From NCBI GenBank assembly GCA_007127095.1, contig SKZY01000018.1:1-45313 (forward strand): 45,313 bases of DNA, read 5' to 3'. The notes under the pieces are model-generated. The model searched no databases. It was not told the DNA's origin and was given only the letters and a program-made list of their open reading frames with translations. Both the position numbers and the translations under genes were made by a program. Below, piece by piece: positions 1-45,313 of the stretch. How positions within the stretch are numbered: position 1 is the stretch's first letter; the number at the start of each line of letters is the position of its first letter. The DNA comes from Planctomycetaceae bacterium. Lineage in GTDB: Bacteria > Planctomycetota > Planctomycetia > Pirellulales > Pirellulaceae.

Positions 1-593
1 ATACTCGGGGCAAGCAGATGATAGATAACGGTTGCCGCCCCGCTTTGAACGCACTTTCCGTCTCTTTCCTGCCGAAATGCTGTCGCAAGCGGGGGCCGTT
101 CTCACACCGATAAATCGGCCGACCATACACCGTTCCCCCCTCGGCCCTTCCGGCTCGGTACCCGCCGGTTTTTAAAAACACTTCGTAGCTTGCCTCTACG
201 TCGCCCTCCCTCGGCCCGTCGGTGCGATCGTTCCGTTCCGCGATCAGCCGACTAAGCTGCCTGACTTTTCCAATCAAGGGATTCCGGCTCGATCGTGCAT
301 ACCAGGATTTGTCGCTCGGAAAACGAACGGGATGAGTCGCTGCGGCCTCGCCCACGCGCTTCGTCAACTGCTCACAGTCAGTGTTGTCGATCGGGATCGA
401 AGTACCCGTACTCGGCGTATTTCTTGACTCTCACCCGAAGGTCGGCTCGGATGATTACGTGTTACCGAGTTGAGAGCCGAACAGCCGAACAGATGGGTGC
501 CGCGATTCGGGATTGCCAGTGGCCGTTCGGAATTGGTACGGACGATTAGAGTCGTTTGACGAGTAAGTGACGTTTCACAGGGAGATTCGCAGG
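1..593. other. Gene-poor stretch at the left edge
   Basis: No convincing gene is seen here. Two short overlapping frames (about 295-549 plus and 364-624 minus) have arginine- and serine-rich translations without any motif, and look like chance open frames in GC-rich DNA. I found no tRNA-like T-loop, CRISPR repeat or transposon end. The last part presumably holds the promoter of the small gene starting at 594; an AGGGAG-like stretch at about 580-585 lies roughly ten bases before that ATG and could be a ribosome binding site. Confidence 0.5.
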
Positions 594-1058
594 ATGCCGA
601 TCCGACTTCATCGCCACAACGCAACCGATCCGAGCGTTAGCCGTCGCCGCTGTCGCGAGCGGATTCAACGGAACTGGGAGCGACGGCTGGCGGTTTGTAC
701 GGTTTTCGCGGTCGCTGTTGTGGCTGGTAGCGCGACCGCGACTGCTCAAATTACTGCACCGCGGATGGCGACGACCGGGGGTAACAAGGTGGCGACGCTC
801 GACGAGCAGTTGATCAACCGCTTGCGGGCGACGACCGATGAGCGTCAGACCTATCTGCGGATCATCGCCGCCAAGACCGAGCAGGGGGTTTTCGACCAAC
901 GCCGTATCTTGGCGATCGAGCGATTCGCGATGAAGAGGAACCCGAACTTTCCGTTCCCCTATTTCGAGCGGGCGATGCGGAACGAGGCCGAGCGGCTCGG
1001 CGTCTATCTGCCGCCGGTACGATTGCTGGCCGGCCCGGCTTATCAATCGATACGCTGA
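594..1058 (+). CDS. Small exported protein of unknown function
   Basis: This 154-residue protein is not one I recognise. An arginine-rich N-terminus is followed by a hydrophobic stretch (about residues 31-50, ending ATATAQ), which looks like a signal peptide with a long charged n-region or an N-terminal membrane anchor. The rest, about 100 residues, is charged and probably helical, with an ERQTYLRIIAAKTEQG segment and a proline-rich end. The ATG at 594 is preferred to an in-frame GTG at 567 because a purine-rich AGGGAG lies upstream. It converges on the DapA-family gene with only five bases between the stop codons. Its role is unknown; exported small proteins of this kind are common in planctomycetes. 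Confidence 0.6.
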   Translation: MPIRLHRHNATDPSVSRRRCRERIQRNWERRLAVCTVFAVAVVAGSATATAQITAPRMATTGGNKVATLDEQLINRLRATTDERQTYLRIIAAKTEQGVFDQRRILAIERFAMKRNPNFPFPYFERAMRNEAERLGVYLPPVRLLAGPAYQSIR

Positions 1059-1072
1059 CCAGATCAGTCAGC
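1054..1072. terminator. Short inverted repeat between convergent genes
   Basis: GCTGAC and GTCAGC form a six-base stem around a seven-base loop exactly where two convergent genes end, and the repeat overlaps both stop codons. It has no T-tract, so it is only a weak candidate for a bidirectional terminator. Confidence 0.25.
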
Positions 1073-1993
1073 TCGCTGGAGTAGACCGCTCAGTAGTTTT
1101 CGCAATTCTCCGAGTTCGTTCTCGGACAGTTTGACCAACGGTGCCCGCACGTGGGCTTCATCGAGCCGTCCGAGCATCACCAGCGATTCTTTCATGCGGT
1201 TGTGCATATCGACCAGCGGTTGACGGTAAAACGCGCAGGTCGTCGGGTAGATTTGATCGTTGATCCGCTGTGCGGTCGCCAGGTCTCCCGCCGAAACGGC
1301 TCGCCAAAGCGCCACGTGCAGGTCCGCGATGACACTACCGGCGCCGGAAAGGATTCCATCGCATCCCATGACGAGTGAACCGAGCAACCAAGCCGAGTGG
1401 GTTGTGAGCACTTTGATTGGCCGGTCGAGAGCATGGAGCATTCGGATTTGGCGCTCGTGCAGTTGCGGGTCTTGGCACCAATCCTTGACCGCTCGGATTG
1501 TCGGAAAACGTTCGCAGAGCATCCGCAGTGTTTCCAATGGGTAGCCGAGTCCGCCGGCGAGTGGGTATTGGAACAGGATCAACGGTAGATCGGTCGCCGC
1601 GGCGATCGCATCGAAATGCGCGATCGCCATCTCGGGACGTGATTGTCCACCGAGCGCGAATACCTCCGACGGAAACACCAGTAACGCATCGGCCCCGCAG
1701 CGAGTCGTCATCCGCGCGATTTCGGCGGCTTGCCGCCAGTTCGACGTAAAAACGCCGGCGATCAAGGCGGTGGAATCACCGACCTCATCCCGGGCGATCG
1801 CCAACCCCCGTCGCTGTTCGTCTAAGCTCAACGCATGCACCTCCGCCGCGTGGCCATTGACCGTGATCGCGGTGACGCCATCGACCTCGCTGAGGTATCG
1901 CAGGTGCTTTCGATAGGCCGGCTCATCGATGCTCAAGTCGGCCGTGAACGGCATCAGGCAGGCGGGGATCACGCCGGCGGGCTCAAAACTCAT
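1064..1993 (-). CDS. DapA/NanA-family Schiff-base aldolase or lyase
   Basis: The protein (about 309 residues) belongs to the dihydrodipicolinate synthase/N-acetylneuraminate lyase superfamily, TIM-barrel enzymes that join or split pyruvate-type adducts through a lysine Schiff base. Visible are the N-terminal PAxxxPF motif, a variant of the GTTGE substrate loop (NGHAAEVHALS), the catalytic tyrosine in FQYP and the Schiff-base lysine in AVKDW. Length fits the family. The substrate cannot be read from sequence: the loop lacks the usual TTGE, so lysine synthesis (dapA proper) is unlikely. The ATG at 1993 (MSFEPAG) is chosen over a TTG at 2056. It starts 83 bases after the synthetase gene on the same strand, so it may be co-transcribed and may make or modify a building block; that is inference. 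Confidence 0.8.
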   Translation of the reverse strand: MSFEPAGVIPACLMPFTADLSIDEPAYRKHLRYLSEVDGVTAITVNGHAAEVHALSLDEQRRGLAIARDEVGDSTALIAGVFTSNWRQAAEIARMTTRCGADALLVFPSEVFALGGQSRPEMAIAHFDAIAAATDLPLILFQYPLAGGLGYPLETLRMLCERFPTIRAVKDWCQDPQLHERQIRMLHALDRPIKVLTTHSAWLLGSLVMGCDGILSGAGSVIADLHVALWRAVSAGDLATAQRINDQIYPTTCAFYRQPLVDMHNRMKESLVMLGRLDEAHVRAPLVKLSENELGELRKLLSGLLQRAD

Positions 1994-2076
1994 CCGAATT
2001 CGCTTTCCGACGAAGGGCGGGGAAAATTGCCGCTCGACATGATACCGGACACGCAAGCGAATCGCCCACCCGGGAT

Positions 2077-5000
2077 TCAGCAGGATACTGAATCGCCGTT
2101 GTTCTGCAGGGTGGCCACCGGAAGTACCGGTGGGGCGATACCGGTTTGTAGGTGCCGATGGAGCAAACGGGCGATCTGCTCGACCGCGGGGCGAGTCAAC
2201 ATATGCGCGTGGTCGCCGGGGACGGATGCCACCTCGACCCGTGGGACCAAAGTCTGCCAGCCCAGCGTTTCGTCATCGAACAAGTCCGCGGTTTTTGCTT
2301 GATCAGCCGGGCGGATCAGCACCAGGGGGCCATCGTGAGGCCCCGTCCGGTGATCGTGGACCGCTTTGATATTGGCTTGAAAGACATCCAGGATATGCGG
2401 ACCGACGGCGGCGGCATTCTCCGGCACGATCCCGGCTTGGCTCGCCTGGGCGATGAAATAGGCGAGTTGTTCTTCTGGCGACTTTTGGCGCAGTGTATCG
2501 AGCGAGTCGTGGCCCTGGTCTGGAAACAGTGCGGCGATCAACGGCAAGAAATCGGCTTCACTCAAATCTTGATCGGCCGAGACGAGTCCGGAATCGAGCA
2601 GGGCCAAGAGGCCGATCTGTCGTCCGCGAGCCGATACTTCGCGGGCCACCTCATAGGCGATATTTCCACCCAGCGACCACCCCACCAGGTTCAGAGGGCC
2701 GACCGGGGCGGCCTGAAGGATTGCCGTCGCGTAATCAGCAGCCATTTCTCGCAGCGTAGCATGCGGCGGTTCGAGGCCATCGATCCCGCGGGCTTGAACG
2801 CCGAAGACCGGTCGCTTGCCGGCGAAATGTGCCGCTAGTTCGCGGTAGCAAAATACGGTTCCGCCGGCCGGGTGGATACAGAACAACGGTGGCGATTCGC
2901 CGCCGGTCGAGAGCGAGACCACGGTCGACGCTTCGGAGTCGCCCCGCCGCAGCAATTCCGCCAACTGTGCAATCGTCGGCTGACGGAACAACGCTGCCAC
3001 CGGCAGGGCTAGCCCGGTCCGCTGCTGCACTCGAGAGACCATCCGCACAGCTAGCATGCTGTGCCCACCGAGTTCGAAGAAGTCGTCGTCGATCCCAACC
3101 GGCGAGATTTCCAACAATTCTTCCCAAACCTCGACCAAACAGGCCTCGATCTCGTTCCGCGGAAGCCGCAGTTCCCCCTCGCCGCCCAACCGCTGTGTCG
3201 GAGGCGGCGGCAGGGCAGACCGATCGAGTTTACCCTGTACCGTCATCGGCAGGCGATCGACGACGACGAATGCCGACGGGACCATGTAGGCTGGCAGCCG
3301 TGACTGCAGTTGCTGACGGAGTCGTTGGGTTAATTGAATCGATTGGCGCCGGACCAGCGGTTGGCTGGTGAATCGGGTCGTGTCTGTTTCCTGCGGTACG
3401 ATCGCCGGCTGATATTCCTGAATCGACAGCGACCGCCGCAATGCCGCCGGAGATAACCGTCGGCCGTCTCGCGTCGCTTGCAACCGGACCGCATCGATCG
3501 CCTCGGGGTGCCAGTCGGCGACCAGCCGAATCCCTTGATTCTCAGCAATCTCGGCCAACGCCGCGGGGGTCGTTGCCGGGGCCAGCGCGGAATCGATGGC
3601 CGCGATGACATCGCCAAGCGGCATCGCGGCGGCGGCGGCTCGCAGCGCCCGATCGAGTCTCACTTCACGATGGACATGGGCGTTGCAGACGGTGACGTTT
3701 GGCGAGCGCGAGCGACGGTGGCTGTCGCTGGGACCGCGATCGAAATGGAGCACGGCGTCGTAACGAAACCGGTTCAATTCGCTGTCACCCGAAGCGGTCT
3801 TGACCTCGACCCGAACCTCTCGCAAACGCGGCAAATGTGGTTTTAAATGAGTGAACAGGTCGGGGGCGACCAGCAATTCTTCGTCGTGCTCCACCCGCGT
3901 CCGTACCCGCCCCAGAAACTGCCCCACCGTCAACGGTTCGTCGCCACAGCGAGGTAACTCCGCGGCGATCGCGAAGGCGCGATGGAGTCGCAGGTCACGG
4001 AGATCACCCAAAAAGATCTTGCCGCCGGGTGCTAGCAACCGCTCGGCTTCGCAGAGCACCCGAACCAGGTAGCGCTGTGAGGGGAAGTATTGCACGACCG
4101 AGTTGAGTACGACTGTATCGAAACCGCTCTCGGGAAGCTCACCGAGTTGGTCCGCGGTGCGGCGAAGCAGTTCGACCTTGCGTTCCAGATCCGGCATTCG
4201 CGACAACGTCTGCCGAAGTTCGGCGAGTGCCGAATCGAGCACATCGACACCGACATAATGTTCGATCGAGTCGGCGATCCGCAGCAACATCAATCCGGTG
4301 CCGCAGCCGATCTCCAACAGGCGGCGTGGTTGGAGGTCACGGATTCGGCCGGCGGCGGCATCGGCCCAGGCCCGCATCTGATCGATCGGGATCGGCCGCC
4401 CGGTGATGACGCTGGACCAACCCGAAAAATTGTCGCGAGGGTCGAACACGACACCGCCTTGCTGCGATTGGTCAAACAACGCCCGCCAATTTTCAACGTG
4501 CTCTGCTTCGACCGGATCTTCGCCGTCTGCCGCATCGATCACGCCGTCGGCCACCGCGGTGGGTAGTTGGGCGGGTTCGGGAACGACATAGGCGACCAAA
4601 CGACGGCCGGTACCATCACCCGACGTGTCATCACCGGCCACCACGACAGCCGAGCGAGCGACATCGGGCAGCGAATCGAGCACCGACGCGATCTCACCCG
4701 GTTCGATTCGGAAGCCGCGCAATTTGACCTGGTCGTCGCAGCGGCCGACGATTTCCAAGAGCCCCCGATGATTCCACCGACCGAGGTCGCCGGTCCGGTA
4801 CATCCGTCGCCCTCGCCCGGCCCGATCGGCTGGCGATAAAAACGGGTCAGGAACGAATCGCTCTGCCGTCAGGTCGGCTCGTCCAAAGTAGCCCCGTCCG
4901 ACGTTCGCGCCGCCGATATAGACTTCACCGATCACACCGTCGGGGACCAAGCGTCGCCGGTCGTCAAGCACATAGACGGCGGTGCCGGGTAGCGGTCGGC

Positions 5001-8000
5001 CGACGGCCGGGGCGACCAAATCGGCCCGTTCCATACGGTGGATCGCGACGCCTACGGTACACTCCGTGGGACCGTAGCCATTGAACAATTGATGGCTGTT
5101 GAGCCACCGCGCCGCCACTTCGGCCGGCAATGCATCACCGGCCGACAGCACACGGCTGACCTGGGGCAATTGCTGGGGTGATAGAACGGCCAACGTAGCC
5201 GGGGTGACCCCGATCACATCGACTCCGCGACGATCGAGGAACTCCGCCAAACGTGGTGGGTCGAACATCAAATCCTGGTCGATCACCTCGAGTACGCCAC
5301 CACAAACCAATGGCGGGAAAATATCGCCTGCCGCCCCGTCAAAACTGGGCGAAAACTGATAGCCGCAACGGTCGCCTACCGTCAATCGCAGTCGTTGGCA
5401 GTAGCCGGCGACAAAGTTGCAGATCGAGCGATGTTCGATCTCCACGCCCTTCGGTTTTCCGGTCGAGCCGCTGGTGAAGATCAAATAGGCGAGGTCGTCG
5501 TCCGCGGTATCGACCGCGACCATTCGCCCCTCATTCGCCATCAGTTGCCGGAGTCCGTGGCAAGGCGCCCGGTCGCCGATCGCTCTGCGAACGTCCGCGA
5601 TCGATTCGTCGACCGCCACGACCATCGCCGGTCGAAGGTCGGTAACGATCTCGACGACGCGGCCGAGCGGAAATTGGGTGTCGATCGGTACGAACGCCGC
5701 ACCACACCGCATCACGGCGATCACCGCGGCGACCTGATCGATCGATCGCGCCGAATAGACGACTACCGAGTCGCCGCGCCGTACACCGTTCAACTGCAGC
5801 CCTCGAGCGATCTCCGCGATCCGACGATCGAGCGCCGCGTAGGTCAGCGTCGTCTCGCCGTGACGGATCGCCGGCAGGTCGGCATGGCGGGCGATCGATT
5901 CGGCGATCCAACCGTGCAACGTTCCCTGCGGCGGCGGACCGCTGGTGGCGTCGGCCGGATGCGCCGCCGGCGAAGGGGCCGTGATCGAACGCTGCAGCAC
6001 CGCACGTTCGGCGTCGGCCGAGACCACCGGCAGTTGATCGATCGGCGTTTCGATATCGGCTAACGCCGCCGTCAGCAGAGTCTGCCAAGCGTCGGCGAAG
6101 CGGGCGATGGTCTGTGGGCGAAACAACGACGTACGAAACTCGAAGTGACCGACCAACATGCCGTCGCGCTCGGCCAACATCAAGGTCAAGTCGTATTTCG
6201 CTGTCCCGTTATCGACCTCGATCGGTGTCAGCTTCAGTCCCTCGGCGGGCGGCGGGATGTCGGGCGTGTTCTGCAAGATCATCGCCGCTTGGAAAAGTGG
6301 CGAATGGCTGCGATCGCGATTGATCGCTAATCGGCTGACCACCTGCTCGAACGGTACGTCTTGATGCTCGAAGGCTTCGGTCGCGGCCTGGTGTACCGAC
6401 CGCACGTACTGCGCAAACGACTCACCACCGACTTGCCGCTGTCGGACGACGACGGTGTTGACAAAGAAACCGATCAATTCCTCGACCAACGGGTCATTGC
6501 GGTTGGCGACCGCCGTTCCGACGCAAACATCGTGCTGGCCCGAAAGGCGACCGAGTAACAACCCATAAGAAGCCATCAGCACCGCATAAGGCGTCACCGC
6601 GAGCGATTCGGCCAGCGTCTTGATCCGGTCGGTCAACTCGCCCGATAGCCGGACCGGAAGGGTTGCACCGGCAAACTCTTGGACGACGGGGCGAGGGTGG
6701 TCCGTCGGCAGATCGATCGTTTCCGGAGCGTCGCGGAGAGCGTCGCGCCAATAATCGATCGTCGGTTCGATCCGCTCCGGTGTCAGCGATTCCGCTTGCC
6801 AGTCAGCATAATCGCGATACGTGGCCGTCAGCGGTCGGGGTGATTCGCCATCGACGGTCGTCGCGGCTCGGTAATGCCGCGTCAATTCGCCCAGCATCAC
6901 CGCCATCGACCAGCCGTCGGAAATGATGTGGTGCATCACCAACAGGATCACATGTTGATCGGGGCCGAGTCGCCAATGGGAGACACGCAGTAACGGACCG
7001 GTGGTCAAGTCGAAAGCCACCTGCGACTGTTCGCCGAGTTCCCGTGCCAAGACCGCTTCGGCGTCGGCATGGCCACTGAGGTCCGACGACCAGCGATCGA
7101 TCGGCATTGTGGCTGAGACCCGTCGAACCGGAGTGCCATCGACGATGTGATAGGTCGACCGCAATGTTTCGTGGCGGGCGACACAGGCATCGACGCTCTG
7201 CCAAAACCGCGGCAGGTCGAGCGGCCCTTCGATCCGGGCCGCCAGCGGCAGGTTGTAAAACGGATGATTCGGCTCGAGTTGATCGACGAACCAGAGTCGC
7301 CCTTCGGCTGGCGAGAGCGTTAAGTTCTCCTCCGGATCGCCGACGATCGAAGCAGGAGCCGCCGAACGGTTGACGAACGCGGCTAGCCCCGAATCGGTCG
7401 CGGCATCGCGTTCCGATTGCTGGTCGACCAACCCGGCTAACTCGGCCACGGTCGGATGCGAGTAGATTTGCCGCAATCGCAGGTCGGCCCCCAAGCGGTC
7501 GCGGATGCGGGCAAACACTTGGGCGGCGAGCAAGGAGTGGCCGCCGAGGTGAAAAAAATGGTCGTCCGACCCGATGCGATCGATTCGCAGCACCTCTCGC
7601 CAAATCTCAGCGATCGCCCGTTCGGTCGCCGTAGCGGGCTCTCGCAACGACCCAGCGACCGACCGTTCATCCCCATGAGTCAAAGCCGAAGCGGCCAAGC
7701 AGCCGTCGGTGGGTAGCCGCCGATAATCAATCTTGCCCGCCGGTGTCGTCGGGATCTTGGTCAATGGAACCAATGCGGCGGGGATCATGTGGCCGGGCAA
7801 CCGCGATTGCAGACGCTCGCGAAGCTCCGCCGGGACGATGACATGATCGGGCAACGGTTGATAAAAGCCGACCAATCGCCGGTCGGTCGACGACAGGTCG
7901 ACGCAGGTCACGGCGGCGGCGGCCACTGCGTCCAGCCGATTGATCTCTGCCTCGATCTCCCCCAACTCGACCCGGTGTCCCCGCAGTTTGACCTGCCGAT

Positions 8001-11000
8001 CGGCCCGCCCGAGAAACTCCAGACCTCCATCACTCCGCCGCCGGACGATATCTCCGGTCCGATACATCCTGCCATGCGCGTCGGTCGCCACGAATCGCTC
8101 AGCCGTCAACGCCGGGCTTCGCCAATAGCCGCGGCCGACCCCGTTGCCGCCGATCCACAATTCGCCAGCGACGTCCGCGGGGACATCACGGCCGGCGGCA
8201 TCGACGATTCGCAGCGTAGTCGAATCGATCGGTGTTCCAAGCAATATCGGTCCCGAATCGACATCGGTGATCTCACCGGCGAGCGACCAGACGGTCGTTT
8301 CGGTCGGTCCGTAGACGTTCCACAGCCGAGCCCCGGTGTCGAGCAGCGTCGCGGCCAAGTCGACGTCGAGCGGTTCACCGCCACACCAGATCGTCTGCTT
8401 CGATTGCGGCCGCCAGCCGCCGGCCAACAACACACGGAGCGACGAGGGAGTCGCCTGGACCACATCGACGTCCTTGGTGGCGAGCCAGCGAGACACGACA
8501 TCGGGATCCTCGGACAGGCTCCGTGGCGTGATCAAACCGGTGGCACCCGTGACGAGTGGTAGGAACAACTCCAAAACCGAGATGTCGAACGACATCGTTG
8601 TCGCTGCCAAGATTCGCTGCCCGGCAGCAAGCCCCGGACGTTCGGCGAACGACCGCAACACGTTCGCTAAGTTGTCGTGACCGATCATCACCCCTTTGGG
8701 CTTGCCGGTCGAACCGGAGGTGTAGATCAGGTACGCCAAATCGGTTGGCGAAACGGCGGGCCGATGATCATCGCCGGTCGCGGCAGGCGACTCGTCCGCG
8801 TTCAAGAGTTCGTCGAAATCGACGTCGGTGAGGAGACACGCCGGTTCGGCGTCAGCGACGATTTCATCCAATCGCTGCTGCGGGTAATCCGGGTCCAATG
8901 GAAGATAAGCCGCGCCGGCCTTCCAGAGGGCCAAAGCGGCAATGATCAATCGTCGCCCACGGCTCAGACGCAGCGCCACGATCTCTCCCGCGACGACGCC
9001 ACGCCGCCGCAGCCGCTGGCAGAGGCGATTCGATTGATCGTCGAGTTGTGCAAACGTCGCCGCACCCTGCTGATCGATGACCGCTACCGAATCAGGGGTA
9101 ATCGCCACACGCTGGGCGAAGAGATCGAGGACCGTCGTGTCGGCGCGACGGAAGGTCCGCGCCCGCTGGGCCACAGCCCGCAGTCGCGCTTCGGTCGGCC
9201 CGCAGATCCGCAAATCACCGGCGGCCACTCGCGGATCGGCGAGCGATTCGTCCAGCAAGGTGACGAGGCCGTCGAGCAGATTCGCGGCCGTCGTCGTGTT
9301 GATCCGCTGCGGATTGAAAGCCACCCCGAGGTCACAACGTGGCTCACAACCCAACCCGTCAAGATCGAGTTGACGCCACTGGCAAATCAACGCCGTGTCG
9401 TAGGCCGCTAGGGTCGAGTAGGCCGACGAAAAGTCGATGCAGCGGGCTTGGCCAAAATTGACCGGCCCCGCGACCGGCGGTTGATGCAAAACCAGGTGCT
9501 GGATCAACGGCAAGCGATCAGCGGACCGCGGCAGCTCGAGCCGATCGATGATTTCGTCCAGCGGCACTTCGCCATGCAGCAAATCGCGTCGCCAAGATCG
9601 GCTAACCGCTCGGACATAATCGACGAACGACATGTCCACGCTTTCCTGGTGACGATACGGCAGCGTGTTGATAAAGCAACCGATCGCGGTTTCCAGTCGA
9701 CTCTGATCGCGCCCCGCGACAGGAACACCCAAGACCAAATCGTCCGACTCCGCATAACGTCTCAGCACCAACGTCCAAGCTGACAACAGAATTTCGAATG
9801 GGGTCACACCCCACTGCCGACCACGTCGCCACAGCGATTGGCCGACCGCCGGGGGCAGCAACAGCGTCTGGAGCTGCGAATCGGGGCGGTCGTCATCGCT
9901 GCCACAACAGGAAACGGCTTCCCCGGCCGCTGGCCCGTGGGCCGAGGCCACCGCCAACGGTGAGTCGGCAGCGACCGCGTGCAATCGATCACGCCAATAC
10001 TCAAGCCGCTGGTCCTGCGACCAGTCGATCATGCCGGCTGGGGTCAACAGTTCGGCGTCACCTACCAAACCGCCGCCGCTGCTCGCTTCCCCGGTCGCCG
10101 ACGAATCGAGCTGACCGTTGTAGGAATTCGCCAAATCACGAACGATCAGCTGTAGTGATGCGGCGTCGCAGATCGCATGGTGGGCGACCAAAATCAACTC
10201 GCTGACATCGCCCGGCAGGTCGATCAACACCGCGTGAAACACCGGGCCATTCTGAAGGTTGAGCGGTTCCCTCACCGCCGCGGAGCGAACGTCGCTCAGC
10301 CGGCCCTCGATCTCGGTCGGATTCTCGGGGCGGAGATCGAGCCGGCGAACGAAAATCGGTGACGTGTCGTTGAACCGTTGTCGGGGGATGCCATCAGCGT
10401 CTGGCCAGATCCGACACCGCAACGCCGCATGGCGTTCCGGTAGCGTGGTGATCAACCGGGCCAGCTGATCCAAGTCGAGTGCCCCGGCGAGTCTCAGTGT
10501 CAGCTCGACATGCAGGAACGCTTGCCGAAGCTCCAACTGGTCGAGCACCCAAAAGCGGCGTTGGGCCGGCGTCAGAGGTACACCATGCAGAGATTCGCTG
10601 AACGGGCTAGCGATCACCCCGCTGGCGGCGAAAAAGGTCGTAGCTGTGCCGTTCGCGATCGTGCCGTTCGCGGTTGCGGCAGCGGAAACGAGATCGGGTT
10701 GATCACCTGCGGCGGGTTCCACGGCCGCTTGGTCAGCGGCCAAGCGACGGACTTCAGCGACCAATTGTCCGAATCTTGGGGCGCGGTACAGCGTTTCGAA
10801 ATCGACGGTGACTCCGATCCGCTCCCGAATTCGCGACAACATCCCGATCGCCGCCAAAGAATGGCCACCGTGATCGAGAAAGTGTTGATCAGCGGAAACC
10901 TGGCCGACAGCGAGCACCTCGCACCATATGCTCTTGATCTGCTGCGCTATTTCGTCGACTGCGGGGCAAAGATCGGTGGCCGGGACGTCGACCGATCCGC

Positions 11001-12906
11001 AGACTTTTCCTTGGGCTGGTGATTCGGGCTGCTGCCGACCATCGACGGCGGACTCGTCGCACAGTTGCCAGCGATGCAGCACGCTCAGCTCGCCAGCGAC
11101 GAACTGCTGGCGGCATTCCGACCGCTGCAATTTGCCGCTGGACGTTTTGGGAAGGCTACCGGCGGCGACCAAGACGACGCAGTCGACCGCCAGGCCAAAA
11201 CGCTCGGCCAGCGTTGCCCGAATGTGTTCGACGAGTGTCGGCAATGGATAGCGTTTGGGGCGGACGACCTCCTGGACCATCACCAGTCGCTCGGCGTCGG
11301 CGGAATCGCTGTCCGCCGGGCCGTCGGCTCGCTCAGTGAACTCGTTGGAAACCGAGAAGGCGACCCCGCCATCGACCTTCAGCGCATCGTGGGTGGCTTG
11401 CACCGCGGCTTCCAATTCATGAGCGAAGTAGTTCTGTCCGGCGATGATGATCAGGTCCTTCAAACGCCCCGACACGAACAACTGGCCGCCGTGCATGAAG
11501 CCGAGGTCGCCGGTCCGCAAGAACGTCTCGACTGGCTCTGTTTGCGAGTCGGCGGTCGCGACCGAAGCGGAAAACGTTGCCGCCGATAGCTCGGGCTGTT
11601 GCCAATATTGATCGGCCACCGCGGGTCCACGAACCCAAATTTCACCAACACGATTGTCGTCGAGCCGCTGGCGGGTTTCGGGGTCGACGATCCGTAATTC
11701 GGTATCGTCGAGCGGAAAGCCACAACCGACGACCGTGATCCGGCGCCGATCGTCGCAGTGGTCGGTCGCGGTGTACTCAGCCGCGGTGCCGTTGTGCAAT
11801 TGGTCGGCGTCGAAGTCGACCGCGACCGGCAGTTCCCCGAGCGGCTTACCGGTGATCGCCAACGTCGCTTCCGCCATCCCGTAGGCGGGAGTGAAGGCCG
11901 ACGGACAAAACCCGCGCGGCGAAAAACGTTCGCTGAACCGCCGCATCGTCGACGCACGGATCGGTTCGGCACCCGAGATCGCCACCCGCAGACTGCTCAG
12001 GTCGAGTGATGCCAATGCGCTATCACTGATCTTGCGGAGGCAGAGTTCGTAGCCGAAGTTCGGACTCGCCGTCGTCGTCCCACGATAACGCGTGATCGCC
12101 TCCAGCCAGGCCAACGGCTGTTGGACGAACGACGTCGGACTCATCAAGACGCTCGGACGTCCGGCGTACATCGGCAACAACAGCCCGCCGACCAACCCCA
12201 TGTCGTGGTAAGGAGGGAGCCAAAAGACGCAGACGGCACCGCGGCCGTGGTAAGCCGAGTAGATCTGACGCGAATTGGAGACCAGGTGCTGGTGCCGCAA
12301 GGCGACCCCTCGTGGCGTCGCCGTGGTGCCCGACGTGTACTGCAGAATCGCCAGGTCGGCGTCGCGGTGACGACGCGACCGAAAGGCATCGGCCAACTCG
12401 GTACCGACCTGATCGGTGCGGATCACCGCTTGACGGCAGAGGTCCCATAGCGGGCTGGCGGACGGCTCACGATCGGCGGAACCGCCCAAAGCCTCGCCGC
12501 TGGTCAGCATGATCGGCGCGTCGGCGTCACGCGTGATCGCTTGCAGTCGCGGCAAGGTGTGGCGGAGCCTGAACACGTCGAGCGGATAGACCGGAACGGC
12601 GACCATCCCCGCGTAGAGGCACGCAAAGAGCGAACAGATGTAATCGATCCCCGGTTGCTGGACGATCAAAACCCGCTGACCCGGCGACCCGCTGTCCGCC
12701 AAGACCGCCGCCAGCGAACGGATACGAAGATCGAGCTCGCCGTAGGTGATCACCTCGGAGCGACCCTCAGCGGGGGTCAGGAACGTGAACGCCACCTGAT
12801 CGGCGATCCGGTCTGCCCGCCACTTTGCGATATCCACGAAAGTCGACAGCCGCGCCGGTGGCGGCAGCTCGATGTAGCTGGGAGGAATGTTGTCAGTGAT
12901 ATCCAT
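2077..12906 (-). CDS. FAAL-loaded two-module NRPS (lipopeptide synthetase)
   Basis: A single protein of about 3,609 residues carries a whole lipopeptide line. Approximate domains from the ATG at 12906: fatty acyl-AMP ligase 10-620 (YTSGTT near 190; LPPYHDMGL and PNFGYELC typical of FAAL); acyl carrier protein with GGHS near 682; condensation 1 775-1195 (HHAICDA near 910); adenylation 1 1255-1730 (YTSGSTGKPKG near 1398); PCP with GGHS near 1790; condensation 2 1860-2290 (HHIISDG near 1996); adenylation 2 from 2325 (FTSGSTGKPKG near 2480), interrupted after its A8 motif by a methyltransferase 2800-3055 (LEIGCGTG near 2869, VVQYFPS, ELNRFRYD); end of adenylation 2 near 3225; PCP near 3282; thioesterase 3340-3600 (GWSLGG serine, GDHAH histidine). 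All core motifs are intact. Family knowledge implies activation of a free fatty acid, two condensations, N-methylation and hydrolytic or cyclising release. Hand-read specificity residues of adenylation 1 (D-I-L-Q-W-G-V-V-W) resemble glycine pockets. A TTG at 12984 would add 26 residues; the ATG is preferred. Confidence 0.95.
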   Translation of the reverse strand: MDITDNIPPSYIELPPPARLSTFVDIAKWRADRIADQVAFTFLTPAEGRSEVITYGELDLRIRSLAAVLADSGSPGQRVLIVQQPGIDYICSLFACLYAGMVAVPVYPLDVFRLRHTLPRLQAITRDADAPIMLTSGEALGGSADREPSASPLWDLCRQAVIRTDQVGTELADAFRSRRHRDADLAILQYTSGTTATPRGVALRHQHLVSNSRQIYSAYHGRGAVCVFWLPPYHDMGLVGGLLLPMYAGRPSVLMSPTSFVQQPLAWLEAITRYRGTTTASPNFGYELCLRKISDSALASLDLSSLRVAISGAEPIRASTMRRFSERFSPRGFCPSAFTPAYGMAEATLAITGKPLGELPVAVDFDADQLHNGTAAEYTATDHCDDRRRITVVGCGFPLDDTELRIVDPETRQRLDDNRVGEIWVRGPAVADQYWQQPELSAATFSASVATADSQTEPVETFLRTGDLGFMHGGQLFVSGRLKDLIIIAGQNYFAHELEAAVQATHDALKVDGGVAFSVSNEFTERADGPADSDSADAERLVMVQEVVRPKRYPLPTLVEHIRATLAERFGLAVDCVVLVAAGSLPKTSSGKLQRSECRQQFVAGELSVLHRWQLCDESAVDGRQQPESPAQGKVCGSVDVPATDLCPAVDEIAQQIKSIWCEVLAVGQVSADQHFLDHGGHSLAAIGMLSRIRERIGVTVDFETLYRAPRFGQLVAEVRRLAADQAAVEPAAGDQPDLVSAAATANGTIANGTATTFFAASGVIASPFSESLHGVPLTPAQRRFWVLDQLELRQAFLHVELTLRLAGALDLDQLARLITTLPERHAALRCRIWPDADGIPRQRFNDTSPIFVRRLDLRPENPTEIEGRLSDVRSAAVREPLNLQNGPVFHAVLIDLPGDVSELILVAHHAICDAASLQLIVRDLANSYNGQLDSSATGEASSGGGLVGDAELLTPAGMIDWSQDQRLEYWRDRLHAVAADSPLAVASAHGPAAGEAVSCCGSDDDRPDSQLQTLLLPPAVGQSLWRRGRQWGVTPFEILLSAWTLVLRRYAESDDLVLGVPVAGRDQSRLETAIGCFINTLPYRHQESVDMSFVDYVRAVSRSWRRDLLHGEVPLDEIIDRLELPRSADRLPLIQHLVLHQPPVAGPVNFGQARCIDFSSAYSTLAAYDTALICQWRQLDLDGLGCEPRCDLGVAFNPQRINTTTAANLLDGLVTLLDESLADPRVAAGDLRICGPTEARLRAVAQRARTFRRADTTVLDLFAQRVAITPDSVAVIDQQGAATFAQLDDQSNRLCQRLRRRGVVAGEIVALRLSRGRRLIIAALALWKAGAAYLPLDPDYPQQRLDEIVADAEPACLLTDVDFDELLNADESPAATGDDHRPAVSPTDLAYLIYTSGSTGKPKGVMIGHDNLANVLRSFAERPGLAAGQRILAATTMSFDISVLELFLPLVTGATGLITPRSLSEDPDVVSRWLATKDVDVVQATPSSLRVLLAGGWRPQSKQTIWCGGEPLDVDLAATLLDTGARLWNVYGPTETTVWSLAGEITDVDSGPILLGTPIDSTTLRIVDAAGRDVPADVAGELWIGGNGVGRGYWRSPALTAERFVATDAHGRMYRTGDIVRRRSDGGLEFLGRADRQVKLRGHRVELGEIEAEINRLDAVAAAAVTCVDLSSTDRRLVGFYQPLPDHVIVPAELRERLQSRLPGHMIPAALVPLTKIPTTPAGKIDYRRLPTDGCLAASALTHGDERSVAGSLREPATATERAIAEIWREVLRIDRIGSDDHFFHLGGHSLLAAQVFARIRDRLGADLRLRQIYSHPTVAELAGLVDQQSERDAATDSGLAAFVNRSAAPASIVGDPEENLTLSPAEGRLWFVDQLEPNHPFYNLPLAARIEGPLDLPRFWQSVDACVARHETLRSTYHIVDGTPVRRVSATMPIDRWSSDLSGHADAEAVLARELGEQSQVAFDLTTGPLLRVSHWRLGPDQHVILLVMHHIISDGWSMAVMLGELTRHYRAATTVDGESPRPLTATYRDYADWQAESLTPERIEPTIDYWRDALRDAPETIDLPTDHPRPVVQEFAGATLPVRLSGELTDRIKTLAESLAVTPYAVLMASYGLLLGRLSGQHDVCVGTAVANRNDPLVEELIGFFVNTVVVRQRQVGGESFAQYVRSVHQAATEAFEHQDVPFEQVVSRLAINRDRSHSPLFQAAMILQNTPDIPPPAEGLKLTPIEVDNGTAKYDLTLMLAERDGMLVGHFEFRTSLFRPQTIARFADAWQTLLTAALADIETPIDQLPVVSADAERAVLQRSITAPSPAAHPADATSGPPPQGTLHGWIAESIARHADLPAIRHGETTLTYAALDRRIAEIARGLQLNGVRRGDSVVVYSARSIDQVAAVIAVMRCGAAFVPIDTQFPLGRVVEIVTDLRPAMVVAVDESIADVRRAIGDRAPCHGLRQLMANEGRMVAVDTADDDLAYLIFTSGSTGKPKGVEIEHRSICNFVAGYCQRLRLTVGDRCGYQFSPSFDGAAGDIFPPLVCGGVLEVIDQDLMFDPPRLAEFLDRRGVDVIGVTPATLAVLSPQQLPQVSRVLSAGDALPAEVAARWLNSHQLFNGYGPTECTVGVAIHRMERADLVAPAVGRPLPGTAVYVLDDRRRLVPDGVIGEVYIGGANVGRGYFGRADLTAERFVPDPFLSPADRAGRGRRMYRTGDLGRWNHRGLLEIVGRCDDQVKLRGFRIEPGEIASVLDSLPDVARSAVVVAGDDTSGDGTGRRLVAYVVPEPAQLPTAVADGVIDAADGEDPVEAEHVENWRALFDQSQQGGVVFDPRDNFSGWSSVITGRPIPIDQMRAWADAAAGRIRDLQPRRLLEIGCGTGLMLLRIADSIEHYVGVDVLDSALAELRQTLSRMPDLERKVELLRRTADQLGELPESGFDTVVLNSVVQYFPSQRYLVRVLCEAERLLAPGGKIFLGDLRDLRLHRAFAIAAELPRCGDEPLTVGQFLGRVRTRVEHDEELLVAPDLFTHLKPHLPRLREVRVEVKTASGDSELNRFRYDAVLHFDRGPSDSHRRSRSPNVTVCNAHVHREVRLDRALRAAAAAMPLGDVIAAIDSALAPATTPAALAEIAENQGIRLVADWHPEAIDAVRLQATRDGRRLSPAALRRSLSIQEYQPAIVPQETDTTRFTSQPLVRRQSIQLTQRLRQQLQSRLPAYMVPSAFVVVDRLPMTVQGKLDRSALPPPPTQRLGGEGELRLPRNEIEACLVEVWEELLEISPVGIDDDFFELGGHSMLAVRMVSRVQQRTGLALPVAALFRQPTIAQLAELLRRGDSEASTVVSLSTGGESPPLFCIHPAGGTVFCYRELAAHFAGKRPVFGVQARGIDGLEPPHATLREMAADYATAILQAAPVGPLNLVGWSLGGNIAYEVAREVSARGRQIGLLALLDSGLVSADQDLSEADFLPLIAALFPDQGHDSLDTLRQKSPEEQLAYFIAQASQAGIVPENAAAVGPHILDVFQANIKAVHDHRTGPHDGPLVLIRPADQAKTADLFDDETLGWQTLVPRVEVASVPGDHAHMLTRPAVEQIARLLHRHLQTGIAPPVLPVATLQNNGDSVSC

Positions 12907-13389
12907 GCGGCGAACCAGCCGGGGAGGTGAGTGGTTCCGGTAAGAGGGCACTTCGCCCGCCGCATTGGCAGGCCGATCCCCCAACGGTAGTGATCGGAAA
13001 CCAGCGAGTATCGGCTGATACCATCCTCACGGAAACTGCGTAATCTGACGACGCTGCGTCAAGTTTAACGGATATTCTGATTCTGTCGGCCCCGCAAGCG
13101 GTCCTACGTGAGATGACCTATCGGATCGGCATCCGCCCTCCCCGGTCAGCTCTACCGCGGACGTTGCTGGCGACCGGCAGATTCGACAACGGAACTGGAA
13201 AAAAATCTTCGCTACCGAGGGTTGACACTTGGAACCGAGTCGCCATGATCACTACTGCGAATGATTCGCAATATCAATAAACGCTCGCCGACGACGCAGC
13301 CAGCCTTTCGCTAGCCACGCTCGGGATCGACCGCCGCACGCAACGTGCCTGCGGCGTCTTCCGTTTCTGTGGCTCTCGGAGTTTCTTTT
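12907..13389. other. Divergent intergenic region
   Basis: About 480 bases separate the start of the lipopeptide synthetase (minus) from the DUF1559 gene (plus). I see no gene, RNA or repeat. It must hold the promoters of both genes. A plausible plus-strand promoter is listed separately; for the synthetase only a TTGACG on the minus strand at 13062-13057 stands out, without a good -10 partner. Confidence 0.6.
13223..13250 (+). promoter_or_regulatory. Possible sigma-70-type promoter
   Basis: A perfect TTGACA (13223-13228) is followed after 16 bases by CATGAT (13245-13250), four of six matches to the -10 consensus. It lies about 140 bases before the ATG of the DUF1559 gene and points towards it. 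One consensus hexamer in nearly 500 bases is suggestive only. Confidence 0.25.
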
Positions 13390-14364
13390 ATGGCTGGTTC
13401 ACCCACCCGGGCGTTCGTCCCGAACGCTATCCGTCACCTCGAGTCCTCGCTGGCCGTCCGGTCGAGGCTTGCATTTACCCTGGTCGAACTGCTGGTGGTG
13501 ATCGCCATCATCGGCGTGATGATCGGGCTGCTGCTGCCTGCCGTTCAGGCTGCCCGCGAAGCGGCTCGCCGGATGTCTTGCCAGAACAACCTGAAGCAGA
13601 TCGGGTTGGCGATCCACAATTACGAATCGTCATTCAAACGATTTCCGACGGTGAACGCCAATAACACGCTCAGCGGCGGCAGTCTATTCACGGCCATCCT
13701 GCCGCTGATCGAAAAAGCGAGCGAGTTCGAGCTTTACGACTTCGCTCTGTCGAACAGCGATCCGGTGAATCAGCAGGTCACCGGCCAACAAATCCCGTTC
13801 TTTCTCTGTCCGTCGTCGCCGCTACGGCGAGCCGTACCGTCGTGCGATGGCGACAACGGACGGGCGCCGGGAAACTACGCCGCCTCGATCGGGTCGCGTG
13901 ACTACGACCAATACTGGTCGTTCTCGGGCCGTCCGCGCCCGAGCTTGAACGGTGCGATCGTCTATTCCGACACCGTCGACGGGCCGACCGGCTTCCGCGA
14001 TTTCCTCGACGGTACGTCGCAAACGATGATGATCGGCGAAACGGCGTACAACCTGCCCGATTATCGGTTCACCAGCGGCAACTGTACCGGCCAATCGCGG
14101 TTTTCGTTTACTTATTGGAGCAACCCGTTCCCGGGATCGACCGGGATCACGACCGAGTATGCGTTCAATCCTCGTGATTTCGCCAACGACGGTCTGTTTG
14201 ATAGCGGCTGGGTCCGCTCGTTTCGCAGCGATCATCCAGGTGGGGTCCAGTTCACGTTCGGCGACGGCGGTGTTCATTTCTTGACCGACTCGATCGATGT
14301 GATGGTTTTGGACGCGTTGGCGACTCGCAACGGCGGAGAAGTGATCAGCCATGACACGTTTTAG
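13390..14364 (+). CDS. DUF1559 prepilin-like (type II pseudopilin-type) protein
   Basis: The protein (about 324 residues from this ATG) has a short leader, then a type IV prepilin signature: cleavage is expected between A28 and F29, giving a mature end beginning FTLVE with glutamate at +5, followed by a 20-residue hydrophobic helix. The characteristic planctomycete stretch AVQAAREAARR plus NNLKQIGLAIHNYE follows, and the C-terminus has the FGDGGVHFL motif of DUF1559. These proteins occur in dozens of copies in planctomycete genomes and are thought to be exported or assembled like pseudopilins; their exact role is not settled. A GTG at 13345 would add 15 residues; the ATG is preferred. Its end overlaps the following lipoprotein gene, as is usual for this gene pair. 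Confidence 0.92.
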   Translation: MAGSPTRAFVPNAIRHLESSLAVRSRLAFTLVELLVVIAIIGVMIGLLLPAVQAAREAARRMSCQNNLKQIGLAIHNYESSFKRFPTVNANNTLSGGSLFTAILPLIEKASEFELYDFALSNSDPVNQQVTGQQIPFFLCPSSPLRRAVPSCDGDNGRAPGNYAASIGSRDYDQYWSFSGRPRPSLNGAIVYSDTVDGPTGFRDFLDGTSQTMMIGETAYNLPDYRFTSGNCTGQSRFSFTYWSNPFPGSTGITTEYAFNPRDFANDGLFDSGWVRSFRSDHPGGVQFTFGDGGVHFLTDSIDVMVLDALATRNGGEVISHDTF

Positions 14365-14956
14365 GATCGAGCGCGAAATAAGTCTCCGGAACGCTTTCTG
14401 CAAAGCGCCAAAAGGGCGAGTTCCTCGCAATATTTGCCGGACACTTTTTTCCCGCACAACGCTTCGTAAGTCGCGATCTCAGCGACGAAGGTTCGCCGCG
14501 TCGCCTGCGGTGATCTTGGCGATCGTCGTTTCGGCCGGTGTCAGCGCGGGTTGTCAGCGTCCTGCGGAGCCGTTTACCCGCGTGGCGGTCGAGGGTGAGG
14601 TGACTTGGCAGGGGCAACCGCTCGACGGTGCCAAGATCCGCTTTGTCCCGCTCGGTGAGACGACCGGCCCGAAGACGGTTTTTCCGATTCAAGCGGGGCG
14701 GTTTGCCGCGACCAGCGATTCGGGACCACCGGCGGGGAACCACCGCGTCGAGATCGAGTTGGTCGACGACCCGCGTTGGTCCCACGACGACGAGCAGGCT
14801 TGGACGCGATTGGCGAGCAGTCGTGGGCGGATCGATCGCCCCACGCTACCAAACGCCTATCATGTCAATAGTCGTTTGACCGCGACGGTGACGGCTCCAA
14901 CCGCCGATCGGTCGGAGCCATTGAAGCTTTCGTTTGTTTTGACCGAGCGGCCGTGA
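14351..14956 (+). CDS. Small lipoprotein with transthyretin/CarboxypepD-reg-like fold
   Basis: The 201-residue frame begins with about 50 basic residues, then a hydrophobic segment ending SAGC, a good lipobox, so a lipoprotein is likely. The mature part starts with VEGEVTWQGQPLDGAKIRF, the pattern of planctomycete carboxypeptidase-regulatory-like beta domains, and ends in a beta-rich tail. These small lipoproteins commonly follow DUF1559 genes. The ATG at 14351 overlaps the DUF1559 stop by 14 bases, suggesting coupling, but it leaves a long n-region, so a downstream start (for example a GTG near 14510) remains possible. Function unknown. Confidence 0.75.
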   Translation: MTRFRIEREISLRNAFCKAPKGRVPRNICRTLFSRTTLRKSRSQRRRFAASPAVILAIVVSAGVSAGCQRPAEPFTRVAVEGEVTWQGQPLDGAKIRFVPLGETTGPKTVFPIQAGRFAATSDSGPPAGNHRVEIELVDDPRWSHDDEQAWTRLASSRGRIDRPTLPNAYHVNSRLTATVTAPTADRSEPLKLSFVLTERP

Positions 14957-14998
14957 TCACCGATCGCGCCGTTTCCACCTTTCCCGATTACCGATTGG

Positions 14999-16696
14999 AT
15001 GCGTTTAATGCGACTTTCAACATTCCTGCGGCCGCTGTTGGCCGCCACCCTTGTGACTGCCGGCTGCTGGATTGCGTCTCCGCTGGCGAGGGCGCACTTC
15101 ATTTGGTTGGCTCCCGTGACAGCCGATTCCGAACCGGTCGCCTTGCCCGCGGCCGAGCGAGTCGAACTCTACTTCGGTGAAGCCGCCCAGCCCGACAACC
15201 CGGCGTTGCTGGATCTCCTCGATCGGGTCGAGCTGTGGTCGGTATCCGCCTCGACTTTCGCTGGCCCGGTGAAACCCTCACGGGCCGGCGATTCGTTGTC
15301 GGTCAAGCTCGCCCACGCCGACACCGAGAGTACCGAAGGATCGATTTTGGTGGCCAAGCAAGATTTCGGGGTCCGTAATAAGGGTGGCGAAAGCTTTCGA
15401 TTGAAGTACTACGCCAAGGTGGGACCGCCGCTCGATTCGCCGCTGTGGGCCAAGGTCGATACCGAGTCGCAGCTCGAACTGGATATCACGCCGCGACTCG
15501 ACGACGGGCGGGTGCGATTACAGGTCCGTTTCGCCGGATCGCCCGCGGGCGACGCTGAGGTCGTGATCTCGGGTCCGCAAGGCGATGGCGACGGCGGTCG
15601 GGGCGAAACCGATGCCGACGGCGAGTATGTCTTCAGTCCTCACGCGGCGGGACGATACTCGATCCGAGCCCGCCATATCGACGCGACTGCCGGGAAGGTC
15701 GACGGCGAAGCCTTCGACGACACCCGCCACTATGTGACATTGACACTCGATGTCCCCGGGTCGGTCGTGTCGGTGCCGTCGCAATCGCTAGCCGAATTAC
15801 CGACAACCTTGACCAGTTTTGGTGGCGCCGTGCTCGGTGACGACGTCTATGTTTACGGTGGCACCAAGGGCTCGTCTCACGACTATTCATCGGCCGTGCA
15901 AAACGATTCGTTGCTGCGACTGTCATTGCCGGATGGCCGTTGGGAAACGGTCGCTCGCGGTCCAAAGCTTCAGGGGTTGGCGATGGTACCGCACGGCGGC
16001 AAGCTCTATCGGATCGGCGGATTCGAAGCCCGCAACGCTCCCGATCAGGAGCACGATCTCTGGTCGGTCGATTCGGTCGCCGCTTTCGATCCCGCCAGTG
16101 GCGAGTGGTCGGAGTTGCCGCCGTTGCCCGAACCGCGGTCGTCATTCGACGCTGCGGTGTTGGGCGATTCGATTTATGTCATCGGCGGCTGGGCGATGGC
16201 GGGTGATGGTCGCAGTGTGTGGCATCAAACCGCTTGGCGACTCGATTTGTCAGCGTCTGAGCCGAGCTGGCAAGCGATCGCCGAACCTCCGTTCGAACGC
16301 CGCGCTTTGGCCGTGGCAGCCCATGATGGGCGGATTTTTGCGATCGGTGGAATGACGTCGGGCGATGACACTTCACGAGAAACCGACATCTACGACCCGC
16401 AGAGCGACACTTGGGTCAGCGGTCCCGAACTCGTTGGCGACGGCCACCTGGCCGGCTTCGGCGCTTCGGCCTTCGCCACCGGTGGGCAGCTTTATGTTTC
16501 CAACGTCGCCGGAAGCCTGCAACGATTCGATGCGGATGCGGACGCCTGGACGGTAGTCGCACGGACGCCGACGGCGAGATTCTTTCACCGGATGCTGCCG
16601 GTCGACGATGCGTCGTTCGTGATCGTCGGCGGCTCGAACATGAGTGGGCGGATCACCGCGGTCGAACGTTGGACGCTGCCGGCGATTGTCGAGTGA
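14999..16696 (+). CDS. Exported DUF4198 + kelch-repeat protein
   Basis: The protein (565 residues) begins with a signal peptide of about 35 residues whose cleavage leaves HFIWLAP, the conserved start of DUF4198, a periplasmic beta domain found near nickel and cobalt uptake systems. This domain covers roughly residues 34-255 and includes a carboxypeptidase-regulatory-like part with GETDADGEYVFSP. The second half (about 265-560) is a kelch propeller: repeated blades such as DDVYVYGGT, GKLYRIGGFEA, DSIYVIGGW, GRIFAIGGM and ASFVIVGGS, each followed by a tryptophan-containing strand. Start could equally be the ATG at 15008. It lies 42 bases after the lipoprotein gene and 173 before larC. An extracytoplasmic binding or sensing role is likely; metal handling is inferred from family and neighbour only. 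Confidence 0.85.
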   Translation: MRLMRLSTFLRPLLAATLVTAGCWIASPLARAHFIWLAPVTADSEPVALPAAERVELYFGEAAQPDNPALLDLLDRVELWSVSASTFAGPVKPSRAGDSLSVKLAHADTESTEGSILVAKQDFGVRNKGGESFRLKYYAKVGPPLDSPLWAKVDTESQLELDITPRLDDGRVRLQVRFAGSPAGDAEVVISGPQGDGDGGRGETDADGEYVFSPHAAGRYSIRARHIDATAGKVDGEAFDDTRHYVTLTLDVPGSVVSVPSQSLAELPTTLTSFGGAVLGDDVYVYGGTKGSSHDYSSAVQNDSLLRLSLPDGRWETVARGPKLQGLAMVPHGGKLYRIGGFEARNAPDQEHDLWSVDSVAAFDPASGEWSELPPLPEPRSSFDAAVLGDSIYVIGGWAMAGDGRSVWHQTAWRLDLSASEPSWQAIAEPPFERRALAVAAHDGRIFAIGGMTSGDDTSRETDIYDPQSDTWVSGPELVGDGHLAGFGASAFATGGQLYVSNVAGSLQRFDADADAWTVVARTPTARFFHRMLPVDDASFVIVGGSNMSGRITAVERWTLPAIVE

Positions 16697-16869
16697 TTTT
16701 CGGGCCGCTGCCCGAATGGACAGTGGCCCGTGTTTCGCTACAGTGCGGTGCGGAATCGTAGTTTGGCAGCGGCGACTGGCTGTCAATCGGCTCGCCCCGT
16801 GTTTTTCCACCGGCAATTTTTTGCGGTTGAGCCGAAGGTCACCCCCGTTTTTGTCTGGGAGTTGATGCC

Positions 16870-18072
16870 ATGAGGATCGCCTATTTCGACTGTTTCAGTG
16901 GTATCAGCGGCGACATGGTGCTGGGCGCCCTAGTCGATCTGGGGGTGCCGTTGGAGCGAATTCAAGCCGGAATCGCCTCGATGGGCCTCGGTCAGGTCCG
17001 CATCGCTGCGGATGTCGTCAAGAAAAAGGGGTTCCGGGCCGTCAAGGTGCATATCGAACACCCGCCGGAGCATGCCCACCGGCATCTTCATCAGATCGAG
17101 GCGATGATCGATGCCGGCTCCGAATTGTCCGACGGGGCGCGGCGGATGGCTAAGCAGATCTTTTCGCTGATCGGCCAGGCCGAGGCGAAGATGCACAACA
17201 CGACGATCGAAAAAGTGCATTTCCATGAGGTCGGCGCGATCGATTCGATCGCCGACATTGTCGGTGCCGCGATCGGCTTCGACGCCTTGTCGATCGACCG
17301 GTTCGAGGCTTCACCTGTGCCGACCGGATGTGGCAGCGTCAAAATCGCTCACGGGCTCGTTTCGGTCCCCGCGCCGGCAACCGCCGAACTGCTCTGCGGG
17401 ATCCCGATCGCCACCAGTCACATCCGTCACGAATTGACGACGCCGACCGGCGCCGCGATTCTCAAAGCGACTGTCAAACGTTTCGGACCGCTACCGGCGA
17501 TGCGGCTCGAAGCGGTCGGCTACGGCGCCGGAACGATCGACCTCGACGAACAAGCCAACGTACTCCGGATCGCCCTCGGTACCGCTGCGGATGACGGTGT
17601 CGCCGCTGAGTCGGAGGAGACGATCCCCTCGGAGTTCGATCGGGTCGTGTTGATCGAAACGAACCTCGATGATTGCTCACCGGAAGATGTGGCGGCTTGC
17701 GTCGCTAAACTCTTCGCCGCAGGAGCCTTGGATGTCTATCAAACGCCTTGCCTGATGAAGAAAGGCCGTGCGGGGATCGAGTTGACCGTGATCGCGTCAC
17801 CCCACGGGGCCGGGCGACTCGAACAGATCGTGCTGGCACATACGACGACGATCGGTGTCCGCCGCTACCTCGCCGACCGTCGAAAGTTGCTCCGTCGCGA
17901 AGTCAAATTGCAAACGCCGCAGGGTGAATTGAGGGCTAAGGCGGTTCAGGTCGGCGGCGGCCGTGAGCGGATGATGTTGGAGTACGATGACGCCTTGGAT
18001 GCCGCTGATAAGTGGCAGCTGAGTATCGCCGAAGTCCGCCAATTGGCGGCGACCGCTTGGTCCGCCGGTTGA
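16870..18072 (+). CDS. larC: Nickel-pincer cofactor biosynthesis protein LarC
   Basis: LarC inserts nickel into the pyridinium-dithiocarboxylate mononucleotide precursor using CTP, completing the nickel-pincer cofactor of lactate racemase and related racemases/epimerases. The protein (400 residues) is full length for the family (formerly DUF111): the N-terminal FDCFSGISGDM, the histidine-rich HPPEHAHRHLHQIEAM, the VHFHEVGAIDSI motif, LTTPTGAAIL, and the C-terminal LarC2 part with ETNLDDCSPE and LMKKGRAG. In Lactobacillus plantarum LarC1 and LarC2 are joined by a programmed frameshift; here they are one continuous frame. GGGAG sits a few bases before the ATG. LarA, LarB and LarE are not in this window. 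Confidence 0.93.
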   Translation: MRIAYFDCFSGISGDMVLGALVDLGVPLERIQAGIASMGLGQVRIAADVVKKKGFRAVKVHIEHPPEHAHRHLHQIEAMIDAGSELSDGARRMAKQIFSLIGQAEAKMHNTTIEKVHFHEVGAIDSIADIVGAAIGFDALSIDRFEASPVPTGCGSVKIAHGLVSVPAPATAELLCGIPIATSHIRHELTTPTGAAILKATVKRFGPLPAMRLEAVGYGAGTIDLDEQANVLRIALGTAADDGVAAESEETIPSEFDRVVLIETNLDDCSPEDVAACVAKLFAAGALDVYQTPCLMKKGRAGIELTVIASPHGAGRLEQIVLAHTTTIGVRRYLADRRKLLRREVKLQTPQGELRAKAVQVGGGRERMMLEYDDALDAADKWQLSIAEVRQLAATAWSAG

Positions 18073-18130
18073 CGAGACAGCGAGGCAGCGAGACAGCGAT
18101 CATTCAGGAGCGAGCGGAAAACCAATGCCA

Positions 18131-18154
18131 GGAAAAGTGCTTGACGCTTTTTCC
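18131..18154. terminator. Stem-loop between convergent larC and sigma-factor genes
   Basis: GGAAAA-GTG pairs with CGC-T-TTTTCC around a CTTGA loop: nine base pairs with one bulged T and one G-T pair, ending in runs of A and T. It lies about 60 bases after the larC stop in the short gap between convergent transcripts, so it may end transcription from either side. Confidence 0.4.
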
Positions 18155-18163
18155 CGCACATTG

Positions 18164-18280
18164 CTAATCGATCCGTTCCAGCCATTCTCGTGAATCGATC
18201 ACGTCGCTGATGAACATCTGCTGTGAAACCAGGATCGCCTCGTGGAGTTGAACATCGATGACCAACAGGGCACGGGACAT
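18164..18280 (-). CDS. Possible 38-residue protein downstream of the sigma factor
   Basis: An ATG at 18280 opens a short frame (begins MSRALLVIDV, ends WLERID) 46 bases after the sigma-factor stop on the same strand. A purine-rich AGGTGAG lies about six bases before the ATG, which is unusual for this region and is the main argument that it is translated. The first ten residues are hydrophobic and the rest acidic; there is no zinc-finger or anti-sigma motif. I do not recognise it, and it could be a chance frame. Confidence 0.3.
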   Translation of the reverse strand: MSRALLVIDVQLHEAILVSQQMFISDVIDSREWLERID

Positions 18281-18326
18281 GGGCTCACCTGGCAGGGAAT
18301 GAAATCTGGATCGGCAATGTCGAACC

Positions 18327-18893
18327 TCAACACGACTCCTCGGCACTCCGCATCGACTCCAAGGCCAGCTTGAGTTGGCAGCGAGCCCGACTGATCCGGC
18401 TGCGAACCGTCCCGATCGAGATGTCGAGGATCTCGGCGATCGCCTCGTAGGAGCAATCCTCCATTTCGCGGAGTACCAGAATGGCGCGATGCTGGTCGGA
18501 CAATTGTGACAGGGCCTGCTGAACCATGTCGACCCGTTCACGGCGGAGCAGCGGTTCCTCGGGCATGTCCGCATCGTCGACCGGTTCCGATCCGGTCGTC
18601 TCCCGAGATTGGTCGATCGATATCCGACACCGCCGCTTGCGATGTCGACTCAATGCCACATTGAACGCGATTCGGTAAAGCCAGGTAAAGAATTGACTGT
18701 TCTGTTGAAACGAATCGAGCTTCAAAAACGCTCGCACCAACGCATCTTGAACGACGTCCTCGGCTTCTTCCGGCGATCCGGTCACCCCCAACATCGACGA
18801 ATAGAGTCGATCCTGATAGCGGACCGCCAATTCGCCGAACGCGGCACGATCTCCCCCCAATGCTCGCTCGATAATCACTTGGTCGTCATCCAC
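18327..18893 (-). CDS. ECF-type RNA polymerase sigma factor
   Basis: The protein (188 residues) has the two domains of an extracytoplasmic-function sigma factor. Region 2 (about residues 20-90) contains YQDRLY, EEAEDVVQDALVRAF and FFTWLYRIAFN, which bind core polymerase and the -10 element. Region 4 (about 125-180) contains LSDQHRAILVLREMEDCSYEAIAEIL and a GTVRSRISRAR recognition helix for the -35 element. Length and order match RpoE/SigW-like factors. It starts with GTG at 18893; no in-frame ATG is better placed. No anti-sigma factor with a zinc-binding motif follows; only a 38-residue frame does. Upstream, divergently, lies the exported repeat protein gene, which might be a target. Confidence 0.93.
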   Translation of the reverse strand: MDDDQVIIERALGGDRAAFGELAVRYQDRLYSSMLGVTGSPEEAEDVVQDALVRAFLKLDSFQQNSQFFTWLYRIAFNVALSRHRKRRCRISIDQSRETTGSEPVDDADMPEEPLLRRERVDMVQQALSQLSDQHRAILVLREMEDCSYEAIAEILDISIGTVRSRISRARCQLKLALESMRSAEESC

Positions 18894-19134
18894 CGGTAGT
18901 CGCCACCGCTAGCGATTGGGAAAGCTGAACCGTCCGCCCTCAACCCTACCTCATTGTTGGCGCCGCGGCCGGAAGATTTTCGATTTCTTCGCAGGCTTTG
19001 GCATGCGAAAAGCTGACTGGATTACGGGGACACGTTCGGCCGATACCGGAATTGGTCTTCAATCGGCATCATCGTGATCTACGGAATGCCGTTTGCAAAT
19101 AACTAGCGACGGCTCCCGTTTTTATTCAAGCCAC

Positions 19135-21309
19135 ATGGTTTCACATCCGCCTCGCCCCTGCCTCTGTGGTCGTCCAGCCTTGGCCGCACTTCTGATCGTG
19201 GTTTCGCCTGCCGTCGGTCGGACTGAGGAATCGGTCAATCGATTGCGACTCGATCCCGCCGCCGCAGCCTCGGAGTCACTTCGTCGCCAAGTCGATTTGG
19301 TCGAACACACCGAACTCGTTCCGCTGCCCCAAGAATTGTCGCCCAGCTACGGATCGGCCATCCCTCTGATCAGTCCGATCAGCCGCTCAGCTGGCCTGCC
19401 GGGAAATAACGCCGCCTCTCGACCGCTGACAGGAGACGATTTCGACGATCAGTGGGTTCCTCGAGGTGGGCTGGTCAAGGAAACGCCCAAGCAGGCTCAG
19501 GCAGCGAACCCCATCGCCAGCAAGCCCCCCACAACGGATCGCGAAAATCAGCCGGGTGAAGCGACTGACGGTCAGGATGCCAGCCCTCGGTTGGCCGCGG
19601 TCGACAAAATCACCGAGATCTTCGGCAATACGCTGCAAGCAATCCGTGACCTGCCGGCTCGAAATCGGGAAAGCGACAGCGCGGACCAAACGTCGAAGCG
19701 TTCGACCGCCGACCCGCAGGACGTCGAACCGCCGTCGTTGTCGACCGCTGACGAAGCGAGCCAGTCGAAAGACGATGGATCAGCTGCGGAATTGATCCTG
19801 GTAAGCCCGGCGATCAACGCTGATGAATCGGCGAAACGCGTCGCCGACGTTGCCACAGCGCCCGAAGCCGCGGAATCCCCCGAACCTACCGATTCACCCG
19901 AACCTACCGATTCACCCGAACCTACCGATTCACCCGAACCTACCGATTCACCCGAGTCGAGCGCGGCGATCGATTCCGCCGTCAAGGGTAAAACAGCGAA
20001 CTCGGTTCGATCGTCTGAATCGGCTCAGTCCGCCACACCGTCGGACGCGAACGGCGAGATCGAGATCCGCAAGCTGAAACTCAGCTCCAACGGTCGCCGC
20101 GAAACGGCGGCTCCGAACCGACAGCTCAACAGCGGTAAAACGGTTGACGGCAAGTCGGTGACCGGCAAGTCGGTGACCGGCAAGGGTGTCTCGGTCGGCG
20201 ACCTGAAGCGAACCGAATATCACAATCCGATCCGTGGCGACCGGATCACCGATTCCGGCGAACTGATTTTGGCGACCGGAAAAGCGGCTGCCAATCTGCC
20301 GATCCTGCCGCAGACAGCCCGTCTCAAGTCCGTGATCGAGCGGGGCCTTCATTATTATTGGGATAATCCCGAGGACGCTGCGGAGCGGACGCACTGGGGC
20401 ATGATGCACGCGGTGATGGTGTTCGATCGCGACACCCACATTGTCGCCAATCGCCGGCGGTACAACGCGGTCGCCTGGATGGCCGGCAATAACCCCTGTC
20501 GAAACCAACTGCTGTTCGACGACGACCGCGACGGTATCGTCGTCAAGACGGGGGTCGGAGTGCAGGGCCACCAGGGGCAGCTATTAGCGATCTTTGGCCA
20601 GAGCAACGTACCGAAAAACTATCCGCTCTACTCGCCACGGAACCAGTACACGATCGAAGACGTGCTGCATCGTGAGATGCGTGACTGTCGCCCCAATACC
20701 GAGTTGACCTTCACACTGATCGCGCTGGCCCACTACGCCGACAGCGACACCACTTGGGTCTCGGGGGATGGTCAGCGTTGGTCGGTGGAGCGGCTGATTC
20801 AAGAAGAGCTCGACCAACCGGTGGTCGGTTCGGCCTGCGGAGGAACGCACCGCCTGATGGGCTTCGCCCACGCGTTACGGCGCCGTCGTGCCGAGGAAAA
20901 ACCGATCACGGGTCAGTGGGACCGGGCCGAACGATACCTCGCCGATTTCGATCGCTACATCTGGACATTGCAAAATCGCGACGGGTCGATGAGCACCGCG
21001 TGGTTCGAACAGCCGCAAGACAACGGCAATCTGGACCGCAAGATCCAGACAACCGGCCACATGCTGGAACTGTTGATGTTGACCACCCCAGACGCCGAAC
21101 TGCAGTCGCCCAAGATGCTCCGCACGGTCGGATTCTTGGCCAACGCTCTGTACAACGAGCGGGGACATCGCTGGCAGGTCGGTCCCAAGGGGCACGCGCT
21201 GCGGTCGGTGGCGATGTACTACCAACGTATCTTCGGCGATGCGACTCCTTGGCGGGCAGGCGCGGCCTCGGAGAGCGCCGGACGAAATGTCCCCCGTGCG
21301 GTTCGCTGA
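19135..21309 (+). CDS. Large exported protein with low-complexity linker and conserved helical C-terminal domain
   Basis: The protein (about 724 residues) starts with a plausible signal peptide (hydrophobic ALAALLIVVSPAVG). Residues of about 100-360 are low complexity, rich in Ser, Pro, Glu, Asp and Thr, with four perfect PEPTDS units and repeated GKSVT units, a likely flexible or cell-envelope-spanning linker. The C-terminal 350 residues look folded and helical: HYYWDNPEDAAERTHWGMM, VANRRRYNAVAWMAGNNPC, ACGGTHRLMGFAHALRRRR, QNRDGSMSTAWF and TTGHMLELLM. The last motifs recall alpha/alpha-barrel repeats of terpene-cyclase or squalene-hopene-like folds, but I cannot assign a family or function. 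A TTG at 19093 would add 14 residues; the ATG before the signal peptide is preferred. Confidence 0.8.
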   Translation: MVSHPPRPCLCGRPALAALLIVVSPAVGRTEESVNRLRLDPAAAASESLRRQVDLVEHTELVPLPQELSPSYGSAIPLISPISRSAGLPGNNAASRPLTGDDFDDQWVPRGGLVKETPKQAQAANPIASKPPTTDRENQPGEATDGQDASPRLAAVDKITEIFGNTLQAIRDLPARNRESDSADQTSKRSTADPQDVEPPSLSTADEASQSKDDGSAAELILVSPAINADESAKRVADVATAPEAAESPEPTDSPEPTDSPEPTDSPEPTDSPESSAAIDSAVKGKTANSVRSSESAQSATPSDANGEIEIRKLKLSSNGRRETAAPNRQLNSGKTVDGKSVTGKSVTGKGVSVGDLKRTEYHNPIRGDRITDSGELILATGKAAANLPILPQTARLKSVIERGLHYYWDNPEDAAERTHWGMMHAVMVFDRDTHIVANRRRYNAVAWMAGNNPCRNQLLFDDDRDGIVVKTGVGVQGHQGQLLAIFGQSNVPKNYPLYSPRNQYTIEDVLHREMRDCRPNTELTFTLIALAHYADSDTTWVSGDGQRWSVERLIQEELDQPVVGSACGGTHRLMGFAHALRRRRAEEKPITGQWDRAERYLADFDRYIWTLQNRDGSMSTAWFEQPQDNGNLDRKIQTTGHMLELLMLTTPDAELQSPKMLRTVGFLANALYNERGHRWQVGPKGHALRSVAMYYQRIFGDATPWRAGAASESAGRNVPRAVR
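19879..19950 (+). repeat. Four perfect 18-bp tandem repeats (coding)
   Basis: The unit CCCGAACCTACCGATTCA occurs four times without a mismatch and continues as CCCGA at 19951. It is in frame and codes for PEPTDS. Identity at the third codon positions shows recent slippage or unequal recombination, so copy number probably varies between strains. Confidence 0.95.
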
Positions 21310-21484
21310 TCGTTTTGTCTTCCTGGCCGTAATCGACTAAGATAGTGGGGTCCTCGACTTACTCGGGTACCCCCGGTCGTGCAAAAGCGATGTGGGGAGC
21401 CCTTCCTGCCACAAAGTTCCCGCCACGAGCCCTCATTTGATCGCTAATCCCCCCCCGCGATCGGCTCCCGAATCGACCGATTTG

Positions 21485-24400
21485 ATGTCTTCGGCGAGCT
21501 TCCCGCGATTGATACTCCGTCCGTTTTTCACGGTCTTACTGGTCGCCATCGGCTCCCACTCCGCTTCGGTTCGTGGCGGCGAAGAGCAGTCGGCCAACGA
21601 CGGTCCCGCGGCGGTCGGGACCGCGGCGATGGATGCCAGCGGCGACGAACTGGCGAATCGTCACTTGGTTTTTTTCGAGTCGAAGGTTCGTCCTTTGCTG
21701 GCCGAGCATTGTTGGTCGTGCCATGGACCGGACGACCAAAAGGGTGAATTGCGGCTCGATTCGCTCGCCGCGATCCACATCGGTGGCGAGTCTGGCTCTG
21801 CCATCGAAACGGATGATCCGGCTGCCAGTCTGTTGTTGGAAGCGGTCCGTTACGAGTCGTTCGAGATGCCGCCTGCGGGCAAACTCAAACCGGCTGAAAT
21901 CGCGATATTGGAACGCTGGGTCGAGATCGGGGCACCGTGGCCGGGTCAGTCGTCCGATTCGATCACGATGCCGGCCACGATCGCGCCACGCGACAAAATC
22001 AGTGAGGAAGATCGTCGCTGGTGGGCTTTTCAACCTTTGACCACTCGAGCGGTCCCGGTCAACTCCGCTGCCCCGGCGAATTGGACCGAGAATCCCGTCG
22101 ACGGATTTATCTTCGCGGCGATGGATTCGCAACAGTTGCACCCGGCACCGCCGGCCGACCGGGTGACACTGATCCGAAGACTCTTTTTCGACTTGATCGG
22201 GCTGCCACCAACCCCGGAGCAGACGGCCCGATTCCTCGCCGACGGCTCCGAAGACGCTTATGCTCGACTCGTCGACTCACTGTTGGACAGCGAGCAGTAC
22301 GGACAACGCTGGGCGCGGCACTGGCTCGACTTGGTTCGTTACGCCGATTCCGATGGCTACCGGGCCGATCATTACCGACCCGACGCTTGGCGTTATCGCG
22401 ACTACGTCATCCGGTCGCTGAATGAAGACAAACCCTACGATCGGTTTGTTCAAGAACAGATCGCCGGTGACGAGCTGTTTCCCGACGATCCGGATGCGTT
22501 GATCGCAACCGGCTTCTTGCGTCATGGGATCTACGAATACAACAACCGCGACGCGGAAGGACAGTGGAAGACGATCGTCGAAGACATGACCGACACGACC
22601 GGTGACGTCTTCTTGGGGTTGGGGATGCAGTGCGCCAAATGCCATGATCACAAGTTCGATCCGATTCTGCAGCGAGACTATTTCCGGCTGCAAGCATTTT
22701 TTCAAGCGATCCTGCCGACCGATGCGACCGTCGAAACTCCCCAGCAGCGCGAGGTCTACGAATCGGAACTCGCCGAGTGGGAAGCGGCGACCGCTGACCT
22801 CCGCACCCAGCTCGCCGAGCTGGAGGCGCCCTATCGTGAGCGTGCCAAGCGGCAAGCGGTCGAGCGATTTCCGATCGAAGTCCAAGAAATGCATGCCAAG
22901 TCGGGTGACGAGGCGACTCCCTACGAGCGTCAAATCGCCTACTTGGTCGACGGCCAGGTCGAGTTCGATTATGCCCGCCTCGATTCGAAGATGAAGGCGG
23001 AAGACAAGGAGAAGGCGATCGAGCTGAGGCGTGAGATCGCTAAGTTCGATTCGCTCAAGCCTGCCGCTTTGCCGGTGGCGATGACAGCTCGCGACGTCGG
23101 GCCCGTGGCTCCCGAAACGGTGATGCCGAAACGCTCGAAGGAGCCGATCGCGCCCGGATTCCTGACGCTGTTGGACGACTCCGATGCCGAGATCGAGCCG
23201 ATTCCCGAATTGCCGACCACCGGACGCCGCGCCACGCTCGCCCGTTGGCTGACCCAGCCCGATCATCCGCTGACGTCGCGGGTGATCGCCAACCGGGTTT
23301 GGCAATACCATTTCGGTCGCGGTTTGGCTTCTAATTCGAGCGACTTTGGCAAACTCGGCGGCGAACCGACCCACCCTGAGCTGCTCGATTGGCTGGCGAA
23401 CTACTTGGTCGACAACGGCTGGAGTTTGAAGTCGCTGCACCGACTGATCGTGACTTCAGCCACTTACCGGCAAGCTGCCCTGCACCCGCGGTTTGCTCAG
23501 TTCCAGGAGGTCGACCCGTCGAATCGGTACTACTGGCGGGCGGCGGCTCGGCGGCTCGATGCCGAGCAGATTCGTGATGCGGTGCTCGCCGTTTCAGGAC
23601 AACTCAGCCCACAAGCCAGCGGTCCCGGCGTGTTGGGCGACACGCCGCGACGGACGATCTTTACCCGTGTGATGCGAAACGCACGCGATCCGCTGCTCGA
23701 CGTCTTCGACTTACCAGCGTTTTTCGCCAGCGAATCGTCTCGTAATACGACCACAACGCCGGTCCAGTCGCTGTTGTTGCTCAACAGCCCTCAATTGCTC
23801 AGGCATGCCGAAGCACTGGCCAACCGCGTCGCCGACGGAGTCGATGACCCGAAGGTCGCGATCGAAAGACTCTGGCAGGTGGCGTTCGCCCGTTCACCCG
23901 ACGAACAGGAACTGGCCGCAGCCCTCGACTTCTTAACGTCGCAGTATCGCGTGATCGAGTCAGGCCCCACCGAAGCGCAGCTCAACGAGTTCGTGATCGG
24001 CCAGATGGCTTATCGCGACGGACAGGCGATCTCGGTCTCGCCCGACGCCGATCAGCCGAGTCTGGCTGTCGCGAATCGCCCCGAGCTGACACCCGGCGAC
24101 TTCGTCATCGAGGCGTTCATCCAGCCGAAGTCGATTTATGACACCGGCAGTGTCAGGACGATCGTCTCGAAATGGAACGGCAAGTCGGGCTCTCCCGGTT
24201 GGGGTTTCGGGATTACCGGCAAGGGATCTCGCCGTAAACCGCAGACCTTGGTGATGCAGATGTGGGGCAAGAAGTTGAATGGCTCCTCCGGCGAAGCTGC
24301 CGTTTTTTCCGATCATCACATCGAGATGAGTCAACCCTATTTCGTCGCCGCGAGCGTCAAGTTGGCCGTGCCGGCCAGCGGTGATTCGGATGCCCAACCG

Positions 24401-24808
24401 GGCTTGGTGACGTTTTTCCTCAAGGATTTGTCGGACGACGAAGAACCGTTGTTGGTCGCCGAAGTCGAGCACGATATCGTCGGCGGATTGACCAATCCGT
24501 TCCCGCTGATGATCGGTGGTCGGGGTGACCGTTCCAGCATTTTTGATGGGCTGATCGACAGCGTCCGGCTCAGCCGCGGCGGACTCGATGCCGCCTCGCT
24601 GTTGCTGACCGCCGAGTCAGCGACACCGGCCACGATCGGCTATTGGCGCTTCGAAAGTGACCCCGGCGTTCGTCGCGACAGCTCCGCCAGCGGGCTCGAT
24701 CTGATCGACTCTCCGTTGGCCGCGGCCGCCTCCGACCCGGCCGCCGGCGCGATGGTCGACCTTTGTCACGCCGTCTTGAACTCGAACGAATTTCTCTACT
24801 CGCCGTGA
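21485..24808 (+). CDS. PSCyt1/DUF1549/DUF1553 planctomycete cytochrome-like protein with LamG-type domain
   Basis: The protein (about 1,107 residues) is an exported giant of a family typical of planctomycetes. After a signal peptide comes PSCyt1 with a haem-binding CWSCHG near residue 75 and a possible distal ligand in FEMPP. DUF1549 (PSCyt2) follows, about 195-410, with FFDLIGLPPTPEQ, WARHWLDLVRYADSDGY and a second haem-type motif CAKCHDHKFDP near 382. A helical stretch leads into DUF1553 (PSD1), about 580-850, with RVIANRVWQYHFGRGL and LHRLIVTSATYRQAA. A concanavalin/LamG-like beta domain (about 868-1058, with DFVIEAFIQPKS and GYWRFE) is inserted before the closing DLCHAVLNSNEFLYSP of DUF1553. 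A GTG at 21392 is less likely than this ATG. It is in an operon with the DUF1501 gene eight bases downstream. Roles in polysaccharide breakdown have been proposed for the family. Confidence 0.93.
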   Translation: MSSASFPRLILRPFFTVLLVAIGSHSASVRGGEEQSANDGPAAVGTAAMDASGDELANRHLVFFESKVRPLLAEHCWSCHGPDDQKGELRLDSLAAIHIGGESGSAIETDDPAASLLLEAVRYESFEMPPAGKLKPAEIAILERWVEIGAPWPGQSSDSITMPATIAPRDKISEEDRRWWAFQPLTTRAVPVNSAAPANWTENPVDGFIFAAMDSQQLHPAPPADRVTLIRRLFFDLIGLPPTPEQTARFLADGSEDAYARLVDSLLDSEQYGQRWARHWLDLVRYADSDGYRADHYRPDAWRYRDYVIRSLNEDKPYDRFVQEQIAGDELFPDDPDALIATGFLRHGIYEYNNRDAEGQWKTIVEDMTDTTGDVFLGLGMQCAKCHDHKFDPILQRDYFRLQAFFQAILPTDATVETPQQREVYESELAEWEAATADLRTQLAELEAPYRERAKRQAVERFPIEVQEMHAKSGDEATPYERQIAYLVDGQVEFDYARLDSKMKAEDKEKAIELRREIAKFDSLKPAALPVAMTARDVGPVAPETVMPKRSKEPIAPGFLTLLDDSDAEIEPIPELPTTGRRATLARWLTQPDHPLTSRVIANRVWQYHFGRGLASNSSDFGKLGGEPTHPELLDWLANYLVDNGWSLKSLHRLIVTSATYRQAALHPRFAQFQEVDPSNRYYWRAAARRLDAEQIRDAVLAVSGQLSPQASGPGVLGDTPRRTIFTRVMRNARDPLLDVFDLPAFFASESSRNTTTTPVQSLLLLNSPQLLRHAEALANRVADGVDDPKVAIERLWQVAFARSPDEQELAAALDFLTSQYRVIESGPTEAQLNEFVIGQMAYRDGQAISVSPDADQPSLAVANRPELTPGDFVIEAFIQPKSIYDTGSVRTIVSKWNGKSGSPGWGFGITGKGSRRKPQTLVMQMWGKKLNGSSGEAAVFSDHHIEMSQPYFVAASVKLAVPASGDSDAQPGLVTFFLKDLSDDEEPLLVAEVEHDIVGGLTNPFPLMIGGRGDRSSIFDGLIDSVRLSRGGLDAASLLLTAESATPATIGYWRFESDPGVRRDSSASGLDLIDSPLAAAASDPAAGAMVDLCHAVLNSNEFLYSP

Positions 24809-24815
24809 GCCTCCG

Positions 24816-26270
24816 ATGCCCATTCCGCATACCTATCTGACCTCCAGTCGTCGCGAGTTTTTATCCCGTTGTGGCGGTGGGTTTGGCGCCGTCGCTTTGG
24901 CCGGCTTGCTCGCGCAAGATCGCTCCGCGGTCGGCGCCGCCGAGTCGATCTCCGGGGCCATCGGCAACCGCTCCGCCGCGACACCGGGCCCCCATTTCGC
25001 ACCGCGGGCGAAACGGGCGATCTTCCTGTTCATGGAGGGCGGGCCGAGCCATATCGACTTGTTCGATCCCAAACCGCTGCTCAACGAATTGGCCGGAAAA
25101 CCGCTGCCCGATAGTTTCGGCAGCGTCGTTACCGCAATGGGCGAATCGCGATCGCCGCTGTTGGCCTGCAAACGAGAGTGGCAGCAACATGGCGAATCCG
25201 GCACCTGGGTTTCCGATTGGTTACCTCACACCGCCGAGTGCGTCGACGATATCGCCGTGATCCGTTCCTGCTGGGCCGACGGGATCAATCACTCCTCCGG
25301 TGTCGCCCAGATGAATACCTGTTCGATCCTCGGCGGTCGGCCCTCGTTGGGCAGTTGGGTCAGCTACGGGTTGGGCTCTGAAAACGAAGACCTTCCCGCC
25401 TTCGTCGTGATGCAAGACAATCGCTCCCAAGTCGTTAATGGCCCGCGGAATTGGGGAGCGGGCTTCATGCCAGCCGCCTATCAAGGCATTCGGTTCAACG
25501 AATCGGGCGACCCGATCCCGAACCTGTTCCCGCCCGAAGGCGTGACGCAGTCGCGACAGGTCGCCAAGGTCGACTTCCTCAATCAACTCAACCGTTCCTT
25601 TGCCGCGCTGCACCCGGAACAGTCTGAACTCGAGGCCCGGATCGCGAGCTACGAACTCGGCTTTCGAATGCAAGCCGAGGCGCCCGATACGCTCGACCTG
25701 GCCTCGGAAACCGAGGCCACTCAATCGCTCTACGGGATGGACCACAAGGACACGGCCAACATGGGGCGGCTCTGCCTGCTCGCCCGCCGTCTCTCCGAAA
25801 GCGGCGTTCGTTTCGTCCAGCTCTATCACGGTGCCGGCAGCAAATGGGACGCCCACTCCAACATCGAGGGCAATCACCAGGGACTCTGCCGTCAGATGGA
25901 TAAGCCGGTCGCCGGCCTATTGAAAGATCTGAAACAGCGAGGATTGCTCGACGAGACGCTGGTGATTTGGGGTGGCGAGTTCGGCCGTACCCCGATGTCC
26001 GAAAAAGGGAACGGACGTGACCACAACCCGACCGGGTTCACGATGTGGATGGCGGGCGGCGGAGTCCGTGGCGGTCAAACGATCGGAGCAACTGACGAAC
26101 TCGGACTCCGGGCCGTCGAGAATCGTCTGCACGTACATGACCTGCACGCGTCGATCCTCCACCTGATGGGCCTCGATAATCTCGAACTGACCTACCTTCA
26201 CAAAGGCCGTCCCGAACGCCCGACGATCAACGAAGGCGCGTTTTTCAAGCCTCTCGTCGGTGAGGCTTGA
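24816..26270 (+). CDS. Tat-exported DUF1501 protein
   Basis: The protein (484 residues) starts with a twin-arginine signal, SRREFLSRCGGGFGAVALAGLLA, so it should be exported folded. The body is DUF1501, related to the alkaline phosphatase/sulfatase superfamily: FLFMEGGPSHIDLFDPKP near residue 70, IRSCWADGINHSSG, YGMDHKDTANMGRLCLLARRL, HGAGSKWDAHSNIEGNH and VIWGGEFGRTPMSEKGNGRDHNP. It ends with LTYLHKGRPERPT, also typical. It starts eight bases after the PSCyt protein, the standard partner arrangement in planctomycetes, so the two probably work together outside the inner membrane. Substrate unknown. Confidence 0.95.
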   Translation: MPIPHTYLTSSRREFLSRCGGGFGAVALAGLLAQDRSAVGAAESISGAIGNRSAATPGPHFAPRAKRAIFLFMEGGPSHIDLFDPKPLLNELAGKPLPDSFGSVVTAMGESRSPLLACKREWQQHGESGTWVSDWLPHTAECVDDIAVIRSCWADGINHSSGVAQMNTCSILGGRPSLGSWVSYGLGSENEDLPAFVVMQDNRSQVVNGPRNWGAGFMPAAYQGIRFNESGDPIPNLFPPEGVTQSRQVAKVDFLNQLNRSFAALHPEQSELEARIASYELGFRMQAEAPDTLDLASETEATQSLYGMDHKDTANMGRLCLLARRLSESGVRFVQLYHGAGSKWDAHSNIEGNHQGLCRQMDKPVAGLLKDLKQRGLLDETLVIWGGEFGRTPMSEKGNGRDHNPTGFTMWMAGGGVRGGQTIGATDELGLRAVENRLHVHDLHASILHLMGLDNLELTYLHKGRPERPTINEGAFFKPLVGEA

Positions 26271-26287
26271 TCACCCGTCGATGCCGA

Positions 26288-27739
26288 TCAGTTGTCGGGC
26301 GTGGTGACCAACAGCCCCTCGATCTCGGCGTGAGCCGTCTTGGCGTCGGCCAGCGAATTGAGCAGATCGAGCCGAGTAGCGAACAGCGTCCGTTGGGCGG
26401 TCAACAGTTGCAGAAAATCGGTTTCGCCGGCCTCAAACGCCTTCCGCGATAACTCCAAAGTCTCCATCGCGTTGGGGATCACCCGGTCTTGTAGCATGCG
26501 ATAACGTTGGCGAGCCATCTGATACCGCCCCACGGCATCAGCCAAGCGGCCGCTGAGACTCAGCCGCGTGCGGTCAACCGCCGCCGTTGCGGCCACAATC
26601 TCCGCCCGGGCGCTGCGGATGTTGCCCTGGTTGCGGTTACGAATCGGCAACGGGACGCTGACACCGATCGTCGCGAATGCATCGTCGCTCGAATCGTCGA
26701 AGCCGATGCCGAATTGACCGGTCACGTCAGGCGTAACCTGAGCGCAGGCGAGCTGCAACGCCCAACGCGCTCGCTCGAGCTGCGAGCCAGCGGCGGCGAT
26801 TTCGGGACTGCTCACCTCGAGCTCGGCGATCAAGGCTTCCCAAGGGGCGGCGGTCAAATCATCGTCGATTCCACCGCTCAGCCTGCCGAAATCCTGATCC
26901 GCGGTGCCCATCGCGGCGGCGAGCGCTCGCTTCTTGGCACGTAATTCCGTTTCAGCATTCGCCGCCGTGATCCGGGCCGCTTCTGCCTCGACCTCGGCTT
27001 GCAATAACGCCACCTTGGAAACCTCCTTGGCAGCCAATAACGACTCGACCGAATGCACCGACTTTTCGGCGATCTCGACGATTTGCAGCGCGATCTCGTA
27101 ACGGTGCTGACATACCATCGCCTGAGCGAATGCGGCACGCACATTGGTCAACACGCGCAGCTCCGCGATCCGCAATCGCGCCTGCCGCACGCGAATTTCC
27201 TGCGACTCTACCTGCTGGGCGATTTCCAGCTTATTGGCCGTGACGACCTGCTGAAACAGCGTGACCGAGTGCAAACCCGACGAGGCGCTGTTCCCGATCT
27301 CTTCCGACAGGTATTGCAACACCGGGTTGTACGGCAGCCCGGCCTGCACGTAGCGGCCCCGGGTCGACTCGACCTCCGCTCGGGCTTCGCCGATCATCGG
27401 ATGAGCCCTCAAAGCGATCGCTTCGATCGACTCCAGGGTCCACGATTCAGGCAGCGGTTCAACCGCTTCTGCGATCGCAACCGGCGGCTCAACGACCTCC
27501 CGACTTGACCGATCGGTTGTTTGCAGATGCGACACCGTCACCGCCTCCGCAGTCGTGGCGATCGGCATGACGGCTGCCGTCGCCGCCGGTGTCGGTGTGG
27601 GTGGCAACGGAAGGGGCTGACGACGCGTTGTCAACGGAGCGGCTGATGAATGGCATCCGGCCACCAGAATCAGGGCTGCGAGGCACCCCAAGCCTCGCGG
27701 CGTCTGAACTCGTGTGACGAGACGGCCTTCAGCGCGCAT
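26288..27739 (-). CDS. TolC/CzcC-like outer membrane efflux lipoprotein
   Basis: The protein (483 residues from the ATG at 27739) has a lipoprotein signal with lipobox LVAGC (Cys29) and two tandem outer-membrane-efflux-protein repeats, long helices separated by beta-hairpin segments such as NPVLQYLSEEIGNS, ATIGVSVPLPIRNRNQGNIRSARAEI and ETDFLQLLTAQRTLF. Such proteins form the trimeric channel of RND-type exporters; the sequence resembles the metal-efflux (CzcC) branch more than TolC itself. The longer frame to 27919 would add 60 residues and remove the signal peptide from the N-terminus, so it is rejected. No membrane-fusion or RND gene is adjacent; it converges on the DUF1501 gene and follows the sulfatase by 154 bases. 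Confidence 0.87.
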   Translation of the reverse strand: MRAEGRLVTRVQTPRGLGCLAALILVAGCHSSAAPLTTRRQPLPLPPTPTPAATAAVMPIATTAEAVTVSHLQTTDRSSREVVEPPVAIAEAVEPLPESWTLESIEAIALRAHPMIGEARAEVESTRGRYVQAGLPYNPVLQYLSEEIGNSASSGLHSVTLFQQVVTANKLEIAQQVESQEIRVRQARLRIAELRVLTNVRAAFAQAMVCQHRYEIALQIVEIAEKSVHSVESLLAAKEVSKVALLQAEVEAEAARITAANAETELRAKKRALAAAMGTADQDFGRLSGGIDDDLTAAPWEALIAELEVSSPEIAAAGSQLERARWALQLACAQVTPDVTGQFGIGFDDSSDDAFATIGVSVPLPIRNRNQGNIRSARAEIVAATAAVDRTRLSLSGRLADAVGRYQMARQRYRMLQDRVIPNAMETLELSRKAFEAGETDFLQLLTAQRTLFATRLDLLNSLADAKTAHAEIEGLLVTTPDN

Positions 27740-27893
27740 TGCCAAACCTTGCTGATGTATCGATTCAACCCCTTCAATCCTTCGGTTCAGATGAATCGGT
27801 ACTGCATCCGCAAGTCGTCGGAAGCGTTCCTTGAGCAACGCTTGATGACGCTGGTAATGGTCACGCGGTTTGTAACGGTTGGAACACCAATGT

Positions 27894-29831
27894 TTACCGC
27901 TCGGTCGCGTCGTCGCCAACGATCTCCGACTTCAAACGCTTCAGCAGGCGAGGGACATAGCTGGCATACCGACCGTCAGGAGAAGGTCCTTCGGATGGTA
28001 GTTCACCAACCTTCGCGACCTGCTGCGGCTTCAATGAATCAGCGATCGTCTCCAACGAAGCCAAAGCTGCCATCGCCGTGAAGAGATCGTGGGAATGCCA
28101 ATCGGCCAATCCGAGCAAGCTGGCGATCGCGTCGTTTCGCCGCTGTCCGTCAGCAAACCTCGCCTCCACTTCCGCCGCAATGACACGAACCGCCGTCGAT
28201 TCATCGTCGTGCAGTCGTCGCCACAGCGCTGCCGGTTGGGCGGCGACAATCGTCTCACCACGCATCTGCAACCCCAGTGCACCCCAGTACCTGAGCACCG
28301 CATTCGGGGATTCAGTCAATTCCACCAATTGGTCAAGCGTCTCCGCTGACGTGTCGTCGATCTGCGACGCCAATTCGGCGGCGTTCATGATCTTCTCAAG
28401 TGGATAAGCTTGGTCGTCGCGAGCGAACTCATAGGGAGTGATGCCGTCGATCGTCCTGGCCCGTTCAGCTTCGGGCATAAACCCCAGGTCGCGAGTGCGA
28501 ATGAGATGTTCGCGGTTGGCTAGCCGAAATTGCTCGAGAATGCTCTGGTGCTCCGGCGATCCGGCCAAGTTGTCGACTTCGTCCGGGTCAACGTGCAGGT
28601 CGTAAAGCTCCTCGGGATCCTTCGGTACGTCCCAAAACCTCGATTGGGCAGCGTTCAATTCACCGGCATCAAAAAGCGCTCGCCAGTGTCGTGTCGTCGG
28701 CGTTTCCATCTGGTAGGAGACATGCTGGCCTTGGGACAGATGTGGCATGTAGTTCCTCAGATAGACATAGCGGCCGTCGGTCACACTGCGGACCAGGTCG
28801 ACACGCTCGTCCATTCGGCCTCGAAAGCCGTACAAATACCGAGGCGATTCGGTCGCATAGCGGCCCAAGAACGCATGCCCTTGCATCCAAGACGGCGGTT
28901 CGATGCCGGCCAAGCTGAGCATCGTGGGGGCGAAATCGATGAACCCGACGGCCGTATCGCTATGGCCACCGGCGGAATAATCGGCCGGTCGCAAATGAGC
29001 AAACGCTTCAGGGATATAGACGATCAACGGCACTCGCAGCCCCGAATCCGATGGCCAACGCTTACCCCTGGGCATTCCCGTGCCGTGATCGCCCCAATAA
29101 AAGACGATCGTCGACTCGGCCAAACCGGCCTTTTCGAGCGTCTGTAGGTGGCGTCCGGCGATTTCGTCAGCCGCCGTTACGGTGTCGTAGTAGATCGCCC
29201 AGTCACGACGTACGAGCGGCGTATCGGGATGGTAGGCGGGAACGGGAGCAGCCGCGGGATCGTGTTGCGGCTCACCCTTGAAATTTCGGATCGCGCTTTC
29301 GTGGCTGACCGTGGAATTAAAGACCGCGAAGAACGGTTGATCAGCGGAACGATTTTTGTAATGGGCCTGCCGTGACGATTCGTCCCACAGCCCCGACGGC
29401 ATCGGCAAGTTGTAGTCGGTCTTGCTGTTATTCGTGCAGTAATAACCGGCTCTCCGCAGGATCTCAGGAAACATCTCGGTTCCCGGTGGCATCGCGACCA
29501 TGCTTCGCATGTGCTCCGCCCCCAAACTCGGCGGGTAGATCCCAGAAATGATCGTCGTCCTGGCCGGCGCGCAGACCGGCGCCGTCGACCAGACGTTGCG
29601 ATAGAGCAATCCTCGGGCGGCCAACGCATCGACATTGGGTGTATCGGCATAGCGGTCGCCGTAGCAGCCCATCTCTTGACCGTGGTCCTCACTCGAAATC
29701 CACAATACGTTCGGCAGCCCAGGATCGTCAGCACGAGCCACACCGGGGCGGACCGACGGCAAGCCGATCGTGAACAGAATTACCCAGGGCAGCAGAGCCC
29801 ACGAGCCATGGGAAAATCGTCGAAAGGTCAT
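27894..29831 (-). CDS. Exported type I (formylglycine) sulfatase
   Basis: The protein (645 residues) has an N-terminal signal peptide ending near ARA, then a sulfatase domain (about 38-430). Seen are the metal-binding SEDHGQEMGCYGD, the signature CAPARTTIISGIYP near residue 86, whose cysteine is turned into formylglycine, and WGDHGTGMPRGKRWPSDSGLRVPLIVYIPE with further metal and sulfate ligands. The last 180 residues (from about 460) look like HEAT-type helical repeats (AVLRYWGALGLQMRG, STAVRVIAAEVEARFADG), a common extension in planctomycete sulfatases. It probably removes sulfate from a marine polysaccharide or glycosaminoglycan; the substrate cannot be told. An anaerobic or FGE-type maturase is not in the window. 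Confidence 0.93.
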   Translation of the reverse strand: MTFRRFSHGSWALLPWVILFTIGLPSVRPGVARADDPGLPNVLWISSEDHGQEMGCYGDRYADTPNVDALAARGLLYRNVWSTAPVCAPARTTIISGIYPPSLGAEHMRSMVAMPPGTEMFPEILRRAGYYCTNNSKTDYNLPMPSGLWDESSRQAHYKNRSADQPFFAVFNSTVSHESAIRNFKGEPQHDPAAAPVPAYHPDTPLVRRDWAIYYDTVTAADEIAGRHLQTLEKAGLAESTIVFYWGDHGTGMPRGKRWPSDSGLRVPLIVYIPEAFAHLRPADYSAGGHSDTAVGFIDFAPTMLSLAGIEPPSWMQGHAFLGRYATESPRYLYGFRGRMDERVDLVRSVTDGRYVYLRNYMPHLSQGQHVSYQMETPTTRHWRALFDAGELNAAQSRFWDVPKDPEELYDLHVDPDEVDNLAGSPEHQSILEQFRLANREHLIRTRDLGFMPEAERARTIDGITPYEFARDDQAYPLEKIMNAAELASQIDDTSAETLDQLVELTESPNAVLRYWGALGLQMRGETIVAAQPAALWRRLHDDESTAVRVIAAEVEARFADGQRRNDAIASLLGLADWHSHDLFTAMAALASLETIADSLKPQQVAKVGELPSEGPSPDGRYASYVPRLLKRLKSEIVGDDATER

Positions 29832-30022
29832 GATTCTCAGTGGGGGATGAGGTTTGATCGGAGCGAATACGTCGCGCCGGAAGCGAACTCCAGTCGACGC
29901 AAACGCTCGATTCTAAGCGAAAGCCGAACGTTCCGCTCCCACTCCTCGTCCCCTCCTGGCGATCCACGCTCTGCCGCGAAGCTACCGTCGCCAGTCGGTA
30001 GCCGATCGCTGGCTTGTGGCGG

Positions 30023-31447
30023 TTACGACTCGTATTCGATTCTGCCGTGCCGCTCAGCGCGACTGATCCGGTCGAGGCTATGCAGGCCGGCGAGCACGAA
30101 CTCGACACAACTGGCTCGGACCGCTTCGTCTTCGCTGGCGTTGACCTCGAAGGCCTTGTCCCAGGCCGCCGGAACCCGTTTCAATCGTTCGGCGTAGACT
30201 CGGCTCGGCAGCAGATCACCCACTTCGACCCGGACTCCCTTGCGAAAGATCTCGGCGATTTCCGCCAATCCGTGCTCTTCGATGTACTCACTGAACACCA
30301 CTTGAATCGCCTGAGCGACGACACTGTCGATCACCTGTCGTTCGGACATCTGGTGGCTGCCCATCAGGTCGAGTTCCAATTTTCCCAGCGAACTGCTGTG
30401 GCTGTGGCCGAGATCGCTGATCCGCGGTACCGCTGGCCGTTCGCCCAGCAACACACCGCGCCGACGTGCCGAAGCGACCAGCGTGCGAAAGTTGGCCAGC
30501 GAGAATCTGGCCGAAACGCCCGACGCTTGGTCGACGTACTTACTACGACGGGCCTGATTGGTGATCTCTTCGATGACCTGATACATGAAATACGGAACCG
30601 CGACGGGGAAATCTCCTCCCAGATCGTCACCGACCTCCTGCTTCAATATCGCGATCCCCTGATCGCGTTCGGCCGGGTAATGCGTCTGAACCGTAGTCCC
30701 GATGCGGTCCTTCAACTGGGGAATGACCTTCCCCGACCGATTGTAAGTCGACGGATTTGCCGAAAATAAGATCACCACGTCGAGGTCGAAGCGGATCGGA
30801 TAGCCACGGATCTGGACGTCTCGCTCCTCTAAAATGTTGAATAGCCCGACTTGCACCAAGTCATCGAGTTCGGGCAATTCGTTCATCGCGAAAATGCCAC
30901 GGTGCATCCGCGGGATCAGACCGAACGACAATGCCTCTTCGGCACCCATGCTGACGCCACCGGTCAATTTTGCCGGATCGATTTCTCCGATGATGTCGGC
31001 GAACTTCGTGCCCGGACTGAGCCTTTCTGCATAGCGGTCCCGCCGATTCCACCAGGCGATCGGGATCTCTTCCGGCGGCAGCTTGGCGACCAACTCCCGG
31101 CCGAGGCGAGAGATCGGCCGGGCGGGGTCTTCGTGAACCGGCAATTCGGGATGATCGATATACGGTGTCCACTCATCGAGAAAGCGGGTCAGCAGCCGCA
31201 TGATCCGACTTTTGGCTTGTCCCTTCTCACCGAGAAACAGGATGTCGTGTTCCGCCAAAATCGCCAAGATGATTTCGGGAATGACGGTGTGGTCATACCC
31301 CACGATCCCAGGAAACAGCGCCTCACCGTCAGCGAGCGACCGCAATAAATTGTCTCGCATCTCCCGCTTGACGCTGCGGCTCGTCCAACCGCTATCGAGC
31401 AATTCCCGCAGGGTGGTTGCGGCGGGGGGAGCCGTCGAGCCTGTCAT
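30023..31447 (-). CDS. MoxR/ChlI-like AAA+ ATPase
   Basis: The protein (474 residues) is an AAA+ ATPase of the helix-2-insert clade that includes Mg-chelatase subunit I and MoxR. Visible are the Walker A-type [11 protein letters not shown] near residue 80, an insert with [11 protein letters not shown], a Walker B-like [12 protein letters not shown], sensor-like [27 protein letters not shown] and a helical lid with [17 protein letters not shown]. It is longer than MoxR and has about 170 extra C-terminal residues. Such ATPases normally act with a von Willebrand factor A partner; none is adjacent. The ATG at 31447 (MTGSTAPP) is chosen over a frame opening at 31540, which would run into the tandem repeats. 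The target is unknown. Confidence 0.88.
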
Positions 31448-31523
31448 GCCAATTCCGTGTTTGAGTGATTCGTTGCTAGCGGTGAAAATCCGCAATCGAT
31501 TGTAGCGGAGCGGCCAAGCCGTG

Positions 31524-31583
31524 CCCGAGTACTCATCCACCGACCCGAGTACTCGTCCACCGACCCGAGTACTCGTCCACCGA
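31524..31583. repeat. Three 20-bp tandem repeats with palindromic core
   Basis: The unit CCCGAGTACTC(A/G)TCCACCGA is present three times, with one A/G difference in the first copy. Each unit holds the eight-base palindrome GAGTACTC, so the palindromes recur every 20 bases, close to two helical turns. The repeats lie between the moaA stop and the start of the AAA+ ATPase gene, upstream of the latter. They could be protein binding sites or only a slippage product. Confidence 0.9.
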
Positions 31584-31595
31584 CCCGCGATCGCT

Positions 31596-32738
31596 TCAAC
31601 CGCCGATTTGGAACATCGAGCGTTCCGGCTGCACGAATCCCGGCCGACTGATCAGGTGGCCGAGTTCCTTGGCTGCGACCGCCGCACGGACCTGCCGCAG
31701 CAATTCCGCGTCGCTATGGCCGTCTCGGAGCAGACGTTTTAGCCCCCATTCGCGCTGCGAGAACAGGCAATTGCGGATCGTCCCGTCGGCGGTCAAACGC
31801 AACCGATCGCAGGCGCCGCAGAACGGTGCGGTCACCGGCCGGATCAGTCCGACCCGCGGCAGCCTACCGGTCGCATCGGCTGCGACGTCAACCAGTTCAA
31901 AATCTCGCGCCGGTTGTGACTCCTGCGGCGGTGCAACGGGCCGCAGTTCGCCGAAGCGAGCCCGCAGGCGGGCCAGGATTTCCTCCCCGCTCAAAACCTG
32001 GGAACGGTCCCAGCGGCGTTCGGCGTCCAGCGGCATGTACTCGATGAACCGCATCGTCAGCGAACGCGATGTGGCGAACTCGACCAACGGAGTGATCTCC
32101 GCTTCCGTCAAGTCGCGGATGGCCAGTGCGTTCAGCCGGATCGATTCGAATCCGGCCGCGATCGCGGCGTCGATCCCGTCCAGGACTCGGCCGATCCCTG
32201 CCCGCCGCGTGATCCGACGAAAGGTCGCTTCGTTGAGCGTATCGAGGCTGATATTGAGCCTCTTCAGTCCGGCTTCGCGAAGCGGTGCGGCGAAACGTGG
32301 CAACAGGATCGCGTTGGTTGTCATCGCCAGGTCCTCGACGCCCTCGATCTGCGACAGCATCTCGACCAACTTCGGAAGGTCGCGACGAACCAACGGCTCA
32401 CCTCCCGTCAGTCGCACGTCTCGGATACCGACCGCTGCCAGGATCGAAACGACGCGGGCGATCTCTTCAAATGTCAACACCTCATCGTGAGCGACGAAGC
32501 TGACATCCTCCTCAGGCATGCAATAGAAGCAGCGGATGTTGCAGCGATCGGTCACGCTGATCCGCAAACTTCGATGAACCCGCCCGTGACCATCGATCAG
32601 CCGATCGCTCGCTAGCGGAGTGGTCGCACGCGTCAAATCGTCGCAGTGCTGCAACTCGGCAACCGCGGCACGACCCACGTTCTGAGGTGGCGTGGACGAG
32701 CGATCGGAGTCGTCGGGACGGTGCGTTGGGACAGGCAT
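31596..32738 (-). CDS. moaA: GTP 3',8-cyclase MoaA (molybdopterin synthesis)
   Basis: MoaA is a radical-SAM enzyme that converts GTP to 3',8-cyclo-7,8-dihydro-GTP, the first step of molybdenum cofactor synthesis in the cytoplasm. The protein (380 residues) has the radical-SAM cluster motif CNIRCFYC near residue 68, [16 protein letters not shown], the second cluster motif with [20 protein letters not shown] near 305, and the C-terminal GG needed for activity. A 60-residue N-terminal extension before [14 protein letters not shown] is longer than usual. MoaC and other partners are not nearby. It is divergent from the V-type ATPase operon, with about 130 bases between the starts. Confidence 0.95.
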
Positions 32739-32872
32739 GAAGCGATTGAGCAGAATCGAGAATCAGACGCCGGGTTAACGAGAAATTCGTCACCCGCACC
32801 CTTGTCAGCCGGCGACTAATTCCCGACAGTGCGGGTTAATTCGACAGTCGTCAAGGCAAGAGCGTTCCTACC

Positions 32873-34225
32873 ATGATCCCAGACCTGCTGCTGCATACCA
32901 AGGTCATCTCGATCGTCGGCGATATTTTGACGGTCCGCGCTCTCGACGTTGGATTGGGAGAATTGGCGGTCGTCGAAGGCGGCGAAGACGAATCTTCGCT
33001 CGCTCAAGTTACCGAAATCAGCGAAGATCGCGTCTCGCTACAGGTCTTCACCGGCGGCAAAGGCTTGACCACCGACGCCCGCGTCCGGTTCCTCGGCCAC
33101 CCCACCCAAGTCGCCTATTCGCCGAATATCCTCGGCCGGATTTTCAACGGGGTAGGACAACCGATCGACGGCGGCCCAGAACTCTCCGACCAACCACGGA
33201 TCGATATCGGTGGCCCCTCGGTCAACCCGACGTTACGGATCGTGCCCAAACACATGATCGAGACCAAGGTCCCGATGATCGATGTGTTCAATTGCCTGGT
33301 CGAAAGCCAGAAAATCCCGATTTTTTCGATCGCTGGCGAGCCATACAATAAGCTGCTGGCTCGCGTCGGAATCCAAGCCGACGCCGATATCGTCGTGTTT
33401 TGCGGACTCGGCTTGATCTTCGATGAGTTTCATTTCTTCCGCACGATGTTTGAAGACGAGGGGATGCTGCCGCGGACTGTGATGTTCGCCAACCTCGCCT
33501 CGGATCCGATCGTCGAACGCTTGATGGCCCCCGATCTGGCATTGAAGGTCGCCGAACGTTTCGCCGTCGAGGAGGGCAAACGCGTTTTGGTTTTGATCTC
33601 CGATATGACCGCCTTTGCCGACGCTTTGAAAGAGATCGGCGTGGCGATGGAACGGGTCCCTTCCAACCGCGGCTACATGGGGGACCTCTACAGCCAACTC
33701 GCGTCTCGGTACGAGCGGGCTTGTGACTACAAAGGTGCCGGTTCGGTTACTCTGTTAGCCGTGACGACGATGCCGGGCAACGACGTCACGCACCCCGTCC
33801 CCGATAACACCGGCTATATCACCGAGGGACAGTTCTATCTGCATAACGGAATGATCGATCCCTTCGGCTCGCTCTCGCGACTCAAACAACAGGTCGTCGG
33901 GACGGTCACGCGGGAAGACCATCCGCAAGTGATGAATACGATGATCCGGCTCTTCTCCGGGGCTCGCGACGCACAGAAAAAGCAACAGATGGCTTTCGAC
34001 CTGTCACCTTTTGATGACAAGTTGTTGAAGTTCGGCGAGCTGTTCACCAAACGGTTCATGGACATCGACGTCTCGATGACGCTCAACGAGGCGTTGGACG
34101 CCTGCTGGCAGACGATGGCCGAATGCTTCGAACCCCAGGAATTGCTGATGCGGGATCAACTGATCGAGCGTTACTATCCCAAAGGCGTCAACCGGGGTGT
34201 GAGCGATGTCAGTCGCACTCAATAA
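32873..34225 (+). CDS. ntpB: V/A-type ATPase subunit B
   Basis: This is the non-catalytic nucleotide-binding subunit of the A3B3 head. The protein (450 residues) shows the family pattern throughout: GRIFNGVGQPIDGGP, NPTLRIVPKHMIETKVPMIDVFNCLVESQKIPIFS, FDEFHFFRTMFEDEG, VPSNRGYMGDLYSQLASRYERA, TMPGNDVTHPVPDNTGYITEGQFYL and SLSRLKQQVVG. As expected for B, the P-loop is replaced (FSIAGEPYNKL). It is the first gene of the operon; the next gene (D) overlaps its end by 20 bases. The promoter must lie in the 134 bases shared with moaA. Confidence 0.96.
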   Translation: MIPDLLLHTKVISIVGDILTVRALDVGLGELAVVEGGEDESSLAQVTEISEDRVSLQVFTGGKGLTTDARVRFLGHPTQVAYSPNILGRIFNGVGQPIDGGPELSDQPRIDIGGPSVNPTLRIVPKHMIETKVPMIDVFNCLVESQKIPIFSIAGEPYNKLLARVGIQADADIVVFCGLGLIFDEFHFFRTMFEDEGMLPRTVMFANLASDPIVERLMAPDLALKVAERFAVEEGKRVLVLISDMTAFADALKEIGVAMERVPSNRGYMGDLYSQLASRYERACDYKGAGSVTLLAVTTMPGNDVTHPVPDNTGYITEGQFYLHNGMIDPFGSLSRLKQQVVGTVTREDHPQVMNTMIRLFSGARDAQKKQQMAFDLSPFDDKLLKFGELFTKRFMDIDVSMTLNEALDACWQTMAECFEPQELLMRDQLIERYYPKGVNRGVSDVSRTQ

Positions 34226-34811
34226 GACCTCGCTTAAACAGCAGCGTGATCAGGCGAAGACGTTCAAGCAATTCCTCCCTTCGCTCGATCTCAAACGGCA
34301 ACAGTTGCTAGCGGCCCTGAAAGCCGCCCGCAAGGAACTCGATCGAGTCGAAAACGAGATTTCGGCATTGCATGTCGGTCTCGATCCGCTCTACCCACTG
34401 CTCGGCAGCACGACGATCCCGACCGTGAAGGTATCGCGGTTGGTGCATGTGAAAAGCGTCCAGATCGAATCGGAGAACGTCGTCGGTACCCGTCTGCCGG
34501 TGGTCCGTGAGATCGAATTTCAGATCGAACCTTACTCCACCCTAGCGACGCCGTTCTGGGTTGACCATTTGATCGATTCCTTGCAGCGACTAGCCCGTTT
34601 GAGGGTCGAGCACGAAGTCGGAAAAAAACGGGTCGAGATGTTGGCGTTGGCCGCCCGCCGAATCACGCAGCGGGTCAACCTGTTCGAAAAGGTACTGATC
34701 CCACAGGCCGAGCAGAATATCCGCCGTATCGTCATTTTTCTCTCCGACCAGGAACGGGCCGCGGTGGTCCGATCCAAGATTTCGAAAAGCAAGCACTCGG
34801 CTGACGCCTGA
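34206..34811 (+). CDS. ntpD: V/A-type ATPase subunit D (central stalk)
   Basis: Subunit D is the rotor shaft inside the A3B3 head. The protein (201 residues) is of normal length and is built from two long helices: an N-terminal one with LNKTSLKQQRDQAKTFKQFLPSLDLKRQQLL and a C-terminal one with RRITQRVNLFEKVLIPQAEQNIRRIVIFLSDQERAAVVRSKISK, the hallmark of the family. The ATG lies inside the end of the B gene, so translation is probably coupled. No F subunit gene follows, although F normally pairs with D. Confidence 0.95.
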   Translation: MSVALNKTSLKQQRDQAKTFKQFLPSLDLKRQQLLAALKAARKELDRVENEISALHVGLDPLYPLLGSTTIPTVKVSRLVHVKSVQIESENVVGTRLPVVREIEFQIEPYSTLATPFWVDHLIDSLQRLARLRVEHEVGKKRVEMLALAARRITQRVNLFEKVLIPQAEQNIRRIVIFLSDQERAAVVRSKISKSKHSADA

Positions 34812-34827
34812 CCCGGTCGCCTCGCTC

Positions 34828-36690
34828 ATGGCCATTGTTAAATTATCAAAAGTCACCCTGTTGGGGTGCCAGGATCAGCGGGACGAGGTCCTCCGCGGCT
34901 TGCAGTCGTTGGGATGCCTTCACCTGGTCGATTTGCACGGGGCGATCAAGGCGGAGCAGTGGGAAGATCAGGCACGAAGCGAGGTCCACGACGCGATCAA
35001 GTATCTGGCGGCCTGTCCCGATCAACGCCCCGCGGCCACTCACGATTCCGAGTACGACCGAGTTCGGGTGACCAGGCGGACGCTGATCAACCGGCGGGCT
35101 CACGAAGACTTGCTCGAAGAACGTGAGAAGTTGACCCGGGCGATCGCGGCGACCGCCCCTTGGGGTGATTTTCGCATCCCCGACCCCGAAACGCTCGGCG
35201 GTTTACAACTCTGGCTCTATCGAATCCGCCACCGCGACGTCGAACAACTCGTCGGTTCGGAGTTTCCCTGGGAAATCGTCTCCAGTACCAGTCGTTACGA
35301 CCACGTCGTGGTGATCAGCCGCCAGCAGCCGATCGGGGTCCCGGGGCGACCGGTGAAGCTCGATCCACGTTCCCGCAGCGAACTCCGGGAACGGCTCGAA
35401 GAGGTCGATCGGTTGCTCGAACGACTCGACCTCGAACGGATCTCGCTGACCCGCTGGATCGGTCGCCTTTCGGCTGACATGCAAGTGGCCGATGACGACC
35501 GCCGGTTGGGTGTCGCCGCCGATCACATGCTGAACGAGGGTCCGATTTTCGCCCTGCGAGGCTGGGCACCAGAATCGACCTTGCCCGAACTTGAGCGGTT
35601 TGCCAAACAGCACCGATTGGCGTTGACCATCGATCCGCCCGAGCTGACCGACTCGCCGCCGACGCTGCTGAAGAACCCGACCGCGGTCGCCGGCGCCGAG
35701 GGGGCAGTGACGTTTTACATGACCCCGAGCTATTCGGCTTGGGATCCGACCTGGCTGATGTACGGCTCGTTCTCGCTGTTTTTCGCCATGATCATGGCAG
35801 ACGCCGGCTACGGGATCCTGCTGGCCATCGTCTTGGCGGCGTTTTGGGGCAGACTCGAAAGCTCTGAGAACGGTCGTCGGATGCGCGGGCTGTTGATCGC
35901 CATCGTCGCCATGACCATCGGCTACGGCGTCTTGATCGGCAGTTATTTTGGCTCCGCGCCACCGACCGGCTCGCTGCCCGACCTGCTGGTCTGGAAACGA
36001 GGCGACAGCTCGATCATGAACGACCAGCCGTCGATGATGCTGCTGGCCGCCGCGATCGGCGTCTTTCATTTGATGATCGCCAATTTGATCAGCGGTTGGA
36101 ATCGGCTCGGCAGTTCACGCGCCTTGGGCTACGTCGGTTGGGCCGTGGCGCTGCTCGGCGGCCTGGTGATGGCGATCGCCAAACTCCGCGAACCGCCGCT
36201 GGTGGGCTGGCTGGCCGAAAAACTCGGCACCGCTGCCGAGACGCTCGGCGGGTCGTTGTGGCAATTCGGCATCGCCGGACTGGCGACCGGCCTCGGGCTG
36301 GTGTTTCTGTTCTCCAGCGACCGTCCGTTCTTTTCGTCACGGCCGCAGGATTGGTTGTGGCGTCCACTCGAAGGGCTGATGGGGCTGACGAATATCTCAA
36401 AAGCGTTCGGCGATTCGCTGAGCTACCTCAGGTTGTTCGCGCTTGGGCTGGCGAGTGCGAAATTGGCCGTTACCTTTAATGGTTTGGCCGCTGACGCGAT
36501 GGAAATCTCGGGGGTCGGAATCTTGGTCGGGTCGTTGATCTTTCTCGCCGGTCACGCGTTGAACCTCGCGCTCGGGATCGTCGGCGGCGTCGTCCACGGC
36601 TTACGTTTGAACTGCATCGAATTTTTTAGTTGGTCCCTGACGGACGAGGGATATCCGTTTCGCGCATTTTGCAAAAAGGCAGATCGTTGA
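34828..36690 (+). CDS. ntpI: V/A-type ATPase subunit I (membrane subunit a)
   Basis: The protein (620 residues) is the stator membrane subunit with the ion half-channels. The N-terminal half (to about residue 300) is soluble and rich in charged helices; the C-terminal half has about seven membrane segments, starting near SAWDPTWLMYGSFSLFFAMIMADAGYGILLAIVL. Helix 7 keeps the essential arginine in SLSYLRLFALGLASAKLA, and the end HGLRLNCIEFFSWSLTDEGYPFRAF matches the family. Its stop codon overlaps the ATG of the K gene as TGATG, indicating translational coupling. Confidence 0.95.
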   Translation: MAIVKLSKVTLLGCQDQRDEVLRGLQSLGCLHLVDLHGAIKAEQWEDQARSEVHDAIKYLAACPDQRPAATHDSEYDRVRVTRRTLINRRAHEDLLEEREKLTRAIAATAPWGDFRIPDPETLGGLQLWLYRIRHRDVEQLVGSEFPWEIVSSTSRYDHVVVISRQQPIGVPGRPVKLDPRSRSELRERLEEVDRLLERLDLERISLTRWIGRLSADMQVADDDRRLGVAADHMLNEGPIFALRGWAPESTLPELERFAKQHRLALTIDPPELTDSPPTLLKNPTAVAGAEGAVTFYMTPSYSAWDPTWLMYGSFSLFFAMIMADAGYGILLAIVLAAFWGRLESSENGRRMRGLLIAIVAMTIGYGVLIGSYFGSAPPTGSLPDLLVWKRGDSSIMNDQPSMMLLAAAIGVFHLMIANLISGWNRLGSSRALGYVGWAVALLGGLVMAIAKLREPPLVGWLAEKLGTAAETLGGSLWQFGIAGLATGLGLVFLFSSDRPFFSSRPQDWLWRPLEGLMGLTNISKAFGDSLSYLRLFALGLASAKLAVTFNGLAADAMEISGVGILVGSLIFLAGHALNLALGIVGGVVHGLRLNCIEFFSWSLTDEGYPFRAFCKKADR

Positions 36691-37163
36691 TGGGTGATTC
36701 ATTTTGGCTGATGCTCGGTTGGGCCGGCATCTATGCCCCGCTCGCGTTGGGGGCGATCGGCAGTATTCTCGGTTGTAGCGCCGCCGGTCAGGCTGCCTGC
36801 GGAGCGATGCTGGACGTCGAGTCGGGTTACGGCCGACTGGTCGGGTTGTCGGCATTGCCGTCATCCCAAACGATTTATGGCATCGTCGTCATGCTGTCGC
36901 TCAACCGTGAGGTCAGCGTGACATCGGCGCCCGGGCTGTTCGCCATCGGCGTGCTCTGCGGCGTCGCGCTGCTCTTCAGCGGTTGGTACCAGGGCAAGTG
37001 TTGTGCTTCGGCGGTCCACGCGACCAAGAACAAGCCCGAAATCTTCGGTCTCTCCGCCGCCCCGGCTGCGATCGTCGAAGGCTTCGCCGTGTTCGCGTTC
37101 ATTTTTGCCCTGATCGTCGCTGGCGGGTTGCCCGAGGCGGCAGCCGTTGTGGGAGTAGGCTGA
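36690..37163 (+). CDS. ntpK: V/A-type ATPase proteolipid subunit K
   Basis: Subunit K forms the rotor ring that carries the ions. The protein (157 residues) has four hydrophobic helices, a fused double hairpin of the NtpK size. Helix 2 has LPSSQTIYG, helix 3 ends SGWYQGK and helix 4 has AIVEGFAVF; these line up with the Leu61, Thr64, Gln65, Gln110 and Glu139 that bind Na+ in Enterococcus hirae NtpK, with Ser in place of Thr64. Only the second hairpin carries the carboxylate. Na+ transport is therefore plausible but inferred. The ATG is chosen because it overlaps the I stop as TGATG; an in-frame GTG/ATG-like start at 36630 lies inside the I gene. Confidence 0.93.
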   Translation: MGDSFWLMLGWAGIYAPLALGAIGSILGCSAAGQAACGAMLDVESGYGRLVGLSALPSSQTIYGIVVMLSLNREVSVTSAPGLFAIGVLCGVALLFSGWYQGKCCASAVHATKNKPEIFGLSAAPAAIVEGFAVFAFIFALIVAGGLPEAAAVVGVG

Positions 37164-37170
37164 GTTTACC

Positions 37171-37803
37171 ATGGCAAATGAAAATATCTCCAAGTCCGCT
37201 GGCGTCGACGTCCTGATCGATCGCCTCAAAAGCGATGGCGTGTCCCGGGGCAAGCAGGAAGCCGACGCGATCGTAGCCGACGCGAAACGTCAGGCACTGA
37301 CGATCCTCGACGCCGCCCGACGCGAAGCCGACCAAATCGTTACCGATGCGAAGTCGGAGGCCGAACGGGTCCGCCAAACGTCGAATCAAGCGTTGCAGCT
37401 GGCCGGGCGCGATGCGCTGCTGAAACTGCGTGAATCGTTCCAATTGCAGTTCGAAAACCGCCTGCGAAAACTGGTCGGTACGACGCTGCAAGAACCCGAG
37501 ATGCTCCGTAAGTTGATCCTCGAAGTCGCCGGTAAGGCCCGCCCCGAGGACGACCGGGTCGAACTGCTGCTTCCAGCCGACGCCGCCAACGGCGATCCGT
37601 TGGAGTCATTCGTCTCGGGTTTGACCGCCGAGATGCTCGGTGAAGGGGTTAGCTTCGGCGTCGGTGACGATGTCGCCGCCGGAGTCCGGGTGCGATTGAA
37701 CGATCGTGACGTCGATATCGATTTGAGTGACGAAGCGTTGACGTCCTTCCTCAAGCGATTCCTGGTTCCCAGGTTCCGCCACATCATGGACTTCAAGAGC
37801 TAA
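37171..37803 (+). CDS. ntpE: V/A-type ATPase subunit E (peripheral stalk)
   Basis: Subunit E is part of the stator stalk linking the head to subunit I. The protein (210 residues) has the expected layout: an N-terminal alanine- and charge-rich coiled coil (about 10-75, with EADAIVADAKRQALTILDAARREADQIV), then a mixed alpha/beta domain ending FLKRFLVPRFRHIMDF. It starts seven bases after the K stop. In most operons E is promoter-proximal; here it follows K. No G/H partner for the stalk is seen. Confidence 0.88.
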   Translation: MANENISKSAGVDVLIDRLKSDGVSRGKQEADAIVADAKRQALTILDAARREADQIVTDAKSEAERVRQTSNQALQLAGRDALLKLRESFQLQFENRLRKLVGTTLQEPEMLRKLILEVAGKARPEDDRVELLLPADAANGDPLESFVSGLTAEMLGEGVSFGVGDDVAAGVRVRLNDRDVDIDLSDEALTSFLKRFLVPRFRHIMDFKS

Positions 37804-37816
37804 GCGGCGCCGTATC

Positions 37817-38500
37817 GTGATCCCGTCTCGACCCTACTACATGCTCGTCGCGAGCCTGCCGCAATTGCCGGGCAGGTTCGATGCGGGACGCTTGCCGATT
37901 TCCTGGCCGGCGCTGCTGAATCGTTTGAGCATGCTCGACCACGATGATCGCCAAATCACTCGGCTGATCGGGATGTATTTTCTCTGGGACCGACAACCGC
38001 TCGATCGCACCGACGACGAAGTGATCGCCCGCTATCGCGAACTGCTTCACAACAGTTCTAACTACTTGGTGCGACACCTGATTCGGACGCGGACCGAGAT
38101 CCGTTTGCTGATCAGCGCCTTGCGTCGGCATCGCACCGGCGCCGGTCCGCCCACCTGGGACTTGCGTCATACCGGCAGCGAAATGCTCGCCAGCCACGTC
38201 TGCCATCATTGGAACGAGCCATCTTTCGGACTCGGTTTTCGTCACCGTTGGCTGGAAACGTTCATTCGATCCTACGATGCCGGGGAAATGCGTGAGGCCC
38301 AACGCGTCGTCTTCAACGAGCGCTGGCACGATTGGACCCGCATCGCTGAAAAGTACACATTCACGTTCGAAGCGGTCATCGTCTACCTGGTTCGCTGGGA
38401 GATCGTCGATCGTTGGACCAGCCAAAACGCCGATGCCGGTAAAACCCGCTTCGCTAAACTGATCGAGGAAACCCTGGGTGAATATGCAAACCCCGTCTAG
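37817..38500 (+). CDS. DUF2764 protein of V-type ATPase operons
   Basis: The protein (227 residues) begins with the family motif YYMLVASLPQLP and is predicted all helical, with RNRLSMLD/DRQITRLI-type segments and a tryptophan-rich RWHDWTRIAEKYTFTFEAVIVYLVRWEIVDRW. I assign it to DUF2764, found in V-type ATPase operons of chlamydiae and other bacteria between E and A, the place where subunit C (d) would be. It is therefore a candidate for the missing C-like socket between rotor stalk and ring, but this has not been shown by sequence alone. It starts with GTG, 13 bases after E, and its end overlaps the start of A. Confidence 0.82.
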   Translation: MIPSRPYYMLVASLPQLPGRFDAGRLPISWPALLNRLSMLDHDDRQITRLIGMYFLWDRQPLDRTDDEVIARYRELLHNSSNYLVRHLIRTRTEIRLLISALRRHRTGAGPPTWDLRHTGSEMLASHVCHHWNEPSFGLGFRHRWLETFIRSYDAGEMREAQRVVFNERWHDWTRIAEKYTFTFEAVIVYLVRWEIVDRWTSQNADAGKTRFAKLIEETLGEYANPV

Positions 38501-40334
38501 CGACTACGTCGCCGAGGAATCTCGGGCCGGCGGTCCGGCCCGTGCTCGCGTGCTCGGCGTCAACGGCAATATCGTCCGGATCGAAGTCGAATCAGGCTCG
38601 ATCATGAAGAACGAAGTCGCCTTCGTTCGTGTCGGTGAACAGCGGTTGAAATCCGAAGTCTTGCGGGTCTACGGCAATCGCGCCGACCTGCAAGTCTTCG
38701 AAGAGACCGATGGTGTCCGCTTTGGCGACCGAGTCGAACTCAGCGGCCAAATGCTGTCGCTGACCCTCGGCCCCGGAATGCTGGGCGTGATCTACGACGG
38801 TTTGCAAAACCCGCTGGTCAACCTCGCCAAGCAAGACGGTTTCTTTCTCAAGCGGGGACGCGATCTCTACCCGCTCGACTCGCGACACAGCTGGGATTTC
38901 GAACCGGTTAAACGCCCCGGCGATAAAGTCCTGGCCGGCGATACGCTCGGCACCGTCAACGAAAAAAACATTCGTCACCGGATCATGGTGCCGTTCGATC
39001 TGGTCGGCGCCGCCGAGATCGTGTCGATCGAATCGGGGTCGCGAAGTTCCAAACAGTCGGTCGCCGTGATCCGCGATTCGCGGGGACGAGAGCGCGAGGT
39101 TTCCTTGACCCAGGATTGGCCGGTTCGCCGCCCGATCCCCCAACAGATGCTGCGGGCACGACGCGTCGAACGCCGCTTTCCAAGCGAACCGCTGATCACC
39201 ACCACGCGGATCATCGATACGTTCTTTCCTGTCGCCCGCGGCGGCACCGCCTGCGTCCCCGGTCCGTTCGGTGCCGGCAAAACCGTTCTCCAGGGGTTGA
39301 TCGCCCGCTACTGCACCGTCGATATCGTGATCGTCGTCGCCTGTGGCGAACGCGCCGGCGAAGTCGTCGAAACGATTCATGACTTCGCCGAAATGCACGA
39401 CCCGCGGACCGGAGGGAAGCTGATGGATCGTACGATCATCATCTGCAACACCTCGTCGATGCCCGTCGCGGCGCGCGAAGCGTCGATCTACACCGGTATC
39501 ACGCTCGGCGAGTACTACCGTCAGATGGGATTGGATGTCCTGCTGTTAGCCGATTCGACTTCTCGCTGGGCCCAAGCGATGCGGGAAACCTCGGGGCGAC
39601 TCGAAGAAATCCCCGGTGAGGAGGCGTTCCCAGCCTACCTCGATTCGGCGATCAAAGGAGTTTACGAACGCTCCGGTGTCCTCGAATTGGCCGACGGCTC
39701 GACCGGCAGCCTGACGATGATCGGCTCGGTTTCTCCCGCGGGCGGTAATTTCGAAGAACCCGTCACCCAAGCGACACTCGGTACCGTCAAGTGCTTCCTC
39801 GGCCTCTCCTACGCCCGGGCCTACAAACGGTTCTATCCGGCGATCGATCCGCTGATCTCTTGGTCACGCTATCGCGAACAGTTGCAATCCTATTTCGATT
39901 CGGAACTCGACCCTCACTGGACCGCCAGCGTCACGCAAATGCACGAATTGCTCCGCAAAGGTGAAAGCATCAACCAGATGATGCAGGTTACCGGGGAGGA
40001 AGGCGTCACGATCGAGGACTACGTGATCTTTCAAAAGTCACTCTTCTTTGACATGGTTTATCTCCAGCAAGACGCTTTCGATAAAGTCGACGTGACGGTT
40101 CCGATCGAACGCCAAAAGGCGAGCTTCTTGCTCTGCAAACGCGTCATCGATCGCGATTACCGATTTTCATCGAACGACGAGGTCCGTGACTTTTTTACCC
40201 GAATGACGGGCCTGCTCAAGAACCTCAATTATGCCCCCTTCGAATCCGAAGAATACGCTAAATACCTGGGGCAAATCGATGAACTCGACCGCGCCGCTTA
40301 CGCCGGTGATCGGCACGCCGAATTGACCGGCTGA
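38484..40334 (+). CDS. ntpA: V/A-type ATPase catalytic subunit A
   Basis: This subunit hydrolyses or makes ATP in the A3B3 head. The protein (616 residues) has the P-loop PGPFGAGKTV near residue 265, the GERAGEV motif with the catalytic glutamate, LLLADSTSRWAQAMRE, GEEAFPAYL and the SVSPAGGNFEEPVT region; the V/A-specific non-homologous insert lies before the P-loop. A GTG at 38478 two codons upstream is an equal start choice. Both lie inside the end of the DUF2764 gene. It is the last ATPase gene of the operon, unlike the usual order in which A directly precedes B. Confidence 0.96.
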   Translation: MQTPSSDYVAEESRAGGPARARVLGVNGNIVRIEVESGSIMKNEVAFVRVGEQRLKSEVLRVYGNRADLQVFEETDGVRFGDRVELSGQMLSLTLGPGMLGVIYDGLQNPLVNLAKQDGFFLKRGRDLYPLDSRHSWDFEPVKRPGDKVLAGDTLGTVNEKNIRHRIMVPFDLVGAAEIVSIESGSRSSKQSVAVIRDSRGREREVSLTQDWPVRRPIPQQMLRARRVERRFPSEPLITTTRIIDTFFPVARGGTACVPGPFGAGKTVLQGLIARYCTVDIVIVVACGERAGEVVETIHDFAEMHDPRTGGKLMDRTIIICNTSSMPVAAREASIYTGITLGEYYRQMGLDVLLLADSTSRWAQAMRETSGRLEEIPGEEAFPAYLDSAIKGVYERSGVLELADGSTGSLTMIGSVSPAGGNFEEPVTQATLGTVKCFLGLSYARAYKRFYPAIDPLISWSRYREQLQSYFDSELDPHWTASVTQMHELLRKGESINQMMQVTGEEGVTIEDYVIFQKSLFFDMVYLQQDAFDKVDVTVPIERQKASFLLCKRVIDRDYRFSSNDEVRDFFTRMTGLLKNLNYAPFESEEYAKYLGQIDELDRAAYAGDRHAELTG

Positions 40335-40415
40335 CCACCATTCTGCTGGTTGGACCCCGCTCCGCCGCTCTCGAACAACAAGCCGATTCCCTCCGAAGAT
40401 AAGCACAACGAACCG

Positions 40416-41813
40416 ATGAAATCGATCCGACACGACCTGGTTATTCTTGGCGGTGGCCCCGGTGGATATGTGGCCGCAATTCGGGCCGCTCAACTCGGGA
40501 TGAACGTCGCCTGCATCGACGAGAACTCGCGGTTCGGCGGCACCTGTGTTCGCGTCGGCTGTATCCCGAGTAAGGCGCTGCTCGAATCGAGTCACCTCTA
40601 TCACGAAGCCAAATATCGGTTCGCCGATCATGGCCTCCAGATCGGCGACTTGCAACTCGACCTGGCGACGATGATGCGTCGCAAAGACCAAATCGTCGAT
40701 ACGCTCACCGGCGGTATCGATATGCTGTTCAAACAACGTGGCGTAACCCCTTATTGCGGCCGTGGCGAACTCCGTGATGCCGAATCGGTCGAAGTTACCG
40801 ACGCCGACGGCGTGACAACCTTGGTCGAGGGTGACAAAATTTTGCTCTGCCCCGGCAGCCGCCCCGCTTCACTGCCGATGGTCGAAGAAGATGGCGATCG
40901 GATCGGCAATAGCACGACGGCGTTGTCATTCCCCGAGGTTCCTGAGCGGCTCGTTGTCATCGGCGGTGGCTATATCGGATTGGAACTCGGCAGCGTCTGG
41001 AATCGACTCGGCAGCGAAGTAATCGTGCTCGAAGCGCTCGACCGGGTGCTGGCAGGGATCGATTCCGAACTCGCCCAACTCGCCCATCGCACCTTTAAAA
41101 AGCAGGGGATCGAATTCCGCACCAAGACGTTCGTCGAATCCGCCAAACGGGATGGCGACAAATGTGTCGTCGCCATCAAGGACGGTGACCCGATCACCTG
41201 CGATCGTGTGCTGCTGGCCACCGGACGGACCCCGGCGACCGGTGATATCGGTCTGTCGTCGATCGGCCTGGAAACCGATCGTCGTGGGTTCATTTCCGTC
41301 GATGATGATTTCCAAACCGGAGTGAAAAACGTCTATGCCATCGGCGATTGTATCGGCGGCATGATGCTGGCCCACAAGGCGATGGAAGAAGGCACCGTTT
41401 TTGTCGAAAGACTCGCCGGGATCGCCAGCCATATGAATTACGACGTGATCCCCGCGATCATTTACACCCACCCCGAAATCGCTTCGGTGGGTAAGACCGA
41501 AGATGAATTAAAAGAAGCCGGGATCGAATATCGCAAAGGTGTCTGTCCGTTCGGTGCCAACGGCCGCGCCCGAACGCTCGGCGAACCCGACGGTCGGGTC
41601 AAAATCTTGGCCGATAAAAAGTCCGACCGTGTGCTCGGGGTCCATATCATCGGCGCCCGGGCCGGCGATCTGATCGCCGAAGCCGCCGCGGCAATCGAGT
41701 TCGGGGCCAGCAGCGAGGACATCGCCCGCACCTGTCATGCCCACCCGACGCTCTCCGAAGCCGTTCACGAAGCCGCCTTGGCAGTCGACAACCGCCCGAT
41801 TCACACCCTTTGA
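40416..41813 (+). CDS. lpdA: Dihydrolipoamide dehydrogenase (E3)
   Basis: The enzyme reoxidises dihydrolipoamide of 2-oxoacid dehydrogenase or glycine-cleavage complexes with NAD+. The protein (465 residues) has an N-terminal FAD-binding GGGPGGYVAA, the redox-active disulphide GGTCVRVGCIPSK, a second nucleotide-binding GGGYIGLELG, VYAIGDCIGGMMLAHKAMEEG, and the dimer-domain HAHPTLSEAVHE with the catalytic His-Glu pair. All key residues are intact. The ATG at 40416 is chosen over a frame opening at 40350, since homology begins at HDLVILGGG. It follows ntpA by 81 bases on the same strand; no E1 or E2 genes are nearby, so it may serve several complexes. Confidence 0.95.
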   Translation: MKSIRHDLVILGGGPGGYVAAIRAAQLGMNVACIDENSRFGGTCVRVGCIPSKALLESSHLYHEAKYRFADHGLQIGDLQLDLATMMRRKDQIVDTLTGGIDMLFKQRGVTPYCGRGELRDAESVEVTDADGVTTLVEGDKILLCPGSRPASLPMVEEDGDRIGNSTTALSFPEVPERLVVIGGGYIGLELGSVWNRLGSEVIVLEALDRVLAGIDSELAQLAHRTFKKQGIEFRTKTFVESAKRDGDKCVVAIKDGDPITCDRVLLATGRTPATGDIGLSSIGLETDRRGFISVDDDFQTGVKNVYAIGDCIGGMMLAHKAMEEGTVFVERLAGIASHMNYDVIPAIIYTHPEIASVGKTEDELKEAGIEYRKGVCPFGANGRARTLGEPDGRVKILADKKSDRVLGVHIIGARAGDLIAEAAAAIEFGASSEDIARTCHAHPTLSEAVHEAALAVDNRPIHTL

Positions 41814-41859
41814 TCGTCCCTCGCGATAGCGCCGCTCCGACCCGCCGATCGCGGCAAAC

Positions 41860-42936
41860 ATGCATCAGTACACCGTTGTCATCAGCGACGTCGGCAAGCA
41901 CGATCACGGCGATCGCGGAAGTCGTCCCTATTGGACGCTGGCGAGTCACTTCGGCGCCTACGCCGAACTCGGACTCTATTGGTTCCTCGGTGCCTACTTC
42001 GGCCGCTCCGCGGTGGCGCTGGTGCGTCCCTCGGAATTACTCGCCCGCAGTTCAGCCTTCAAGACTGATACGCTGTTCGTCGGCTTGCCCACATCGCTCC
42101 GCGGTGAACACTTGCAGAATGTCCGGTTTCGCCGGCTGGTCCTTTATGATTCGACCGATTTCGACGGCGTCAATTTCGGCGATTCCGACAAAGCGTGGTT
42201 GCTTGAGCAAACCGATACCTGCCTAAAAAATTGGCGCGACGATCGCTGGCAGCCGGAACTGAAGATCGGCCTGCTCCCGATCAAACGACCACCCCTGAAC
42301 AATCGCTTGCGAACCGCGATCAAAATCGCCGCCGCAAAACGGACGCTTGGGATGGCGCCGCAAAAGTCGTTCGATGTCGGTTTCGTCGCCCGGCCGACCG
42401 GTTCGGTTTCGAGCAACCAGCGACTGCAATGGTTATATGAATTGAAGTCAGAACGTCCGCAGTGGAAGCTTTGGGGAGGCCTGGTCGGCGCCGATTCGTG
42501 GCGTCAATCACTCGGTGCGGAACACCACGCGGAGGTGCTACAGACATGTTGGTTGAACCGCCGAAAAGTCGGCTTTTTTCAGTATTTCAACGGCCTCTGT
42601 CAGTCGAAAGTGGCTCTCGCCCCACGTGGCTATGCCCCCTGGACCTACCGCCACTTCGAAGCGCTCTATGCCGGTTGTATCGTCGTCTCGAATGACCTCA
42701 GCCACTATGAGTTCCTGGTCCCGTTCCCACGGGAAAAAATGATCGAGGTCGGTGACGATGATTCGGTCGTTCCAGCGATCGAAGCCGCGTTGAAAATGCT
42801 CGAACGAGCGCCCGAAACCGCCGCTGCGAATCGAGACTACTTGGACGGCTGGCTTGATGACGGCGTATACTCTCGTCGCCTTCCTCAAACGCTCGCCCGA
42901 TTCATGGCTGCGCTCCAAGGCGAACCACTTACCTAA
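41860..42936 (+). CDS. Glycosyltransferase-like (exostosin/GT-B C-terminal type) protein
   Basis: The protein (358 residues) has no signal peptide or membrane segment. The C-terminal third resembles the sugar-nucleotide domain of exostosin-like and GT-B transferases: FFQYFNGLCQSKVALAPRGYAPWTYRHFEALYAGCIVVSNDLSHYEFLVPF, with a conserved-looking glutamate in HFEAL followed by GCIVV, then an IEVGDDDSVVPAIEAAL segment. The N-terminal half is weaker and contains RPTGS preceded by VGFVA, typical of the strand before the donor domain. The acceptor and donor sugars cannot be predicted. It starts 46 bases after lpdA and precedes two further plus-strand genes by 14 and 10 bases, so it may be the first of a small operon. 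Confidence 0.6.
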   Translation: MHQYTVVISDVGKHDHGDRGSRPYWTLASHFGAYAELGLYWFLGAYFGRSAVALVRPSELLARSSAFKTDTLFVGLPTSLRGEHLQNVRFRRLVLYDSTDFDGVNFGDSDKAWLLEQTDTCLKNWRDDRWQPELKIGLLPIKRPPLNNRLRTAIKIAAAKRTLGMAPQKSFDVGFVARPTGSVSSNQRLQWLYELKSERPQWKLWGGLVGADSWRQSLGAEHHAEVLQTCWLNRRKVGFFQYFNGLCQSKVALAPRGYAPWTYRHFEALYAGCIVVSNDLSHYEFLVPFPREKMIEVGDDDSVVPAIEAALKMLERAPETAAANRDYLDGWLDDGVYSRRLPQTLARFMAALQGEPLT

Positions 42937-42950
42937 ATGTCCATCGCCTG

Positions 42951-43502
42951 ATGCCTGACAACCCTCTGCCTCCTTCGCCTAGCGATCCGTCACCTTTGCC
43001 AGCCGACCAACCGGCGAACACCGTCGGTAATTCGGACGTGGCTCGGCTGGCTCCCACTCCACGACTCTCAGCCCAATTGCTGACCACGTTGCTGGTGCTG
43101 ACCTGTCTCATTCCGCTGATCGTGCTCAGCGGTTACGCCGCCTTCTTCGGAAAGGCCCGCGACGCCTCGCTCGAAGTCGAAGTCTTGGTCGGTCGCGAAC
43201 CGGTCGAAGCGGTCGGCGGACAAGGAGCGATCCTGACCGACGTGATCGTGCTTCGTAATCTCACCGATCACGAACTGCCGAACCTGACGATCGACCTCAA
43301 CAGTCAATACTACCTCCATCGCCAAACGCCGGTTCAGCCCGGTGAGCGGCTCGTATTCCCCCAACAAATCTTCGCTACCAAGAGCAACCAACGCTGGGTC
43401 CCAGGACGCTATGCATTGACCAAAATCAGTGTTACGGCCAAGCTCCCCAATGGTCGTCGTGGTGTCAAAATCATCTCGCTACCCGAATCGGACGACGATT
43501 GA
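42951..43502 (+). CDS. Single-pass membrane protein of unknown function
   Basis: I do not recognise this 183-residue protein. It has a proline- and serine-rich cytoplasmic N-terminus (about 40 residues), one membrane helix (about 44-66, LLTTLLVLTCLIPLIVLSGYAAFFG) and an extracytoplasmic part that looks like one beta-sandwich: LEVEVLVGREPVEAVGGQG, VIVLRNLTDHELPNLTIDLN, QPGERLVFPQQIF and YALTKISVTAKLPNGRRG. This pattern suggests a conserved envelope protein. It lies 14 bases after the glycosyltransferase-like gene and ten before the FAD oxidoreductase gene. Confidence 0.7.
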   Translation: MPDNPLPPSPSDPSPLPADQPANTVGNSDVARLAPTPRLSAQLLTTLLVLTCLIPLIVLSGYAAFFGKARDASLEVEVLVGREPVEAVGGQGAILTDVIVLRNLTDHELPNLTIDLNSQYYLHRQTPVQPGERLVFPQQIFATKSNQRWVPGRYALTKISVTAKLPNGRRGVKIISLPESDDD

Positions 43503-43512
43503 GGATCGTGCC

Positions 43513-44772
43513 ATGCGACGCACTGTCGACCATCATCGTGTTGTGATCGTCGGTGCCGGCGTCGTCGGACTCTGTACCGCACTCAACTGCGCTCGCCGCG
43601 GCATGTCGGTGACGATCGTCGAGCGAAATGCGGCTCAACGTGACGGGTGCTCTTTCGGCAACGCCGGGATGGTCGTCCCGAGTCACTTCATCCCGCTCGC
43701 CGCCCCAGGGATGGTGAAACAGGGTTTGAAATGGATGTTCAATCCCGAATCGCCCTTCTATATCCGCCCACGTTTCGACTGGGACTTGCTGAAATGGGGA
43801 TTCCGTTTCACCCGTGCTGCTACCGAATCGCGTGCCCGAGCCGCCGCGACGGTACTCCGTGACCTCGGCTTGCTCAGCCTGCGGGAATACGAATCGCTCG
43901 GGATCGAGACCGGACTTCATCGCGATGGCCTGTTGATGCTCTGTCGACACCAGCAGACGTTGGACGAAGAGGCAGAAGTCGCCGAGGCGGCTCACGCACT
44001 AGGAATACCGGCCGAAGTCCTCGATGCCGACGCTACCAAGCGACGCGACCCGACGATCACGATGGACGTCGCCGGCAGCGTCTATTTTCCGCTCGACGGT
44101 CACCTCTCACCGTCGCGGCTGATGACAACGCTGGCAACCGAACTCGCTCGGTTGAAAGCGACATTCCGCTACGATTCCGCCGTCACCGGATTCGCGATCG
44201 AAGGCAGCCGCCTGCGAGCGGTGCAGACATCGACCGGCGACGTGCCGGGCGATCAGTTTGTCATCTGTTCGGGCATTTGGTCCTCGCCAATGGCCTATCA
44301 ACTCGGCCTGAAGTTGCCGATGCAGGCCGGTAAAGGTTATAGCCTGACATTGAGCGAGCCGCGGCAACTGCCGACGCTTTGCAGTATCTGCACCGAAGCG
44401 AGACTCGCCGTCACCCCGATCGGCGGCCAACTCCGTTTCGCCGGGACCATGGAGCTCTCGGGAACCGACGAATCGATCTCGGCCAGCCGTGTACGGGGGA
44501 TCGTCAAGTCGGTAGGCGATTACTTTCCCGAGTTCCGTCCGGATGACTTTGACGGGGTGCGGCCTTGGAGCGGTCTGCGGCCCGTTTCCCCAGACGGCCT
44601 GCCCTATATCGGCCGCCCGAACCGCTGGGACAACCTGTTCGTCGCCACCGGACATGCGATGATGGGGGTGTCTTTAGCGCCGGCAACAGCAAAGATCGTC
44701 GCCGATCTACTCGCCGGCCAGCCGTCGCCGATCCCCTCACCACTCCTCTCACCCGACCGCTACCGTTGGTAA
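43513..44772 (+). CDS. DadA-like FAD-dependent D-amino acid dehydrogenase / oxidoreductase
   Basis: The protein (419 residues) belongs to the DAO family (DadA branch), membrane-associated flavoenzymes that oxidise D-amino acids or related imino acids and pass electrons to the quinone pool. Visible are the FAD-binding VIVGAGVVGLCTALNCARRGMSVTIVER, CSFGNAGMVVPSHFIPLAAPGM, a substrate-domain stretch FPLDGHLSPSRLM, QAGKGYSLTL, RFAGTMELSG, and WSGLRPVSPDGLPYIGR with NLFVATGHAMMGVSLAPATAKIVADLL, all typical. Possible substrates include D-alanine and D-hydroxyproline; a choice is not possible from sequence. The ATG at 43513 is chosen because the FAD motif begins 11 residues later; the frame opening at 43429 overlaps the previous gene. 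Confidence 0.9.
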   Translation: MRRTVDHHRVVIVGAGVVGLCTALNCARRGMSVTIVERNAAQRDGCSFGNAGMVVPSHFIPLAAPGMVKQGLKWMFNPESPFYIRPRFDWDLLKWGFRFTRAATESRARAAATVLRDLGLLSLREYESLGIETGLHRDGLLMLCRHQQTLDEEAEVAEAAHALGIPAEVLDADATKRRDPTITMDVAGSVYFPLDGHLSPSRLMTTLATELARLKATFRYDSAVTGFAIEGSRLRAVQTSTGDVPGDQFVICSGIWSSPMAYQLGLKLPMQAGKGYSLTLSEPRQLPTLCSICTEARLAVTPIGGQLRFAGTMELSGTDESISASRVRGIVKSVGDYFPEFRPDDFDGVRPWSGLRPVSPDGLPYIGRPNRWDNLFVATGHAMMGVSLAPATAKIVADLLAGQPSPIPSPLLSPDRYRW

Positions 44773-44812
44773 GGCATTCGCGTTGACCGTCGCCAGACGG
44801 TGGTAGGCCTTA
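44770..44812. terminator. Nested inverted repeat between convergent genes
   Basis: TAAGGC (44770-44775) and GCCTTA (44807-44812) form an outer stem that includes both stop codons, and ACCGTC-GCCA-GACGGT (44786-44801) forms a strong inner hairpin. The placement between convergent genes fits a bidirectional terminator; there is no T-tract. Confidence 0.45.
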
Positions 44813-45313
44813 CATGAATCCGCCGCCGAATTTGCTGGCCCCACCGCCACCCATACCACCACCCATACCACCACCCATACCACCACCCATACCACCCATG
44901 GCTGGCCAGGACATGGAAGCAGCGGCGGACGGATGTCCATCGCCATATTCGATCCGGCGGATGATCTTCGGGATCTCTTCGTGGACCTGACGCATTTGAC
45001 GGATGATCAGTACCGAGTGGTCGACGAAGACCGCGGAGGCATTTTCGTCGGATTTGCCATCCGTTTTCTTGGACTGGCCGGGGCGCATCAACTCGGCCCG
45101 CGACTTGAGTTGCAGAATCGTTCCCGGCGCATCGGGGCGATCTTCGCTGCGCCAGGTTTCCGGTTGCAGGAGCAACGGCAACGCCGCACGCAGGTCACCA
45201 GCCATGTCAGCAGGCATGCGGTAGTAATGCGTCAACACTTCATTGGGATCGAGTTCGGATGATTTGCGAGGCTTCGAACTGCGTAGCGCCATACGGTAAT
45301 TATCGAGCAATTG
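44810..45313 (-). CDS. Partial Gly/Met-rich protein, secretin-N/STN-like (5' end outside window)
   Basis: The reading frame enters from the right edge with no convincing start inside the window (only a TTG at 45310), so this is a C-terminal fragment of at least 167 residues. The pattern YYRMPADMAGDLRAALPLLLQPETWRSEDRPDAPGTILQLKS, then LIIRQMRQVHEEIPKIIRRIEYGD, resembles planctomycete proteins with secretin-type N domains, where an alpha-beta domain ends in a valine/isoleucine strand followed by a QVHxxI helix. The last 30 residues are a Gly/Met tail with four GGGM units. Most likely an envelope protein; function unknown. Confidence 0.65.
   Translation of the reverse strand, partial: QLLDNYRMALRSSKPRKSSELDPNEVLTHYYRMPADMAGDLRAALPLLLQPETWRSEDRPDAPGTILQLKSRAELMRPGQSKKTDGKSDENASAVFVDHSVLIIRQMRQVHEEIPKIIRRIEYGDGHPSAAASMSWPAMGGMGGGMGGGMGGGMGGGGASKFGGGFM
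44847..44894. repeat. Four perfect 12-bp tandem repeats (coding)
   Basis: The unit CCACCCATACCA occurs four times without mismatch at the end of the minus-strand partial gene, where it codes for the repeated Gly-Gly-Gly-Met tail. Perfect third-position identity suggests recent expansion by slippage. Confidence 0.93.

Follow-up and report, generated by a model that had tools for sequence, protein, structure and literature searches.

Does the long reading frame that occupies almost a quarter of this planctomycete contig encode, on its own, a complete enzyme for the loading, extension, methylation and release of a fatty acyl dipeptide, and how does it relate to the assembly lines of other planctomycetes? 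The window (the whole stretch of DNA analysed, 45,313 nucleotides) is the entire contig C409 of a draft genome (G000) that comprises 475 contigs and is 95.57% complete. We consider it probable (roughly 0.7) that the gene specifies a complete lipodipeptide synthetase yielding N-acyl-Gly-(N-methyl)X and that it arose by fusion from a two-gene line found in Pirellulales, a reading in which we infer the substrates, the site of methylation, the mode of release, the role of docking and the order of the steps.

Domain organisation of the synthetase

The preliminary description placed the gene at 2077-12906 without naming a strand. These coordinates are correct and the strand is minus: translation from an ATG at 12906 to the stop at 2077 gives 3609 codons with no internal stop, and the plus strand across the same interval contains many stops. 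The open frame reaches upstream as far as a TTG at 12984, with the FAAL beginning directly after the ATG at 12906. Pfam detects AMP-binding (three copies), Condensation (two), PP-binding (three), and single AMP-binding_C, methyltransferase and Thioesterase domains in the protein. The best E-value per family ranges from 1.6e-13 to 3e-217, so these domain matches are not due to chance. They bear out the order FAAL-ACP-C-A-PCP-C-A(MT)-PCP-TE in one frame that had been described, and the observation of a single-gene line is confirmed (Table 1). The C-A-PCP order with its catalytic motifs, as seen by Pfam and alignment, identifies the protein as a type I modular NRPS.

Table 1. Positions of the synthetase gene, its domains and the adjoining gene in the window
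Feature	Position	Strand	Basis
NRPS gene, 3609 aa	2077..12906	minus	open frame and Pfam
FAAL loading domain	11077..12843	minus	solved-chain matches; A10 Lys present
ACP, serine motif DHGGHSL (approximate limits)	10747..10989	minus	PP-binding match, aligned motif
Condensation domain 1, HHAICDA	9448..10581	minus	PF00668, 180 bits
Adenylation domain 1, pocket D-I-L-Q-W-G-V-V-W	7702..9120	minus	PF00501 and PF13193; code by alignment
PCP1, LGGHSL (approximate limits)	7417..7674	minus	PP-binding
Fusion-point linker between halves (approximate limits)	7330..7416	minus	lacks end motifs of split relatives
Condensation domain 2, HHIISDG	6004..7329	minus	PF00668, 341 bits
Adenylation domain 2, main part, pocket D-G-G-G-L-A-G-V-G	4570..5919	minus	PF00501, code alignment, predicted fold
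MT between a8 and a9 of A2, SAM motif LEIGCGTG (approximate limits)	3577..4569	minus	Methyltransf_12
A2 C-terminal part, a9 LPAYMVP and a10 QGKLDR	3187..3369	minus	translation, alignments
PCP2	2950..3138	minus	PF00550, residues 3257-3319
Type I thioesterase	2152..2892	minus	PF00975; 7crn 103.6 bits; motifs
DHDPS-family gene	1064..2056	minus	PF00701, 119 bits

In alignments, the FAAL carries motifs A3, A4 and A10, the carrier serines are present in all three carrier domains, and HHxxxD is found in both condensation domains. A1 and A2 each have motifs A3, A4, A5 and A10, with A6 seen in A1 and A7/A8 in A2. The C1 motif departs from the textbook HHxxxDG at its last residue; it keeps the second His and the Asp, and relatives end this motif in either DA or DG. 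At the end of the line, PF00975, the motifs and the Ser-Asp spacing define a type I thioesterase with a Ser-Asp-His triad, formed by the Ser of GWSLGG, an Asp 27 residues after it and the His of GDHAHM. The core motifs had been described as intact: every active-site motif checked by alignment was found.

The N-terminal region matches the solved chains 7r7f (424 bits) and 3kxw (349 bits), both of which we take to be FAALs. Against named AMP ligases it scores approximately 306-307 bits (FadD32) and 236 bits (FadD28), versus at most 74 bits against CoA ligases, although it falls short of the NCBIfam FAAL cut-offs (at best 548.9 of 775 bits). Solved-chain scores and Pfam thus characterise it as a FAAL rather than an acyl-CoA ligase, followed by an ACP. 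The FAAL loading that had been proposed is supported at this level by the difference between AMP-ligase and CoA-ligase scores and by the ACP behind the domain. The remark that no phosphopantetheinyl transferase was in view does not extend to the genome, which encodes one on another contig, C273 (246 aa; PF01648 and PF22624). Its length and make-up are Sfp-like, and we read it as a putative Sfp-type enzyme. An AcpS-like PPTase of 128 aa is encoded on contig C429.

Translation and alignment place the MT behind a8 and ahead of a9 and a10 of A2. With the SAM motif and the a10 Lys both present, this is an interrupted A domain of the a8/a9 type, as the preliminary description had it. The MT region alone matches chain 5wmm of TioS at 157.1 bits, the next solved chain following at 33.3 bits; no chain named KtzH is among its 27 solved matches. 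A predicted structure of A2-MT (mean pLDDT 87.0, pTM 0.83) has 5wmm as its top Foldseek match (E 1.3e-79, 945 columns). VIA-align matched 803 residues of the model to 5wmm (Z 49.7, rmsd 6.9); 43 entries, mostly uninterrupted A domains, exceed this Z over fewer residues. In the table of a review (PMC11355689), N-methylation is included in five of the six a8/a9 insertions, the KtzH insertion being listed as O-methylating only. Since TioS is the nearest solved relative and five of the six tabulated rows N-methylate, yet KtzH O-methylates, N-methylation of X by the embedded MT is likely and no firmer than that. The earlier claim of an N-methylated second residue is supported as far as the kinship with TioS in sequence and fold goes, and is tempered by the capacity of an a8/a9 insertion to O-methylate (KtzH, PMC11355689).

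The A1 pocket conforms to DILQxGxxW in all 18 A1 sequences read, a set without that of G038. We take the DILQ-type pocket to be a glycine-type code, and on this code the A1 residue is probably glycine. The A2 pocket, DGGGLAGVG in the window, reads DGG(A/S)LAG(V/I)G in three genomes of the same genus (G128, G088 and G038); the A2 of a further one, G113, lies outside its contig, leaving four readable genomes in the genus. We know of no code that DGGGLAGVG matches.

Beyond the gene itself, the window holds a V/A-type ATPase gene cluster at 32873-40334 (ATP-synt_ab, ATP-synt_D and V_ATPase_I models), within which a 210-aa protein has no Pfam match at 1e-5. A nickel insertion protein is encoded at 16870-18072 (PF01969, LarC-like, 440 bits), and a 358-aa protein at 41860-42936 has no Pfam or NCBIfam match and appears glycosyltransferase-like by eye. 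The product of the DHDPS-family gene matches seven NCBIfam models, in each case below the curated cut-off. Contig C42 of the same genome carries a second lipid-type line (L007:5165-18800), in which a FAAL-ACP protein of 736 aa is encoded beside a PKS-NRPS of 3817 aa; the latter ends in a C domain and has no thioesterase by Pfam.

Fused and split forms in Pirellulales

A search of 149 genomes of the family found at least 15 that hold the line (the best places and six others were inspected). Five belong to the genus of the window (G000, G038, G088, G113 and G128) and the rest to other genera (G091, G045, G055, G103, G072, G006, G032, G115, G140 and G008). A search of the class (397 genomes of at least 85% completeness) with the second half of the protein at E 1e-220, a threshold that weaker relatives fall below, matched 10 genomes. 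Eight hold the line: G000, G038, G006, G072 and G055, together with G217, G230 and G425 of another family in the order. Of the remaining two, G267 carries a look-alike single gene, and G253 was set aside as a different, longer line. In the family search another six NRPS places were rejected for their other domain orders; the nearest of these, in G004, is a single 3622-aa frame of PCP-C-A-PCP-C-A-PCP-TE in which a FAAL is matched weakly (24%, 65 bits) and an MT is absent. Scanning named genomes with the whole NRPS protein gave no match. Named loci were found by alignment of the MT region, and among the best 80 of the matches a thioesterase more than 50% identical to that of the window occurs in R. 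solitaria (L064), HKST-UBA33 (L072) and UBA6163 (L089), all planctomycetes.

All five genomes of the genus among the 149 searched are consistent with a single gene. No break interrupts the frame at the PCP1-C2 junction in G000, G113, G128 and G038; in G088 it is spread over two contigs, with an eight-residue overlap between their ends at that junction. N gaps lie beyond the junction in G113 and G128, and contig ends cut the genes of G113 and G038. In 13 other genomes the line is split between gene 1 (FAAL-ACP-C-A-PCP), which stops after PCP1, and gene 2 (C-A-MT-PCP-TE), which begins ahead of C2. The two halves are approximately 0.58, 0.60 and 0.30 Mb apart in G103, G072 and G006, respectively, which form one genus, assuming circular single contigs. 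A further single-gene form occurs in G267, from another Pirellulales family: FAAL-ACP-C-A-PCP-C-A(MT)-PCP-TE in one frame of 3590 aa (L160:1811-12583), with the A2 code DACTIVGIG. Both carrier-to-C linkers of this protein are identical over 65 residues, which suggests either that part of the gene was duplicated internally not long ago or that the assembly is at fault. Judged by these comparisons, the window's gene is a fused member of a line that is common to several Pirellulales genera and elsewhere consists of two genes.

Three other traits vary with gene structure. The A2 pocket has Lys at its fourth position (DGSK) in 13 of 13 split lines, versus none of the four readable genomes of the fused genus; we presume this Lys to be that of Asp/Asn codes. 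Because the pocket codes of fused and split forms are unlike, X of the fused forms probably differs from X of the split forms. A flavin monooxygenase-like gene lies between the NRPS genes or adjoins gene 1 in 12 of the 13 split lines, G032 being the exception. It matches Pyr_redox_3, with 4usq as its best solved chain (50 bits) followed by several oxygenases and reductases at approximately 33 bits, and all of its NCBIfam matches are far below cut-off. At E 1e-10 no relative was detected in the five genomes of the fused genus, G032 or G267; as the former are drafts of 78-99% completeness, the absence is not certain for each genome. G032 combines a split line and the pocket Lys with the lack of a monooxygenase, which indicates that the traits are not perfectly tied. 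In G115 the monooxygenase is broken over two frames (L054:9778-11553), by a frameshift or an assembly error, and second relatives of the enzyme lie away from the NRPS genes in G008 (C211:5646-7121, 48% identical to the query) and G103 (C1:865777-867255, 47% identical to it).

The third trait concerns the ends of the split genes, which were scored with equal patterns in split ends and fused linkers. A head helix, P-x-(K/Q)-R-(A/L)-x-L-E, opens gene 2 in every one of the 13 split lines and is present in none of six fused linkers. At the tail of gene 1, a loose LSD(E/D/S)-like motif is found in 12 of 13 split lines (not in G217) versus one of six fused linkers (G128), and a strict pattern in 11 of 13 versus none of six. 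With G217 lacking the motif and the G128 linker fitting its loose form, the tail motif is weak evidence. The linker of the window's gene has neither motif. The ends of the split genes presumably resemble known NRPS ends, and by this analogy we describe them as docking-like.

Unrooted trees of the two halves (half 1 without G038, half 2 without G113) sort the genomes into the same three groups: the fused genus; G103/G072/G006 with G055/G140/G115/G091/G045; and G032, G008 and G267 with G217/G230/G425. SH-aLRT is 99-100 in both trees for the fused genus, for G103/G072/G006, for the group from G055 to G045 and for G217/G230/G425. The trees disagree inside the group of G032, G008 and G267 and on the order within the fused genus, where the nearest sequence to that of the window is G088 in half 1 and G038 in half 2. 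Common descent alone would also lead one to expect such agreement of the half-trees.

Fused forms sit in two places in each half-tree. It is conceivable, if unlikely, that the single gene is ancestral and that the two-gene lines with their monooxygenase arose by fission: a single-gene line is also present in the other family (G267), and the half-2 tree, when built without outgroups, has its midpoint root beside the fused genus. A tree of A2-MT rooted with 42 modules from other bacteria (out of 62) argues otherwise. Its 58 rows include 15 line members, whose A2-MT modules group together in a single clade (SH-aLRT 100). Within this clade the outermost position is taken by the split G032 and the fused genus is nested further in; the A2-MT of G267 falls beyond the clade. 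This is one quick tree with SH-aLRT as its sole support measure; 31 of the 58 rows are unlike in composition, and the branching beside the fused genus is left open. The rooted tree favours fusion as the derived state and G267 as a separate case.

Proposed product and alternative readings

The colinearity argument for a fatty acyl dipeptide, put forward in the preliminary description, is supported by the domain order. In the synthesis that we propose, carriers would be activated by the PPTase from the other contig, and the FAAL would adenylate a free fatty acid and load it onto the ACP. C1 would then transfer the acyl chain to the PCP1-bound residue, which is probably glycine, and C2 would join acyl-Gly to X on PCP2, with the MT inside A2 methylating the amine of X. 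Cleavage by the thioesterase would give N-acyl-Gly-(N-methyl)X in its acid form, or a cyclic product where a free hydroxyl or amine is available on X or on the fatty acid; a diketopiperazine is an unlikely product, since the amine of the glycine would carry the acyl chain. Fusion in this genus would have accompanied the loss of the docking-like ends, the lack of a partner flavin monooxygenase and the altered A2 pocket.

Three further readings compete with this one. The MT might instead O-methylate the side chain of X, leaving the backbone nitrogen alone, in an otherwise identical line. The O-methylating KtzH has its MT at a8/a9 as well (PMC11355689), and the lack of a chain of that name among the solved matches means that the two kinds are not comparable there; with the N-methylating TioS as the sole strong solved relative and the majority of tabulated a8/a9 rows including N-methylation (PMC11355689), we think O-methylation improbable. 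Slightly less probable still is a partner in trans, either the C42 line or the DHDPS-family gene, which would lead to a larger product or a special residue. C42 does encode a FAAL-ACP plus KS-AT-DH-ER-KR-ACP-C-A-PCP-C, and the DHDPS-family gene is less than 100 bp downstream on the same strand, but the window's line has loading and release domains of its own. Moreover, the DHDPS-family gene does not adjoin the NRPS in G128, G038, G088 or L089 and is probably not a member of the pathway. Finally, the Ala in place of Gly at the end of the C1 motif could hint at a decaying gene that is open by chance; this is very hard to reconcile with 3609 stop-free codons, the presence of the checked catalytic motifs and relatives in the genus that are 56-62% identical in protein sequence, with no stop in the matched frames.

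Our preferred reading, a complete N-acyl-Gly-(N-methyl)X synthetase derived by fusion, may have a wider form, which we advance tentatively, giving it somewhat less than even odds. One conserved line may produce, across Pirellulales, a lipodipeptide that has yet to be described; one genus would have fused this line, replacing docking, dropping the monooxygenase and re-tuning the second A domain; in another genus, halves approximately 0.3-0.6 Mb apart would still cooperate.

Comparison with known systems

Few planctomycete products are available for comparison. Only a handful of characterised ones are named in a 2026 paper (PMC13241502), which includes the stieleriacines, N-acyl tyrosines of Stieleria, as planctomycete lipo-amino acids and potential biosurfactants. 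In the 2025 paper on stieleriacine biosynthesis (PMC12479983), a search by words yields neither a FAAL nor an AMP ligase, and NRPS appears in the reference list only. Predicted clusters of four planctomycete isolates are reported to be less than 10% similar to antiSMASH references (PMC8303584), and 'two small NRPSs' have been noted in Rhodopirellula baltica (Donadio 2007, via PMC4982196); an identification of these with the two halves of the split line was considered and dropped. No description of the present line was found in the titles, abstract openings and selected passages covered by our literature search. The component parts are all known; what is new is the order-wide line, its natural fusion and its unlinked halves. 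The gene offers a small, concrete target, as a single 11-kb gene for expression with a split form in a named isolate (R. solitaria CA85), and the natural occurrence of a single two-module line in fused, adjacent and unlinked form lends itself to tests of NRPS subunit pairing and fusion tolerance.

As a type I NRPS, the enzyme appears to work like known FAAL lipopeptide lines, with a predicted product that we assign to no described one. Closest among solved structures, by MT sequence and by Foldseek, is module 4 of the thiocoraline synthetase TioS (5wmm), which like A2-MT is an A domain with an MT between a8 and a9 and is 33-37% identical to it. TioS, however, belongs to an actinomycete line that is longer and has no FAAL loading. 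The columbamide line shares the FAAL start and a short, lipid-like product, and differs in being a multi-gene cyanobacterial pathway with another mode of release. Its ColG has a methylating A domain interrupted at a8/a9, as here, with two methylations in one A domain (PMC11355689). Among planctomycetes, the split line of R. solitaria CA85 has the same domain order over two genes, a DILQ-type A1 code, an MT in A2 and a thioesterase, and its first and second halves are 37% and 46% identical, respectively, to those of the window's gene; it is distinguished by its two genes with docking-like ends, the flavin monooxygenase gene between them and the A2 pocket Lys. The line of G267 has the same one-frame domain order as the window's gene and differs from it in A2 code and in the position of its A2-MT outside the clade.
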